From: Thermococcus barossii
Lineage (GTDB): Archaea > Methanobacteriota_B > Thermococci > Thermococcales > Thermococcaceae
Reading direction: 5' to 3'
Assembly: GCF_002214465.1 (NCBI RefSeq)
Contig: NZ_CP015101.1
Location: forward strand, 1-64,000
Length of the DNA stretch: 64,000 nucleotides
Shown here: in pieces, positions 1 to 64,000 of the stretch
Numbering within the stretch: position 1 is the stretch's first letter
Layout: each line of letters begins with the position of its first letter
The notes under the pieces: model-generated
Database searches by the model: none
The model's input: only the letters and a program-made list of their open reading frames with translations
What the model was told of the DNA's origin: nothing
Made by a program: the position numbers and the translations under genes

Positions 1-1623
1 GGACAGCCGGTTGTTATTCTGCCCGAGGGGACTCAGAGGTACGTTGGTAGGGATGCTCAGAGGCTCAACATTCTCGCCGCGAGGATTATAGCCGAGACTG
101 TTAGGACCACCCTCGGTCCGAAGGGAATGGACAAGATGCTCGTCGACAGCCTCGGCGACATCGTCATCACCAACGACGGTGCTACAATACTCGACGAGAT
201 GGACATCCAGCACCCGGCCGCGAAGATGATGGTTGAGGTTGCGAAGACCCAGGACAAGGAGGCCGGTGATGGTACCACCACTGCCGTCGTCATCGCCGGC
301 GAGCTCCTCAGGAAGGCCGAGGAACTCCTCGACCAGAACATCCACCCAAGCATAGTCATCAAGGGTTACGCCCTCGCCGCCGAGAAGGCCCAGGAGATCC
401 TCGACGAGATCGCCAGGGACGTCGACGTTGAGGACGTCGAGATGCTCAAGAAGGCCGCCGTCACCGCGATAACCGGTAAGGCCGCCGAGGAGGAGCGCGA
501 GTACCTCGCCAACATCGCCGTCGAGGCCGTCAAGCAGGTGGCCGAGAAGGTCGACGGAACCTACAAGGTCGACCTCGACAACATCAAGTTCGAGAAGAAG
601 GAGGGTGGCAGCGTCAAGGACACCAGACTCATAAAGGGCGTCGTCATCGACAAGGAGGTTGTCCACCCGGGAATGCCAAGGAGGGTCGAGAACGCTAAGA
701 TAGCCCTCATTAACGAGGCCCTCGAGGTCAAGGAGACTGAAACAGATGCCGAGATCAGGATCACCAGCCCGGAGCAGCTCCAGGCCTTCCTCGAGCAGGA
801 GGAGAAGATGCTCCGCGAGATGGTCGAGAAGATCAAGGAGGTCGGAGCGAACGTCGTCTTCGTCCAGAAGGGCATCGACGACCTCGCCCAGCACTACCTC
901 GCCAAGTACGGCATAATGGCCGTTCGCAGGGTCAAGAAGAGCGACATGGAGAAGCTCGCGAAGGCCACCGGCGCCAAGATCGTCACCAACGTCCGCGACC
1001 TGACTCCAGAGGACCTCGGTGAGGCCGAGCTCGTCGAGCAGAGGAAGGTCGCCGGCGAGAACATGATCTTCGTCGAGGGCTGCAAGAACCCGAAGGCTGT
1101 GACCATACTCATCCGCGGTGGAACCGAGCACGTCGTTGATGAGGTCGAGCGCGCTCTGGAGGACGCCGTCAAGGTCGTCAAGGACATTGTCGAGGACGGC
1201 AAGATACTGGCAGCTGGCGGTGCGCCGGAGATCGAGCTTAGCATAAGGCTCGACGAGTTCGCCAAGGAGGTTGGCGGAAAGGAGCAGCTCGCCATCGAGG
1301 CCTTCGCCGAGGCCCTCAAGGTCATACCGAGAACCCTCGCCGAGAACGCTGGCCTCGACCCGATCGAGACCCTCGTGAAGGTCATAGCAGCGCACAAGGA
1401 GAAGGGACCGACCGTCGGCGTCGACGTCTTCGAGGGCGAGCCGGCCGACATGATGGAGCGCGGCGTCATCGCCCCGGTCAGGGTCACCAAGCAGGCCATC
1501 AAGAGCGCCAGCGAGGCTGCGATAATGATCCTCAGGATCGACGACGTCATCGCCGCCAGCAAGCTTGAGAAGGACAAGGAAGGTAAGGGCGGAAGCGAGG
1601 ACTTCGGCAGCGACCTCGACTGA
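1..1623 (+). CDS. Thermosome subunit (group II chaperonin), 5' end cut off by window
   Basis: ATP-dependent cytosolic chaperonin subunit that folds proteins inside a double ring. The reading frame is open from base 1; the first visible residues are [10 protein letters not shown], so only about five residues and the start lie outside the window. Visible family motifs are [10 protein letters not shown] and NDGATILD (nucleotide-binding), GDGTTTAVV (the catalytic Asp loop) and [10 protein letters not shown] near the C-terminal equatorial half. The tail is acidic and glycine-containing ([11 protein letters not shown]), as in Thermococcales thermosomes. Which paralogue (alpha or beta, CpkA or CpkB type) it is cannot be told here. 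A pyrimidine-rich stretch follows the stop. Confidence 0.97.
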
Positions 1624-1629
1624 AGGCCT

Positions 1630-1648
1630 TTAACTTCTTCTTTCCTTT
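1630..1648 (+). terminator. T-rich terminator after thermosome gene
   Basis: A pyrimidine tract (TTTAACTTCTTCTTTCC) begins a few bases after the thermosome stop. Oligo-T tracts without a hairpin are the usual archaeal intrinsic terminators. No stem is visible. Confidence 0.4.
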
Positions 1649-1694
1649 CGACACCTCCGAAAGGCATTTTTAGTCCAATGAGAACTTTTCTTGT

Positions 1695-2576
1695 ATGCCC
1701 TCCATTGAGGTAAGAGGCCTCTCCAAATGGTACGGCTCAAAAAAGGCCCTCAGCGACGTTTCCTTCACCGTGGAAGAGGGCGAGATAGTGGGAATAATCG
1801 GGCCCAACGGTGCCGGAAAGACGACGCTGATAAGGATTCTGAGCTGTCTCCTGAAGCCCGACTCAGGTGAGGTTAGGATTTTTGGAAGGAGGCACTGTGA
1901 AGCAAAAGACCTTTTCGCGCTCCTCCCACAGGACGTTAAGGCCCATTTCTACACGCTCACTCCGAGGGACTACGTCTACCACTACCTCAGGATGAGGGGG
2001 TTAAGCAGAAGTGAAGCCCTGCAAAGGGTCGATGAGGCCATGGAACTCTTGGGAATAGACTACGCGGACGAACCCATGTCCACCCTTTCCGGGGGCATGG
2101 TCAGGAGGGCCCTGCTGGCCATGGTCCTCTCGGCCCATGCGAGGCTCTACTTCCTGGACGAGCCCACCGTTGGCCTGGACGTCGAGAACAGGCTCAACCT
2201 GTGGGAGGTTCTCCGGAAAAAGGCGGAGGAATCAACGATAGTCATCACCAGCCACTACCTCAACGAGATATCGAGCGTCTGCGACCGCGTTCTCCTCCTG
2301 AAGGACGGCCAGGTGAAAGCCTTCGGAAGGCCCGAGAGGGTTGCAAGGGACTACCTGAGCGGTCTTCACTCGAAGATCGTCGCCTTTGAAGACGTTAAGC
2401 TTGAGGGCTTTCTCCTGAAAAAGGCCGGGAGAAATACCTACATCTACACCCGCTCCAAGCGTGAGGAGAAGGAGATAATGGAAGTCCTCGAAAGCTCAGG
2501 AGTGCCCTTCAGAAGGGAGAGTCTGACGATAGAGGACGTGTTCATCACGGGTGGTCTCGATGATGGCGCTGATTGA
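1695..2576 (+). CDS. ABC transporter ATP-binding protein
   Basis: Cytoplasmic ATPase of an ABC exporter (ABC-2 class). Walker A GPNGAGKTT lies at residues 36-44, the signature LSGGM near residue 130 and Walker B RLYFLDEPT near residue 150, followed by an H-loop region (ITSHYLNE). The roughly 70-residue C-terminal extension is typical of drug/antibiotic-type or NatA-type ATPases. A TATA-like GCATTTTTAG sits about 30 bases before the ATG, which suggests a leaderless or very short leader. The stop overlaps the following permease gene, so the two form one transport unit. The substrate cannot be inferred. Confidence 0.92.
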   Translation: MPSIEVRGLSKWYGSKKALSDVSFTVEEGEIVGIIGPNGAGKTTLIRILSCLLKPDSGEVRIFGRRHCEAKDLFALLPQDVKAHFYTLTPRDYVYHYLRMRGLSRSEALQRVDEAMELLGIDYADEPMSTLSGGMVRRALLAMVLSAHARLYFLDEPTVGLDVENRLNLWEVLRKKAEESTIVITSHYLNEISSVCDRVLLLKDGQVKAFGRPERVARDYLSGLHSKIVAFEDVKLEGFLLKKAGRNTYIYTRSKREEKEIMEVLESSGVPFRRESLTIEDVFITGGLDDGAD

Positions 2577-3242
2577 GTACTACGCCAGAGCACTGACTAG
2601 GGGGAGGTTCTCCCTCATCAGCTTCGCGATTCAGCCGCTCTCCTTCATCTTCATAGTCTACGTCGTGAGCGGGGGCAGGTTCCTGAACACTGCCCTCGCT
2701 GGAGCGGTCGTCAGCTTCATAGCCGGGGTCGGCATAGCAGACCTGGCGATAGAACTCGTTGGAATGAAGACGCGTTCGAGGTTCTACGACATCCTCATGT
2801 CCCTTCCGGGAAGCGGCTGGAAGAAAGCCCTGGGAATTTCCATAGGTATGAGCGTTCCTGCCCTGCCCTATGTCCTTCTCCTCACGGTTCTCCTCCTCAC
2901 GCGCCTTGGAGCCTGGGCAGTCCCCGGGATAATCCTCGGGATAATATCCCTCTGGCTGTGGAGCGCCGGGATAGGCTTCCTCCTTGGCGTGAGGATGAAG
3001 GAACCCGTTAGGACGATAAGGCTCTCGAACATACTCGTAACCGGTCTTACGGTGTTCCCGCCGGTTTACTATCCCCCCAGCGTTCTGCCCGATGGCTTGC
3101 CAGAATCCTCATGCTCCTCCCAACGGTGAGCGCCTCACGGCTGATATCCGGGAACGGCGATCTGGGGAATCTCCTCGTGACGACCTTCTGGGGACTCACC
3201 GGCCTGCTCTTCCTGGCTAGATTCAGGGGGCTTGAGGGGTAA
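2560..3242 (+). pseudogene. ABC-2 type permease, interrupted by one frameshift
   Basis: Membrane partner of the preceding ATPase. Preferred start is the ATG at 2560, behind GGTGG at 2551. The upstream frame runs to a stop at 3129 and encodes several hydrophobic helices (for example FIFIVYVVSG and LLLTVLLL). From about 3090 the homology-like reading continues in another frame (ARILMLLPTVSAS, then LVTTFWGLTGLLFLARF) to TAA at 3240-3242. A single missing base around 3088-3093 would restore one protein of about 228 residues, normal for this family. Either the gene is a recent pseudogene or the base call is wrong. The 3' end overlaps taw3 convergently by 20 bases. Confidence 0.75.
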
Positions 3243-3825
3243 GCCCACCTATTTCCTCCTCCAACCTCTTCAGCTTCCCCTTGAATCTCCTCACCTGGGA
3301 GTTGGCAATGGCGACGATTCTCTCGATGTACGCCTCATCAACCCAGAGCTCCCCCTCCGCTCCGAGCGGAACGTCCATCCTCTCCGTCGAGCGAATCTCA
3401 ACGAGGAGCTTCCTGTGGCTGACGCTCTTTATGTTGGAGTACTTGAAGCCGAGGCCTATAGCCAGGTTAAGGAGCCTTACCGCATCTTCGAGCGTTCTCG
3501 CGCCGACGTGGAGGATAGGGCTCCTCACCATGAACCAGAGCTGACCGCTGGAGTGCTTTTTGATGGCTTCAATGACTTCTCCGAGCTCGACTTCCCTGTG
3601 CCACTTGCCGAGCCAGACGGAATTAACCTTGTCTCCAAAGTCGGGCATCTCCATGACCGAAATCCTGCCTGAGCATGAGCTCGTCGTGAAGTAGTTCTCA
3701 AGGGCGTTGAGCTTCTCCAGAAGAGGTATTATGTCCTCATCAACCTTGTTCTCGGCCAAAGCCTTCCTCAGGTCTTCCATTGCTTTAGCCTTCTGCTCGT
3801 CGAAGTTCTTCGTATAGAGGAACAT
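3223..3825 (-). CDS. taw3: tRNA wybutosine-synthesizing protein 3 (Taw3), N4-methyltransferase
   Basis: SAM-dependent methyltransferase of the archaeal wyosine pathway, acting on the modified G37 of tRNA-Phe. The 200-residue length and the motifs TTSSCSGRISVME, LWFMVRSPILHV and the central SVSHRKLLVEI are characteristic of the TYW3/Taw3 family. The start at 3825 has an AGGTGTGAAGA ribosome site just upstream. A 26-base palindrome (3858-3883) lies between this gene and the helicase upstream. The earlier pathway enzyme Taw1 is encoded elsewhere in this window (43363-44364). Confidence 0.93.
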   Translation of the reverse strand: MFLYTKNFDEQKAKAMEDLRKALAENKVDEDIIPLLEKLNALENYFTTSSCSGRISVMEMPDFGDKVNSVWLGKWHREVELGEVIEAIKKHSSGQLWFMVRSPILHVGARTLEDAVRLLNLAIGLGFKYSNIKSVSHRKLLVEIRSTERMDVPLGAEGELWVDEAYIERIVAIANSQVRRFKGKLKRLEEEIGGLTPQAP

Positions 3826-3857
3826 TCTTCACACCTGCCCGCCATTTTGACAGGGTG

Positions 3858-3883
3858 TACCCCCGGAACATGTTTCGGGGGTA
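3858..3883. promoter_or_regulatory. 26-bp near-perfect palindrome in taw3 leader
   Basis: TACCCCCGGAACA is followed directly by TGTTTCGGGGGTA; 12 of 13 pairs match, and the thirteenth would be a G-U pair in RNA. On the minus strand it lies after the helicase stop and before the taw3 start, about where transcription from the TATA-like CCTTTTTAATGG (around 3884-3896) would begin. It could be a protein-binding operator, an RNA hairpin ending helicase transcripts, or both. Confidence 0.55.
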
Positions 3884-3887
3884 TCCA

Positions 3888-6026
3888 TTAAAAAGGATTG
3901 TAGGGTGCGTCCCCATAGATTGACTGCATTCTGTCCCTGTCCTTTTCCCTGGCTTTTTCGGCATCTTTTGGAACGTCTATTGACTCTTCCGTCTCCGAAA
4001 TCCCAAGAATTCCCCTCACGTGGTCTATGGATATACTTGCTGGTGGTTCGGTTAGTTCTTTTGCATCAACCACCGTCTCCCTCTCCTCTACAAACTCCAC
4101 CAGCCTCTTGTAGGTCGCGTGTGCGCTTAGAGTCGAGGAATCGCCTATCAAAATCAGCTTCCTCTTAGCCCTCGTCAGCGAAACATTCAGCCTTCTCAAG
4201 TCCTTTAGGAAACCGAGCTCCCTACGCCTGTTCGAGCGGACGAATGATAGAATGACAACTTCCTTCTCCCTGCCCTGGTAGCCGTCAACTGTTTTTACCT
4301 CAACTTCCTCTGGCAGGAGCGAGCTTATTAAGTCCCGCTGGTCGTCGTAGGGCGTTATGACCCCGATCCACTCGGGCCTAACGCCGAGCTTCAACAGCCT
4401 TTCAATCGCCTCCCTAACGAGCCGGGCCTCAAGCGGGTTCTCTCTACTCTCGCTGCCATACCTCTGTCTCTCGAAGCGGTCCTCCCTTCTGGCCGTGTCG
4501 ATGAAAACCAGCACGTTTCCAGGCTTGAGGACTTCGGCCCAGACATCGTCCCCATCAGGCGACTCCACGCCCAGATCCGCCAGCGTTATTTCCCTAACGC
4601 TCTCGTCGGCTTCTATTCTGCCGTCGTAGAACTCCCTGCTGGGAAACTCCATAAGGCGCTCGTTCATCCTGTACTGGACGGTGAGCATCTCGCTTTTCTC
4701 AGGATAGCGCTCGATCAGGCCCTCGAAGAGGGTCCTGCTCAGCTCCTTAGCCTTCTCGCTGAGTATCGTCGGCGGCAGCTGTTTGTGGTCTCCAGCCAAG
4801 ACGAAGCGCCTCGCGCGGTTTATCGGGATGAGCACGCTCGGTATCGTCGCCTGCGTCGCCTCGTCTATTACCGCGACATCGTAGGGGCCGTAGTCAACGA
4901 CGTCGAGGCCAGCAGAGGCGTTCGTCGTCAGAACGACATCCGCTTCCCTTATGATTTCTCTCGCGATTCTCTCCTCCAGCTTTCTGGCCTCGTCAAAGGT
5001 CTTCTGAACCCGCTCGTTGAGCCTTATCCACTCCGCCATCTCGCGGATCAGGCGGGCTGGAACACCCCTAGTCCCGATCCCTTTCGAGGCCAGCCTGAGG
5101 ATTTCCCTGTCGCTCAGCCCCCGCCTGTACTTTGGAGATGGCTTCGTGAATGTGTCGCGCTTTTCAGCGAGGTTCTGCCCGATGACGCGAAGCTCCCTCA
5201 GCTCGCCGTACAGCTCGTGCCGGGTTATGAGGTAAGCCAGGGTCGTCTCGTGGAGATTCTTAGAGACCCTGCTCGGATGGCCGATGCGCACAACCTTTAA
5301 ACCAGAATTGGCCAAGCGCTCAACGAGGTTATCAACGGCCACGTTGCTCTCGGCGGTCGCCAAGACCTTGTTCCCCTTCGCTACTTCCTGTCGTATCAGC
5401 TCAACGAGCGTCCTCGTTTTTCCTGTTCCGAACGGCCCGTGAATCAGGAAGAAGTCATCGCTACCCAAAGCCCTCGCCACAGCTTTCCTCTGGCTCGCGT
5501 TCAGGTTTCTGTCAAAGGGAGTAAAATCGACCTCCCCACTCTCCTCAGGCTCTCTCAAACCGAGGTAGAGCTCCAGCGCCTTCCTCCCGCTATCCCTCAG
5601 GCTGTCCAGGTTCTCAAGCCATCTCTTAAAGGTTATGTCGTTGGCGTAGAGGTCGAGACGGACACCCTTCAGTGCCCACTCCGGGACCGTTTCCAAAGCC
5701 ACGGTTATGAAGCGCTTCCCCTTCTCCACGACCGTCCCGATCAGGTCGCTCTTGAGGGGGTCCCTCTTGCTCACAACCACAAGGTCGCCGACGCTTATCT
5801 CGGTCTTTATCTCCCTGTCGCGGCCGTATTTGACGAGGAAGTAGCCAAGCTCCTCGCCAACGACCTTGCCGTTGAGGCCAAGGATCGCCCTGCCCACCTT
5901 CTCCCTCTCGCGCCCGCTAAGCCGCCTCATTTCAGCCCTCATCGCCTCTATCTCGGCCTTCCTCTCCATTTCGATGAGGACCTTGAGGTGAGAGATGAAC
6001 TCGGTTAGGGTTTCGTTTTCTCTCAT
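3888..6026 (-). CDS. IGHMBP2/Upf1-like superfamily 1 DNA/RNA helicase
   Basis: ATP-dependent helicase of SF1B (IGHMBP2/Dna2/Nam7 group), 712 residues. Visible motifs in order are: N-terminal beta-barrel (1B-like) region (residues 60-150), Walker [11 protein letters not shown], motif [11 protein letters not shown], motif [12 protein letters not shown], motif [23 protein letters not shown], and motif [12 protein letters not shown]. It is expected to act in the cytoplasm on nucleic acid; the biological substrate in archaea is unsettled. Start at 6026 has GGGAGGAAAG immediately upstream and a TATA-like AACCTTTTAAACGG further up. It appears monocistronic. Confidence 0.93.
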
Positions 6027-6157
6027 CTTTCCTCCCGATGGGCGAAGAGAAGAGCCGTTTAAAAGGTTGAGGGTGGTCAGCCCATGCGAGTTTCCTCACC
6101 GCTCGGACGAAACTTCCCTCATCATCCCAAGAAGAGTAGAGAAAGGGGGTTAAAAAG

Positions 6158-6494
6158 CTAAGCCCTCTCCGAGGAAATCACCGAGACTATGTCCCTGTGG
6201 AAGGATCTCAGTGCCTTCCAGTGGCGTTCGTCTATCTCGTCGCTCCACGATACCCGCCTGTAGAACCTTTCCAGGTCGTCGAGCAGGTACTCCAGGTACT
6301 CCCTGCGTCCCCTCTCCACACCGACGCCGTTGCTCAAGAGCTTGCCCCTCAGAAACGGCATGACCTCCGACGGCCGGCCGAGAGCCGCCCAGAAGAGACC
6401 TTCCTTCAGGATTTCATCCAACAGTTCCTCAAAACCAAAGCCACTTACCTTAGAGACCTTCTCCTTAGCGATGGGTTTGGTACTCCCTCCTCAT
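6158..6494 (-). pseudogene. Small conserved-looking protein, apparently frameshifted near its start
   Basis: Function not recognised. The main open frame gives 87 residues from a TTG at 6421 (LDEILKEGLFWAALGRPSE...), but coding-like sequence continues upstream in the same frame (KPIAKEKVSKVSGFGFEEL) with no start codon before a stop. In another frame an ATG at 6494 has an ideal GGTGA site six bases before it, and a strong promoter lies just behind that. Removing one G from the GGG at 6485-6487 joins them into a protein of about 111 residues starting MRRSTKPIAKEKVSKV. So either one base is extra (error or mutation), or translation really begins at TTG. The protein is soluble, with a basic and aromatic middle and no visible motif. 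Confidence 0.55.
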
Positions 6495-6525
6495 GGCGAA
6501 TCACCGAAGATAGAAGAGCCTCTCA

Positions 6526-6541
6526 GTATTTTAGCCTTTCG
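6526..6541 (-). promoter_or_regulatory. BRE/TATA promoter of the small gene ending at 6158
   Basis: On the minus strand the sequence reads CGAAAGGCTAAAATAC, a good archaeal BRE plus TATA element. The predicted transcription start about 25 bases on falls next to the GGTGA at 6501-6505, ten or so bases before the ATG at 6494. This supports the ATG at 6494 as the ancestral start. Confidence 0.6.
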
Positions 6542-6632
6542 AATCTTTTTTTGTCAGTGTGTCAGAATTGAAAAGGAAAGGGGATTTATTTTGGATGATC
6601 GTCAAACAATGAAAGCCCGTGAGGGATTATCG

Positions 6633-6704
6633 TCATGCTATGGCCAGCAGGAGCACCACTATGGCAATCGGGGCCACATAGGCTAGAGCCCTGGCTAGGT
6701 TCAT
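6633..6704 (-). CDS. 23-residue single-helix membrane peptide
   Basis: Micro-ORF. Translation is MNLARALAYVAPIA followed by a strongly hydrophobic end (IVVLLLAIA), which is one membrane-spanning helix after a short basic N-terminus. The ATG at 6704 is preceded by GGTGG with a five-base spacer, and a promoter-like AAAGCTTTTAAACC lies about 45 bases upstream (near 6735-6750). It sits alone between the small gene at 6158 and guaB. The combination of promoter, ribosome site and clean helix argues for a real gene. Function unknown. Confidence 0.6.
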   Translation of the reverse strand: MNLARALAYVAPIAIVVLLLAIA

Positions 6705-6863
6705 TGGAACCACCGGGGATGGGGAGTGTTTCTGGTTTAAAAGCTTTACGTTTGTAAAATTCAACTAAAAGGGGTTGGAAGTTCGAACCCTATCTCAAAA
6801 AACCGAGAAAGGTTCGGCCGGAAAATGGGAAACCCTTAAAAACCCCTGTCAGGTTCATGTTAA

Positions 6864-8348
<1,485 letters not shown>

Positions 8349-8417
8349 ACCTTCCCTCCCCAGTTCCTTTTGAAAACCGTTATAAGGCGTTTCTCCGATT
8401 CCCGCTCGGGGGAGAGA

Positions 8418-9818
8418 ATGGGAGGAGTCGGGATAATCGGTGGGGGCGCGGCTGCTCTGACCGCCGCCATAGCCCTTGCGAGGAGAGGTTTTGACGTCAC
8501 GGTCATAGGTAAGGGGTTCAAAAACACGAACTCCTACCTTGCCCAGGCGGGGATAGCCTTTCCGATTCTCGATGGAGATTCCCTGAGGGCGCACTTTCTG
8601 GATACCGTCCGGGCAGGGAAGTACCTCAACGATGAAGAAACGGTCTGGAACGTCCTGAGCAAGTCCACGGAGGCTCACGATTTCCTGACTTCCCTCGGGC
8701 TTGAGTTCGAGGCCAATGAGACCGAGGGCGGGCATTCCTTCCACAGGGTTTTCACGATAAAGAACGAGACCGGGAAGCACATCATGAACGTGCTCCACAT
8801 AGCCGCCCTGGAGAGCGGGGTCAACTTCGTCGAGGGCTTCGCTGAAGAGCTGGCCGTAAGGGATAGAAAGGCCTACGGAGTCTTCCTCGACGGTGAGCTT
8901 CTCAAGTTTGATGCCACCGTTATAGCCACGGGCGGCTTCGCTTCGCTCTTCAAGTACACGGCCGGTTCCCCCTTCAACGTTGGCCTGCTCATAGGTGACG
9001 CGATCCTGAAGGGTGCTCCCGCAAGGGATCTGGAGTTTGTCCAGTTCCATCCCACAGGCTTCATGGGGAAGGGGGGCGTCAAGCTCGTGAGCGAGGCCGT
9101 CAGGGGGGCTGGAGCTAAGCTCGTGACGGATGACGGCGAGCGCTTCGTGAACGAGCTCTCCACGAGGGACATCGTGGCGAGGGCCATATACCGGCAGATG
9201 CAAGCTGGAAAGAGGGTCTATCTCGATGCAACTGGCATAGAGGACTTCAAACGTAAGTTCCCCCAGATATACGCCTTCCTCATCAAGGAGGGCATAGATC
9301 CCTCCAAAGACCCCATTCCGGTCTTTCCAATAGCTCACTACACCATCGGCGGAGTGGCGGTTGACCCCTGGTATCGTACGGGCATCGAAAACCTCTATGC
9401 GATAGGCGAGGCCATGAGCAACGGCTTCCACGGAGCGAACAGACTTGCCAGCAACTCGCTCCTTGAGTGCATCGTGAGTGGACTTGAAGTTGCCAGAACC
9501 ATAGCGAGAGATAGGCCGAGGCTTGGCGGGGTTCCAGAGGTTCCCTACACCTTCAACTCCCTTGGGGACGTTGATGCCCTCCGCGACGTGCTCTGGGAGC
9601 ACGCTGGCATTGTGAGGACTGCCAGCAACTTGAGGGCCGGCCTGGAAAAGCTTGGCGAGATCGAGGCTGACCCGAGGCTTAAGCTGCTCGCGAGGGGTGT
9701 TCTTGAGTGTGCTTTGGCAAGAGAAGAGAGCAGGGGGAGCCACTACCGCGAGGACTTTCCAGCTATGAGTAAATCCTTCGAGAGGCCGAGCTTCTTCGAT
9801 GGGAGGTGCAGGCTCTAA
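8418..9818 (+). CDS. nadB: L-aspartate oxidase
   Basis: FAD enzyme that oxidises L-aspartate to iminoaspartate, the first step of NAD synthesis. The N-terminal dinucleotide fold GIIGGGAAALTAA, the central FHPTGF, the RGAGAKLVTDDGERFVNE region and the C-terminal HGANRLASNSLLEC match the succinate dehydrogenase/aspartate oxidase family. ATG at 8418 follows GGGGGAGAGA; a longer open frame upstream contains the likely TATA (CCGTTATAAGG), so the earlier start is rejected. At 466 residues it is slightly short, as in other Thermococcales. First gene of nadB-nadA-nadC, although nadA and nadC also have good upstream signals. Confidence 0.95.
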   Translation: MGGVGIIGGGAAALTAAIALARRGFDVTVIGKGFKNTNSYLAQAGIAFPILDGDSLRAHFLDTVRAGKYLNDEETVWNVLSKSTEAHDFLTSLGLEFEANETEGGHSFHRVFTIKNETGKHIMNVLHIAALESGVNFVEGFAEELAVRDRKAYGVFLDGELLKFDATVIATGGFASLFKYTAGSPFNVGLLIGDAILKGAPARDLEFVQFHPTGFMGKGGVKLVSEAVRGAGAKLVTDDGERFVNELSTRDIVARAIYRQMQAGKRVYLDATGIEDFKRKFPQIYAFLIKEGIDPSKDPIPVFPIAHYTIGGVAVDPWYRTGIENLYAIGEAMSNGFHGANRLASNSLLECIVSGLEVARTIARDRPRLGGVPEVPYTFNSLGDVDALRDVLWEHAGIVRTASNLRAGLEKLGEIEADPRLKLLARGVLECALAREESRGSHYREDFPAMSKSFERPSFFDGRCRL

Positions 9819-9881
9819 CCAAAGGTGGCCAACAACCTTTTAATCCCCCTTATTCTACCACAATCCAAGCGAGGTGAGAGT

Positions 9882-10790
9882 ATGGAGAAGGAGACGCTCA
9901 TAGCCGAGATTGAACGTCTCAAGGAAGAGAAGAACGCTATAATCATGGCCCACAACTACCAGCTGCCCGAGATTCAGGATATAGCGGACTTCCTCGGCGA
10001 CAGCCTGGAGCTCGCGAGGAAGGCTGTGAACGTTGATGCCGACGTCATAGTCTTCGCCGGCGTCGACTTCATGGCCGAAACCGCCAAAATCCTCAATCCG
10101 GAGAAGACCGTCCTCCTGCCGGCGAGGAGGGCAACCTGCGCGATGGCCAACATGCTGAAGGTCGAGCACATCCTCAAGGCCAAGGAGCAGTACCCGGACG
10201 CGCCCGTGGTTCTCTACGTAAACACCACCGCCGAGACCAAGGCCTACGCCGACGTTACGGTTACCTCCGCCAACGCCGTCAAAATAGTGGAGAAGCTCGA
10301 TTCTGATGTCATCATCTTCGGTCCCGACAAAAACTTGGCCCACTACGTCGCCAAGGTCACCGGAAAGAAGGTCATCCCCGTCCCCGAGTACGGCCACTGC
10401 TACGTGCACAGGCAGTTTACCCCTGAGGACGTTGAGAGGGCCAAAAAGCTCTATCCGAACGCCAAGCTGATGGTTCACCCGGAGTGCGAGCCGGAGGTGC
10501 AGGAGAGGGCCGACATCATAGTCTCCACGGGCGGAATGATAAGGCGCGCATCGGAATGGAACGAGTGGGTGGTATTCACCGAGCACGAGATGGTTTACCG
10601 CCTTCAGAAGCTCTATCCGGAGGTCAAGTTTCACCCGGCTAAAGAAGACGCGGTCTGCATCGGCATGAAGGCGATAACGCTCAACCACATCTACGAGTCG
10701 CTCAGGGACATGAAATACGAGGTTGAAGTGCCCAAAGAGACAGCCGAGAAAGCTAAGAGGGTCATTGAGAAGATGCTGGAGATGAGTTAA
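9882..10790 (+). CDS. nadA: Quinolinate synthase
   Basis: 4Fe-4S enzyme condensing iminoaspartate with dihydroxyacetone phosphate to quinolinate. 302 residues. The three cluster cysteines are Cys86 (RRATCAMAN), Cys173 (YGHCYVHR) and Cys259 (DAVCIGMK), with spacing identical to characterised Pyrococcus enzymes. MAHNYQ near the N-terminus and TNT/STGG elements complete the substrate pocket. ATG at 9882 has GAGGTGAGAGT before it. CAACCTTTTAATCC about 45 bases upstream could be its own promoter in addition to read-through from nadB. Confidence 0.97.
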
Positions 10791-10841
10791 GTCTGGAGGG
10801 AAAATATTTCGGCGATTTTGTTAAGTGTGGAGGGAAACTTC

Positions 10842-11675
10842 ATGGTACCCCTCAACTATCTCCTGCAATTTATAGAGGAGGACGCTCCCTTTGGAGACGT
10901 CACGAGCGAGGCGGTTATTCCGGAGGAGCTGAATGCAAAGGCCGTAATCCTCGCGAAGGGGGAAGGAATAATAGCGGGCGTTGAGGAAGCCAAGGCCCTC
11001 TTCGAGCACTTCGGGGTTAAAGTGGATGTTAAGAAACGCGACGGAGAGGAAGTTAGGAAGGGTGATACCATCCTCGAGCTTGAGGGCAACGCGAGGGCAA
11101 TACTTCTCGTCGAGAGAACCGCTCTGAACGTCATGGGCAGGATGAGTGGCATAGCGACTGAAGTCAGGAAGCTGGTCGAGAAGGTTAAAGCCGTAAACCC
11201 GAAGATTCGGGTTGCCGGGACGAGAAAAACCCTCCTCAGGCTGATAGACAAGAGGGCGATACTCATCGGCGGCGGTGAGCCTCACCGCTTTTCCCTCAGC
11301 GATGCAGTACTCATAAAGGACAACCACCTGGCTCTTGTCCCCCTGGAAGAAGCTATAAGGCGCGCCAAGGCTTTCTCTGCCTACAAAGTCGTCGAGGTTG
11401 AGGTCGAAACCCTCGAGGATGCTCTCAAAGCGGCAAAGGCCGGGGCGGACGTTGTGATGCTCGACAACATGAAGCCCGAGGAAATAGCCGAGGTTTTGGA
11501 GGCCCTCAAGCGGGAAGGGCTCAGGGAGAGAGTTAAAATTGAAGTCAGCGGTGGAATAACGCCCGAGAACATAGCCGAATACGCGGGGCTCGACATCGAC
11601 GTGATAAGCCTCGGCTACCTCACGCACTCCGTTAAGAACTTCGACGTCAGCCTTGAGATAATTGGAAAGGCCTGA
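10842..11675 (+). CDS. nadC: Nicotinate-nucleotide pyrophosphorylase (quinolinate phosphoribosyltransferase)
   Basis: Converts quinolinate and PRPP to nicotinate mononucleotide with CO2 release. 277 residues. Visible family motifs are EEDAPFGDVTSE near the N-terminus, ERTALNVMGRMSGIAT, AGTRKTLLRLIDKRA, GGGEPHRFSLSDAVLIKDNH, and EVEVETLEDA/VMLDNM/EVSGGI of the barrel. ATG at 10842 follows GGAGGGAAACTTC; an in-frame upstream TTG is less likely. Last of the nad genes, followed by a T-rich stretch. Confidence 0.97.
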   Translation: MVPLNYLLQFIEEDAPFGDVTSEAVIPEELNAKAVILAKGEGIIAGVEEAKALFEHFGVKVDVKKRDGEEVRKGDTILELEGNARAILLVERTALNVMGRMSGIATEVRKLVEKVKAVNPKIRVAGTRKTLLRLIDKRAILIGGGEPHRFSLSDAVLIKDNHLALVPLEEAIRRAKAFSAYKVVEVEVETLEDALKAAKAGADVVMLDNMKPEEIAEVLEALKREGLRERVKIEVSGGITPENIAEYAGLDIDVISLGYLTHSVKNFDVSLEIIGKA

Positions 11676-11683
11676 ACGAAGGC

Positions 11684-11705
11684 TTTTCATCTTTTTCTTT
11701 CTCCA
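11684..11705 (+). terminator. T-rich terminator after nadC
   Basis: CTTTTCATCTTTTTCTTTCT follows the nadC stop by about ten bases, before the pdxS promoter. It is a typical archaeal oligo-T terminator with no clear stem. Confidence 0.45.
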
Positions 11706-11747
11706 TCGATTTCTTTTCGATATCTTTGATGCTTCTCCGCGGCAAGG

Positions 11748-11793
11748 CTTATATTCAAGTTTTTTCTTGAATAGTATTACAAGTCAAAACTTG
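11748..11793 (+). promoter_or_regulatory. pdxS promoter with two palindromes
   Basis: TATA-like CTTATATT lies at 11748-11755 behind GGCAAGG. Directly after it is the inverted repeat TTCAAG-N6-CTTGAA (11754-11771), and near the leader start is CAAGT-N4-ACTTG (11780-11793). Both half-sites share the CAAGT/ACTTG core, and they occupy the region where transcription should start (around 11775). Placement between TATA and start codon would fit repression by a dimeric regulator. Confidence 0.55.
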
Positions 11794-11807
11794 AAATGGT
11801 GGTAGGT

Positions 11808-12815
11808 ATGGAAAGGCTCCAGGTTATTGAGGCTAAGGGCACGGAGAGGCTGAAGCGCGGTTTTGCCAGGATGGTTAAGGGCGGCGTCATAATGGACGTC
11901 ACCAACGCCGAGCAGGCGAGGATTGCGGAAGAGGCCGGTGCAGTTTCTGTCATGGCTCTTCACAAAGTTCCGGCCGATATCAGGAAGGCCGGCGGCGTTG
12001 CCAGGATGGCTCCGATAGAGAAGATCCAGGAGATAATGGACGCGGTGACGATTCCTGTCATGGCTAAGGTCAGGATAGGCCACGTCGCCGAGGCTAGAGT
12101 CCTTGAGGCGCTCAGTGTGGACATGATAGACGAGAGCGAAGTATTAACTCCAGCGGACCCGTTCTTCCACATAGACAAGCGCGAGTTCAACGTCCCCTTC
12201 GTCTGTGGAGCGAGGAATCTCGGGGAGGCCGTCAGAAGGATATGGGAAGGCTCCGCCATGATAAGAACCAAGGGGGAGGCCGGAACCGGCAACATCGTCG
12301 AGGCAGTCAGACACGTTAGGCTCGTCGCCGACAACATAAGGCTCATCCAGCGCATGACGGACGAGCAGGTTTATGCCGTGGCTGAAAAGTTCGCCGAGCC
12401 GTACCTCAGGCTGGCCAGACAGATAAGGGAGATAAGCGGCCTGCCGGAGCAGGTCCTTGAGAACGAGCCCGTTTACGGCCACTACACCTACCGCGAGATA
12501 GTTGACGGCCTCTACAAGATTCTCCTGGAAATAAAGAAGCTCGGAAGGCTGCCCGTAGTGAACTTCGCCGCCGGAGGAGTCGCCACTCCAACCGACGCTG
12601 CCCTGATGATGGGGATGGGTATGGACGGCGTCTTCGTTGGTTCAGGCATCTTCAAGAGCTCCAATCCGGAAAAGATGGCCAGGGCTATAGTTGAGGCCGT
12701 TAACCACTGGGACGAGCCGGACGTTATAGCTGAAATAAGCAAAGAGATCGGCGAGCCCATGAAGGGCCTGGAGATTGAGGAGCTCGAGGTCCGCCTCGAG
12801 GAGAGGGGCGTCTGA
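11808..12815 (+). CDS. pdxS: Pyridoxal 5'-phosphate synthase lyase subunit PdxS
   Basis: Barrel subunit of the PLP synthase complex; makes PLP from ribose 5-phosphate, glyceraldehyde 3-phosphate and ammonia supplied by PdxT. Visible motifs: [39 protein letters not shown] (catalytic lysine region), [11 protein letters not shown], and the C-terminal [14 protein letters not shown]. Preferred start is the ATG at 11808 behind GGTGGTAGGT, giving 335 residues; the ATG at 11796 overlaps the ribosome site. Operon with pdxT. Confidence 0.97.
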
Positions 12816-12847
12816 GCTTTTCTTTCTCTATTTCTGGGGGTGAGAAG

Positions 12848-13441
12848 GTGCTCAAAGTCGGAGTTATCGGTGTTCAGGGGGCGGTTAGCGAGCACATCGA
12901 GGCGGTGAAGAGGGCCTTCGAGAGGCTCGGCGTCGAGGGGCAGGCATTCTGGCTGAGGAGGCCCGAGCAATTGAATGCCATTGACGCGATAATCCTGCCT
13001 GGCGGGGAGAGCACGACCATATCTAGGCTGATGCAGAGGAACGGTCTCTTTGAGCCGGTTAGGAAGCTCGGTGGGGAAGGGCTTCCAATAATGGGCACCT
13101 GTGCCGGTTTAATCCTCCTCGCAAAGGAGGTCGAGGGAGCCGTTGAGGGACAGCGCTTTCTGGGGCTCCTCGACGTCAGGGTTAACAGAAACGCCTACGG
13201 CAGGCAGGTGGACAGTTTCGAAGCCCCCTTAAAGCTGTCCTTCAGCGATGAACCGTTCCCGGGTGTCTTCATCCGCGCTCCAAAGATAGTCGAGCTTCTG
13301 GGCGATAAGGTCAAGCCCATAGCCTGGCACGGCGATGAGGTCGTTGGCGTAGAGCAGGGGAACATCATGGGCTTAGCGTTTCATCCTGAGTTAACCGAAG
13401 ACGTGAGGCTGCACGAGCACTTCCTGCGTAAGGCCCTTTAG
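12848..13441 (+). CDS. pdxT: Pyridoxal 5'-phosphate synthase glutaminase subunit PdxT
   Basis: Class I glutamine amidotransferase that feeds ammonia to PdxS. 197 residues. Starts at GTG 12848 after GGGGGTGAGAAG. GVIGVQGAVSEH at the N-terminus, PGGESTTISR, the nucleophile Cys85 in GTCAGLIL, and the C-terminal FHPELTED (His and Glu of the triad) are all present. It lies 32 bases after pdxS and clearly shares its transcript. Confidence 0.97.
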   Translation: MLKVGVIGVQGAVSEHIEAVKRAFERLGVEGQAFWLRRPEQLNAIDAIILPGGESTTISRLMQRNGLFEPVRKLGGEGLPIMGTCAGLILLAKEVEGAVEGQRFLGLLDVRVNRNAYGRQVDSFEAPLKLSFSDEPFPGVFIRAPKIVELLGDKVKPIAWHGDEVVGVEQGNIMGLAFHPELTEDVRLHEHFLRKAL

Positions 13442-13514
13442 TTTGAACATTTTTTCATCAATTTTATCGGGAAAGCTTTTTATTTTTGCCGTGTATCTGT
13501 TCATAGGTGGTAGT

Positions 13515-15515
13515 GTGAGCGAGCTCAAGACGGTCGTGTGTCCCTACTGCGGCTTTGGCTGCAGGCTTCTCGTCGACCCCAGGACGATGAGGGTAAAGCC
13601 GTATAAAGGTGAGCCGAACCGGGGAAAGCTGTGCCCCAAGGGACTCCACGCAACCGAATTTGTTCTCTCGGGGGACAGACTCAAGCGCCCCCTGAGGCGT
13701 GAAGGGGTCAGGATAAGGCCAATAAGCTGGGGGCAGGCGATTGATGAGATAGCCAACCGCCTTCTGGAAATCAGGGAGCTCTACGGCCCAGATGCCGTTG
13801 CGTTCATAGCCTCCTCCAAGGTCAGCAACGAGGAGAACTACCTCCTCCAGAAGATAGCGAGGCTCTTCGGCACCAACAACATCGACAACTGCGCGAGGCT
13901 GTGTCATGAAGCTTCTGTCCATGCGCTCAAGATGGTCGTTGGGGCCGGAACGCAGACCAACCCCTACGAGGATCTGGAGAGATTCGGGGTTATACTAATC
14001 TGGGGCTACAACCCGGCCGAGACCCACCCCGTTGTCATGGACTACATCAGCCGTGCGAAGAAGAACGGAGCGAAGATAATCGTGGTGGACGTGAGAGAAA
14101 CCACGAGCATGGCTTTCGCCGACTACGGGCTGGTGATCAAACCCGGAACCGACATAGCCCTTGCCAACGCAATGATGCACGTGATAATCAGGGAGGAGCT
14201 CTACGATGACGAGTTCATAAGGACGCGGACAACAGGCTTCTCCGAGATAAGGATGGCCGTGAGGAAGTACACACCCGAGTACGCCGAGAAGGTCACGGGG
14301 ATTCCGGGGGAGACGATTCGAAAAGTTGCACGGGAGTTTGCCCTCGCGGGGAGCGGTGCGATAATGTGGGGGATGGGCCTCACCCAGCACGTTTCTGGAG
14401 TGGAGAACGTTCTGGCCGTCATAGACCTCGCTTTGCTCCTCGGGTACATAGGTGAACGCGGCGGCCTCTATCCCATGCGCGGCCAGAACAACGTCCAAGG
14501 CGCTGCATACATGGGTGCCCTCAGTGAGTTCCTGCCCGGCTACGTCCCCCTCACGGATGAGCGCTTCAGGAAGCGCGTGGCGAAGATATGGGGCGTGGAA
14601 GACCTCCCAACGGAGCGCGGTCTCTACCTCACCGAGCTCTGGGAGGCCATCGAGAACGGCGACGTCAGGGCGCTCTACATCGTCGGTGAGAACCCCGCCG
14701 TCAGCGAGGCTAACTTTGCCCGCGTTAGAGAAGCGCTGAGAAAGCTCGACCTGCTCGTCGTCCAGGACATCTTCATGACGAGAACTGCCCGCTATGCCCA
14801 CTACATCCTTCCGGCCAGTGCCTTCTGCGAGAAGGACGGCTCCTACATGAACAGCGAGAGGAGAATCCAGTGGAGCCACAAGGTCTGTGAGCCTCTGGGG
14901 GATTCAAAGCCCGACTGGGAGATTCTGACGATGCTCGGCAGAGCCTTGGGACTTCCGGGGTTTGACTACGCGAGTCTTGAGGAGATAACCGCCGAGTACT
15001 TCCGCCTGTTCCCCGAGCTGGAGGACAGGAGTGTCGAGGAGCTGAAGACCGGGGAGGGCATCTTCCTGCCGAGGAAGAGGCTTCACACATGGGAGTTCTC
15101 AACCCCCGACGGAAAGGCCCGGCTCATAGCGGTGGAGAGGATATCACCGTGGGAGAAGCCGGATTCCGAGTATCCCTTCATCCTGACGACGGTCAGGCTC
15201 ATAAGCCACTATAACACCGGCGAGATGACGCTGAGGAGCCCCTCGCTGGTCCGGTTTATGGGTGAGCCCAAGGTCTTTATGAACACCATGGACGCCCGGA
15301 AGCTCGGCATCGACGACGGGGACTGGGTGGAGATAGAAACGAGGCGCGGCAGGGTGCGCATGAGGGTGAAACTGGGGAAGGTTCCTCCAGGAGTTGTGGC
15401 GGTTCCATTCCACTTCAAGGCCAACAGGCTGACGAGCGAGGCACTGAACAAGGCCGGAACGCCGGAGTTCAAGTTCTCGGCGTGTAGGGTGAGGAAGCTC
15501 GGTAACAATCTTTAA
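13515..15515 (+). CDS. fdhA: Molybdopterin oxidoreductase, formate dehydrogenase alpha-type (FdhA)
   Basis: Molybdo- or tungstopterin enzyme interconverting formate and CO2. With GTG 13515 as start (after AGGTGGTAG) it has 666 residues. A 4Fe-4S motif is formed by Cys9, Cys12, Cys16 and Cys40, with the adjacent Lys42 conserved. NCARLCH places Cys130-His131 where bacterial enzymes have selenocysteine-His, so this is the cysteine form. The C-terminal domain has the pterin-binding MNTMDARKLGIDDGD segment. No electron-transfer subunit, hydrogenase or chaperone gene lies next to it. The TATA-like GCTTTTTATTTTT is at 13475-13487. The neighbouring purine cluster uses formate at PurT and PurP. Family assignment is firm; direction in vivo is inference. 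Confidence 0.88.
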   Translation: MSELKTVVCPYCGFGCRLLVDPRTMRVKPYKGEPNRGKLCPKGLHATEFVLSGDRLKRPLRREGVRIRPISWGQAIDEIANRLLEIRELYGPDAVAFIASSKVSNEENYLLQKIARLFGTNNIDNCARLCHEASVHALKMVVGAGTQTNPYEDLERFGVILIWGYNPAETHPVVMDYISRAKKNGAKIIVVDVRETTSMAFADYGLVIKPGTDIALANAMMHVIIREELYDDEFIRTRTTGFSEIRMAVRKYTPEYAEKVTGIPGETIRKVAREFALAGSGAIMWGMGLTQHVSGVENVLAVIDLALLLGYIGERGGLYPMRGQNNVQGAAYMGALSEFLPGYVPLTDERFRKRVAKIWGVEDLPTERGLYLTELWEAIENGDVRALYIVGENPAVSEANFARVREALRKLDLLVVQDIFMTRTARYAHYILPASAFCEKDGSYMNSERRIQWSHKVCEPLGDSKPDWEILTMLGRALGLPGFDYASLEEITAEYFRLFPELEDRSVEELKTGEGIFLPRKRLHTWEFSTPDGKARLIAVERISPWEKPDSEYPFILTTVRLISHYNTGEMTLRSPSLVRFMGEPKVFMNTMDARKLGIDDGDWVEIETRRGRVRMRVKLGKVPPGVVAVPFHFKANRLTSEALNKAGTPEFKFSACRVRKLGNNL

Positions 15516-15540
15516 AAAGCCCTTTTTTAAACTATTACCC

Positions 15541-15729
15541 ATGTCCAAGGTGATAGTTGCCCTCTATCGTGGGGACGTCCTGATACCCCTTGAAAAGCTT
15601 GACCTTCCCCCCGGTGTCAAGCTGAGGATAAGGATTGAGGGAGTGGAAGGACGGGACGAACTCAAGGAGCTCGGTTATCTAAAACTTCTCCAGGAGGGCG
15701 ATGACGCTGAGGAACTCTTCGAAATTTAG
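15541..15729 (+). CDS. Antitoxin, AF2212-like/DUF104 family
   Basis: 62 residues. The pattern KVIVALYRGDVLIPLEKLDLP followed by a G-x-KL-I-I strand is that of DUF104 antitoxins, short beta-rich proteins encoded before PIN or MazF/PemK-type toxins in archaea. TATA-like ATCTTTAAAAAGC lies about 30 bases upstream, so the mRNA is leaderless or nearly so. The frame ends at TAG 15727-15729, directly abutting the toxin-like reading frame in the same phase. Confidence 0.75.
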   Translation: MSKVIVALYRGDVLIPLEKLDLPPGVKLRIRIEGVEGRDELKELGYLKLLQEGDDAEELFEI

Positions 15730-16059
15730 GCAGGCGACGTTGTCCTGCTCGAACTGCCTTTTACCAACTACGTTGGGAGCAAGCTCCGGCCGGTTCTCGT
15801 GGTCAGCTCCGACGAGCTAAACGCCATAAGTGACGACATCGTTGTGCTCAAAATCACGAGCCAGTCGCACTTCGCCGAGTTCCAGGTTGAACTTTCGGAA
15901 AAGGACCTCGTTTTCGGAAAGCTGAAAAAGAGGAGCTACGTGGACTGTTCGTCGGTCTTCACGGTCGAAAAATCACTCGTGATAAAGTGCATAGCTAGAC
16001 TCAGCGAGGAAAAACTCGATGAGGTCAAGGAGACGCTGAGGAGAACCTTTTCCCTCTAA
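15730..16059 (+). pseudogene. MazF/PemK-like toxin lacking a start codon
   Basis: Endoribonuclease-like toxin frame. Read from 15730 it gives AGDVVLLELPFTNYVGSKLR and then PVLVVSSDE, the conserved N-terminal strand pair of PemK/MazF toxins, and continues to TAA at 16057-16059. The codon before it is the antitoxin stop, and the first ATG, GTG or TTG in frame is the GTG at 15799, beyond the conserved GDVVLLELPF and KLRPVLVV core. So the toxin has either lost its start, is read from a non-standard codon, or once was fused to the antitoxin. The 3' end overlaps purF convergently by four bases. Confidence 0.65.
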
Positions 16060-17390
16060 AACCTGAAGGCCCACTCCGGATACTCGCCGGTGAGGCACGC
16101 CAGGCAGAGGTCTCTCCTCCCCACGGCCTTTTTCAGCCCATCGACGCTGAGGTAAGCCAAACTGTCGGCGCCTATGGTTTTTCTCACATTCTCGACACTT
16201 CCAAAGGCCGCTATGAGCTCGTGTCTCGTCGGGATGTCTATGCCCATGTAGCAGGGATGCCTTATCGGGGGTGAGGCGATCCTCACGTGCACCTCTCTCG
16301 CGCCCGCCCCCCTCAGCATGGCGACGATGCGCTTCATGGTCGTCCCCCTGACGATTGAATCATCGACCAGCACGACGCTCTTCCCCTCAACGACTTCCCT
16401 CACCGGGGAGAGCTTGAGCTTGACTTTCAGCTCACGGTAGAACTGGCCGGGGGTTATGAACGTCCGCCCTATGTAGCGGTTCTTTATCAGCCCCTCGGAG
16501 TAGGGAATCCCGCTGACCTGGGAGAAGCCTAGAGCAGCTGCCCTCCCGGAGTCAGGAACGGCTATAACGACGTCCCCATCTGCCGGGCTCTCCTTTGCCA
16601 ACTCCTGCCCCATTCTAACCCTCGCGAGGTACACGTTTACACCGTCTATGGTACTGTCCGGGCGGGCGAAGTATATGTATTCAAAAACGCAGTGATGGTG
16701 GCTCTCTCTGGCCAAAACCTTGCTCTCAACCCCGTCTTCCGAGACCAGAAAGACCTCCCCGGGCTTCACGTCCCTCACATCATCAACGAAGAGCCTCAGC
16801 GCTGAGTCCTCTGAGGCGAAGTAGTGGCCGTCTCCGTTTCCATAACTCAGCGGGCGAAATCCCACTGGGTCCCTTGCGACGATTATCTTCCCATCTAAGA
16901 GGAACGCAACGGAGTAGGCGCCTTTAACCTCGTTAAAAACCTCCCGCATCGCCTCGAACTCGTCGCCGGTCTCCCTCAGATGCCAGAGGAAAGAAACGCC
17001 GAGAACCTCGGAGTCAACTGAATGACTGAACTTGAGGCCCAGCTTTTCATAGTGTCTCCTGAGGGGAAGGAAGTTAGTGAGGGTTCCGTTGTGGGCAACG
17101 GCTACCCTCTTCCCGCAGCAGACTGCCTCGAGCGGCTGGGTTTCGGTCAGTGAACCGGAGGTTGAATATCGGACGTGGGCTATCGCCGTGCTGGATTTGA
17201 GCTTTGCCAGCTCGCCGTTCCTGAAGACCTCTGAGACGAGTCCTCTCCCCGTCACCGTCCGTATGCGGTGCTTCCACACGCTTATCCCGGCGCTCTCCTG
17301 TCCCCTGTGCTGGAGGGCTATGAGCGCGTAGTAGGCCTTCCTTGCTGCGTTTTCGGTTTTTGCTGCGAAGACCCCGCACTTCTCCCTCAT
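16056..17390 (-). CDS. purF: Amidophosphoribosyltransferase
   Basis: First enzyme of purine synthesis: PRPP plus glutamine to phosphoribosylamine. The 444 residues have an N-terminal Ntn-glutaminase domain whose nucleophile Cys5 ([10 protein letters not shown]) is exposed after removal of a four-residue propeptide, then the phosphoribosyltransferase domain with [30 protein letters not shown] and the C-terminal [10 protein letters not shown] cysteines (cluster or structural) are visible. Divergent from purC; the 160-base gap holds both promoters. Confidence 0.96.
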
Positions 17391-17465
17391 GATGAATCCC
17401 GCCGTACGATTAACTTAAACATGTTAATTAAATGGGAATCTGATGGCAGTATTTTAGTTTTACGT

Positions 17466-17520
17466 GTTTAAAAGCTTTGCCCATGATTTGCCATTTTTAT
17501 GATAAAATAACCCTTAAATA
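17466..17520. promoter_or_regulatory. Divergent purF/purC promoter region with shared pur motif
   Basis: For purC, TATA TTAAATA lies at 17514-17520. Exactly 24 bases before it begins GCCATTTTTATG (17490), preceded by TTT. An almost identical GCCATTTTAATG stands 24 bases before the purD TATA. Facing the other way, TTTAAA at 17467-17472 in the context AAGCTTTTAAACACG could be the purF TATA. The conserved distance suggests a factor bound beside TBP/TFB. Confidence 0.55.
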
Positions 17521-17552
17521 GCCTAAAATTTTACACAAATATGGTGAAGCCC

Positions 17553-18245
17553 ATGCAGGTTTATGAAGGTAAGGCCAAGAAGGTTATCCCGCTCGACGAT
17601 GGAAAGGTCATAATGGAGTTCAAGGACGATGCTACAGCTTTCGACGGCAAGAAGAAGGCCCAGTTCAAGGGGAAGGGCTGGCTCAACGCCCAGATAAGCG
17701 CGGTTCTCTTCAAGGTCCTCGAGGAGAAGGGGGTTAAGACCCACTTCATAGGCGTCGCCGGTGAGAACAGGCTCATCGTTGAGAGGCTTGAAATGTACCC
17801 GCTTGAAGTTGTCGTCAGGAACGTCGTTGCCGGCAGCCTTAAGAAGCGCCTTCCGCTTGAGGAGGGAACCGAGCTGCCGGAGCCAATAGTCGAGCTCTAT
17901 TACAAGGACGACAGCCTCGGCGACCCGATGATAAACCACCACCACGCAAAGATTCTTGGCGTGAGCGAGGAGGAGATTAGGGAGATGGAGCGCATTGCCC
18001 TTAAGGTTAACGATGTCCTGAGGGAGTACTTTGCCGAGCGTGGAATCATACTGGTCGACTTCAAGCTGGAGTTTGGCAAAAACGGGAGGGGCGAGATAGT
18101 GCTCGGCGACGAGATAAGCCCGGACACCTGCCGCTTCTGGGACGCGGAGACAAAGGAGAGCCTCGACAAGGACGTTTTCCGCTTCGACAGGGGCGACCTC
18201 ATCAACGCCTACGAGGAGCTGTACAGGAGGCTTACGGGGGCTTAG
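17553..18245 (+). CDS. purC: Phosphoribosylaminoimidazole-succinocarboxamide synthase
   Basis: Ligates aspartate to CAIR with ATP to give SAICAR. 230 residues from the ATG at 17553, which follows GGTGAAGCCC; the ATG at 17541 is part of that ribosome site. Motifs: YEGKAKKVIP, FKDDATAFDGKKK, RMYPLEVVVRNVVAGS-like (EMYPLEVVVRN), LVDFKLEFG, and GDEISPDTCRFWD. The 3' end overlaps the small opposing gene 18232-18393. Confidence 0.97.
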   Translation: MQVYEGKAKKVIPLDDGKVIMEFKDDATAFDGKKKAQFKGKGWLNAQISAVLFKVLEEKGVKTHFIGVAGENRLIVERLEMYPLEVVVRNVVAGSLKKRLPLEEGTELPEPIVELYYKDDSLGDPMINHHHAKILGVSEEEIREMERIALKVNDVLREYFAERGIILVDFKLEFGKNGRGEIVLGDEISPDTCRFWDAETKESLDKDVFRFDRGDLINAYEELYRRLTGA

Positions 18246-18393
18246 CCTCGTAGGTTATCCAGACGGTGTAACAGCCCTTTTCGTCTTCCTCCACCACTAT
18301 TTTCCTCAGCCGGATTCCGTACTCACTCACACCTTTTTCCACGACGGCCGGCAGGTTCTCAAGGAATGCCTTCTTCTTTACGGTTAGCTCCAT
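18232..18393 (-). CDS. 53-residue conserved-looking protein downstream of purM
   Basis: Not recognised. ATG at 18393 follows GGTGGTCCC (ideal spacing), and the frame (MELTVKKKAF ... GCYTVWITYEAKPP) runs 53 codons to TAA at 18232-18234. It begins 30 bases after purM on the same strand, so it is probably cotranscribed. The composition is alternating charged and hydrophobic residues, consistent with a small alpha/beta fold (helix then two strands). One cysteine. The tail overlaps the end of purC by 14 bases. Confidence 0.65.
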   Translation of the reverse strand: MELTVKKKAFLENLPAVVEKGVSEYGIRLRKIVVEEDEKGCYTVWITYEAKPP

Positions 18394-18423
18394 GGGACCA
18401 CCGAAAAAAGTTGGGGGAGGGGC

Positions 18424-19428
18424 TTAAAGCCTTACCCCGTAGTTCTCAACGATTATCCCCCGCTCCTCCCTGACCGTTCCCAGCTCAAAGCTCTCAAAGT
18501 GTTTGCCGAGAATATCGAGGGCTTCTTCTTTCTCCTTCGGCGGGACTATCGCTATCATGCCAACGCCCATGTTGAAAACCCTGAACATCTCCTCTAGGGG
18601 GACGCCGTTCTCGTGGACGAGCTTGAATATACCATCAATGGGTGGCATCTTCAGCCTGAAGCCGTAGCCCGTGAGGCGCTTGAGGTTGGTCAGCCCGCCC
18701 CCGGTTATGTGTGCTAACCCGTGAACCTCAACGCTTTCCAGCAGCTCAAGAACTGCCCTCACGTAAATCCTCGTCGGCTCCAGGAGCCACTCCCAGAGCT
18801 TCCTGCCCCCGTACTCGTAGTCGAGGCCGTATTTAGGGATTAGAAGCTTCCTTGCAAGGGTCAGGCCGTTGGAGTGGATTCCCGAACTCGCTATGCCAAT
18901 AACCGCATCGCCGGGCTCTATCTTCCCTCCAGTGATGACCTTCTCCCTATCCACCACGCCGATAGCGGTTCCCGCCAAGTCGAGGCCGTTTATCAAATCG
19001 GGCATAACCGCCGTTTCCCCGCCGACTATCGCTATTCCCGCCTGTCTTGCCCCCTCGTGGAGGCCCTTTGCTATTTCCCCAAAAACCTTCTCGTCCGGCT
19101 CCTTTACGGCAAGATAATCGACGAGAGCAACCGGCTCCGCCCCAACGCAGAGCAGGTCGTTCACGTTCATGGCTATCATGTCTATCCCTATCGTGTCGAA
19201 CTTTCCAACGGCCTCAGCAACGAGCACCTTGGTTCCAACTCCATCGGTCGTCATAGCAAGGTAGAAGTCACGGAAGTCAAGTAAAGCTGCGTAATGGCCG
19301 AGGTTCTCGGCCGGTTCGCCGGGTTTTCCTCTCCTGAACTCGAAGGTCGCTTTTGCGAGGTCTATAAGTCCCCTCAGCGCTTGGGAGGTTTTTTCGTCAT
19401 CAACTCCAGCCTGGGCGTAGGTCAGCAT
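18424..19428 (-). CDS. purM: Phosphoribosylformylglycinamidine cyclo-ligase (AIR synthetase)
   Basis: Closes the imidazole ring: FGAM plus ATP to AIR. From the ATG at 19428 (GGTGATGCTC before it) the protein has 334 residues beginning [14 protein letters not shown]. Motifs: [13 protein letters not shown] (ATP/substrate loop), [39 protein letters not shown], and [16 protein letters not shown]-like AAACCTTTTAAGC lies about 50 bases upstream. It transcribes away from purT. Confidence 0.97.
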
Positions 19429-19545
19429 GAGCATCACCGCCGATAGTTCTCGAGCATGCTTAAAAGGTTTGTCATCTTCCTGCTTAAAAAGACTTAAATA
19501 TGAGCAATTTTTAACATCTTAACGTCAAAACTTGAGGTGATCCTT

Positions 19546-20835
19546 ATGATTAAGCCCCGCGATGAGCTCGGAACTGCTATGACCGATTCTGCCCAGAAGA
19601 TAGTGCTCCTTGGAAGCGGCGAGCTTGGAAAGGAGATAGCCATCGAGGCCCAGCGCTTGGGAGTTGAAGTTATCGCCGTTGACCGCTACGCCAACGCCCC
19701 GGCGATGCAAGTTTCTCACCGCTCCTACGTCGGCGACATGAAGAACGCTGACTTCCTCTGGAGCGTCATCGAGCGCGAAAGGCCGGATGCGATAATACCG
19801 GAGATAGAGGCCATAAACCTCGATGCACTCTTCGAGCTTGAGAAGGACGGCTACTTCGTCGTCCCGAACGCAAAGGCAACTTGGATAGCGATGCACCGCG
19901 AGAGGACGAGGGAGACGCTCGCGAAAGAGGCTAAAGTTCCGACCTCACGCTACGCCTACGCAACAACTCTCGACGAGCTCTACGATGCCTGCGAAAAGAT
20001 CGGCTACCCCTGCCACACCAAGGCCATAATGAGCTCCTCCGGCAAGGGCTCCTACTTCGTGAAGGGACCGGAGGACGTTCCAAAGGCCTGGGAGGTGGCC
20101 AAGAAGAAGGCCCGCGGCAGCGCCGAGAAGATAATCGTCGAGGAGCACATAGACTTCGACGTTGAGATAACCGAGCTTGCCGTCAGGCACTACGACGAGA
20201 ACGGTGAGATCGTTACCACCTTCCCGAAGCCGGTCGGCCACTACCAGATTGACGGCGACTACCACGCAAGCTGGCAGCCGGCGGAGATAAGCGAGAAGGC
20301 CGAGCGAGAGGTTTACCGCATAGCCAAGCGCATCACCGACGTTCTCGGCGGCCTCGGCCTCTTCGGCGTCGAGATGTTCGTTAAGGGCGACAAGGTCTGG
20401 GCGAACGAGGTCTCCCCGAGGCCCCACGATACGGGCATGGTAACCCTTGCCTCCCACCCGACCGGCTTCTCGGAGTTTGGACTCCACCTCAGGGCGGTCC
20501 TCGGCCTTCCGATACCCGGCGAGTGGGTTGAAGGCTATCGCCTCTTTCCGCTCCTGACGCTGGCCGCTACACACGTCATCAAGGCCAACGTTTCAGGCTG
20601 CTCCCCGCGCTTCCGCGGTCTTTCAAAGGCCCTCAACGTCCCGAACGCGACTGTGAGGCTCTTCGGGAAGCCGGAGGCATACCCTGGTAGAAGGCTAGGT
20701 GTCGCTTTAGCGTGGGATACGGATGTTCAGAAAGCGAAGAAACGCGCCGAGATGGTCGCCCATTCCGTTGAGCTTAGAACCAGGAGTTCAGAGTGGCACT
20801 CCCAGGATTATGAGAGGAGGAAACACATAATTTGA
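19546..20835 (+). CDS. purT: Formate-dependent phosphoribosylglycinamide formyltransferase
   Basis: ATP-grasp enzyme making FGAR from GAR, formate and ATP, so no folate is needed. 429 residues from ATG 19546 (GGTGATCCTT before it). Visible: LLGSGELGKEIAIEAQRLG (nucleotide fold), SSSGKGSYFVK-type glycine loop (SSSGKGS), FGVEMFVKGDKVWANEVSPR (metal-binding Glu/Asn), and THVIKANVSG. TATA-like GACTTAAATATG is about 50 bases upstream. The leader holds GTCAAAACTTGA (19524-19535), which is also present in the pdxS leader. Confidence 0.97.
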   Translation: MIKPRDELGTAMTDSAQKIVLLGSGELGKEIAIEAQRLGVEVIAVDRYANAPAMQVSHRSYVGDMKNADFLWSVIERERPDAIIPEIEAINLDALFELEKDGYFVVPNAKATWIAMHRERTRETLAKEAKVPTSRYAYATTLDELYDACEKIGYPCHTKAIMSSSGKGSYFVKGPEDVPKAWEVAKKKARGSAEKIIVEEHIDFDVEITELAVRHYDENGEIVTTFPKPVGHYQIDGDYHASWQPAEISEKAEREVYRIAKRITDVLGGLGLFGVEMFVKGDKVWANEVSPRPHDTGMVTLASHPTGFSEFGLHLRAVLGLPIPGEWVEGYRLFPLLTLAATHVIKANVSGCSPRFRGLSKALNVPNATVRLFGKPEAYPGRRLGVALAWDTDVQKAKKRAEMVAHSVELRTRSSEWHSQDYERRKHII

Positions 20836-20956
20836 TTAACATTTTGTTACAGTTCGACGAAAGAAGGAAAGGCTTAAAAAGGCTGAACTGTTCCAAAATG
20901 TGTGCTTAAATCAGACGTTTCTAAAATAAAGTGGGGATTGAATAAGAGATTGTCTC

Positions 20957-20978
20957 GATGCGGGCTCATGCCCGCATC
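20957..20978. terminator. Perfect 9-bp hairpin spanning the purE stop codon
   Basis: GATGCGGGC-TCAT-GCCCGCATC, a 9-bp GC-rich stem with a four-base loop that contains the purE stop (TCA at 20966-20968 on plus). It lies between the convergent ends of purT and purE. No oligo-T follows on either strand, so it may act as a 3'-end stabiliser or processing signal rather than a classical terminator. Confidence 0.5.
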
Positions 20979-21397
20979 CTTTCCCTGTACTCCTCAAGCC
21001 TCTTCATGAGTTCTTCGTTCTGGAGTGCCAGGATCTCGATCGCCAGCAGTGCCGCGTTTTTTCCGTTGTCTATTCCCACAGCTGCAACGGGAATGCCCGG
21101 CGGCAGCTGGGCTATGCTGAGGAGAGCATCTAGGCCGCCGAGCTTTGCTGAAACAGGAACGCCTATGACCGGCTTAACCGTGTGCGCCGCTATGACTCCT
21201 GGCAAAGCTGCGCTCAGGCCCGCTATCGCTATGAAAACATCGTAGTCCTTCTTAGCTAGCTCTTCAACCTTCTTCGGATTCCTGTGGGCCGAGGCAACTT
21301 CAACGTCGTACTCGATGCCGAACTCGTCGAGAACCGGGGTTACCTTTTTCGCAATATGGGAGTCGCTCCTGCTTCCCATAACCACGAGCACCTTCAT
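20966..21397 (-). CDS. purE: 5-(carboxyamino)imidazole ribonucleotide mutase / AIR carboxylase
   Basis: Makes CAIR. 143 residues from ATG 21397, preceded by GGTGAAGCCC; the much longer open frame upstream covers the promoter and is rejected. Motifs: [21 protein letters not shown], then [24 protein letters not shown] and [14 protein letters not shown]. The loop reads AGLSAALPG where class I enzymes have AGGAAHLPG with a histidine. No purK is in the cluster, so it may use CO2 directly, as class II enzymes do. Confidence 0.94.
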
Positions 21398-21429
21398 GGG
21401 CTTCACCGAAAGAAATTGTCCGCGGCACT

Positions 21430-21470
21430 TTATAAATTTTGCCATTTTAATGTAAAAACAAAGCTTAAAA
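21430..21470. promoter_or_regulatory. Divergent purE/purD promoter with shared pur motif
   Basis: TTTATAAA at 21430-21437 is the purE TATA on the minus strand, and TTAAAA at 21465-21470 (in AAGCTTAAAAGC) is the purD TATA. Between them GCCATTTTAATG starts at 21441, 24 bases before the purD TATA, matching the spacing seen at purC. One protein bound here could serve both promoters. Confidence 0.6.
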
Positions 21471-21503
21471 GCTGAAGTTTTTGACAAATAAATGGTGAAG
21501 CTC

Positions 21504-22820
21504 ATGAAGGTTCTGCTCGTTGGAGGCGGCGGTAGGGAAAACGCCATAGGTGAGGCCCTCGTAAGGGGCGGTGCGGAGCTCTACGTCGTTTCAAAGCACA
21601 GAAATCCCGGGCTGGCAAGGCTGGCAAAGGAATACGGCCTGGCCAGGGAAACCGATGTTCCCAGAGTTCTTGAGTTTGCGGAGAAGTGGGGGATTGAGAT
21701 CGCGTTCATAGGACCTGAGTCACCCCTGGAGAGGGGAATCGTAAACGCCCTCGAGGAGAAGGATATCCCTGCGGTGGGGCCGACCAGAGAAGCTGCACAG
21801 CTCGAGACCAACAAGGCCTTTGCCCGCTCCCTCATGGAGCGGCACGAGATTCCCGGCAGGAAACTCTTCAGGGTCTTTGAGGACGTTTCCGAGATGAGGG
21901 AGTGGATAGACGACTTCGGAAAGCCCGTCGTTGTGAAGCCCCTTGGCCTGACGGGCGGTAAGGGAGTTAAGGTCGTTGGCTACCAGCTGGAGGATAACGA
22001 AGAGGCCAAAGCCTACGCCGAGGAGCTCATCGGGAAGGACGGTAAAGTCCTCATCGAGGAGCGCACCGACGGCGTCGAGTTCACCTTCCAGGTCTTTACG
22101 GATGGAAAGAAAGTGATTCCGATGCCCCTTGCCCAGGACTACCCCCACGCCTACGAGAACGACGAGGGACCGATAACCGGGGGCATGGGGTCATACTCAT
22201 GCGCGAACGGCCTGCTGCCCTTTGTGACGCGCGAGGACTACGAAAAGGCCCTGGAGACGCTCAAGGCGACGGTCGAGGCGATGAGGAAGGAAGGAATCCC
22301 CTACAGGGGAATCCTCTACGGCCAGTTCATGCTCTCCAGAGATGGTCCGGTTATAATCGAGTACAACGCCCGTTTCGGCGACCCCGAGGCGATGAACGTC
22401 CTCCCGCTCCTCAGGACGAGCCTGCTTGAGGTAGCCGATGGAATCGTGGATGGGAGGCTGAGAAAAGCGGAGTTCGAAAACAAAGCCACCGTCGTCAAGT
22501 ACCTCGCACCGAGGGGCTATCCAGTCAGTCCCGTGAAGGGAGTGAAGGTCGAAGTGAACGAAGGAGCCATAGTCGAAGCCGGGGCAAGGCTCTACTACGC
22601 CTCGATCGATGAGAGCTTCACGCTCCTCGGCTCGCGCGCCATAGCGGTCGTTGGAATCGCCGAATCCCTCGATGAAGCCGAGAGCATAGCCCAGAATGCC
22701 ATTGGCCACGTGCGTGGTGAACTGTTCTACAGGCGCGACGTTGGGACTCGGAAAAGCGTTGAGAAGAGAATCGAAACCCTGCGGAAGCTTGGAAAGGATT
22801 TCGAGCCGAATTCATGCTGA
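21504..22820 (+). CDS. purD: Phosphoribosylamine-glycine ligase (GAR synthetase)
   Basis: ATP-grasp ligase joining phosphoribosylamine and glycine. 438 residues from ATG 21504 with GGTGAAGCTC before it; the ATG at 21492 is inside the ribosome site. Motifs: [50 protein letters not shown] (ATP loop), [13 protein letters not shown] and the C-terminal [14 protein letters not shown]. It heads a long plus-strand operon purD-purP-purS-purQ-purL-purP2. Confidence 0.97.
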
Positions 22821-22830
22821 GGTGGTTAAC

Positions 22831-23973
22831 ATGATAAGTCGTGAGGAAATTTTGGGAGTCATTGAGAGGTACGACCCTGAAAAGATAACCGTCGGCGTCC
22901 TCGGAAGCCACTCCGCCCTTGACATAGCGGACGGGGCGAAGGAGGAGGGCCTTCCAGTTTTAGTTGTCGCCCAGAGGGGCAGGCATAGGACCTACGCCGA
23001 GTACTTCAAGCTGAGGAAGACGAGGGATAACCTAACCAAGGGCTTCATAGACGAGGTTATAGTCCTTGAGAAGTTTGCCCAAATCATTGATACCCAAGAG
23101 GAGCTGGTAAAGAGGAACGTAATCTTTGTGCCAAACCGCTCCTTCGTGGTCTACACGGGCATAGACAGGGTAGAGAACGACTTCCGCGTTCCACTCTTCG
23201 GGAGCAGGAACCTGCTTCGGAGCGAGGAGAGGAGCGAGGAGAAGAGCTACTACTGGCTCCTTGAGAAGGCCGGTCTTCCCTACCCGGAGCCCGTTAGCCC
23301 AGAAGAGATTGATGAGGTTGGCCTAGTCATCGTCAAGCTGCCGCACGCGAAGAAGAGGCTTGAGCGCGGCTTCTTCACCGCTGCAAGCTACAAAGAGTTC
23401 CGGGAGAAGGCAGAGAGGCTTATCAGGCTCGGCGTCATAACTGAGGAGGATCTGGCAAAGGCCAGAATCGAGCGCTACATCATAGGCCCGGTCTTCAACT
23501 TCGACTTCTTCTACTCGCCGATAGATGAGGAGATTGAGCTCCTGGGAATCGACTGGCGCTTCGAGACGAGCCTGGACGGCCACGTGAGGCTTCCGGCGAG
23601 CCAGCAGCTGACCCTGCCAGAGCACCAGTTCGAGCCGGAATACACCGTCTGCGGTCATGCCGCCTCAACGCTCCGTGAGAGCCTTCTGGAGAAGGTCTTC
23701 GACATGGCCGAGCGCTACGTCAGGGCGACGCAGGAGTACTATCCACCCGGAATAATCGGGCCCTTTACGCTCCAGACGGCCGTTGACAAGGATCTCAACT
23801 TCTACATCTACGATGTAGCGCCGAGGACGGGCGGTGGAACCAACATCCACATGGCCGTTGGCCATCCGTATGGCAATTCCCTCTGGAGGAAGCCGATGAG
23901 CACGGGTAGAAGGGTGGCGCTTGAGATAAAGCGCGCGGTTGAGCTGGACGAGCTTGAGAAGGTGGTAACGTGA
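22831..23973 (+). CDS. purP: FAICAR synthetase PurP (formate-dependent), first copy
   Basis: Archaeal ATP-grasp enzyme that formylates AICAR with formate and ATP, replacing the folate-dependent step of PurH. 380 residues from ATG 22831 (GAGGTGGTTAAC before it). GVLGSHSALDIADGAKEEG at the N-terminus, FVPNRSFVVYTG, IVKLPHAKK, FNFDFFYSPIDEEIELLGID, and the C-terminal APRTGGGTNIHMAVGHPYG and STGRRVALEIKRA are diagnostic. A second, shorter PurP-like gene ends the operon. Confidence 0.95.
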   Translation: MISREEILGVIERYDPEKITVGVLGSHSALDIADGAKEEGLPVLVVAQRGRHRTYAEYFKLRKTRDNLTKGFIDEVIVLEKFAQIIDTQEELVKRNVIFVPNRSFVVYTGIDRVENDFRVPLFGSRNLLRSEERSEEKSYYWLLEKAGLPYPEPVSPEEIDEVGLVIVKLPHAKKRLERGFFTAASYKEFREKAERLIRLGVITEEDLAKARIERYIIGPVFNFDFFYSPIDEEIELLGIDWRFETSLDGHVRLPASQQLTLPEHQFEPEYTVCGHAASTLRESLLEKVFDMAERYVRATQEYYPPGIIGPFTLQTAVDKDLNFYIYDVAPRTGGGTNIHMAVGHPYGNSLWRKPMSTGRRVALEIKRAVELDELEKVVT

Positions 23974-23983
23974 GGTGGTTGAA

Positions 23984-24226
23984 ATGAGATGGAAGGTTAC
24001 CGTCATCGTTCGCCTTAAGGAAGGCCTCAACGACCCGGAAGGAAGGGTCATAGGAAACGCCCTCAGGAACCTCGGCTACGCGGTGGAGAACCTTCGCGTT
24101 CCCAAGTACTTCGAGTTCGAGCTGGAGAGCGAGAAGCCTGAGCAAGAGGTCGAGGAGATGTGTAAAAAACTCCTTGCCAACCCGCTGATCCACAACTACG
24201 AGTACAGCATCGAACCGGTGAGCTGA
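23984..24226 (+). CDS. purS: Phosphoribosylformylglycinamidine synthase subunit PurS
   Basis: Small subunit bridging PurL and PurQ in the FGAM synthase complex. 80 residues from ATG 23984 after [31 protein letters not shown], then ALRNLGY and the C-terminal [14 protein letters not shown] are the PurS signature. It lies between purP and purQ, with one base before purQ. Confidence 0.95.
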
Positions 24227-24227
24227 G

Positions 24228-24899
24228 ATGGTTCGCTTTGCTGTGATAGCCTTTCCGGGAACCAACTGCGACTTCGAAACGGAGAGGGCCATAAGGAGGG
24301 CCGGTGCAGAGGCCGAGCGTGTCTGGTACAAGGCCAGCCTCAAGGACTTTGACGGGGTGGTTCTACCCGGAGGATTCAGCTACGCCGATTATCTCCGCGC
24401 TGGAGCAATAGCTGCTCGCCAGGAGATAATGGAGGAGGTCAGGGAGTTCGCCCGCGAGAGGAGGCCCGTTCTGGGGATATGCAACGGCTTTCAAATCCTT
24501 ACCGAGGCCGGTCTCCTTCCGGGGGCGCTGAGGCCGAACAGAATACCGCGCTTCCTCTGCAGGTGGGTGCACCTGAGGGTTGCCAATGTAGAGACGCCGT
24601 TCACTTCACTCTACGAGCCGGGGGAGGTCATAAGGATGCCGATAGCCCACGCGGAGGGTAACTACTACGCAGATGACCCGTCAAAGGTCAGAATCGTCTT
24701 CCAGTACAGCGACGAAAAGGGCAACGTAACCGAAAAAGCGAACCCAAACGGCTCGGTTCTCAACATAGCGGCCGTAACCAACGAGAGGGGCAACGTCCTC
24801 GGAACCATGCCCCACCCGGAGCGCGCGAGCGACCGCTTTTTGGGGGGCGAGGACGGTCTGAGGCTCTTCAGGAGCATGGTGGAGTGGGCGAGGAGGTGA
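24228..24899 (+). CDS. purQ: Phosphoribosylformylglycinamidine synthase glutaminase subunit PurQ
   Basis: Class I glutamine amidotransferase supplying ammonia to PurL. 223 residues. [33 protein letters not shown], the nucleophile Cys in [10 protein letters not shown] near residue 85, and the triad end [11 protein letters not shown] are all visible. Translationally coupled to purS, with purL starting five bases after its stop. Confidence 0.96.
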
Positions 24900-24903
24900 T
24901 GGA

Positions 24904-28037
<3,134 letters not shown>

Positions 28038-28054
28038 AACTGTCTAATTTCCGC

Positions 28055-28072
28055 TCGGATATGTTTATAAAT
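28055..28072 (+). promoter_or_regulatory. guaA(b) promoter
   Basis: CGGATATGTTTATAAATT carries a TATA (TTTATAAA) about 40 bases before the ATG at 28107. A start at the upstream ATG 28083 would fall before the expected transcription start, which decides for 28107. Confidence 0.55.
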
Positions 28073-28106
28073 TGACGTCCGAATGGTTGGCAAAAAGGTG
28101 GTGCTC

Positions 28107-29030
28107 ATGTGGGAGAGGTTCATCGAGGAGAAGGTTGAGGAGATAAGGAATACGGTCGGTGACGGGAAGGCCATAATAGCCCTCTCCGGCGGCGTTGACA
28201 GCTCGGTCGCAGCGGTGCTTGCTCACAAAGCGATTGGCGACAGACTCCACGCCGTCTTCGTGAACACCGGCTTCATGAGGAAGAACGAGCCGGAATTTGT
28301 CGTCAAGACCTTCCGCGACGAGTTCGGGCTCAACCTGCACTACGTCGATGCCGGCGAGAGGTTCTTCAGCGAGCTCAAGGGGGTCACCGATCCAGAGGAG
28401 AAGAGGAAGATAATCGGCAGGGTCTTCATCGAGGTCTTCGAGGAGGTCGCAAGGGAGATTGACGCCCAGTTTCTCATCCAGGGAACCATAGCCCCGGACT
28501 GGATTGAGAGCAGGGGCAAAATCAAGAGCCACCACAACGTTGGAGGTCTGCCCGAGAGGCTCAACCTCAGGCTGATAGAGCCGGTCCGCGACCTTTACAA
28601 GGACGAAGTCAGGGAGCTTGGCAGGGAGCTCGGCCTCCCGGAGAAGATATACAACCGCATGCCCTTCCCGGGGCCGGGTCTTGCCGTCCGTGTCCTCGGC
28701 GAGGTTACTCCGGAGAAGGTCGCCATCGTTAGAGAGGCAAACGCCATAGTCGAGGAGGAAATCGAGAGGGCCGGGCTGAGGCCCTGGCAGGCCTTCGCCG
28801 TTCTGCTGGGAGTGAAGACCGTCGGCGTTCAGGGCGACATAAGGGCCTACAAGGAAACTATAGCGGTTCGCGTCGTTGAGAGCCTCGACGGCATGACGGC
28901 AAATGCCATGAACGTCCCCTTCGAGGTCCTCCAGAGAATAGCCTTCAGGATAACGAGCGAGATTCCCGATGTTGGAAGGGTGCTCTACGACATCACCAAC
29001 AAGCCTCCAGCAACGATTGAGTTCGAGTGA
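28107..29030 (+). CDS. guaAB: GMP synthase subunit B (ATP pyrophosphatase)
   Basis: Amination subunit of the two-polypeptide archaeal GMP synthase, XMP to GMP. 307 residues from ATG 28107 (AAGGTGGTGCTC before it). PP-loop [14 protein letters not shown] near residue 33, [24 protein letters not shown], the [13 protein letters not shown] motif and the C-terminal [11 protein letters not shown]. The glutaminase subunit follows nine bases later. The pair follows the purine operon but has its own promoter. Confidence 0.96.
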
Positions 29031-29039
29031 GGTGGTGGC

Positions 29040-29606
29040 ATGATAGTCATAATGGACAACGGCGGGCAGTACGTTCACAGGATATGGAGGACTTTGAGAT
29101 ACCTTGGCGTTGAGGCAAAGATAATCCCGAACACGACACCGCTTGAGGAGATAAAGGCGATGAAGCCCAAAGGCATAATCTTCTCCGGCGGACCGGACAT
29201 AAACAAGACTGGCAACTGTGAGGCAATCCTTGAGCACTACGAGGAGTTCAACGTCCCAATCCTCGGCATCTGCCTTGGCCACCAGCTGATAGCGAGGCAC
29301 TTCGGAGGGAAGGTCGGCAGGGGTGAGAAGGCCGAGTACAGCCTCGTTGAGGTGGAGATACTGGAGGAGAACGACATCTTCCGTGGGCTTCCGGAGAGGC
29401 TCAAGGTCTGGGAGAGCCACATGGACGAGGTGAAGGAGTTACCCAAGGGCTTCAGGCTCCTCGCGAGGAGCGAGACCTGCCCGATTGAGGCCATGAAGCA
29501 CGAGAGCCTGCCCATCTACGGCGTCCAGTTCCACCCCGAGGTTTTCCATACCGAGCGCGGGGCGGATATCTACCGTAACTTCGCGGAGCTCTGCGGCGAG
29601 CTCTAG
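29040..29606 (+). CDS. guaAA: GMP synthase subunit A (glutaminase)
   Basis: Class I glutamine amidotransferase partner of GMP synthase subunit B. 188 residues from ATG 29040, preceded by [43 protein letters not shown], the nucleophile in [22 protein letters not shown] and the triad end [11 protein letters not shown] are all present. The stop is followed by CCTTTCCTCATCTTTTATC, a likely oligo-T terminator. Confidence 0.96.
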
Positions 29607-29766
29607 TCAGCTAGTCGATCCTTTCCTCATCTTTTATCGGCAACGGGTTCAGTCATCATCCCGTCCTCTTCTTCCGGGGAAGGTGTTAAAGCGTTTTGGT
29701 TACTAAGAAGCATTGCAAAATCAAAAACTTTTTAAAATTTTAGTTCTTACTCTTGTGGGTGATACT

Positions 29767-30042
29767 TTGGGGCATACCGTATATTACAGCATCAGAATCA
29801 AGGAGTGGGATGGATTCAAAAGCTTCATTGAACGAATTTGCAATGGGATTGGCTATGGCTTCGTGGATAACGGGGACTCCATTCTCCTAATACCGGAATG
29901 TCGTAACGTCGAGCCTCTTGAAATAAGAATGGAGGGGGAGGGGTTTGTAAAAACCAACCTGATTGAGCCCTGTCATTCGGTATATCTGCTCGTACTTCAC
30001 TCGGTTTCTTCCTTTGGCTCGGTTGAGCTGTGGGAGGACTGA
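29767..30042 (+). CDS. Conserved-looking hypothetical protein, 91 residues
   Basis: Not recognised. Preferred start is TTG 29767, three bases after GGTGA, giving MGHTVYYSIRIKEWD. A longer frame from 29713 includes the TATA-like ACTTTTTAAAATTTTAG and is unlikely. Visible features are a WDGFKSFIERICNGIGYGF segment and a conserved-looking C-terminus CHSVYLLVLHSVSSFGSVEL. Predicted alpha/beta, soluble, two or three cysteines, no helix long enough for a membrane. The end overlaps the opposing DUF2101 gene by 46 bases, a notable convergent overlap. Confidence 0.6.
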   Translation: MGHTVYYSIRIKEWDGFKSFIERICNGIGYGFVDNGDSILLIPECRNVEPLEIRMEGEGFVKTNLIEPCHSVYLLVLHSVSSFGSVELWED

Positions 30043-30752
30043 TTCTCGATATCGCTAAGGTAAACCTCTATAATCTTGAGCGGGACGGCTCCCTTCAGCT
30101 TTCTGTCCTCCACGATAAGCTTCACTACCCTGCCGACTTCCAAGTCTTCTACAGCATCGACCCAGTAGTGGCCCGGCTTGACGTTTGCCGCTATGTCGTC
30201 GTGGACGAAGACCTTAACGACTTCGCCTTTAATCTCCTCAACAACGCCGTAGGTGTAGTCCCTTCCGTATCTCTGCTTGAAGTACCACCTGAAGGCCATG
30301 ACTGCCACAAAGGCGATGAGAAGGTAGGCGTAGTAATAGTAGATGCTCGTTGCGATTCTCCGTACCACAGTATATCCTGTGAAAACAGCAAATGAAATCA
30401 GCGATATTGCATAGTAGAAGAACCTGTACGGTTCATGTTCAACAAAGAACTCCCTGTTCCTGACCAGGGTGTATCTAAGGTAAAGGAAGTAAACCACCGC
30501 AACTCCCACAAGCCACAGCGGACTGGCCCTGAGGAAGAGCAGGATGAGGTTCATAATAAGGTAAAGAAGAAAGGCAATCTGGAGCTTGAGACTGAGGTAC
30601 TCATGGGTCGTGAGTCTTTTTTTCACGAGCCTGCCCAGATATCTAAAGCTAGGGGGCTCTTCCGACGGTGTGGGGTTTATGAAACTAATGATGCCATGAA
30701 TCACCGAATCCACAGACTCGCCTATTCTGTAAAGGAAGTCTTCCACCGACAT
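29997..30752 (-). CDS. DUF2101 family membrane protein, last gene of the CetZ operon
   Basis: 251 residues, resembling DUF2101 proteins of Thermococcales; function unknown. Four or so membrane helices lie at about residues 57-75, 80-93, 113-128 and 138-155 (for example IAFLLYLIMNLILLFL and AYLLIAFVAVMAF). After them is a soluble beta domain (VVEEIKGEVVKVFVHDDI), which looks like a small OB or SH3-like barrel facing the cytoplasm. The N-terminus has SVEDFLYRIGESVDSVIHGI. It starts four bases after the 1116-residue surface protein, so it belongs to the same transcript. Confidence 0.7.
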   Translation of the reverse strand: MSVEDFLYRIGESVDSVIHGIISFINPTPSEEPPSFRYLGRLVKKRLTTHEYLSLKLQIAFLLYLIMNLILLFLRASPLWLVGVAVVYFLYLRYTLVRNREFFVEHEPYRFFYYAISLISFAVFTGYTVVRRIATSIYYYYAYLLIAFVAVMAFRWYFKQRYGRDYTYGVVEEIKGEVVKVFVHDDIAANVKPGHYWVDAVEDLEVGRVVKLIVEDRKLKGAVPLKIIEVYLSDIENQSSHSSTEPKEETE

Positions 30753-30756
30753 GATT

Positions 30757-33700
30757 TCACCTCTTGAGGAGGTCGTCTGCTCCGGTCGGCCCCAATATTG
30801 CAGTCGCGGTCTGGTTGTCCATAAAGAACGGGACCACTGTTAAATCCCCTGTTAGGACGCTTGTACCATAGGATATGCCCCAGACGCGATAGCCGGTAGT
30901 CTTTGCCATGCTTCCAAAGTAGTAGTTGAGGAAGTAGTAGTCAACGCTGCTCTGCCCCTCCTCTATAGAGATTCCAAAGTTGTTGAATATGTCGAAGAGC
31001 TTGCGGTCGTAGTCGGCGTTGGGGACCATGAAGCTTACGAGTCCTATCGGGTAGTACTCCCCGCCGTATTTCATTCCAAGTTCGTCCTGCATTTTCTTTG
31101 CCAGCTGGAAGTACTTGGCATGGTTTACCCTGCTGTTCTCAAGGCGCTCGAAGAACGACACGCCAGCATAGGTCCCGAAGTACTTCTGGTCTATTATGCA
31201 CGATATCAGCGGCTGGACGTCGTAGGCACGGGAGTTGTATCCACCTGTTGAAGGTGGAGCGTTCTCAACTCCAGTGGCGGTTATGGAGTCCGTGGTGTAA
31301 TAGGGCATCTCACCGATAACAATCCAGTCGAAGTATGCATCTGTCTGTCCATCGGTTACAATGCCAACCTTGGCGGGCGTCACGGCTTCTTTGTTCACAC
31401 TGGCTGTGGTGCTCCTGAAAGAACTGTCCACATCGGTGAACTCGAAATCTGTCCCACTCAGTCCGGGGTCGAACACGATTTGGTACCTATGATAGTCGTT
31501 CAGAACCGTCGGGTTGTCTGAGTCGATGCTGTTGCTCCAGTTTTCAAGTACGGCAAGTGTGTCTCCCCCGTGATCGCTGAAGCCGGGGTTATCATCGATG
31601 AACTCAACCTTCTCAGGGTACTGTGGCACGGTCACACTGTAGGTCAGATAGCTTTCGTCTAGGTACTTGCGTATTCTCATGTCGTCTATAGCGTAGTCGT
31701 GACCTCCAAAGATGTAAACGCGGGTAAAGGTGTTGTAGGTGTTATCCGAACGGGTGTAGCTTCCCATGAGGTTACCGTCCTCGTCGTACACCTCAACGTG
31801 GAGTGTTCCGTCTGTCTTGATTTCAAAGCGGACGAAGTACCAGTAGTTGATACCGTATGTTGAACCCGATGTTCTCTGAAGGTTTCCGCTGTATCCCGTT
31901 CTGACATCTATGCCAACGTATCCGTTATCCGGCCTGAACATGGCCCCGTAACCGTTACCATTGTTGTCTATCACGCCAACTCTGTCAAGTCTACCCCCGC
32001 TGGTGTTTATCCTGTAGTCCCAGTACTCGAGGATAATGCCCCTTCCGAGGGTTTTCCCTATAGGCCTGTATCCCCCGTTGGGGTCGTTGTTGAGGAGCTT
32101 ACTCATCGCGTAGTTTCCATCGTGGACATAAAGGGATGTGATGCTGAGGTTTCCGTTGCGATAATCGTCCCACAGCCCCCATTCGCTGGGGTTCTCAAAG
32201 TCTTCGAAGAACTCAAAGACCTCGCGTCCGTCTCCCCTCGTTAGGGTGCCGGTGTTGTACTCGATGTAAACCGTGGCAGTGTACTGGTAGGTTCCACCTG
32301 AGCTACCTAGGTAAGTGAGGTTCGTCTTCACCCAAACCCTTGCACCGGTGGAGTCCCATCTCTCTATCCAGAATGGAATCTCGCTCTGGAGGTTTTTGTC
32401 AGAGTAAACTTTAATCTCTGCCCTGTTTGTGACTGGGTCGGCGTTTATTCCACTCACGTTGGTGGCACTAAGGTCAATGGGTATCTGTATGTTCGTGTAG
32501 CTGTCAAGCTGGGGTCCGTCGTAGTTAACGACGACTTTCAGAACATTCTTTGTATAATTAAACTCGGTTTCAACTCCGCCATCGAAATCTTGGGCAGTAT
32601 CTCCAGGTTTCATTCGGAATCTCACAAAAAACTGCCCATTTATTGCGTTAACAGTCTGAAGGGCGAGCTTCTTTGTTCCGGCTGGAACCACTAGATGGCC
32701 ATCTCCATCAAGATATGCGTTGGAGAGGTTATTCCAGAGCACGGGGGTTAAGGTGGGATCATCGAAGGTGTCTATAAGCCAGAACAGGCTCTGCTTGTCA
32801 TATCCATCGGTAGCGTATGAGGAATCATCTGTGAAATAAACGGTGTAGTCGGTGCCGCTGGTTTTTATCCATATCCATGCGTAGGATGTTCCCCAGTACT
32901 CTATCCAGAATGGCACGGGGATGCAGGTGGTGTCGGATTTCTCGTATATAACCATCGATGCGGTACCGTCCGTATGGTATATGTTTGGGAACGTGGATGT
33001 TGGTATCTTCAGGAGCACGAGACTTCCGTCCGCGTAGCTGGGTATTGTGATGTTGACCCTCCACTTGTAGTTGTAGTTGCACCAATGGGTAGTTGCACTG
33101 ACGTTGCCGAACACCAGAACGCCTATGTCATCGTCACTGAAGACTTCCAGCGGTGAAATTGGAACACCGTTCAAAGTTGTGTTTACAATGACTGGGGAAG
33201 CTATAGTGGTAATATCTCCGCTACGCAGTACGTATCCATCGGCGCCATCACCGGGATATGCGTTGCCGTAGAAGATGTGACCAGAATCCCATGCCGTTGA
33301 GGAGTACTTTCCAAGGACATGATCCTCCTGACTAGTTCCGTTTCCGTAGAGGGCCTTGATTGGTCTGTCTATAAGCTCAGGAAATGTGTAGTTGCAGGGT
33401 TCTATGGAGCGGTAGTATCTGCCGTATGTAAGGGCTGAGAATAGAGGATCCTCAAGGTTTTCGATGGGTACTACTGAATAAATGTATTTTTCTCGCGGTA
33501 TTGGGCCACTATAAACTACCTTCCCAGAGACATCTGCGATTGTCACGTCCTTTATCTTTGCTTTTATAACTATTCTAAACGCATCTAGTGGAGCAACCGT
33601 TAGCTCGATGTTGCTCCTGAGGAAATTGCTCAGTTGGGATGTACTCATGGCCCTAATCTCGTCAAGTGTTTTGTTTGCTATTCTGAGTTCGTACCCCTGC

Positions 33701-34107
33701 CTCTCGAGCTCATGCGACATATTGCCGAGCCACCCAAGAACGGTTTGATCCTTCATGAGTCTCTCGGAATAGTTGCTGGGTATATTCCCGGATTGGCCAT
33801 ACAATATTAAATCCCGTATAGTGGCATTCGCCATGCCATTGGGGTCGTTGGGGTCTAAGAAATTTCTGGTGTTGGCGATGTAGTCAACTATCGTAACTAT
33901 GGCTCTTTTGCCGGATATTTCCAGCGTTCTCTGAAAGTCCATCTCAACATATGAGACTGTCCTGTAGGTTCTCTCAACCTGTGTCCTCTCGCTCTGGCTC
34001 ATTATTATCTGGGATGAAACGTCCTCATATGTCGCGAGGAGCAGCATCAGGGGTATGAGCAAGAGTATGACAGTTGAATTCATCAGGAATGCTCGCCGCT
34101 TTCTCAT
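30757..34107 (-). CDS. Giant anchored surface protein with DUF2341 and lectin-like domain
   Basis: 1116 residues. N-terminus MRKRRAFLMNSTVILLLIPL is a basic stretch plus one membrane helix; the rest should be extracellular and contains many N-glycosylation sequons. About residues 345-440 and 530-620 contain two DUF2341-like units, with the repeated pattern PFWIE-W-(T/S)-(A/G)-WV/IWIKT and YFTDDSS or YIEYNTG. Residues about 630-790 look like a concanavalin/LamG-type beta sandwich (FEDFENPSEWGLWDDY ... IFGGHDYAIDDMRIRKY). The C-terminal part is a separate globular domain. It overlaps the preceding gene by one base. The likely role is adhesin or filament tip; no catalytic motif is seen. Confidence 0.7.
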   Translation of the reverse strand: MRKRRAFLMNSTVILLLIPLMLLLATYEDVSSQIIMSQSERTQVERTYRTVSYVEMDFQRTLEISGKRAIVTIVDYIANTRNFLDPNDPNGMANATIRDLILYGQSGNIPSNYSERLMKDQTVLGWLGNMSHELERQGYELRIANKTLDEIRAMSTSQLSNFLRSNIELTVAPLDAFRIVIKAKIKDVTIADVSGKVVYSGPIPREKYIYSVVPIENLEDPLFSALTYGRYYRSIEPCNYTFPELIDRPIKALYGNGTSQEDHVLGKYSSTAWDSGHIFYGNAYPGDGADGYVLRSGDITTIASPVIVNTTLNGVPISPLEVFSDDDIGVLVFGNVSATTHWCNYNYKWRVNITIPSYADGSLVLLKIPTSTFPNIYHTDGTASMVIYEKSDTTCIPVPFWIEYWGTSYAWIWIKTSGTDYTVYFTDDSSYATDGYDKQSLFWLIDTFDDPTLTPVLWNNLSNAYLDGDGHLVVPAGTKKLALQTVNAINGQFFVRFRMKPGDTAQDFDGGVETEFNYTKNVLKVVVNYDGPQLDSYTNIQIPIDLSATNVSGINADPVTNRAEIKVYSDKNLQSEIPFWIERWDSTGARVWVKTNLTYLGSSGGTYQYTATVYIEYNTGTLTRGDGREVFEFFEDFENPSEWGLWDDYRNGNLSITSLYVHDGNYAMSKLLNNDPNGGYRPIGKTLGRGIILEYWDYRINTSGGRLDRVGVIDNNGNGYGAMFRPDNGYVGIDVRTGYSGNLQRTSGSTYGINYWYFVRFEIKTDGTLHVEVYDEDGNLMGSYTRSDNTYNTFTRVYIFGGHDYAIDDMRIRKYLDESYLTYSVTVPQYPEKVEFIDDNPGFSDHGGDTLAVLENWSNSIDSDNPTVLNDYHRYQIVFDPGLSGTDFEFTDVDSSFRSTTASVNKEAVTPAKVGIVTDGQTDAYFDWIVIGEMPYYTTDSITATGVENAPPSTGGYNSRAYDVQPLISCIIDQKYFGTYAGVSFFERLENSRVNHAKYFQLAKKMQDELGMKYGGEYYPIGLVSFMVPNADYDRKLFDIFNNFGISIEEGQSSVDYYFLNYYFGSMAKTTGYRVWGISYGTSVLTGDLTVVPFFMDNQTATAILGPTGADDLLKR

Positions 34108-36218
34108 CAGCTCTCCCTCCAGACTCTGAGTGTTATCGTGATCGGCCGGAATAGACCGGGTATGTTGCCCATGGAGACGAAGACTATGTTGACCGTCGGC
34201 GGTAGCTGAACCAGTATTGGATTGGCTTGGGTTCCGTCCCCACCTAGGTTGTTGAACAGTCTTATTATTGCGTCGTCAACGGCGTATCTATCCCGTCCGT
34301 TGAGGAGATCCTGCGCAGTAACGTCACAGTAGGGGGAGTCGCCTGCGGTGACGTAGTGGGGCAGATTATCCCCTGTCCAGTAATAGGTTATGTTGTAACC
34401 GGAACAACCTGGTCTCAGAAGCGCCGGAAAGACGTCGCCGTAGCCTGCAAACCCCTGAATAACATACGTAAGTTCACCGTGTCCGTTGAGGGGTTGTAGC
34501 TGATATCCATTGCCCAAGGTTATGGTAACGGTGTTCAGTCCATTGGAAATGGCATGGGGCAGTGGGTCGTATTTGTAATCAAAACTGTTGGCGGCATATC
34601 CAAACTGGGCAAAGTGGGTAAACGGATTTGATGGGTTGCAGCTGGAGTAACCGTTTCCGTTGTGACAGTAGAGATACGTCGGTGATATCATTGGGTTGTC
34701 TACCTGAAGCCTCTGGGATGGATTGCTTCCACTTGAATACAGCCATGGGAATTGGAACTTTACCCATAGTGGCTGGACTCCCTCCGGAACGTTAAAGTTT
34801 ATGTTGATATTGTGAGTCCATCCAGTGTTTGGCAGGGGTATAGGTTCAGTTATGTCTATCGTGTATGCGGTGAGGAGAATTCCGGTTGTATAATCTGCCT
34901 CAATGAACGATTCGTTCCCTATGAGGTGTATCCGGGGACTGTGATACCAGTTCCCTCCGGCATGAACAATCACAGTTGTCCACTTACCCGAGATCTGGTT
35001 GTAGTTATATCCGTTTGCGCTCAATGTGTTAGCTATGGTGGAATTGCTCCAGTAGCAGGTCTTTACCTGAGTCGTGGTGTTATACGAGCAGTATGTGGGT
35101 GGGATTGAAACCTCGTTCGTGAATACAAAACTCAGGGATATTGGCTCGGTAGCGCTTATGTTCCCAACCGCAACCTGAATGTTGAGAGCCTTCAGCGCAC
35201 CGGGGATTATAAGGAATTTCCAGTTTGTGATGGGGTAATTAGCGGTAACATCCTCAAAGTAGAATTTCTTGGGGAACTTGAGTGTTGACGGCACTGAAGT
35301 TCTGTATTTTATGCTTATGTACTGGGCACCATCCTCACCGCCATCATACCATTGTTTGTAAACCCTGACCTCGAAGACGTTGGTTTCCCCTGGATGGAAG
35401 TACTGTTTAAGCTCGGGATAATCTGAGTCCGTAAACAGTTGATTATAAGTCACATAGTCGGAGGTTATGTACTGTCCGTTCAAATACAGGTCATAGTATG
35501 AACCAACCCAGGCGGGTTCAACGAACCATTTTATCTCTTCTATCTGGGCATCTTTCGGAATGGCATCTGCTGGGACTATGTACTTGATGACGACAGCATC
35601 ATCAGGATAATTCGTTTCGGCATAGATATAACCCCCTCTTATTGTGTAAATGTTCTCCTTGCTTCCTAGCTTGTTGAGAAACGCTCTCGCCATGTAACCA
35701 CGCGGGGTCTGATTGAAGGCATATCCGCTCAGTATCAGCGTTGCCGGTGTCACATCCTGGGCGGCGGAATAGTTGGAACCAACCTTACGAAGGTAGGGAC
35801 TTGTGTAGTTGTTTATCATAAGTTCGTAATTGTAACCCCTAAGGGTGTTGTTGAGGAGGTACCCCATGATAATCTCCGCTTTGTGGGTCAGGTTTGCTCC
35901 TGGGAAGAGCGGAGCCGTCGCCCAGTAGGTGGCAACGATATCTATTGGGGACATGTCAGGTGTCACAAGGGTTGTGTTTATGACCGGGTCTGGACCGGTC
36001 ATCCACTCCTTTAGAGTCTCAGGAGGAACAAGTTCCCTTAACGGGAGCGTTCTGAACATGGTCAGCGTATCGTCCGCCACGTACTTTGACTGGGAGCGCA
36101 TGTACGTGGAGTACACCTGGGTGCTTGGATTGATCTGAGTTATACTCACCACGAACATTGTGACTAGGAGGAGGGCGAGTATTGCATCCAGGGTGAATAT
36201 GAATCCCCGTCTCTTCAT
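34107..36218 (-). CDS. Large anchored surface protein, pilin-like N-terminus, 703 residues
   Basis: Starts MKRRGFIFTLDAILALLLVT: a short basic stretch, a GFIFTLDAI segment resembling class III/type IV pilin signals, and one hydrophobic helix. The remainder is beta-rich, extracellular, with many Asn-X-Ser/Thr sites and several cysteines (for example TYCSYNT, KTCYWS, PGCSGY). No recognised domain. It overlaps both neighbours by one to four bases, so translation is coupled in the operon. A large minor-pilin or shaft/adaptor protein is a reasonable guess from the N-terminal anchor and context. Confidence 0.65.
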   Translation of the reverse strand: MKRRGFIFTLDAILALLLVTMFVVSITQINPSTQVYSTYMRSQSKYVADDTLTMFRTLPLRELVPPETLKEWMTGPDPVINTTLVTPDMSPIDIVATYWATAPLFPGANLTHKAEIIMGYLLNNTLRGYNYELMINNYTSPYLRKVGSNYSAAQDVTPATLILSGYAFNQTPRGYMARAFLNKLGSKENIYTIRGGYIYAETNYPDDAVVIKYIVPADAIPKDAQIEEIKWFVEPAWVGSYYDLYLNGQYITSDYVTYNQLFTDSDYPELKQYFHPGETNVFEVRVYKQWYDGGEDGAQYISIKYRTSVPSTLKFPKKFYFEDVTANYPITNWKFLIIPGALKALNIQVAVGNISATEPISLSFVFTNEVSIPPTYCSYNTTTQVKTCYWSNSTIANTLSANGYNYNQISGKWTTVIVHAGGNWYHSPRIHLIGNESFIEADYTTGILLTAYTIDITEPIPLPNTGWTHNININFNVPEGVQPLWVKFQFPWLYSSGSNPSQRLQVDNPMISPTYLYCHNGNGYSSCNPSNPFTHFAQFGYAANSFDYKYDPLPHAISNGLNTVTITLGNGYQLQPLNGHGELTYVIQGFAGYGDVFPALLRPGCSGYNITYYWTGDNLPHYVTAGDSPYCDVTAQDLLNGRDRYAVDDAIIRLFNNLGGDGTQANPILVQLPPTVNIVFVSMGNIPGLFRPITITLRVWRES

Positions 36219-37702
36219 GAGTCATCCCACACCCACAGTTTTAATACTGCCAGACTAGCCTGCGGCTTCATTATTGTATTCATTCCGTTCAGGTCAGATA
36301 TGATGGCAGTATTTATGTTGTCCATCTCATACGCCCACACGTAGATATCAAGGCTCTCTCCGGGCTGTATTTGGGTTAGGAACTCTTTCCAAGGGACTAT
36401 CACATAAGAGGGATTATCTGATGAGTACGACTTGAGGTACGACTTGCCATTGATGGTCTGGTTTATCATGACCCTGATGTCTGGGGTCGTGGGAGTCTTG
36501 TACGCTGCTAGGACGGAATACCCTGAGATGTTGCTTCCCCTCATCCAGGCGACCAGTACCATATATCCGGTATCATTGAACGATATCTTTAGGGCCATGT
36601 AGTCCGGGATTGGAGTGTATATCGTCCCAACATAGAGTTCCGCTGGCAGTGTACCTGGGGTAACTTTGTAGCTACCGTTGTAAATCATCTTTGTCATGGG
36701 TATTCTCCTCTCACTGTACGTTACCCAGGGGGAACGGTTCATGGATGCAGTTATGACCGAGGAGTCTGTCACGAAGCTACCGTTTATCATGGTGATGTTG
36801 TAGTCCGCATTGACCACTTTAGTGGCGTAAACGTACTTTATGGTGAGATTTGTGGCGGAAACACCGCCTCCCTGACCCCACCAGACAGTTCCAGTCCATG
36901 TGGTCCATACCTGCTGTCCATTGCGGTGGTACGGAATCCAGAGTGAGTATGTTCCATCGGCCAGCTGGTTCCATCCGATGAGGAGGTATCCCGTCTCAAC
37001 CTCTATATGAACAACCGCACCAGCGGGCACGTTGTAATTCACGGGGCCGCCCGGGTTTCCGGGGCCGACGAGGTCCAGTCTGACGCTTCCATCCTCAGCA
37101 AGTTTAAAGACAAAGCTTTCACCGGCGGTTACGTTGATGATGTTCTGTACACTTCCAACTCCGCTTAAATCACTCCTGACAGGGTTTATCCACTCGGCAT
37201 GGAGGCCATTGCCGTAGGCATAACCCGTGAGAGGGGTGATTGAAAGGTGTCCTCCCGATGGGATGTCCACTGATCCATCAATCTGAGGAGGTATGACAGT
37301 GACGTTGCCTTCGACATCAACCTTCGTGAGGTAGAACCCCAGTGTGAAGTCCTTCCCGTCGCTTATGTTCGCTAGGGCCGTCCTTACCCGCTGATCATCG
37401 GCCGCGACGGCGTTGTTCAACGCCTCTATTTTGGCATAATCTATGGTGGTTGGGTACTGGCTGTTTTCCAGTCCAATGAATCCGAGAGTGCTTGGGCTTT
37501 CCTGCCAGTTCTCTGGGGTTCCGGGGTTCTTCACCAGTATGTCCAGCATGTTGTCGCCTATGTTGGCCCTCTCGTACCAGCCCAGTACGGTGGTTATTTC
37601 CCCTTTCAGGGCGTTGGACGTCGTGGTAACCGTGCCAAGCAGGAGTATGATTATCACCATGGACAGCATTGCATCGAGTGAAAGCAACTGACCACGCCTC
37701 AT
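36215..37702 (-). CDS. Large anchored surface protein with pilin-like N-terminus, 495 residues
   Basis: N-terminus MRRGQLLSLDAMLSMVIIIL fits the class III signal pattern (basic residues, G|Q, then SL-D/E and a hydrophobic helix), where the prepilin peptidase cuts before Gln. The helix is followed by a long extracellular beta-rich region rich in Thr, Gly, Trp and sequons; LTGYAYGNGLHAEW and YLLIGWNQLADGTYSLWIPYH suggest a jelly-roll-like sandwich. ATGA overlaps join it to both neighbours. Function unknown. Confidence 0.65.
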   Translation of the reverse strand: MRRGQLLSLDAMLSMVIIILLLGTVTTTSNALKGEITTVLGWYERANIGDNMLDILVKNPGTPENWQESPSTLGFIGLENSQYPTTIDYAKIEALNNAVAADDQRVRTALANISDGKDFTLGFYLTKVDVEGNVTVIPPQIDGSVDIPSGGHLSITPLTGYAYGNGLHAEWINPVRSDLSGVGSVQNIINVTAGESFVFKLAEDGSVRLDLVGPGNPGGPVNYNVPAGAVVHIEVETGYLLIGWNQLADGTYSLWIPYHRNGQQVWTTWTGTVWWGQGGGVSATNLTIKYVYATKVVNADYNITMINGSFVTDSSVITASMNRSPWVTYSERRIPMTKMIYNGSYKVTPGTLPAELYVGTIYTPIPDYMALKISFNDTGYMVLVAWMRGSNISGYSVLAAYKTPTTPDIRVMINQTINGKSYLKSYSSDNPSYVIVPWKEFLTQIQPGESLDIYVWAYEMDNINTAIISDLNGMNTIMKPQASLAVLKLWVWDDS

Positions 37703-38172
37703 CTTCTCACCACATCAACGTTTATCTCAATCTCTTTTCCCCGGAGGTACAGCTTTCCACTCTCTCTAACGACGTTGGTTTTGGAGACCAGGTCGTCCTC
37801 TATGTACTGCTTTATGTTGGCCTCTACGGTGGCTTCAGGAAGCCCTGCTCCTGCATAGGTTATGGTGACGTTGATCTGCATTTTGCCGTTTACATCAGCA
37901 CTGCGAACGCCGGCGAGCTGAAAGGCCCTGTACGTGTAGTTGCTGGCCGTTATTATAGCGTTGAGAGGGGAATACATACTGTCATTGATGACAACCCCTG
38001 TGTTCAGGTAGGCACACGCGTCGGAAGCCGAAGTACGGACGTAGGATACCGCCGACATTGCCGTGTTCTCGTCCAAATAGGCGGGAGTAACCACTAGGAC
38101 ACCGGCCAGGATTATTGCCAGGATGAACAGGACCTCTATGGCACTCTGACCTCTACGGGGAGAGGACGACAT
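37699..38172 (-). CDS. Class III signal (pilin-like) protein, 157 residues
   Basis: MSSSPRRGQSAIEVLFILAI: cleavage before Gln (G|QSAIE) with the conserved Glu at +5, followed by a hydrophobic helix (residues 13-30). The ectodomain is small, with SDACAYLNTG and a strand-rich C-terminus. Size and signal are those of archaeal type IV pilin-like subunits. It overlaps the preceding gene by 20 bases and the next by four. Confidence 0.75.
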   Translation of the reverse strand: MSSSPRRGQSAIEVLFILAIILAGVLVVTPAYLDENTAMSAVSYVRTSASDACAYLNTGVVINDSMYSPLNAIITASNYTYRAFQLAGVRSADVNGKMQINVTITYAGAGLPEATVEANIKQYIEDDLVSKTNVVRESGKLYLRGKEIEINVDVVRR

Positions 38173-38593
38173 CGAGCCTCCCCTCCGTTTCGTTGTACGT
38201 CGCCACTATGCCGAAGTCTCCCTTCGTGTCAGTAAGCGTTACCGAGCTGTTTTCATATATTGGAACCGGGCTCCTCTGGACGACGGTGTAGCCCCTTTCC
38301 CCTAAACTCGCGTTGACGACGATGCTATCCGGGGTAACGAGGCTAACCGTGACTCTATCCCCAGAGCTCAGCTTTATTGGAAGTTCCTTCCTTACCGTGA
38401 ACCCATCCCCCGCCGCGTAAACCTTCACCACGGAGTCCCTGATGTCCACCGAAAATGCCTTCAGCTTTGCGATGGTGTCAAAGGTCTCGGAATGGGCCCT
38501 CTCGCTGTCCGCAATGTAGACTAGGTTGAGCATTGTAATTGTTATCAGGGTCACCGCAAATAGGAAGTCAAGGCTTATCTGTCCCCGTTTCAT
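38153..38593 (-). CDS. Class III signal (pilin-like) protein, 146 residues
   Basis: MKRGQISLDFLFAVTLITIT is a textbook class III signal (G|QISLDF), then a helix and a small beta-rich ectodomain (FTVRKELPIKL, GDRVTVSLVTPDSIVV). It starts two bases after the preceding gene. Expected to be processed by an EppA/FlaK-type peptidase encoded elsewhere. Confidence 0.78.
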   Translation of the reverse strand: MKRGQISLDFLFAVTLITITMLNLVYIADSERAHSETFDTIAKLKAFSVDIRDSVVKVYAAGDGFTVRKELPIKLSSGDRVTVSLVTPDSIVVNASLGERGYTVVQRSPVPIYENSSVTLTDTKGDFGIVATYNETEGRLDVVLSP

Positions 38594-38595
38594 CT

Positions 38596-39228
38596 TTATC
38601 CACCGGGGTTTATGTTTATGTGGAGCTCACCGGTAGTTGAGTCAAAGGCCCATGAGTTTGGATTATCTGGATTCCACTCGACGACTATCTCCAGCGTTGC
38701 CGGGAGCGTTGCGGGATCAATGCTCAGACCGTAGACCGTTGATGAGCCGAAGGTGAGGCTTCCGGACGGTGCCCATACCGATGAGTTGGTGTACAGAACC
38801 GCCTGGTACATCCCTCTGCTCCAGAAGACGTTCTTATCGCCCCCTGTTAGAACGGCGGTTACGTTGGTTCCGGTGACCGTGATATAGGTTCCGTTGCCTT
38901 CAGTGCTGTAGTTTCCGTAGGTTATGAACAGGGAGGCATTGTTGATGTTCAGCCCTTTCCGGAGCATTTCGGGGTCACGCAGGTACGTCAGTCTCACGTA
39001 GGTGGTTGACTTGGCTCCGGGCCCCTGGGCGTACACCTGTGATATAGTGTTGGAGATGGCGTTGGCTAGGTTTTTCTCCTCAAGGCTTATCTGGATTCGA
39101 AGGGTCTCGGTTGATGTTGAGCCCTCTCTGAACGTTATGTTGTTTACGGAGTACAGCAGGAGTATGAGCATCATTCCAAAGATTAACATGAACTCAAGTG
39201 AAACCTGACCACGCTTTTTTATCAGCAT
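38596..39228 (-). CDS. Class III signal (pilin-like) protein, 210 residues
   Basis: MLIKKRGQVSLEFMLIFGMM carries the canonical QxSxEF class III motif directly before the membrane helix. The ectodomain has about eight sequons and beta-strand patterns (YITVTGTNVTAVLTGG, LEIVVEWNPDN) and ends ININPGG. It is 38 bases after the DUF membrane gene, the largest internal gap of the operon; no obvious promoter of its own. Confidence 0.78.
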   Translation of the reverse strand: MLIKKRGQVSLEFMLIFGMMLILLLYSVNNITFREGSTSTETLRIQISLEEKNLANAISNTISQVYAQGPGAKSTTYVRLTYLRDPEMLRKGLNINNASLFITYGNYSTEGNGTYITVTGTNVTAVLTGGDKNVFWSRGMYQAVLYTNSSVWAPSGSLTFGSSTVYGLSIDPATLPATLEIVVEWNPDNPNSWAFDSTTGELHININPGG

Positions 39229-39266
39229 ATTTCTCCCCTCAGTATGGTATATCTCCGAACATCTAT

Positions 39267-39896
39267 TTAATCGTTACTCTCCGATTTTCCGGCGTTTACA
39301 ACGGCAAAAAGGCCGGTTCCGACCCGTTTGGTCTCAACGCCAAAATAATCCCCGCTGAAAATTTTGAACTTGTACCTCTCCGGTTGAAGGGAGTGCTTCT
39401 CTATCAGCTCGGCCAGCTCGTCGATGAAAAACTGCGTCAGCTCGTAGTATATCAAATCAAGCTTCTCGCGGGTGGAATCCCGAACCAGGAGAACCGCCGG
39501 CAGTATTGCAAGCCCGACTATGAGGTACGGTTGGCCGGTGAGGAGAGATGCAACCGCCGTCGCTCCCACTACACCCCCTATAACGGCGTACAGGCCCTTC
39601 TCCCTGTTCTTGGCCTCTTTAATCTCCTTGACCTTTCCCTCCCAGATGTCGAGCAGTGCCGGGTTGTAGAAATCAAAGGCAGTGTGCCGCTTCCCCTTGG
39701 CTATCCTCTCCCGGATGAGGTCGTCCCAGTCGTCCTTGTAGTAGATGACCTCGCCGTGGAGCTTTGCCCTCGCGGCATCGAGGGAGGAGATTATCCTGAT
39801 GATGTCTTCGGCGCTCTCGTGGGCGATGTGAGCGTAGACTTCCTTCTCGTCGAGGTCGAGGGCCACTTCCACCGAGTCCTTTATCGGCTCAGCCAT
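39267..39896 (-). CDS. Two-helix membrane protein coupled to cetZ
   Basis: Not recognised. 209 residues. A charged N-terminal half (VEVALDLDEKEVYAHIAHES, KLHGEVIYYKDDWDDLIRER) is followed by a hairpin of two membrane helices (GLYAVIGGVVGATAVASLL and YLIVGLAILPAVLLV) and a cytoplasmic-looking C-terminal region. The start overlaps the cetZ stop by eight bases. The coupling suggests it could recruit the tubulin homologue to the membrane, but this is inference. Confidence 0.6.
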   Translation of the reverse strand: MAEPIKDSVEVALDLDEKEVYAHIAHESAEDIIRIISSLDAARAKLHGEVIYYKDDWDDLIRERIAKGKRHTAFDFYNPALLDIWEGKVKEIKEAKNREKGLYAVIGGVVGATAVASLLTGQPYLIVGLAILPAVLLVRDSTREKLDLIYYELTQFFIDELAELIEKHSLQPERYKFKIFSGDYFGVETKRVGTGLFAVVNAGKSESND

Positions 39897-41058
39897 CCTT
39901 CTCCCTCCGGAGTTTCTTGCTTATGCCCTCTATATCGGGATAATCCCCGTCGAGGATTCCCTTCAGCTCGTTTCCGCCCTTGGCGTAAACGTCGTCAAAG
40001 TCGGGCAGACCGCTCAGGAGCTCCTTCTTCTTGCTCTCCGCTTCCTCCTTTGCCTCCATGAAGGACTGGGCGTACCTCTTGGCGGTGAGTATTATGTCCT
40101 CGATGCTCCTGCTCTCGTAGATGCCGCTGAGAAGCGTAACAACCTCCACCTCCCTCTCCCGCGGGTCAGGATAGAAACCCCGGAATATCTGCTTGCCCCT
40201 GATTTTGTTGGTCAGGTAGTTGAGAGCCTCAAAGATGTCCGCCGCCTTGAGTATCTCCGGCGGGCCGTGAATCGCCACCAGCCCGTAAAGGGCCGATTCA
40301 ATGTTCGCCTCAAGGTACAGCCCCTCGCTCTCAAAGGACTTGATGATGAGCCTTGAGAGGCTTTTGACCTTGTTTGCATCGGCCTTGGCATAGCCAACCG
40401 TCGCGAAGCTCCCGAAGGCCTTGAGAACGAACTTCAGGTCGCTCGCATCGAGGGTCTGCTCCCCCGGAACATCAACGAGGGCCAAAAGCGAGGCTATCCT
40501 CTCGACTATCGTGTAGTTAATCCTCTCGTAGGCCCTGCTTATGTCGTCAGAACCTTCCTTGAGCTTGTTGTTGTCTATGGCTATTATGGAGTCCGCTATC
40601 TTGGAGAGCTTGTCTATCGTTATCGCCGCGTTAATTGTGGGCCTTATCCCCTCCTCCTTGAGGGGAAGAGCGCCGATTGCAACCACAAGGGAGTCGGGAT
40701 ACTCCTCCTTGAGCGCCTCGGCCAGGACTGGCGTTCCCCCTGCCCCGGTTCCGCCTCCAAAGCCGAAGGTGAGGAAGAAGATGTCCACGTCCTCGTAGCC
40801 GATTATTGAACCTATCTTGCGCATGACGAGGGGCAAATCGCGCTTCATGGCCTCCCTGCCAAGTATCGGGTTCGCGTTGACTCCCTTGCCGCCGGTCAGA
40901 CTCTCGCCTATGAGTATCCTGCGCTCCTGTGGAACGTGCTTGAGGTACTCCAGGTCGCCCCTAGAAGTATTTATGGCCAGAGCCTCAAAATCAACGAGAG
41001 AAAAGAGGTCGGCTATCTTGGTTCCGCACTGGCCGACCCCTATGATTAGAGCCCTCAC
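39889..41058 (-). CDS. cetZ: CetZ-family tubulin/FtsZ homologue
   Basis: GTP-binding cytoskeletal protein of the archaeal CetZ group, 389 residues. GVGQCGTKIAD lies at residues 7-16 and the tubulin signature FGFGGGTGAGG at 98-108; LPLKEEGIRPTINAAITIDKL and IDNNKL follow the CetZ pattern, and LDASDLKFVL corresponds to the catalytic T7 loop (an Asp pair, with Thr in place of the usual Asn). GTG start at 41058, seven bases after the toroid gene. CetZ proteins control cell shape and motility in haloarchaea. Here the operon context is entirely cell-surface proteins. Confidence 0.88.
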   Translation of the reverse strand: MRALIIGVGQCGTKIADLFSLVDFEALAINTSRGDLEYLKHVPQERRILIGESLTGGKGVNANPILGREAMKRDLPLVMRKIGSIIGYEDVDIFFLTFGFGGGTGAGGTPVLAEALKEEYPDSLVVAIGALPLKEEGIRPTINAAITIDKLSKIADSIIAIDNNKLKEGSDDISRAYERINYTIVERIASLLALVDVPGEQTLDASDLKFVLKAFGSFATVGYAKADANKVKSLSRLIIKSFESEGLYLEANIESALYGLVAIHGPPEILKAADIFEALNYLTNKIRGKQIFRGFYPDPREREVEVVTLLSGIYESRSIEDIILTAKRYAQSFMEAKEEAESKKKELLSGLPDFDDVYAKGGNELKGILDGDYPDIEGISKKLRREKDG

Positions 41059-41065
41059 CCCTTGA

Positions 41066-43288
41066 TCACCCCACGACTATTACCCTCACCTTGCCGTTCT
41101 CGTTGAGGAGGACCATCGCCTCTCCCCTAATGTACCTTATGAATCCTGTTGTAAAGACTTCCTTGGCAATTTCGGCGTTTTCCTGTCCGTAGAATACGAA
41201 CAGGACGACTCCCTTGGGGGTCTTGCCCGGAATGAGAACGACTGCCTTGTCCACAGGAACCGTGACGTTTCCGACGGTGACGGTTTCGTCTGTAAGGTGG
41301 AACTTCAGGTAGGGGTTATACGGTCTCACGAAGTACTCCCCGTAGTGGGCCAGGACTATGTAGCTACCCTCGCCTATGCTGGTTGTGTTGAGCGCTATGA
41401 AGCCACCACTGAAGAGGTCGTTGAGAATGGCTATTGTCTCGTTTACGGTGACGGCGTCCATGTGGGGTGCTATTATCCCGAACACATCGCTGTCAAGGGA
41501 AGCCCGTACGTCGTAGAGGCTCACCGGTGGAACGTACTGGAAGCGGGAGAGATAACCCACTGTGCTGGCGATTTCTATTGTTTTGTTGTCTATTGCACCT
41601 GAGTCTCTGGCGTTCATTACGAACTCAAGCGTTTCGTTGGTGTAGTTGTACCCGTAACCAATCAAGAGGTCTGTAGCCCTGACGGTGAGTTCAACGGTTG
41701 GCGTTCCTGGGAACTCCCTGTTCTTTTCCCAGACGTAGTATGTCTTCCAGTACGGCCAGCCACCCTCTATCCTCTGGTCAATGAGCCATTCTAAGTGAGG
41801 CTGGAGCTCTTCCTGGGAGGCTATCCCATCCAGGGCCTCCAGAACGGTTATTGTGGTCAGGACGTCCGGCTTGAGCATGTATGAGTAGTACTTCGTCGTC
41901 ACGTGGGTTCCCCATCCACCGTTGGTTATACTCAGAAGCCATTCCTTGGCCTTCTGGATCAGGGAATCGTTGGCTGGAACTCCAAGCTCACGTAGAGCCT
42001 TGATGGCCAGGGCTGTTTCGTAGGGTTGCGGACCAAGAACGGTGTTGCCCCAGAGGCCGTAGTCGAGCTGGACACTGCGTATCAGCTCTTCAGCCTGAGT
42101 CTTCTCTTCGGCGGTCAGATTGTTGTACAGGAGGAGTGTCTTTAGTGCGTAGTAGTAGCCAACGGACATCCTGCGATTCTGCTTCATCCAAACAGCGTCC
42201 CTCTCGAAGGCCTCCCTCACCCATGAGAGGGCCTTTTCAATGCTCTCCTTCTCGGGATAGCATGCCTGGATACTCACCAGTGCATAGTAAGTGGCTTTCT
42301 CATCGGAGGGCTCGTTGAGTCCAAGACCCCACCCTCCATCTGGGTTCTGTAGGTTCTTCAGCTCCCGACAGGGCATCTCATAGGGGTTCTTCACCCCCTT
42401 CGCAGGTGGAAGTTCGAACGATGTCGAGAAGGCCATCAGTGCGTAGGAGGTTGTGGCTATAAGTTCCGTTGAGGAGAACAGGTCTGGGGTGTTCATCCAG
42501 TACACGAGGTCGTTCGTGCTCTTGCTGTACGATTCCAGCTTGATAAGTATTCTCGCCGTGTCAAAGTCTATGGGGGTGTGGAGTACAAGGGCGTACGTTA
42601 GCATGGCGCGTTCCTTCATCTTGAGATTCTCGTCGTTGAGGAGGATTCCCTTGACGCTTTCAATGGTCTCGTTGGATACTGGATAGCCGGTACTGTGGTA
42701 CGCTATGAGCTTTAGGGCGAGGACCTCGTACTGGGATATCTCGCAGGTGGTTGTGTTCTCCACGTATTTTATCGCGTCCCTAACAACCTTGCTGTTGTAG
42801 TTGTATCCGTTCTCTCCAAGGGCCCATATCGCCACGAGAGTTGGGTAGCATGAATTTGAGGTTCCCGGCACGTAACCCCATCCACCCTCGTTCTCCGCTG
42901 AGAGGAGGTATGAAACGCCCCGTTTAATGGCGTCCCTAATACCCTCAACCCGCAGTGCCCCAATGACTGGGTCTGCCTTTTCCAAGGCAATGACAGCGTA
43001 AGCCGTGTCGAGAACGTTGCTGGTCTCGCCGGGATACAGGCCCCAGCCGCCGTCGGGGTTCTGGTACTGGAGAAGCATCGTGATGAGACCCTCCAGGTCT
43101 GGGCTTATGTCCCACTCCATATCATTGCTGGCCTCGGATAGTGCCATTATAGCCAGGCTTATTTCCCTCGTCTGCTGGCTTGACTTGGCGGCATTTTTAA
43201 GAAACCTTGCGGAGCCGTCTATCGTTCCGGCGCTAACGGCTGGAATCAGCATGAGAACAATCATTACTAGAGCCAGAACCTTCTTCAT
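41066..43288 (-). CDS. Secreted alpha/alpha-toroid protein with prenyltransferase/squalene-cyclase repeats
   Basis: 740 residues from the ATG at 43288 (GGGGTGTAAGGTG before it). Signal peptide MKKVLALVMIVLMLIPAVSA with likely cleavage before GTIDG. Then at least six terpene-cyclase-type repeats are visible by their GGWG cores: NPDGGWGLYPGET, NEGGWGYVPGTS, NPDGGWGLGLNEP, DYGLWGNTVLG, TNGGWGTHVTT and EGGWPYWKTY. The acidic catalytic motif of true cyclases (DxDD) is not seen, so a structural or protease-inhibitor-like role is more likely than lipid cyclisation. The last 150 residues form a beta-rich domain. First gene of the operon. Confidence 0.75.
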   Translation of the reverse strand: MKKVLALVMIVLMLIPAVSAGTIDGSARFLKNAAKSSQQTREISLAIMALSEASNDMEWDISPDLEGLITMLLQYQNPDGGWGLYPGETSNVLDTAYAVIALEKADPVIGALRVEGIRDAIKRGVSYLLSAENEGGWGYVPGTSNSCYPTLVAIWALGENGYNYNSKVVRDAIKYVENTTTCEISQYEVLALKLIAYHSTGYPVSNETIESVKGILLNDENLKMKERAMLTYALVLHTPIDFDTARILIKLESYSKSTNDLVYWMNTPDLFSSTELIATTSYALMAFSTSFELPPAKGVKNPYEMPCRELKNLQNPDGGWGLGLNEPSDEKATYYALVSIQACYPEKESIEKALSWVREAFERDAVWMKQNRRMSVGYYYALKTLLLYNNLTAEEKTQAEELIRSVQLDYGLWGNTVLGPQPYETALAIKALRELGVPANDSLIQKAKEWLLSITNGGWGTHVTTKYYSYMLKPDVLTTITVLEALDGIASQEELQPHLEWLIDQRIEGGWPYWKTYYVWEKNREFPGTPTVELTVRATDLLIGYGYNYTNETLEFVMNARDSGAIDNKTIEIASTVGYLSRFQYVPPVSLYDVRASLDSDVFGIIAPHMDAVTVNETIAILNDLFSGGFIALNTTSIGEGSYIVLAHYGEYFVRPYNPYLKFHLTDETVTVGNVTVPVDKAVVLIPGKTPKGVVLFVFYGQENAEIAKEVFTTGFIRYIRGEAMVLLNENGKVRVIVVG

Positions 43289-43323
43289 CACCTTACACCC
43301 CTAAGCTCATTCTAAGCGGCCAG

Positions 43324-43341
43324 AATAAATAAACTTTTTCC
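43324..43341 (-). promoter_or_regulatory. Promoter of the toroid-CetZ-pilin operon
   Basis: On the minus strand GAAAAAGTTTATTTATT is an A/T-rich BRE/TATA-like element about 40 bases before the ATG at 43288. No other equally good promoter was seen between 43288 and 29997, consistent with one 13-kb transcript. Confidence 0.5.
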
Positions 43342-43362
43342 ATAATAAGGAGAAGAGGGGAC

Positions 43363-44364
43363 TCAATGTTTTATAAAGCGTCCATCCCTTCCGCTCCCGT
43401 GGGGGTCGACGTCGTCGCGCATAATCAGTACTACCCTGCTCGGCTCGTACTCGTCCTCGATGTGGTAGCCCGGGAGGTGCTTGACGAGTTCCTCTGCGAA
43501 GGCTTTTATCTCCTCGTGGCGGGGCATGTTGTTGATGGTGAGCCGGTTTCTTGAGAAGCCCACGAACATGTAAGCTTTTGCCTCAACGAACATCGGGCTG
43601 GCGAGCCTTATCAGCTTTGCATAGCCCTCTGGGTTGTGCATGTTCTCGCCCTTGACGAGGGTCAGCCTCACCACCGTTCTCGTGGGAAGGCCGTTCATCA
43701 TTTCAAGGAATGTCTTTATCCTTTCCCAGCCGTCGGGAATCATCGGGACGTTAACGCGGTTGTAGGTCTCGACGTCAGGGGCTGTCAGCGAGACGTAGAG
43801 CTGGGTCGGGAGCTTGTCCTCCTTTATCATCTCCTCAAGCCTCTCCGGAACCGTTCCGTTGGTGACTATGAAGGTGGTGAAGCCCCTTTTGTGGAACTCC
43901 TCGACGAGGTCGCCCATGTAGGGGTAGAGCATTGGCTCGCCCGAGAGGCTTATAGCGGCATGCTTTGGGTTCCATGCCTCCTCGAACTTCTTCATGTTTA
44001 TGCCCGGCATGCCTTTGTAGCCCACGAGGAGCTTCCTCTGGGCCTTTATGCTCTCCTCGACGATGAAGGCCGGGTCGTCCCACGGCTCCGGGAGCTCCGT
44101 GCCGAGGAAGCCCTCCATCGGGCGCCAGCAGAATATGCAGTTGTGGGTGCACCATGCCGTAACCGGCGTCATCTGCAGGCAGCGGTGGGAGTGTATGTTG
44201 TAGAACTTCTGCTTGTAGCAGAAGCGGTCGTGCTTTATGCTCTCCTTGAGCCAGTGGCAGAGCTTCACCGAGCTGTGCCTACCCACGAGCGCGTAGTGCT
44301 GCTTCCTGAACAGTCTCGCTATCTCCTCCGGCATGTTTGGATTGGACACGAACGTTATCGCCAT
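43363..44364 (-). CDS. taw1: tRNA 4-demethylwyosine synthase (Taw1)
   Basis: Radical SAM enzyme that condenses N1-methylguanosine-37 of tRNA-Phe with pyruvate. 333 residues from ATG 44364 (GGTGAGACTA before it). The radical SAM triad is CTHNCIFCW (Cx3Cx2C); the extra cysteines in KLCHWL, RFCYK and HRCLQ supply a second cluster. ISLSGEPMLYPYMGDL and VTNGTVPERL are family motifs. Monocistronic; promoter-like TTTTTAAAAGGCTCG at about 44410. Works before Taw3, encoded at 3223-3825. Confidence 0.96.
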   Translation of the reverse strand: MAITFVSNPNMPEEIARLFRKQHYALVGRHSSVKLCHWLKESIKHDRFCYKQKFYNIHSHRCLQMTPVTAWCTHNCIFCWRPMEGFLGTELPEPWDDPAFIVEESIKAQRKLLVGYKGMPGINMKKFEEAWNPKHAAISLSGEPMLYPYMGDLVEEFHKRGFTTFIVTNGTVPERLEEMIKEDKLPTQLYVSLTAPDVETYNRVNVPMIPDGWERIKTFLEMMNGLPTRTVVRLTLVKGENMHNPEGYAKLIRLASPMFVEAKAYMFVGFSRNRLTINNMPRHEEIKAFAEELVKHLPGYHIEDEYEPSRVVLIMRDDVDPHGSGRDGRFIKH

Positions 44365-44509
44365 TAGTCTCACCTAATTCATCTCTCTGGGTTGGCTTTG
44401 GGCGAGCCTTTTAAAAAGGTGATGGGTCGGAACTGCGCAGTATTTTATCGTCGAAAAATGCTTCGTCAATCTGCGAAAGGTTTAAAAGCTGACCATCGCT
44501 TTTTCCTTC

Positions 44510-44647
44510 ATGTTCGAGAGGATGAAACCCGAGCTGGCGCTGAATGCAAGGGAGATTAAAATCGACTTCTTTGATGACGAGGTCGAGCAGGTGGAGAAAC
44601 CCAGGGTCAAATTCCTCTTTGAGGTCAAACGCAATCACTCGGCTTAG
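44510..44647 (+). CDS. 45-residue charged protein, probably leaderless
   Basis: Not recognised. ATG at 44510 lies about 35 bases after a strong BRE/TATA (CGAAAGGTTTAAAAGC, 44474-44489) with no ribosome site between, the pattern of a leaderless archaeal mRNA. The sequence MFERMKPELALNAREIKI and then FFDDEVEQVEKPRVKFLFEV is highly charged, with a likely helix followed by two strands. The 3' end overlaps the methyltransferase gene on the other strand by 23 bases. Confidence 0.55.
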   Translation: MFERMKPELALNAREIKIDFFDDEVEQVEKPRVKFLFEVKRNHSA

Positions 44648-45212
44648 CGTTTATAAGGACTATCTCCTCAAAAAATACATGCCTCCTAGCCGCTATTTCT
44701 CCCATTAGACCAACTTTTTCCAGGTTCCTCAGCGTTTCCTCAATCCCTGTTATCGAGCTCTGGACTATCTGAACGGTTCCGCAGGGCTTGAGATATGCTG
44801 GAACCTCCCCGATGAACCTGTCGAGGACTTCCCTTCCGGTTTCGCCGCCCACGAGTGCCAGATCTATCGGCTCCTCAGGCTCTCCGGGCAGGTAGGGAGC
44901 GTTGAAGGTTACCACGTCGAACTTGCCTTCAACGCTCTCGAAGAGGTTGCTCAAGCGGAACTCGACGTTTTTAATCCCGTTTATCCTTGCGTTCTCTCTG
45001 GCGAACTCCACCGCGAGGGGGTTGATGTCCACACCCAAAACGAACATTGCCTTCCTTGCCATTAGGAGGGCTATAAGTCCGGTTCCGGTACCGACGTCGA
45101 GGGCCAGGTCGCCTTCCCTCACCGCGAGGTTCTCTGCCAAAAGGAACGTGTCCTCAGCGGGCTCGTAGACTTGGGGGTGGAGCTTGAGCTTGATGCCGTA
45201 GTAGACTGGCAT
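44625..45212 (-). CDS. HemK2/Mtq2-like protein N5-glutamine methyltransferase
   Basis: Class I SAM methyltransferase, 195 residues, of the HemK2/Mtq2 group that methylates the GGQ glutamine of release factor aRF1. SAM loop LDVGTGTGLIAL at residues 38-50, acidic residue in GVDINPLAVE, and the substrate motif at 104-107 reads NAPY where most family members have NPPY. N-terminal VYEPAEDTFLLAENL is typical of the archaeal proteins. Minus-strand promoter-like GGCATTAAAC lies about 30 bases upstream. Confidence 0.88.
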   Translation of the reverse strand: MPVYYGIKLKLHPQVYEPAEDTFLLAENLAVREGDLALDVGTGTGLIALLMARKAMFVLGVDINPLAVEFARENARINGIKNVEFRLSNLFESVEGKFDVVTFNAPYLPGEPEEPIDLALVGGETGREVLDRFIGEVPAYLKPCGTVQIVQSSITGIEETLRNLEKVGLMGEIAARRHVFFEEIVLINAKPSDCV

Positions 45213-45283
45213 GATGTACTTATGGAGTTAGCACCTTTTTAGTTTAATGCCGCCTGTGTTCCGAAAATTTTTCGAATGATCAA

Positions 45284-45741
45284 TACCTCCATGATACGAT
45301 AATCAAGGCCTACAACTACGGCGTTGTTATAGTAGCCGCCAGCGGGAACGAAGTCGCCGACCAGCCCAGCTATCCGGCCATTTACCCTGAAGTCATAGCG
45401 GTCGGGGGCAACGGATTCCAGCGATGCGGTAGCTTCGTTCAGCAACCTTCAGCCTGAAGTCACTGCGCCGGGTGTTGACATACTGAGCACCTACCCGGAC
45501 GACATCTACAAAACACTGAGCGGAACCAGCATGGCCACCCCGCACGTCAGCGGTGTGGTTGTCCTCATACCGGCCGCATACTACAACAAGTATGGCAAGG
45601 TCCTCCCATGACATGGATGCAAGCACCGTTCGGGGGATCTTTCACAGCACCACCGACGACCTTGGAGATTCCGGATGGGATATCTACTACGGCTATGGAA
45701 TAGTCCGCGCCTACTTGGCCGTTCAGATTGCTTTCGGATGA
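45284..45741 (+). pseudogene. Subtilisin-like serine protease, degraded C-terminal remnant
   Basis: Only the last third of a subtilase remains. Segment one (YLHDTIIKAYNYGVVIVAAS, then GNE) contains the oxyanion Asn; a frameshift near 45410 leads to SSDAVASFSNLQPEVTAPG and LSGTSMATPHVSG with the catalytic Ser; a second frameshift near 45608 leads to DMDASTVRGIF and DSGWDIYYGYGIVRA, ending at TGA 45739-45741. The regions for the catalytic Asp and His are absent. The left border is abrupt, about 70 bases from the methyltransferase start. A T-rich tract (TTTTCTCTTTTTTA) follows. Confidence 0.85.
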
Positions 45742-45822
45742 TTTTCTCTTTTTTACTCGACTGTTACGAAATGGCATTACCCTTAAATACATTCTTGGCT
45801 TTTATTAGGAGAGGTGAGGCAG

Positions 45823-46602
45823 ATGGAGTGGACTTATGTAATGGTCGAGGCATCTAAGATTGTTCTGACTGTAATTCTTACAGCCATTGCTTCATATATC
45901 GTCTATAAAAAAATTTACCAAGAGAAAAGTACTAGCTGTTTATTCTTCTAGGCCGATTCCAATTGTATCATTCAGAAAATTTGAGCGAAAGGGTCTGACA
46001 GGAAAAATTAAAATTTTATACAACGGAGAACCTCTTTCTGAGGACCTATATGTTGCACGGATAACCATTGAAAATGCTGGAAATGATGTTATTAACGTAG
46101 AGGATATCGACAAAAGACGACTAGTTTTTAGAATTGCCCGTAGCAAAGATAATTCTAACATGAAGATCTCGATCTTGATGTTCTAGAGTATCCTAGAACA
46201 TCAGGTATTCGAATAAATATTAAGAATAATCATGAGATCCATGTACAAAACTTTGATTTCTTGAATCCTAAAGAGAGAATAGAATTTCGTATTTTGTTTA
46301 CTGGAGGAAGAAACATAAATTTAGAGCCACTCTTTAGAATTAAAGGCGGGAAAATCCTTAAGATGCCTCCACAAAAAAGAATAACACGGATCCATAACCT
46401 TCTTCTAGGGTCTATGATGATAATGCTCATTCTACTTCTGGGATTCATGGGCTTCATAGTTCTAAAAGGATTATCTGGAGACTTTGAATATGTCACTAAA
46501 TATTTTGATATCTTTTTTGTCATGATTGTAGTCTTTGTTGTTATTAATAGTCTGCTTCGATTTACTGAAGAAAACATACATCTGGACAGGAAGGGGAAGT
46601 AA
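45823..46602 (+). pseudogene. AT-rich membrane protein with two compensating frameshifts
   Basis: Promoter (CCCTTAAATAC, about 45779-45789) and GAGGTGAGGCAG precede ATG 45823. The frame encodes one membrane helix (IVLTVILTAIASYIVYKK), then meets A7 at 45907-45913, where one extra A shifts it into the second frame (FTKRKVLAVYSSRPIPIVSF, KGLTGKIKILYNGEP). Near 46155-46170 coding sense returns to the first frame (EDLDLDVLEYPRTSGIRIN) and ends with two more helices (SMMIMLILLLGFMGFIVL, YFDIFFVMIVVFVVINSL). First and last segments share one frame; full length would be about 259 residues. Base composition is clearly AT-richer than the neighbourhood. Function unknown. Confidence 0.65.
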
Positions 46603-46618
46603 AGAAATAGAATCTGGT

Positions 46619-46637
46619 GGTTTTTTGGTTTTTATTT
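46619..46637 (+). terminator. Oligo-T terminator
   Basis: GGTTTTTTGGTTTTTATTT lies 17 bases after the stop of the AT-rich membrane gene: two T-runs, a strong archaeal terminator for plus-strand transcription, reaching the 3' end of the opposing rps27ae. Confidence 0.6.
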
Positions 46638-46792
46638 CACTTCCTCTTCCACTCGGTGTAACCGCAGCGGCCGCAACTCCAGCGATCCTTGTGCTCGGCC
46701 ATAAACACTCCAGGACCGCAGCGCGGGCAGAACTTGTTCTTCCTCTTGACCTTACCGCCCTGAACCTCGTAGAGCTTCCACTTCTGCCCCAT
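46637..46792 (-). CDS. rps27ae: Ribosomal protein eS31 (S27ae)
   Basis: 51 residues, [20 protein letters not shown] followed by a zinc ribbon CPRCGPG...CGRCGY (two CxxC pairs). Component of the 30S subunit. Start ATG 46792 sits just after the rps24e stop. Last gene of the rpo7-spt4-coaE-rps24e-rps27ae operon. Confidence 0.95.
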
Positions 46793-46793
46793 T

Positions 46794-47090
46794 TCACTCC
46801 TCCTCCTTCTTAATTATTCCGTCCCTTATGAGAATGTATTCCGGCTCGATGTAGAGCATCCTCTCCTTGCTCTCGTAGGCCTTGGCGTAGCCCCTGCTGA
46901 CGCGGCTACCGAAGTAGCTCCTTATGTACTGGACAACTACCGTCTCCGGGTCAAGGTCGAGCATGGCAACGAGCTTGCCCTTAACGTCGGCCCTGCTCGG
47001 CGTGGCCTCTCCCTCGTGGATGACATCGAAGTATATCTCCTTCCTTCCGAGGAGCTTGTTCTCCCTTATCTCGGTAACCTTAATCTCCAT
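46794..47090 (-). CDS. rps24e: Ribosomal protein eS24
   Basis: 30S ribosomal protein, 98 residues. [19 protein letters not shown], then [31 protein letters not shown]-like core and an acidic tail are characteristic. The ribosome site (GGAGGTGGTTCGCG) lies within the end of the preceding gene, which overlaps it by 11 bases. Confidence 0.96.
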
Positions 47091-47613
47091 CGCGAACCAC
47101 CTCCATCTTCGACATGAGCTTCCCGCACTTGAGCTTGCATTCGGGTGTTACCCTTATAAGCACTACTCCCTCATCCGGCTGGCCGTAGAGCACCAAAGTG
47201 CCCTCCGGGGCGTAGAGCACGGCCGGAATGGCCGCCAGGTCTTCCTCGCCGTTCACTTTTATGTAAACCCTCCGGCCCCTTTCGGCCAGTCCAAACCCCT
47301 TTTTGATGGCGTTTAATAAAGCTTTCGTTATTGTTCCGGGAGGGTTCTGAACCGTCATGACCACCGCGCCGGTCTCTATGTCCGGCGTGTATTCCCGCCT
47401 CTTCGTCCTGTGATCGTATATCGCCAGGCTCGGCTTTATGCCCACCTTGAGGACGTTCTCCGTGACAACGTCTCCAACGGTAACCACGTGCCGCGCCCTT
47501 TCAAGCTCTCCCTTAATCTTGAGGTACGGCTCGGGAATCTCGCCCCGGACGAGCCTGCCCAGGGGCTCCTTCAGGGCTTTTCTGAGTTCGGGCGTTAGTA
47601 CGAACAGCATCAT
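47080..47613 (-). CDS. GTP-dependent dephospho-CoA kinase (DUF359)
   Basis: Last step of archaeal coenzyme A synthesis, phosphorylating dephospho-CoA with GTP; the family was assigned from the T. kodakarensis homologue. 177 residues from ATG 47613, which overlaps the spt4 stop (ATGA). Motifs: [62 protein letters not shown], and [20 protein letters not shown] longer frame upstream overlaps spt4 and is rejected. Confidence 0.92.
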
Positions 47614-47798
47614 CTGACCCTTATGGCGTACTTTCCGGGCACCTTGACGCCCAGCTTCTGCGCTATCCTGCTCTTCTCCGGGTCGGTGATTATAACGAGG
47701 TCGAACCATTCCTCGCTGAGGTCTCTGCTCCCGCAGACCGGGCAGCGATCCTCGGTGGTGATGTAGTGGCAGTGCCTGCAGGCCCTCTCCTTAACCAT
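47610..47798 (-). CDS. spt4: Transcription elongation factor Spt4 (RpoE'')
   Basis: 62-residue zinc-ribbon protein that binds Spt5 and increases RNA polymerase processivity. Four cysteines in ACRHCHYITTEDRCPVCG, then WFDLVIITDPEKSRIA. ATG overlaps the stop of rpo7 by one base. It is in its usual archaeal operon position between rpo7 and the DUF359 kinase. Confidence 0.95.
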   Translation of the reverse strand: MVKERACRHCHYITTEDRCPVCGSRDLSEEWFDLVIITDPEKSRIAQKLGVKVPGKYAIRVR

Positions 47799-48358
47799 CA
47801 GGCCTCAGCCTCCTTGCGCTTTTCCTTCTCTATCCAGTCCCTCTTTCCGAGTCCTGGCTGGCGCATGGTCAGGCCTATCTTGTTCTCCCTGATAACACGG
47901 CTCTTGATGCTTACCGCAATAACCCTTGCCCTAACCTCGTCACCGAGTTTGAGTATTCTCTTGGTTTCCTTGCCGAGGAACTGCTTGTTCTTCTCGTCGA
48001 AGACGACGTAGTCGTCCATGAGCTGGCTGATGTGAACGAGTCCATCCATCGGACCGATCCTTATGAACGCACCGTAGGGGGCGACATCGATTACCTCGCC
48101 CTCAACGACCTCGTGCATCTCGGGCTTCCAGACGAGGACGTTGAAGACGACCTCGTGATAGGTTGCCCCGTCGCCGGGCACAATGACGCCCTGGCCTATA
48201 TCCTCGACGTCCATGATGGCTAGGATAACACCCTCGTCGCGGTCGTAGATGCCCTCGTAAGTCTCGCGGAGGACGAGCTTGGCAGCTTCCTTCGGGTCCA
48301 TCGTGAACATCTTGGGCGGTATTCTCACAACGTCCCTAATCTTGAGGAGCTTGTACAT
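47798..48358 (-). CDS. rpo7: DNA-directed RNA polymerase subunit Rpo7 (RpoE')
   Basis: Stalk subunit of archaeal RNA polymerase, working with Rpo4. 186 residues: an N-terminal tip domain (MYKLLKIRDVVRIPPKMF) and a C-terminal S1/OB fold (EVIDVAPYGAFIRIGPMDGL). Start ATG 48358 follows GGGAGGTAAAGGC. First gene of a five-gene operon for transcription, CoA synthesis and ribosomal proteins. Confidence 0.97.
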   Translation of the reverse strand: MYKLLKIRDVVRIPPKMFTMDPKEAAKLVLRETYEGIYDRDEGVILAIMDVEDIGQGVIVPGDGATYHEVVFNVLVWKPEMHEVVEGEVIDVAPYGAFIRIGPMDGLVHISQLMDDYVVFDEKNKQFLGKETKRILKLGDEVRARVIAVSIKSRVIRENKIGLTMRQPGLGKRDWIEKEKRKEAEA

Positions 48359-48394
48359 GCCTTTACCTCCCGTGGGGAATAAGGGGAAAAGAAA

Positions 48395-48931
48395 TCACTC
48401 CTTCTTTCCGAACTTTTCCTTGTAGAGCTCGATGGCGCGGAGGATTTCCTTCTTGGCCTCCTCGGCGTTGCCCCAGCCCTCTATCTTAGTGACCTTGCCC
48501 TGGAGCTCCTTGTAGCGCTGGAAGAAGTGGGCAATCTCGTCGAGGAAGGCCTTGGGGACGTCGTCGATGTCCTTCCAGTCCTTGAAGTACGGGTCCTCGA
48601 CTGGAACCGCGAGAACCTTCCAGTCTTTATCGCCGCTGTCTTCCATCTTCATTATGCCTATCGGTCTCGCCTCGATGAGCGTGAGGGGGTAAACCGGCTC
48701 GCGCATGATGACCATTATGTCGAAGGGGTCTCCGTCATCATACCAGGTCTGGGGGATTATTCCGTAGTCGACCGGATAGAAGAACGGGCTGTAGAGCACT
48801 CTATCGAGCTTTATAAGGCCGGTCTTCTTGTCGAGCTCGTACTTGTTTCTGCTTCCCTTCGGAATCTCTATGAGAGCGTAAACGACCTCTGGAACCTCCG
48901 GTCCGGGCTCAAGCTCGTGGAACGGGTTCAT
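48395..48931 (-). CDS. ppa: Inorganic pyrophosphatase (family I)
   Basis: Hydrolyses pyrophosphate, cytosolic, Mg2+-dependent. 178 residues. Catalytic elements: [37 protein letters not shown]-like loop with the Asp cluster ([10 protein letters not shown]), and [15 protein letters not shown] with KGW-like [10 protein letters not shown] at the end. ATG 48931 follows GGTGGTTAGAG. Confidence 0.97.
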
Positions 48932-49041
48932 CTCTAACCACCTCTTACCTCTTGTAGAACTTCTAGGTTAGCCTTTCGGATAGGGCTTTTAAAGTTGTTG
49001 GTTATGAAAACCAGAAAAGGGATGGGGGAAGGGGAGGGCCC

Positions 49042-50064
49042 TCAGTTGGCCCCATCCCCTTCCTTGGGCAATGGCTTCCGGTACTCGTAGGATATTCCGT
49101 CGTCTATTATGGCAAAGACCTCATCCTCGCCGTCTATATAGTGGAGTATCGGCTTGTCCACAAGCTCGAAAGTTGTCTCCAAGTCATTGGGGGTCTTCAG
49201 GACGACCCTCTTCTGGACCGGCCCGGGGGCGCCCTTGACTATGTACGGCTTTATCTTGGCCAGCTCGTCCTTGGGCGGCCTCGCGGTGTAAACGTAGCCC
49301 ACCAGAGGTATCAGCATCAGTAGTGCCAGCAGTGTGGTCACGACTTTGGCGGTGTCCAGGTCGCTCTCCACTCCCAGAACGGTTGCACTCACTTCTTCCC
49401 GCGTCGTCTTTGTTAGTGTCCTCTTTGCACTCTTGGTGGTGTCTGTGAAGTAGTAAAGGCCCGCACCGCCGTCTCTTACGAGTTCCACTTCTTGGTCGAA
49501 GTTTTCGTTTATCGTCTTTCCTCCAACTTTCCCGGTTCCTTTAACGCTTGTCGTTATGATAACACGTCTGTTCAGCCTCTTCATTCCAAGTTCTTCCGCC
49601 ACGTTTGCACTCAGCTCGTTGAGTTTGTTCATATCTAGCGTGTATTCAACCGTGAATCCACCTTCTTGGAGTTTGCCCTTCTCATCAAAGAGGGTCTCCT
49701 CCCACATGATAACTTCGTCGCTACCCTTGTTGACGTAGTAGATAACCTTTCCCGTGACCTCGTAGGTGCCACTGCTCAGCGGAGGGCCTGAACGGTACGT
49801 GTACGTCAGCAGGAACCTGTCAACCAGGGATATCGGGTACTCGTCCCTGAAAACCATGTAGCCGTAGAGTTCGTTAGGCTTGAGATACGCGGCGTGCTTT
49901 AACTGACCCTCCTCCCTGAACGTTCCGAGCGTTTGAGTGTTCACCACGTACGGGCTTGCGCTCATGAGCTTCACGGAATAAAATCCAAACACAAGGAAGA
50001 GCACTAGGAATGCGCCCAGCACATCTTTCCTCCTAATGAATCTCGAAATATCTTCTTTCTTCAT
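49042..50064 (-). CDS. DUF5305-like membrane protein, last gene of the DUF1102/SipW cluster
   Basis: 340 residues. One membrane helix near the N-terminus (VLGAFLVLFLVFGFYSV) and a second near residues 243-262 (VVTTLLALLMLIPLVGYVY) flank an extracytoplasmic domain of about 200 residues rich in YTYR, YYVNKG and VTGKV strands. A cytoplasmic tail (TFELVDKPILHYIDGEDEVF) ends it. This layout matches DUF5305 proteins, which in archaea accompany SipW-like peptidases. Start overlaps the preceding stop (ATGA). Possible assembly platform or anchor for the fibres encoded upstream. Confidence 0.7.
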   Translation of the reverse strand: MKKEDISRFIRRKDVLGAFLVLFLVFGFYSVKLMSASPYVVNTQTLGTFREEGQLKHAAYLKPNELYGYMVFRDEYPISLVDRFLLTYTYRSGPPLSSGTYEVTGKVIYYVNKGSDEVIMWEETLFDEKGKLQEGGFTVEYTLDMNKLNELSANVAEELGMKRLNRRVIITTSVKGTGKVGGKTINENFDQEVELVRDGGAGLYYFTDTTKSAKRTLTKTTREEVSATVLGVESDLDTAKVVTTLLALLMLIPLVGYVYTARPPKDELAKIKPYIVKGAPGPVQKRVVLKTPNDLETTFELVDKPILHYIDGEDEVFAIIDDGISYEYRKPLPKEGDGAN

Positions 50065-51449
50065 CCTTCACATGCCTCCATGCCAGTGTCTGATTCAAAA
50101 CTTCTATTGTCGTTGTCTCCGAGGGCCTGAAGGTCGACGTCGGACGTGCGGCAACTGCAGCAGCCGCAACCTCCAATCTTGACGTATACATCGCATCCGT
50201 AGTATCCGCAATTATCAACGAGCGCCCTGCTGATGACCAGGGCTTTGCTTGAGTGGTGCCTGCCAGCCTCTATTCCATCAGTGTGTTCCCAGAGGTGCAT
50301 TACTGCGGTCTCTCCATGCTCCAGATGCACTACCCATCTGACCTCTGTGGTGCCGTCGGGCATCGGGGTCACGGATACCGTGCCGACTGTGGAGGAATAA
50401 CCGCTTACCGTGAAGTGCTCCCCCACGTACTGCCTTATCGTTAACGTCTTTTCGTCCCCACCGTTGACGATTCCGAGCACCACATGGTAATCGGCGGAGG
50501 TGTCAGGGGGTATCTTTGCTGGCCCCCAAACGTTCCTCCACATGCAGAAGTGGCAGTCGTTGCCATTGTCGCACTTTGCCGTGACGTTTATTCCGTTGCT
50601 CTTGATGTCGTATCCCACTATCTCGGCCCCTTCGTTCAGCGGGTATTCGCCGCATGAGGTGAACTCCTGCTTCCCTGCCGGGTTGAGCTTGGTGTGTATC
50701 GTCACGTCCAGATACGCGCTTCCATCGGCCGGGACCTCTACCTCCCATGTTATGTGGTGTGCCGCCCCGGTCTGTACGATGGAATACGTCCCTGCGCTTG
50801 GGACTATGGAGTCTATATCAAACTCTCCGGGAATGACGTCCTTTATCGTCAGGCTTCTTGCAACATCCGGGCTGGTTACCGTGATGCGGAAAGTCCACTG
50901 TTCGTAGGTGTGCGTTGGAACCTCAAGATCGCCGCTTATCAGTTCCTTCTCAATTGTTGGCCCGCCCCTAACGATTAGCTTTATGGAGCAGGTTTCTATG
51001 ACGGCATCGCCCCCATCCCAGCGGGCGTACATGGTGATGGGAATCACATACTCGCCGGGTACAACGTCGCTTACGCTCACGTGCCCGGAGAAGGTGTATT
51101 CCTCCTCTGATGCTATCATCCTCTCGGTTCCGTCTTCCGTTTCTATAAACATGTCAACGTTGCCCGGCAAGCTTGAATAATCCGGGTCGAGACGTATCCA
51201 GACATCTTTCAGCTCGTTCAGATAGTTCCTGACTGTCAGTGCATCAAAGTCGGTTTCGCTGTGGGGACTGACCTCTACAACTGCGGCGTAGCCGTCTTCG
51301 CAGTCAAAGCCAAGGTACTCATTTTCATGGGGCACAACTTGAACCTTAACTTCTCTCGACGCTTCAAAGCTTACAAAAGTTCCACTGGAGCCTACGAGAA
51401 TCAGCGATGCCAGTGCAAGTGTTACGATGATTGAGAATAGAGCCCTCAT
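50061..51449 (-). CDS. Large cysteine-rich secreted protein with DUF1102-like N-terminus
   Basis: 462 residues. Signal/anchor MRALFSIIVTLALASLILVG is followed by TFVSFEASREVKVQVVPHEN, the same pattern (F-x-E-A/x-R-x-V-x-V-x-V-V-P) as the DUF1102 proteins of this cluster. Two to three immunoglobulin-like beta units follow (TFRITVTSPDVARSL, DYHVVLGIVNGGDEKTLTIR). About 15 cysteines occur, many in pairs near the C-terminus (GGCGCCSCRTSD), so the fold is probably disulfide-stabilised. ATGA overlaps with both neighbours. It may be the tip or cross-linking subunit of a fibre whose shaft is the DUF1102 proteins. Confidence 0.65.
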   Translation of the reverse strand: MRALFSIIVTLALASLILVGSSGTFVSFEASREVKVQVVPHENEYLGFDCEDGYAAVVEVSPHSETDFDALTVRNYLNELKDVWIRLDPDYSSLPGNVDMFIETEDGTERMIASEEEYTFSGHVSVSDVVPGEYVIPITMYARWDGGDAVIETCSIKLIVRGGPTIEKELISGDLEVPTHTYEQWTFRITVTSPDVARSLTIKDVIPGEFDIDSIVPSAGTYSIVQTGAAHHITWEVEVPADGSAYLDVTIHTKLNPAGKQEFTSCGEYPLNEGAEIVGYDIKSNGINVTAKCDNGNDCHFCMWRNVWGPAKIPPDTSADYHVVLGIVNGGDEKTLTIRQYVGEHFTVSGYSSTVGTVSVTPMPDGTTEVRWVVHLEHGETAVMHLWEHTDGIEAGRHHSSKALVISRALVDNCGYYGCDVYVKIGGCGCCSCRTSDVDLQALGDNDNRSFESDTGMEACEG

Positions 51450-52510
51450 ATCCTAAACACCTCCGTAATTCCTCTTAGGGAGGAAGTCCTTTTTCTCCTG
51501 ATTCTAAGAACGTCTTCATCCCCGATGCCGGATAGATAGTACAAAGCTCCAAGAAATGCTGCTACTTCAGTTAGGATAGCTAGTAGTGGCATCATGGGGT
51601 GTATTGAATAAAGCGAGTCCATGAGTGAACTTGGAAGCAGTTTTGGATACGCGTTTACCCGCACTTTTGTGGTGTACATTGCTGTAGTTTGTGGTGTTAC
51701 GATGGTTACGATAAGGTTGTCCTCTTTATCCCTTGAGAGATAAAACTTCTCGCTGGATACCTCGGTGACTGGAGGCTCAGCGGAGATGTAATAGACCATG
51801 GGGTAGATGTTGTTGTTCCTTATCGTAACCTCTGTCTGAAATTCCTCCCCGGGTAGGTACCATCCTTCTCGACTTCCTCCCGCGGATGTCACTGAATACG
51901 CTATAGGTATCAACTCCCACGAAACGAAGATTGAGATCGCCACCATGAGAATGAGAAATACTGAGGTTAGCATGAAGAGTGTTCTAAACTTTATCGAGAT
52001 GAACTTGTTCTTTCTGATCCTTTTGGGTCTCTCACCGCTTCCAAAGGCTATTATGCCAACTACCACAAGAAGGGCCCCAAGAAACATCTTACCCCTGTCT
52101 GAGAGTCCATTGTCTATGTAGTTTCCGAGTTCTGGTATCTTGGGCACGTGTCCATTAACCGTGATAACTCTCCCGCCTATCTGCTCTCCTGCCACTGGGG
52201 GAACGTTATGAGTTTGCTGGTCGGTTGCAATGTTATTGTCACCTTTGGTCAGGTAGCCTTCTTCGGTTATTGCTACAATCCTGTGAACAACCCATGTCTT
52301 CCCTGCTCTGAAGACTACAATGTCGCCAACTTTGGGGTTTCTCACGAACGGATTAATGAAAAAAACGTCCCCCTTGTCTATTGTAGGGGCCATGCTCCCG
52401 GAGTATGCGTACGATATGAAGACTGGCCTGTCTAAGAGCGCTCCGAGCAGAGAACCTATAACGAGTACCGCGAGGAGTGCTAAGAGTGTGTATTCTATCA
52501 ATGATTTCAT
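51446..52510 (-). CDS. SipW-like type I signal peptidase with C-terminal extension
   Basis: Membrane peptidase of the archaeal/ER-type S26B group, 354 residues from ATG 52510 (ATGA overlap with the gene before). Helix at residues 6-24, catalytic Ser39 in YSGSMAPTIDKGD and His76 in WVVHRIVA; KGDNNIATD around 90-97 supplies the Asp residues. After the catalytic domain come a helix (MFLGALLVVVGIIAFG), another (LFMLTSVFLILMVAISIFV), a beta domain with EFQTEVTIRNNN, and a last helix. This extension is unlike housekeeping peptidases and suggests dedication to the secreted proteins of the cluster. Confidence 0.85.
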   Translation of the reverse strand: MKSLIEYTLLALLAVLVIGSLLGALLDRPVFISYAYSGSMAPTIDKGDVFFINPFVRNPKVGDIVVFRAGKTWVVHRIVAITEEGYLTKGDNNIATDQQTHNVPPVAGEQIGGRVITVNGHVPKIPELGNYIDNGLSDRGKMFLGALLVVVGIIAFGSGERPKRIRKNKFISIKFRTLFMLTSVFLILMVAISIFVSWELIPIAYSVTSAGGSREGWYLPGEEFQTEVTIRNNNIYPMVYYISAEPPVTEVSSEKFYLSRDKEDNLIVTIVTPQTTAMYTTKVRVNAYPKLLPSSLMDSLYSIHPMMPLLAILTEVAAFLGALYYLSGIGDEDVLRIRRKRTSSLRGITEVFRI

Positions 52511-53025
52511 CCACAACTCCCTCCCCACGCTTCAATTATGAAGTTCTCTGTGTAATCTCCGGTTGATAATCCATGGGTATCTATCCTTGCCCCAATCTCA
52601 ACACTTTCACCGGCGGAAATAGAAACTTCAACAACTTCCCCCCAGTTCCCGTCAAAAGAGCCCCCAAAGAACCCTATCTCAGGGGTTTCTGAGGTTATCC
52701 TCACACATATCTCGCTCTCACCTGTGATGCTCTCGTTGTTCTTTATGACAAAAACCTTCTCGAAAACGTACGTGGAATTAACGCTTAAACCTTCGCCGTA
52801 ACCGGGGTAAAAGGGATTGTTTGGCGAAATGTCCACAACTAAAAACCCTTCATCGTTAAGGTATGAATAAGGAGGCAGGGGGCTTTCAATGAAGGACATC
52901 CCGTTTCCATCCTCAGGGATAGCGTAAACAACAGTGATGGGCCTTGATGGATACAATCCCCACAGCCCGATGAGAAGGATGACAGTTATTCCAACACCAG
53001 TTGCAACCTTTTTCGTTGTCCTCAT
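52507..53025 (-). CDS. DUF1102-like secreted protein, third copy
   Basis: 172 residues. N-terminal helix (VATGVGITVILLIGLWGL), then a domain paralogous to the two genes upstream: YSYLNDEGFLVVDISPNNPF, YGEGLSVNSTYVFEKVFVIKN, VCVRIT-like strand, AGESVEIGARIDTHGLSTGDY. The early FExxR/VVP element of the other copies is weaker here. Two cysteines near the end. It is separated from the second copy by 57 bases containing a hairpin and a promoter-like element. Confidence 0.7.
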   Translation of the reverse strand: MRTTKKVATGVGITVILLIGLWGLYPSRPITVVYAIPEDGNGMSFIESPLPPYSYLNDEGFLVVDISPNNPFYPGYGEGLSVNSTYVFEKVFVIKNNESITGESEICVRITSETPEIGFFGGSFDGNWGEVVEVSISAGESVEIGARIDTHGLSTGDYTENFIIEAWGGSCG

Positions 53026-53035
53026 TCTTTTTCCC

Positions 53036-53052
53036 CCTATAATAACTTAAAG
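53036..53052 (-). promoter_or_regulatory. Possible internal promoter before the third DUF1102 gene
   Basis: On the minus strand TTCTTTAAGTTATTATAGG follows the hairpin and could act as a TATA, though it lies only about 15-25 bases before the ATG at 53025, which would make the mRNA leaderless. Weak evidence. Confidence 0.25.
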
Positions 53053-53056
53053 AAGA

Positions 53057-53070
53057 GGAGCAAATGCTCC
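53057..53070 (-). terminator. Hairpin between DUF1102 genes two and three
   Basis: GGAGC-AAAT-GCTCC, a 5-bp GC-rich stem; on the minus strand it is followed by TCTTCTTTAAG. Position between the first two (probable major) subunits and the rest of the operon fits a partial terminator or RNA processing site that lowers expression of the distal genes. Confidence 0.45.
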
Positions 53071-53082
53071 AGAACTAAATAT

Positions 53083-53628
53083 TCACTGAGGTCCTTCCTC
53101 GCACTCGCCGGCCTCAGCGTAGAACTGTATCTGGCCGTCCAGTGAATCGGGTGCGCTGATTCCGGTGCTGTCAATTATCATGCCGATCCTGACGACGTCG
53201 CCGGGCATGACGGTCACGTTGAGTGTGGTCGCACCAACTGTCTGGTCAGGCACGTAGTCTCCTTCAAAGAAGAGGACTCCACCATCTCCGGTGTAAGTAA
53301 TGTGCATGCATATCGGGGTCTGCTCCCAGAGATCGTTGCTCACGCCGAAGACTTCCTCGAACACGTAGGTGCTGTTCGGGCTGACGCCCTCTCCGAATCC
53401 CTCTTCCCAGTTGCCGTTGTTGTGGCTGAGGTCTATGACGAGCATTCCATTCTCGTTGATGTATGCGTAGGGCTGAATTGGCCTGAGGTCGATGAGCTCA
53501 TTGTCATCGGGAACGATCTGAATGTGAACGTTCCTGTCCGCTTCAAAGTATGCGAAGTTTGCGCTGCTGGCGGCAACCGCTATGAGCAGTCCTGCCATAA
53601 GGGCGAATAGTCCTAGTATCTTTCTCAT
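53083..53628 (-). CDS. DUF1102-domain secreted protein, second copy
   Basis: 181 residues. Cleavable-looking signal MRKILGLFALMAGLLIAVAA, then NFAYFEADRNVHIQIVPDDN and a compact beta domain (QPYAYINENGMLVIDLSHNN, GVSPNSTYVFEEVFGVSN, VMPGDVVRIGMIIDSTGIS). DUF1102 proteins are archaeal secreted proteins related in layout to camelysin/TasA fibre subunits processed by SipW. Start ATG 53628 follows GGTCGGTTGAA, one base after the first copy. Confidence 0.82.
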   Translation of the reverse strand: MRKILGLFALMAGLLIAVAASSANFAYFEADRNVHIQIVPDDNELIDLRPIQPYAYINENGMLVIDLSHNNGNWEEGFGEGVSPNSTYVFEEVFGVSNDLWEQTPICMHITYTGDGGVLFFEGDYVPDQTVGATTLNVTVMPGDVVRIGMIIDSTGISAPDSLDGQIQFYAEAGECEEGPQ

Positions 53629-53629
53629 T

Positions 53630-54280
53630 TCAACCGACCTCCGGTGGAAGTGGTGCGTTACAGTCTATGGGGGCGTTGTCTGCCGGCCAGGCTTTGACGG
53701 TTATAGTTACGTCGTAGTCTCCTAGGCTGTTACCTGCTGCTATCTCCATTCCAACACCGAGGGCTTCCCCGGGTGCTAGGTAGAAGCAGACATCTCCAAC
53801 AGCGCTGTCCGAGTTGTACGGAACTGCATTACCAGTAGTGCTGTGCATTCTTTCTCCCGGGTCGTAGAATGAGATCTTGCCTGAGTCTGAGGAGATTACC
53901 TCAACGACTATTACCTTGTTCTCCCACAGGTGGTTGCTCACGTTGAAAACGTGATCAAAGTTGTACCTGCTCTGGGGGCTCAGGCCTATTCCCTTGCCGT
54001 TGTATCCTTCGAGCTCACCCTGGTACTCGGCCCAATCTGGGTCGTCGTGTCCGGGCCAGTTCGGGTTGTTCTCTGAGAAGTCAATAACAAGTTGCCCTCC
54101 GTCATTTATGTACGCATAGGGCTGGACAGGTGTCAGGTCAATGAGCTCATCGTCGTCTGGAACGACTGCAATGTGTGAGCTCCTCTGGACACGGTAGTCC
54201 CTGAAGGTCGCACTGGTGCCTAGTGCAAAGGCCGCCGCGATCATCAGCCCCAGCATACCGAGGGCCAAAATTTTCTTCAT
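53630..54280 (-). CDS. DUF1102-domain secreted protein, first copy
   Basis: 216 residues from ATG 54280, preceded by GGAGGAATGTACC; an upstream in-frame start overlaps that site. Signal MKKILALGMLGLMIAAAFAL, then TFRDYRVQRSSHIAVVPDDD and the DUF1102 beta domain (QPYAYINDGGQLVIDFSENN, LSPQSRYNFDHVFNVSNHLW, LAPGEALGVGMEIAAG). An insertion around PGHDDPDWAEYQGELEGYNG makes it longer than the second copy. First gene of the cluster and, by analogy, a candidate major fibre subunit. Confidence 0.82.
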   Translation of the reverse strand: MKKILALGMLGLMIAAAFALGTSATFRDYRVQRSSHIAVVPDDDELIDLTPVQPYAYINDGGQLVIDFSENNPNWPGHDDPDWAEYQGELEGYNGKGIGLSPQSRYNFDHVFNVSNHLWENKVIVVEVISSDSGKISFYDPGERMHSTTGNAVPYNSDSAVGDVCFYLAPGEALGVGMEIAAGNSLGDYDVTITVKAWPADNAPIDCNAPLPPEVG

Positions 54281-54340
54281 GGTACATTCCTCCATATTTT
54301 CCAAACCGACACCCTAGGCGAAGGCCATCATGGGGATGCC

Positions 54341-54409
54341 TCACTGTTTATTAGTGAAGTCAACCTATATAGTAAATTCCGGCTTACTGGGTGGTAATCC
54401 CTCATTACC
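54341..54409 (-). promoter_or_regulatory. Promoter of the DUF1102/SipW operon with two inverted repeats
   Basis: On the minus strand TTTACTATATAGGTTG (about 54364-54379) is a TATA. Upstream of it lies GGTAAT-N5-ATTACC (54393-54409), suited to an activator; downstream, over the expected start of transcription, lies TCACT-N7-AGTGA (54341-54357), suited to a repressor. The leader to ATG 54280 is about 60 bases. The divergently placed end of the DUF7344-like regulator gene is 54 bases away. Confidence 0.55.
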
Positions 54410-54462
54410 GGGGATAAAAAGGCCTAGTTTGATTAGAAGAGGCAAGTTGTAGCGTGATTAAG

Positions 54463-54897
54463 CTAAAACAGCCTCTTTACTCGGTTGTGGTGTATCAGGC
54501 TTATGACCAGATACACGATGGCAGCCAGCAATAAAGGCATGCTGCCTAGGTACCAGCCTGCTATGATGAATATTAACGACGTCCCCATGTAGAAGGTGCT
54601 CCAGCTTATATCGTGCTTGTTGACTACCTCCATGTAGACGGTAACATCGTCCGGAATCTTCAAGAGCGTGACGATGCCGTGGTTGAAGGTTATGACGCCC
54701 TCCCTTTCCAGTTTGGGGATGTGCGTCTGAACCAGGCTGACGTAGACGCTTTTCCTGTGCTTCCGATCCGTGTCTCCTTCTCTTTCAGCTATGTACTCAA
54801 CAAGCTCCCTAAGCTCTGCGTGCCCTTCCTTCTCCTTGAGATACTCTATCATCAACATTCTCCTGTCGTTTCCGAGTATCGTGGTTGTCGCACCCAT
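54463..54897 (-). CDS. DUF7344-like winged-helix protein with two membrane helices
   Basis: 144 residues. Residues 1-85 form a winged helix (LGNDRRMLMIEYLKEKEGHA, ELRELVEYIAERE, HIPKLEREGVITF), as in DUF7344 transcription factors of archaea. Residues about 100-137 form a helical hairpin (MGTSLIFIIAGWYLG, LLLAAIVYLVISLI), so it is a membrane-tethered regulator. It starts three bases after the small winged-helix gene and lies just upstream of the DUF1102 operon on the same strand. Likely regulates that operon, perhaps in response to surface state. Confidence 0.75.
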   Translation of the reverse strand: MGATTTILGNDRRMLMIEYLKEKEGHAELRELVEYIAEREGDTDRKHRKSVYVSLVQTHIPKLEREGVITFNHGIVTLLKIPDDVTVYMEVVNKHDISWSTFYMGTSLIFIIAGWYLGSMPLLLAAIVYLVISLIHHNRVKRLF

Positions 54898-54900
54898 GGC

Positions 54901-55116
54901 TCATCTCAACCTGTAATGCTTTCTCTTATTCCCGTTGGTGTAGAACGCTTCCACCTTCTTCTGCTCCACCAGTTTCCTGAGGGTTCTCTCAACCTTCTGC
55001 CTCGTGCAGAAAATGCCTCTCTCGTTGAGGAACCGCGTCAGAAAAGCGACACTGAGTGATCCGTGGACCCTAAGGAGGTTCATAATCTCACCCTCCAGGT
55101 TAACTACGTTGCTCAC
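54901..55116 (-). CDS. Small winged-helix DNA-binding protein, 71 residues
   Basis: MSNVVNLEGEIMNLLRVHGS followed by LSVAFLTRFLNERGIFCTRQ and KVERTLRKLVEQKKVEAFYT: a complete helix-turn-helix with wing and nothing else. ATG 55116 follows GGAGGGGGTGAGG. Promoter-like GGAACTTTTAAATAC near 55178-55195. Co-directional with the DUF7344-like gene and the fibre cluster, hence a candidate regulator. Confidence 0.75.
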   Translation of the reverse strand: MSNVVNLEGEIMNLLRVHGSLSVAFLTRFLNERGIFCTRQKVERTLRKLVEQKKVEAFYTNGNKRKHYRLR

Positions 55117-55136
55117 ATCCTCACCCCCTCCGTGTT

Positions 55137-55522
55137 AAGCAATGTATATGTAACATCACTTTGAATCTTGGCGGCATAGTATTTAAAAGTTCCTAAAAAG
55201 TCTGATTTCGAAATTTTGAGATGTTTTATTCTCATTCCTGGCTAAATCTCTCATTTCTGAAATGAATCTCAAAAATACTCCCGTTATCTCTTTGTTCTCC
55301 GGCGAGCCCTTCCAGTTTTATTGTATATTATGCAGAATATTGTAAAAAATACAACAGTATCTTGGAGGAATTCCATGAGCGTTGGGATATTGAACCCTGT
55401 ACGGTGGTGATGGGGTAGCTTGGAGAACCAATGGGATACGTTTTGAGGTGTAATGTGTGGTTTGAAACACAAACCTAAGATGAAGAAGATAGTGGGGTTC
55501 GAGGGTCTGGAGCCCGATTGAA
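55137..55522. other. Intergenic region with palindromes, no gene recognised
   Basis: Holds the promoter of the small winged-helix gene (55178-55195, minus strand). About 60 bases further upstream is the perfect palindrome TCATTTC-T-GAAATGA (55251-55265), with TTTTGAGAT and ATCTCAAAA copies (about 55213-55275) around it. GGTTTG-N5-CAAACC lies at 55459-55475. A short frame MSVGILNPVRW behind GGAGGAATTCC near 55373 is too short to call. The region is AT-rich on its left half. Confidence 0.4.
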
Positions 55523-55598
55523 TGGTAGCCCCGCGGGGATTCGAACCCCGGTCGCGGGATCCAGAGTCCCGCATGCTTGGCCGCTACACCACGGGGCT
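55523..55598 (-). tRNA. tRNA-Gln (anticodon CTG)
   Basis: Minus-strand sequence starts AGCCCCGTGGTGTAGCGGCC and ends with T-arm GGTTCGAATCC and acceptor CGGGGCTACCA, with CCA encoded. Acceptor AGCCCCG pairs with CGGGGCT; the anticodon arm CGGGA-CTCTGGA-TCCCG gives anticodon CTG (Gln). TATA-like AATTTATAAATCC is about 35 bases upstream. Confidence 0.95.
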
Positions 55599-55723
55599 GT
55601 GCCCGTTGATAGGTTAAGGGGTGGATTTATAAATTTTACCGTTTGAGTCCTCGGTTCAGACGGAACTTAGGCGGTGAAAACAAGTAAGTCCAGCAACTTG
55701 TTCAGGAGCCACAAACTTTGATG

Positions 55724-55746
55724 AAACTTTTGCCAAGCAAAAGTTT
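55724..55746 (-). repeat. 9-bp perfect inverted repeat directly 3' of tRNA-Pro
   Basis: AAACTTTTG-CCAAG-CAAAAGTTT starts four bases after the encoded CCA of tRNA-Pro on the minus strand. It could form a hairpin in the trailer that ends or protects the precursor. A second inverted repeat, ACAAGT-N10-ACTTGT, is at 55680-55701. Confidence 0.5.
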
Positions 55747-55750
55747 CTAA

Positions 55751-55828
55751 TGGTGGGGCCGCCGAGATTTGAACTCGGGTCCCCGGCTCCCGAAGCCGGA
55801 AGGATAGGCCAAGCTACCCCACGGCCCC
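55751..55828 (-). tRNA. tRNA-Pro (anticodon CGG)
   Basis: Minus-strand sequence begins GGGGCCGTGGGGTAGCTTGG and ends GGCGGCCCCACCA with encoded CCA. Anticodon arm CCGGC-TTCGGGA-GCCGG gives anticodon CGG (Pro); T-arm has GAGTTCAAATCTC. The TATA at 55857-55865 is shared with the divergent mannosyltransferase gene. The bases before the 5' end (TATCAGCGGGCAT) nearly match those before tRNA-Gln (TATCAACGGGCAC). Confidence 0.95.
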
Positions 55829-55852
55829 ATGCCCGCTGATAAGCGCAGTCGC

Positions 55853-55866
55853 AGGACTTATAAAGT
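55853..55866. promoter_or_regulatory. Single TATA element between tRNA-Pro and dpm-like gene
   Basis: AGGACTTATAAAGTTT reads as a TATA in both directions. On the minus strand it is about 25 bases before the expected start just upstream of tRNA-Pro; on the plus strand it would start transcription near 55886, before the TTG at 55902. One near-palindromic TATA may serve both. Confidence 0.5.
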
Positions 55867-55901
55867 TTACGGAACAGTTGATGAGGGTGGAGGGAAGCCC
55901 C

Positions 55902-56960
55902 TTGAGAATCAGCGTGATAGTTCCCACCTACAACGAAAGGGAGAACCTTGAGGAGCTCTTCGATAGAATCAGCAGGGCGCTTGATGGTTACGATTACGAG
56001 ATAATAATTGTCGACGATGATTCCCCCGACGGAACCTGGGAGTTTGCCCAGCGGCTGGGTGAGAGGTACCCCGTCAGGGTGATACGCCGTACCCGGGAGA
56101 AGGGCCTCTCCTCTGCCGTTATAAGGGGCTTTAAAGAGGCCTCTGGCGATGTCTTTGTTGTCATGGACGCCGATCTTCAGCATCCCCCGGAGGTTATTCC
56201 CGAGCTCCTGAAGGCCATCGAAGACGGTGCCGATGTGGCCATCGCAAGCAGGTACGTCCCGAGGGGAGGCGTGAGGAACTGGTACTGGTACAGAAAGCTA
56301 ATCTCCAAGGGTGCGATAATGATAGGTCGCCTCGCACTGCCCAAAATAAGGGATGTTAAAGACCCCGTGAGCGGCTTCTTTGCCCTCAAACGGCAGGTCG
56401 TTGAGGGTGTGAACCTGAATCCGGTTGGCTTCAAAATTCTGATGGAGATTCTCATCAAGGGTAAGTACAAAAGAGTCGCAGAGGTTCCGTTCACCTTCGG
56501 TCTCCGGAAGGCCGGCGAAAGCAAGCTCGGTACCAAGACCATGCTGAACTACCTCAGACACGTTTACAGGCTCATGCGCTGGGAGGGAGAGCTGGACAGG
56601 CTCCTCAAATTCACCCTCGTTGGCCTCTCAGGCGTTTTCGTCAACGAGGGTTTTCTGTGGCTCTTTGTCTCAGGCTTTGGCTGGGATAAGATACTCGCCA
56701 ACGTTCCGGCGACCGAGCTGGCAATACTGAACAACTTCACATGGAACGACCTCTGGACGTTCAGAGACCTCAAGAAAAAACCCCTCTGGCGGAGGCTCCT
56801 CACGTTTCACATAGCGGCTTTGACTGGTGCAGTTGTCCAGTGGCTCATTTACGCCGGCCTCGTTTACCTGGGGCTGTACTATCTCATCGCCAACCTGATC
56901 GGCATAGTAGTTTCGTTCGTCGTGCGCTTCCTCGTCAACAGACACGTGACCTGGGGTTAG
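55902..56960 (+). CDS. Dolichol-phosphate mannosyltransferase with GtrA-like membrane domain
   Basis: GT2 glycosyltransferase transferring mannose from GDP-mannose to dolichol phosphate for N-glycans and lipids. 352 residues if started at TTG 55902, which follows GGTGGAGGG; the ATG at 55881 would precede the likely transcription start but cannot be excluded. Catalytic domain: VIVPTYNERENLEEL, VDDDSPDGTWE, MDADLQHPPE (metal-binding DxD), and GFFALKRQVV. Four membrane helices of the GtrA type fill residues about 225-350 (LVGLSGVFVNEGFLWLF, FHIAALTGAVVQWLIY). Same architecture as the structurally known Pyrococcus enzyme. Confidence 0.93.
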   Translation: MRISVIVPTYNERENLEELFDRISRALDGYDYEIIIVDDDSPDGTWEFAQRLGERYPVRVIRRTREKGLSSAVIRGFKEASGDVFVVMDADLQHPPEVIPELLKAIEDGADVAIASRYVPRGGVRNWYWYRKLISKGAIMIGRLALPKIRDVKDPVSGFFALKRQVVEGVNLNPVGFKILMEILIKGKYKRVAEVPFTFGLRKAGESKLGTKTMLNYLRHVYRLMRWEGELDRLLKFTLVGLSGVFVNEGFLWLFVSGFGWDKILANVPATELAILNNFTWNDLWTFRDLKKKPLWRRLLTFHIAALTGAVVQWLIYAGLVYLGLYYLIANLIGIVVSFVVRFLVNRHVTWG

Positions 56961-57049
56961 TGCAACTCTCTCCGATTTCAAGGGGGTCTTTCGGCTCGGC
57001 ATCACGACAGGGTGGAGCGGCCAGTTCCGGAAGCCCTCAAAGTGACCGT

Positions 57050-57086
57050 AAGCAGAGGTGAAAACACGTCTGCTTCTTTTCGTTTT
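57050..57086 (+). terminator. Hairpin plus T-rich tract in gap after the mannosyltransferase
   Basis: AAGCAGA-N12-TCTGCTT (57050-57075) followed by CTTTTCGTTTT. The rest of 56961-57231 holds no gene I can support: a GC-rich part to about 57050, then the promoter AACCTTAAATACC near 57186-57197 for the RAD55-like gene. Confidence 0.5.
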
Positions 57087-57231
57087 GGGTGATGGAATTT
57101 GAACCTTCCCTGTGCCACTCAGTTACGTCATGATTCAAACCGCTTCTCATATTGTCGGTTCATATGGACATCAATGGACACTTCAACCTTAAATACCCTG
57201 GGAACGTTTATGTAGTACGGAGGGAGTGATC

Positions 57232-57945
57232 ATGTACGTAGGGGAACTCCTCAAGAGTCTTGACAGGGTTTCAACCGGCGTTCCGGGGCTCGACGATTTA
57301 ATCGGTGGGGGCTTTATTCCCGGGAGAGTGTACCTGATCGTTGGCCCCCCTGGGAGTGGAAAAACGACCTTCGGAATTCAGTTTTTGATTGAGGGCGCCA
57401 AAAACGAGGAGAAGGGGCTGTTCATATCCCTTCTGGAGCACCCAAAGATAATAACCCAGGACATGCTCCGCTACAACTTCGGCCTTCTGACCCACCTCAA
57501 GTCGAAGAGGATACTCTTCTACGACATGGGAGAGAGCATCTTCGGCGCCGGAAGGAGGTTCACCTGGAGCGAGATATTTGAGAACATACTCAGGATCATC
57601 GAGGCAGAGGGCGTCAAGAGGGTGGTTATAGACTCGTTCACGTCCTTGGAGTACTCGGTTCTCGACCCCGAACACAAGAGGATGGCACTGGGCAGGTTCA
57701 TAAGAAAGCTCCACGAGAGAGGAGTTACGTGCCTCATAGTGGCGGAGATGATGAGTTCCGAGAACTACACTGAGGACTACTACCTTACTGACGGCGTTAT
57801 AGTCCTCCACCACTTCATGAGGAACTATCAGATGGTCAGGGCCCTTCAGGTTCTGAAGATGCATGGTGTTGCCCACGACAGCAACCTCAAGAAGCTCCGC
57901 TTCACCGAGGAGGGCCTCAGGGTTTATCCAGAGGCACCGTTCTGA
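57232..57945 (+). CDS. RAD55/KaiC-family ATPase
   Basis: Single KaiC/RecA-like ATPase domain, 237 residues from ATG 57232 (GGAGTGATC before it). Walker A GPPGSGKT at 38-45, Walker B RVVIDSFTSLEYS around Asp134, TGVPGLDDLIGGGFIPGRVY at the start, and an ending VYPEAPF typical of Thermococcales RadA-superfamily paralogues. The family covers signalling and regulatory ATPases as well as recombination paralogues; no DNA-binding extension is present. Paired with the next gene. Confidence 0.85.
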   Translation: MYVGELLKSLDRVSTGVPGLDDLIGGGFIPGRVYLIVGPPGSGKTTFGIQFLIEGAKNEEKGLFISLLEHPKIITQDMLRYNFGLLTHLKSKRILFYDMGESIFGAGRRFTWSEIFENILRIIEAEGVKRVVIDSFTSLEYSVLDPEHKRMALGRFIRKLHERGVTCLIVAEMMSSENYTEDYYLTDGVIVLHHFMRNYQMVRALQVLKMHGVAHDSNLKKLRFTEEGLRVYPEAPF

Positions 57946-57954
57946 GGTGAAAGC

Positions 57955-58362
57955 ATGGAAGATGTTAAAAGACTCGTCCAGGAGGCCTACGAGTTCGGCT
58001 ACTTCGTGGGCTACAAGGGGCACAGTGAATGGGCGGAGTGGGTTCGTGAGCGCAGAGAGAGGCTCTACGCGAGAGCCCAGGAGCTTGGTGTCTACGATCT
58101 TGTCAAGAATGCCTACAACCGTGGAAAGCTGGAGGGGGCAAAGAAGAGGGAGGAGGAGATAAGGAAGGGACTCGGAAAGGAAACTGCCGGTGAAGAGCGT
58201 CCAAGGCCCAGGATATCTCTGGAAGAAGCTGAAGAGACGATTGAAGCCCCTGAGGTGGAGTTCGTCCGTTTCCTTGAGAGCACGCGGCTTCTTCTCCCAC
58301 CCGATCTCCTGGACACTCTGAAGCACCTGAAACCACCGAGGATGCTTCACCTTGGACGTTGA
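57955..58362 (+). CDS. Hypothetical partner of the RAD55-like ATPase, 135 residues
   Basis: Not recognised. Starts at ATG 57955 after GAGGTGAAAGC, nine bases behind the ATPase stop, so the two are cotranscribed. Residues 1-75 are mostly helical and charged (EDVKRLVQEAYEFGYFVGYK, RERRERLYARAQELG, LEGAKKREEEIRKGLG); a Glu/Pro linker follows; the end (EFVRFLESTRLLLPPDLLDT, LKHLKPPRML) is another helix. Perhaps an effector or adaptor regulated by the ATPase. Confidence 0.7.
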   Translation: MEDVKRLVQEAYEFGYFVGYKGHSEWAEWVRERRERLYARAQELGVYDLVKNAYNRGKLEGAKKREEEIRKGLGKETAGEERPRPRISLEEAEETIEAPEVEFVRFLESTRLLLPPDLLDTLKHLKPPRMLHLGR

Positions 58363-58422
58363 TTTCCCTCTCTCATACGAGCACCTTAAATATCCTTTAA
58401 AGAACTATGCTTGGGGATAATT

Positions 58423-60111
58423 ATGAGGCGCTTTTTAAAGGAAGCAGAAGTTTTTGACCCTTTAAACGTTCTGCACTACATAGCCGAGATAAGCCAGTTC
58501 CACAGGATACAGGGCTCGAAGGAACTCCCTGAGGCCGTTCGCTTCATTCGCGAGGAGCTGAGGATATGGGGGATCAGTGCGGAGCTTTACGAGGAATTCT
58601 ACGACGGGAAGAGCTGGTTCCTGACACTGAAGTCCCCCATAGCCTGGGACTTGGTGCACGGAAGGGTGGAGATTCTTGGAAAAACCCTGACGACATCCAT
58701 GAGCCCCCTCGTAGTCATGGCGCACTCGCCTGGAGGAAAGGCCGAGGGCGAGGTCGTCCACATAGCCCGCGAGGAAGACTGGAAGAGCGTGGAGGGAAAG
58801 ATAGTTCTGGTTGGTGGGGACTGGCGCGACTCGTACAGGAAGGCCAACGAGGCGGGGGCGATTGGCTTCATTGCATACCGTGAGGGAACAGGGGATGCGA
58901 TTCCCTACATCGGGCTTTTCCTCTCCAAGGACGACCTGGAATGGGCGAGAATTCCCGCCGTTGCCGTTCCGGAAAGTCTGGCAAAGGAGGTCGTGGGGAA
59001 GCTGAACTCCGAGGAGAAAGTCGAGGCGAGGATTGAAGTTGAGACCCAGATAAACGAGCGCCAGGTTCTGCCGATTCTCTATGCCGAAGTAGGGAAGGAA
59101 CCCTTCATCCTCTTCACTGCCCATATATGCCATCCGAAGCCCGGTGCCAACGACAACGCCAGCGGCAGTGCGATGCTTATGGAACTCGCAAGGGTTCTGG
59201 GGAGGCTCTACGACGAATCCTTCCGGTTTGGATTTGCCTTCCTGTGGGTTCCTGAGTACTACGGAACCCAGGCCTTCGTGGAGAACTACGCGGGGCTTGA
59301 CAGGTACTACGCCGTCATAAACCTTGACATGGTCGCCGGGAGCGAGGACAGAGCAGGTTCAACGATAATGCTTGTGAGAACGCCCCTGTCAAGGTTCTCG
59401 GTGGTTTCTGGCATCCTTGAGTACTTCCTCGAACTTTCCAACTCCTCAGGGAAGAGCTTCTCTGGAAGCCCGATGCCGCGCTTAAAGCTCAAGAGCTACC
59501 CCTACGAGATGGGAAGCGACCACGACGTCTTCAACTTCTTCGGCGTTCCCGCCGTGATGCCGATAACCTGGCCAGACCGCTTCTATCACTCCAGCGAGGA
59601 CACCGTTGAAAAGGTCAGCAAAGCCAGTATTGAGGTTATCGGGAAGGCGGTCCTGGCTACTGCACTTGCCCTTGCCAAGGCCCGGAGCGATGAACTCCAG
59701 CGCTTTGCGCGCGGATACGCCATGAAGTACCTCGGCGAACTTTCCCGTGAGAGGGACACAGAACACGCGGAAAAGCTGGTCATGATGGGCCTGGCCAGGG
59801 ACTCGCACTTCTTGGGCATCGAGAGTGGCCACCCCTTTGAGAAGAGGCCCTGGATGCGCTGGGTCAGGAAGGGAAGGGTCTCCGGTGAGCTCATCAAGAG
59901 CATCGATGAAAAGGCCTACGAGGAGTTCAAAGGGCTGACAAGGGACAGGAAGACACTCGTACACCTCCACGAGCTTCTAATGCTTGGCGAGCTTCTTCCA
60001 AAGGACGACGCCATACGCGCGCTGGAGGAGGAGTTCGGAGAAGTTGAAGAGGAGAAGCTGGAAAAGCTCTTGGCCCTGCTGGAGAAGACGGGGATTATAG
60101 AGGCTCTTTAG
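58423..60111 (+). CDS. M28-type aminopeptidase with PA-like insert and C-terminal winged-helix-like tail
   Basis: Zinc metallopeptidase, 562 residues from ATG 58423 (GGGGATAATT before it; TATA ACCTTAAATATCC near 58382-58394). A PA-like domain (GKIVLVGGDWRDSYRKANEA, GAIGFIAYREG) precedes the catalytic part: FTAHICHPKPGANDNASG (His and Asp ligands, about residues 233-243), FLWVPEYYGTQ (Glu), INLDMVAGSED (Asp), and YHSSEDTVEKVS (last His). The final 130 residues are helical with a winged-helix look. Substrate unknown. Its stop overlaps the opposing regulator gene by four bases. Confidence 0.87.
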   Translation: MRRFLKEAEVFDPLNVLHYIAEISQFHRIQGSKELPEAVRFIREELRIWGISAELYEEFYDGKSWFLTLKSPIAWDLVHGRVEILGKTLTTSMSPLVVMAHSPGGKAEGEVVHIAREEDWKSVEGKIVLVGGDWRDSYRKANEAGAIGFIAYREGTGDAIPYIGLFLSKDDLEWARIPAVAVPESLAKEVVGKLNSEEKVEARIEVETQINERQVLPILYAEVGKEPFILFTAHICHPKPGANDNASGSAMLMELARVLGRLYDESFRFGFAFLWVPEYYGTQAFVENYAGLDRYYAVINLDMVAGSEDRAGSTIMLVRTPLSRFSVVSGILEYFLELSNSSGKSFSGSPMPRLKLKSYPYEMGSDHDVFNFFGVPAVMPITWPDRFYHSSEDTVEKVSKASIEVIGKAVLATALALAKARSDELQRFARGYAMKYLGELSRERDTEHAEKLVMMGLARDSHFLGIESGHPFEKRPWMRWVRKGRVSGELIKSIDEKAYEEFKGLTRDRKTLVHLHELLMLGELLPKDDAIRALEEEFGEVEEEKLEKLLALLEKTGIIEAL

Positions 60112-60449
60112 TTCCTCTGTTTAGAGGTGTTTTTCAGCTCCTTTTCGATTTCGTTTATCCTCTTTATCAGGTTCTCCTTCAGGTGCTCCAGGACCTCACT
60201 TGGCGAAACCGCTGTGTATACGTAGCCCAGCCAGCCCTGTTCGATGAGTTTCCTCCTAAGTATTCCTTTCCGGTACAGGCTCAGAACGTGCTCCCTCACC
60301 GAGCGCTCGCTTATGCCGAGCTCTTTCTGTATCTCTGTTATCCTCATGGGTTCGCTCTTTTCGAGGAGGAGGCGGTATATCCTCAGCTCGGTCTTCTTGA
60401 CCCCAAGTGAACGCAGCAGTGCCTCAAGCCTCTCGTAGACGTCGCTCAT
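60108..60449 (-). CDS. TrmB-like winged-helix transcriptional regulator
   Basis: 113 residues from ATG 60449 (GGTGAGCCAGAG before it). LGVKKTELRIYRLLLEKSEP, MRITEIQKELGISERSVREH, VLSLYRKGILRRKL is a TrmB/MarR-type winged helix, followed by a C-terminal coiled-coil (ENLIKRINEIEKELKN) for dimerisation. No sugar-binding domain, so it is a one-domain regulator. A perfect palindrome in its promoter (60482-60501) suggests autoregulation. Confidence 0.85.
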   Translation of the reverse strand: MSDVYERLEALLRSLGVKKTELRIYRLLLEKSEPMRITEIQKELGISERSVREHVLSLYRKGILRRKLIEQGWLGYVYTAVSPSEVLEHLKENLIKRINEIEKELKNTSKQRN

Positions 60450-60481
60450 CTCTGGCTCACCTGATATACTTTTATCCCACC

Positions 60482-60501
60482 TATGAAGTATTCCCTTCAT
60501 A
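60482..60501 (-). promoter_or_regulatory. Palindrome TATGAAG-N6-CTTCATA in the regulator promoter
   Basis: Seven-base perfect arms with a six-base spacer, between TATA-like AGTTTATTAAGG (further upstream) and the start codon at 60449. Dimeric winged-helix proteins bind such sites; the most economical guess is autorepression by the adjacent gene product. Confidence 0.55.
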
Positions 60502-60541
60502 CCTTAATAAACTTTCCCCGCGAGCGGGACAAAAGGGCAGT

Positions 60542-61198
60542 CTATTGTTCCTGGAGTGGAACATGCCCCAAGTAAACGCCCTCAGGTAGGAACGCCTCGC
60601 CCTCCCTCGAATCCTTCAGGAAGGGCACCATCTTTATCCCCTGCCGTACATCGAAGCCCTCGATGAAGGGGTTAATCGTCGGCAGGATGAGAAACCTTCC
60701 CACGCGGAAGAAAATCTTTGTCTTTCTCGCTGTTCCTCCACTTTTGAAGGTGTAGGCCGGGTGTATGTGGCCCAGATAGGCCTCTGAGAATTCCGCCCTA
60801 GGAAGGTTTGTGTGCCCGTGCAGGAACAGAATCCCATCGATAAGCGCATGCTCAACGACCTCAACGTGTTGGAACTTTCCCGCCACCTCTTCTATCCTGC
60901 CGTCGTGGTTCCCCTTGGTTATTATCGTTGGTATTCCCCTCAGGTCTGAGAAGAATCCCATGAGGAGGCGTTTCACCGTGAAGCTCAATCCTATCGGTTC
61001 CTTGACGTCACCGAGGATGATCAGGAGATCTGGGTCTTTCTCCACTATGCACCCTGCGAGCTTTTCTTCAAACCTGGTTCTTATTCTAAGCCCCCTGGAC
61101 AGCTCAAAGCCTATGTGTGGATCCGCTATCAGGAGAGTTTTCCCTCTGGAGGTTTCAATCTCCATCGAGAGCCTCTCAAAGGATTCAAAAGAGTACAT
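60542..61198 (-). CDS. Metallophosphoesterase
   Basis: Calcineurin-like phosphoesterase, 218 residues from ATG 61198 (GGTGGTTCC before it). Metal ligands: Asp26 and His28 in LIADPHIGFE, GDVKEP, KGNHDGRIEE, and FLHGHTNLP with HIHPAY near the C-terminal. The family includes MJ0037-like phosphodiesterases often associated with helicases; here no such neighbour. Open frame continues upstream through the eL41 gene, but that part is a shadow. Confidence 0.9.
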   Translation of the reverse strand: MYSFESFERLSMEIETSRGKTLLIADPHIGFELSRGLRIRTRFEEKLAGCIVEKDPDLLIILGDVKEPIGLSFTVKRLLMGFFSDLRGIPTIITKGNHDGRIEEVAGKFQHVEVVEHALIDGILFLHGHTNLPRAEFSEAYLGHIHPAYTFKSGGTARKTKIFFRVGRFLILPTINPFIEGFDVRQGIKMVPFLKDSREGEAFLPEGVYLGHVPLQEQ

Positions 61199-61236
61199 GG
61201 AACCACCGGACAAAACGGTGGAGAAAAGGAGGAGCA

Positions 61237-61350
61237 TCAGATGAGTCCGCGCTCCTTCCTGCGCTGCCTCTTGAGCCTCCTGATCCTCTTCTTGATCCAC
61301 TTCCACCTCATCCTTCCCTTCTTCTTCCACTTCCTTGGGCGCCTCTTCAT
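61237..61350 (-). CDS. rpl41e: Ribosomal protein eL41
   Basis: 37 residues: [20 protein letters not shown] then a nearly all-basic ending ([17 protein letters not shown]). This is the smallest ribosomal protein, a single basic helix at the subunit interface. ATG 61350 follows GGGGTGATGATC. Promoter-like AAAAGCTTAAAAAGG lies about 45-60 bases upstream (near 61398-61412). Likely cotranscribed with the metallophosphoesterase 38 bases downstream. Confidence 0.95.
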
Positions 61351-61410
61351 GATCATCACCCCTGAGCTTTCTCTCCAGCCTTAGCTCCAGCGGTTCCTTT
61401 TTAAGCTTTT

Positions 61411-61512
61411 CCATGGGAGAGGGTCGGCTACCTCCGAACCGCTGAAAAGCTGCCGTATCGTCCCAACCGTCCCGAAAGGCCCTGCGGGAGCAGGTTCCAA
61501 GTCCTCCAATTT
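61411..61512. ncRNA. Candidate structured RNA, strand uncertain
   Basis: A GC-rich block without a protein frame, between A/T-rich flanks. On plus it follows TATA-like TCCTTTTTAAGC (about 61389-61402) and ends at ATTTTCTCCTTTTTT (61507-61521), a good terminator. Possible pairings on plus are GAACC with GGTTC (61436 and about 61485), GCTGAAAAGC, and CCCG with CGGG. On minus, TATA-like GTCTTAAAAAAGG (about 61516-61530) could also drive it. I do not recognise the family. The remainder to 61707 holds the nitrilase promoter region and nothing else seen. Confidence 0.35.
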
Positions 61513-61707
61513 TCTCCTTTTTTAAGACCTTTTCTGACTTAGTTCTGTACTTGTGCACTGCTTTTTTGTTTATGCGTTGGTGCGAGTATCGCAACGGACA
61601 ATTATAGACGATATCACTTTTGTTTGTATATGTTGCCCGTTCTAATGTCCGGAAGAACTTTCCGCTAACCTTATCTATTCCCGGGGCGATGTTAAGCCGG
61701 TGGTAGC

Positions 61708-62502
61708 ATGAAGGTGGCTTACGTCCAGATGGAACCGGCCCTCCTTGAGCCGGAGGTGAACTATTCCAGGGCCGAAGAGCTTATCCGCGAGGCGGCTGAC
61801 AGGGGTGCCCAGCTCATAGTTCTGCCGGAGCTCTTTGATACAGGATACAACTTTGAGAGCAGGGAGGAGGTTGAAGAGGTTGCCGGCCAGATCCCCGATG
61901 GTCCGACGACTCAGTTCCTGATGGAGCTTTCACGGGAACTGGGTGTTTTCATAGTCGCCGGAACCGCTGAAAAGGACGAAAAGGGCAGGCTCTACAACTC
62001 GGCCGTGATGACCGGCCCGATAGGAAGCGGCTACATAGGCAAATACCGCAAAGTACATCTCTTCTACCGTGAAAAGCTCTTCTTTGAGCCCGGGAACCTT
62101 GGCTTCCACGTCTTCAACATAGACATAGCCAAGGTCGGCGTGATGGTATGCTTTGACTGGTTCTTCCCCGAATCAGCGAGAACCCTGGCGTTGAAGGGTG
62201 CCGACATCATAGCCCACCCCAGCAACCTTGTGATGCCGTACGCACCGAGAGCGATGCCTATTAGGGCTCTGGAGAACAGGGTTTACACGGTAACAGCCAA
62301 CAGGGTGGGCGAGGAGAGGGGACTTAGGTTCATAGGCAAGAGCACCATAGCCTCGCCGAAGGCCGAAATTCTGGCAATGGGAAGCGAGGACAAAGAGGAG
62401 GTCGCCGTCGTTGAGGTTAACCTTGACCTTGCACGGGACAAGAGGCTCAACGACATCAACGACGTATTCAGCGATAGACGGCCGGAGTTCTACGTACTGT
62501 GA
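61708..62502 (+). CDS. Nitrilase/carbon-nitrogen hydrolase
   Basis: Hydrolase of the nitrilase superfamily, 264 residues. The Glu-Lys-Cys triad is Glu41 (VLPELFDTG), Lys115 (GKYRKVHLF) and Cys148 (VMVCFDWFFPE). Length and sequence resemble the characterised Pyrococcus abyssi nitrilase acting on small aliphatic dinitriles. ATG 61708 follows GGTGGTAGC. Cytosolic. Alternative: omega-amidase or other amide hydrolase of the same fold. Confidence 0.92.
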   Translation: MKVAYVQMEPALLEPEVNYSRAEELIREAADRGAQLIVLPELFDTGYNFESREEVEEVAGQIPDGPTTQFLMELSRELGVFIVAGTAEKDEKGRLYNSAVMTGPIGSGYIGKYRKVHLFYREKLFFEPGNLGFHVFNIDIAKVGVMVCFDWFFPESARTLALKGADIIAHPSNLVMPYAPRAMPIRALENRVYTVTANRVGEERGLRFIGKSTIASPKAEILAMGSEDKEEVAVVEVNLDLARDKRLNDINDVFSDRRPEFYVL

Positions 62503-62726
62503 TGTTCCTTTACTTTGAAATTTCCTTATTTCTCTTCCGGGGGTTATGGAGTGCGGACAATTCAGTTGCAGTATTACCAAAATCTGGTCGAGTAAATGAA
62601 ACAACATACAAACTTTGCATTCTTCCCTTGCAGAATCTCCATAAAAATCCCCGCTCTGTGCTTCTTTTCCTTTTTAGGGTGAGGATTCGAAAGAGTTTTA
62701 AGAACTAAGGCAGAACATGGTACCTG

Positions 62727-63113
62727 ATGACGAGAGGGAGAAGATACTTCCTTCTGCTGGTGCCCGTTGCGGTGGCCGTGGTGGTTACCCTAGTCGTCAA
62801 TGCGGAGATGTTTCCGGGTGATTACTCCTATCAGAGGATTGATTTTGGGCCAAACGACGTTCAGGCTGAAATCCTACCCGCAAATACTCACATATGCGGC
62901 TACATACTCGCGGAGAGGCCATTCTCCGCCTATGTGGTCTCGTCGGACTCAGGATACTTCGAAGGAAGCGGCGATAATAACGTCCTCATGAAATGGGAGA
63001 ACGTCACAAACGTCACCATAGACCTCAACGTTTCTGACGGGAGCTACTATCTGGTGATTGAAAACGGCAACGAGAGCCAGGAAATAGAGATGAGGTTCAA
63101 AGCGGAGCGCTGA
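62727..63113 (+). CDS. Small anchored or secreted protein, 128 residues
   Basis: Not recognised. MTRGRRYFLLLVPVAVAVVV then TLVVN is a basic start plus one membrane helix; no lipobox. The exported part (FGPNDVQAEILPANTHICGY, then SAYVVSSDSGYFEG) is a single beta sandwich, with MKWENVTNVTIDLNVSDGSY near the end, as in small Ig-like or emp24/GOLD-like domains. TATA-like GAGTTTTAAGAAC about 35 bases upstream; ribosome site weak. Its end overlaps the opposing methyltransferase by 17 bases. The preceding 62503-62726 holds only AT-rich non-coding sequence. Confidence 0.65.
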   Translation: MTRGRRYFLLLVPVAVAVVVTLVVNAEMFPGDYSYQRIDFGPNDVQAEILPANTHICGYILAERPFSAYVVSSDSGYFEGSGDNNVLMKWENVTNVTIDLNVSDGSYYLVIENGNESQEIEMRFKAER

Positions 63114-63897
63114 AGTCCTCCAGCACGAGCTTTGCTACATCCTTTCTCGGCTTTCTGAAGTAAAGCACACCCCAGACGTTCTCAGTTCCATGCCCTTTCC
63201 CGGGTATGAGCCTGGCTTCCCTGAAGAAAATCCTGCCAATCGCGAGCTGGGTTGAGATGTCCCAGTAGTGGAAATCCACGCCACTTATCCTCCTGAACCC
63301 CGGAAGGAGGTAGTAGCTCCTCCTGAAAGTCCCTCTGACGAAGTCATAGCCTTCATGAATTGATGCTATCGTGTAACCATCCCTCTTCCCCTCGACCAGG
63401 AACTTCCGGTAGCCGGCGCGGTACATTATCCAGTAAACCCTGTCCGTGTCCTCAACAAGGAATACACCGTCGTCGCTGAGCGATAGGGCAACTCCCGCGA
63501 AGAGCCTGACGGCATCGAAAGGGTCAAAGTGCGGCATTGTGAATCCCCACAGTAGCGCGATGTCGTGCTCGCCTACCAGTTTGTTGACTTCTCTGGCATC
63601 TCCGGGGACTATCCTCAGTTCGGGGCGTATTCCTGCCAGCTTGAGCCATTCCCTTGCCAGCTCAAGGTCGTCTTTTCTTGCATCGAGAACCGTCAGCAGT
63701 CTGGCCCCCGTTACCTTCGCGAGGGCAACACCCGCTATGCCCGTCCCGGCGCAGATGTCAAGAACCTTGCCGCTTGAGGGCAGTTCGTCGGAGATTTCCC
63801 TGAAGAACTCCTTTACCTTCCGGAATCTCTCCCTTGCCCTTTCGTCCCCTGGATTCATCCGCCAGTTTATGTAGCGATAGAGCTCCTCAAGGGACAT
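63097..63897 (-). CDS. SAM-dependent methyltransferase (class I)
   Basis: 266 residues from ATG 63897 (GGTGATGGG before it). SAM motif I VLDICAGTGIAGVALAK near residues 46-60, acidic VLDARKDD, GDAREVN, and LLWGFTMPHFDPFD as the post-motif. The C-terminal part (GYDFVRGTFRRSYYLLPGF) is not diagnostic. The target (small molecule, protein or RNA) is unknown. Confidence 0.82.
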   Translation of the reverse strand: MSLEELYRYINWRMNPGDERARERFRKVKEFFREISDELPSSGKVLDICAGTGIAGVALAKVTGARLLTVLDARKDDLELAREWLKLAGIRPELRIVPGDAREVNKLVGEHDIALLWGFTMPHFDPFDAVRLFAGVALSLSDDGVFLVEDTDRVYWIMYRAGYRKFLVEGKRDGYTIASIHEGYDFVRGTFRRSYYLLPGFRRISGVDFHYWDISTQLAIGRIFFREARLIPGKGHGTENVWGVLYFRKPRKDVAKLVLEDFSAPL

Positions 63898-63940
63898 CCC
63901 ATCACCATCGGAAGGAATGTATGAAATTATTTAAACCCAT

Positions 63941-63981
63941 CGAAAGGCTTAAATATTTTGTCAACTTACATAGGTTGACAA
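63941..63981 (+). promoter_or_regulatory. Strong promoter overlapped by palindromic operator
   Basis: CGAAAGGCTTAAATATT (63941-63957) is a near-consensus BRE/TATA. Immediately after comes TTGTCAAC-N8-GTTGACAA (63958-63981), perfect eight-base arms, ending about ten bases before the ATG at 63991. Position over the transcription start implies repression of the next gene. Confidence 0.65.
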
Positions 63982-63990
63982 GGTGGGAGC

Positions 63991-64000
63991 ATGAGAGCGG
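63991..64000 (+). CDS. Start of a gene cut by the window end
   Basis: ATGAGAGCGG follows GGTGGGAGC, a good ribosome site, and the strong promoter/operator just upstream. Only Met-Arg-Ala is visible, so the product cannot be named. Confidence 0.5.

Follow-up and report, generated by a model that had tools for sequence, protein, structure and literature searches.

The closest described relatives of the locus analysed here are the clade 1 type IV pilus (T4P) loci of the Thermococci. Makarova, Koonin & Albers 2016, citing Szabo 2007, report an FtsZ-family GTPase (arCOG02202) and a squalene cyclase (arCOG03396) in these loci in most Thermococci, and in the part of their account that deals with them DUF2341 is a putative tip adhesin (PMC4858521). 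In each of the 15 Thermococcales cetZ regions that Brown & Duggin 2023 analysed, pilin arCOGs lie beside the gene and the order is conserved; these authors suggested that CetZ serves type IV systems as a scaffold (PMC9856176). The haloarchaeal CetZ2–pilB2/C2 regulon also places a CetZ beside a T4P locus, although that cluster includes the ATPase and PilC, which for the locus described here are encoded in trans (PMC9856176). The Epd pilus of Methanococcus maripaludis shares the DUF2341 protein, several minor pilins and EppA with the locus described here, whereas CetZ is absent from the genes listed for it (PMC10133366).

Our data show that the block at 43291 to 29997 on the minus strand of the window (the whole 64,000-nt stretch of Thermococcus barossii DNA analysed) is the standard Thermococcales CetZ/minor pilin/tip protein locus. 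The link between CetZ and pili is already published, and the initial annotation was wrong in stating that no system of this composition had been described (PMC4858521, PMC9856176). Shared with the clade 1 locus are class III minor pilins, DUF2341, arCOG02202, arCOG03396, the ATPase, two TadC proteins, EppA and small stand-alone major pilins; the difference is that the function of the two-helix membrane protein, the internal promoter and toroid loss are not discussed in the portion of that paper on these loci (PMC4858521). Compared with Brown & Duggin 2023 (PMC9856176), the present analysis extends to 40 loci and 94 genomes, locates the assembly genes genome-wide and adds an archaellum test. 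The 40 genomes of the locus comparison come from six genera and were chosen for good assembly rather than at random, and the family-level searches cover 94 genomes, in which absences depend on the search thresholds.

Ten open reading frames run from 43291 to 29997, encoding proteins of 741, 389, 209, 210, 146, 157, 495, 703, 1116 and 251 residues, and at their junctions the extremes are an overlap of 20 nt and a gap of 38 nt. Both the order of the ten genes and the spacing of less than 40 bases given by the initial annotation hold, and its gene-by-gene readings were largely correct. All features described below lie on the minus strand. The second gene encodes CetZ (389 aa, 39889..41058), a single-copy GTPase of the tubulin/FtsZ superfamily that scores 107 bits against Tubulin (cut-off 33) and 57.6 bits against CetZ_C (cut-off 21.6), and reaches 120 against the ftsZ equivalog TIGR00065, below its cut-off of 295. 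Its best PDB matches are 4b46, 4b45 and 3zid. The GTP-binding GGGTGxG loop reads FGGGTGAGG and the T7-loop aspartates lie within TLDASDLK; G101-G105, D204 and D207 are invariant and A106 is nearly so.

The third gene encodes a two-helix membrane protein that we call TM2 (209 aa, 39267..39896). TM2 and CetZ occur in the same 89 genomes and are adjacent in all 89. Beyond CetZ-bearing genomes TM2 gave no confident match anywhere searched; outside the family the matches were very weak and C-terminal (E 2e-4 and 9e-4) and we disregarded them, and searches returned no Pfam or NCBIfam match above cut-off, no PDB sequence match and no plasmid match. The predicted structure, a moderate model (mean pLDDT 77.5), combines a helical part with a membrane hairpin and a small sheet at the C-terminus, and has no fold match in the PDB. 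Mean pairwise identity is 0.82 in residues 6–88, the predicted cytosolic part, compared to 0.86 in the CetZ core, 0.32 in the hairpin and 0.33-0.49 in the toroid and pilins. Because TM2 adjoins CetZ in 89/89 genomes, is found confidently nowhere else and has a predicted cytosolic part about as conserved as CetZ itself, it is the best candidate for a CetZ membrane adaptor that would bind CetZ directly; no such adaptor turned up in the literature searched.

The first gene encodes a secreted alpha/alpha-toroid protein with a squalene-cyclase fold (741 aa, 41066..43291), which combines a Sec-type N-terminus with cyclase-type alpha-toroid matches. Its predicted structure is a double alpha/alpha toroid (mean pLDDT 87) that resembles terpene cyclases and complement-type TED domains, the best Foldseek match being 3sqc (E 1.4e-6, local agreement only). 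The catalytic DxDD motif is absent from 20 of 22 toroid homologues, and in the remaining two its position is not shared; a catalytic cyclase role was rejected. Since the protein carries neither a conserved DxDD nor a conserved thioester motif, it is probably a non-catalytic binding protein. The toroid is missing from two genomes, L066 and L079, where twy1 abuts cetZ and the rest of the block is kept; it is therefore not an essential part of the locus.

Downstream of TM2 lie three small minor pilins, A (210 aa, KKRG|QVSLEF, 38596..39228), B (146 aa, KRG|QISLDF, a pattern kept in relatives, 38153..38593) and C (157 aa, RRG|QSAIEV, 37699..38172). In place of the G|QxSxE/D signal that the initial annotation assigned to all three, C has G|QSAIE, and the Pfam class III model is passed only by A (27.8 vs 23.7 bits). 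They are followed by two large minor pilins of 495 aa (RRG|QLLSLDA, signal site G|QLLSLD, 36215..37702) and 703 aa (RRG|FIFTLDA, signal site G|FIFTLD, 34107..36218); the pilin N-terminal patterns are kept in relatives. In one sister-family genome the ATPase and two TadC genes are directly followed by a remote homologue of the 495-aa pilin (hhalign probability 91.5, E 8.6e-7), and comparisons of the other pilins with sister-family pilin-like proteins by hhalign were not significant. The 1116-aa protein (30757..34107), a candidate tip adhesin, begins with a helix that resembles those of pilins, RRAFLMNSTVILLL, but lacks the acidic residue; it carries DUF2341, which is found in 31 of 38 homologues. 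The protein at this position varies from 367 to 1143 aa among the 40 loci: L066 and L079, which have no toroid, carry short forms (485 and 468 aa), and the short forms of L049, L070 and L073 (367-377 aa) occur together with a toroid. The last gene encodes a DUF2101 membrane protein (251 aa, 29997..30752; 265 bits), which was not found in one genome, L046; a DUF2101 search of the sister families gave no match, and neither did its control.

That the operon contains no pilus ATPase, platform protein or peptidase, as the initial annotation pointed out, is correct for the operon, but targeted searches locate all of them elsewhere on the same chromosome, and a new type of pilus without a motor was rejected. 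At 1692.4–1698.7 kb lie genes for DUF515, a secreted protein, the ATPase (T2SSE, 174.6 bits) and two TadC platform proteins (T2SSF, 86.8 and 59.6 bits). At 1204.2–1205.9 kb the genes for a 405-aa prepilin peptidase of the A24 type (Arc_PepC, 96.8 bits) and a 54-aa pilin adjoin each other, and near 589.5 kb there are genes for two small pilins. Among 14 controls, a search for DUF515 matched only in M. jannaschii. The clade 1 ATPase was found in 93 of the 94 family genomes, and CetZ, like this ATPase, occurs in nearly all members of the family. In sister families an ATPase is present (which does not imply that all belong to clade 1), and neither CetZ (at E 1e-35) nor TM2 was detected, with incompleteness of the metagenome-assembled genomes as a caveat. 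An ATPase without detected CetZ or TM2 indicates that pili of this kind can in general do without CetZ, and both proteins look like additions in this family, as far as their distribution tells. Many family genomes, not including the window's own, have the ATPase match split at 457-460 inside a longer open frame; this patchy insert (for example L008:7891-9759) is probably an intein, in agreement with the description of an intein as characteristic of arCOG01819 (PMC4390880). In one genome of genus g6, a single open frame of 1097 aa holds two additional ATPase-like copies arranged in tandem (G093:C29:1647-4646, 57-59% identity).

The block has the same order in 40/40 genomes of six genera, an association beyond chance. 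Its flanks are also conserved (guaA in 37/40, twy1 in 32/40), so that the conserved order is partly regional and not clean evidence, yet in genus g3, possibly Pyrococcus, where the upstream neighbour differs, the toroid is still the first gene of the block. In none of these genomes does CetZ lie apart from the genes of the block, so that the first of the two findings which the initial annotation held to refute its proposal did not arise. Its count of one visible promoter has to be revised. Upstream of the block, TTTATTTA (43326..43333) is the candidate TATA box of a promoter P1, 42 nt before the toroid start codon, and is also visible in several relatives. Besides it, a second box, TTAAATA (39264..39270), overlaps the TM2 stop codon and lies 42 nt before the first pilin, where it would serve as the TATA box of an internal promoter, P2. 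In 39/40 genomes, compared to about 1 expected by shuffling, the same heptamer precedes the first pilin by 38–52 nt, whereas its offset from the TM2 stop varies between -36 and +56; of its nine occurrences in the 64-kb window, six precede a gene start by 25–43 nt. As the box is fixed to the pilin start, there are probably two promoters, P1 for toroid–CetZ–TM2 and P2 for the pilins through DUF2101, with or without read-through, their activity being deduced from the motifs. A conserved internal promoter that probably splits the toroid, CetZ and TM2 from the pilin genes weakens the argument drawn from a single transcript.

Close to the CetZ block, the window holds a further minus-strand locus at 49042-54897 with three DUF1102 proteins (52507-53025, 53083-53628 and 53630-54304). 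Next to them are a signal-peptidase-like protein (51446-52528), proteins with DUF11 and DUF5305, and a winged-helix regulator of the DUF7344 type. We take it to resemble a TasA-type/bundling-pilus locus, presumably that of a second surface filament.

The reading we prefer, with a probability of about 0.55, is that the block joins two modules of the Thermococcales clade 1 T4P, in which a CetZ–TM2 patch would place the pilus bases or gather them into clusters. The first module, from P1, would supply the secreted toroid, CetZ and TM2, and the second, from P2, five class III minor pilins, the DUF2341 tip protein and DUF2101 as the initiation or tip complex of the filament. Construction of the filament itself would fall to components encoded in trans, namely the ATPase, both TadC proteins and DUF515 (1.69-1.70 Mb), the peptidase (1.204 Mb) and small major pilins (1.204 and 0.589 Mb). 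Through its conserved cytosolic domain TM2 would tether CetZ polymers to the membrane, where they would act as a scaffold for the pilus bases, while the toroid may be a dispensable, non-catalytic extracellular binder through which the filament is adapted to the S-layer or to a ligand. The role of CetZ, like every function proposed here, is one that we infer from the make-up of the locus and from comparison between genomes; a CetZ that would organise a surface filament with TM2 as the link fits the conservation pattern.

CetZ and TM2 could instead serve the envelope or cell shape in general and have nothing to do with the pilus, the two modules being neighbours by history with separate promoters, which we consider unlikely, though well worth weighing. 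The TTAAATA box locked to the pilin start, the conserved flanks and the sister families in which the ATPase was found and CetZ undetected all agree with it, as does the finding that Haloferax CetZ shapes cells (PMC9856176). It does not readily account for an order unbroken across six genera, even where the upstream neighbour has changed, or for haloarchaeal CetZ2, which independently adjoins the pilB2/C2 pilus locus in many species (PMC9856176).

A use of CetZ in the archaellum machinery, for example at the polar cap, is very improbable. Haloferax CetZ1 has been implicated in archaellum positioning (PMC11621097), and in P. furiosus a polar cap whose protein composition is unstated underlies the archaella (PMC5517150). 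In Thermococcales, CetZ does not track the archaellum: 12 genomes with a completeness of at least 90% gave no match to the archaellum ATPase, and 11 of these keep CetZ and TM2, six as single-contig assemblies, for which reason we rejected an archaellum role. The twelfth, G056, in which CetZ was not detected, is a 210-contig assembly. All 12 keep the pilus ATPase. An alternative that overlaps with the two-module reading and differs in the purpose of the pilus is that the filament is chiefly for DNA uptake and not adhesive, with CetZ placing the uptake site. In M. maripaludis, related pilus genes, including those for a DUF2341 protein and eppA, were found in a transformation-loss screen, and T. 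kodakarensis and P. furiosus are listed as competent (PMC10133366); universal retention does not separate the uses of a pilus, however, and we regard uptake as the chief purpose as rather doubtful.

Returning to the two-module reading, a more specific form of it is that TM2 is a dedicated CetZ adaptor with a role analogous to that of FtsZ anchors, recruiting T4P bases to CetZ polymers, such that a tubulin-superfamily scaffold would place Thermococcales pili; we put this forward tentatively. The invariant CetZ–TM2 pairing, the internal TTAAATA box, the independence of CetZ from the archaellum and the sister-family ATPases without CetZ do not appear in Brown & Duggin 2023 or in Makarova 2016, as far as the portions of these papers considered here extend. 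An invariant and uncharacterised TM2, together with a conserved second promoter, makes the CetZ–pilus link testable, and because the invariant CetZ–TM2 pair occurs in hosts that are genetically tractable, the published proposal of CetZ as a T4P scaffold can be tested directly.
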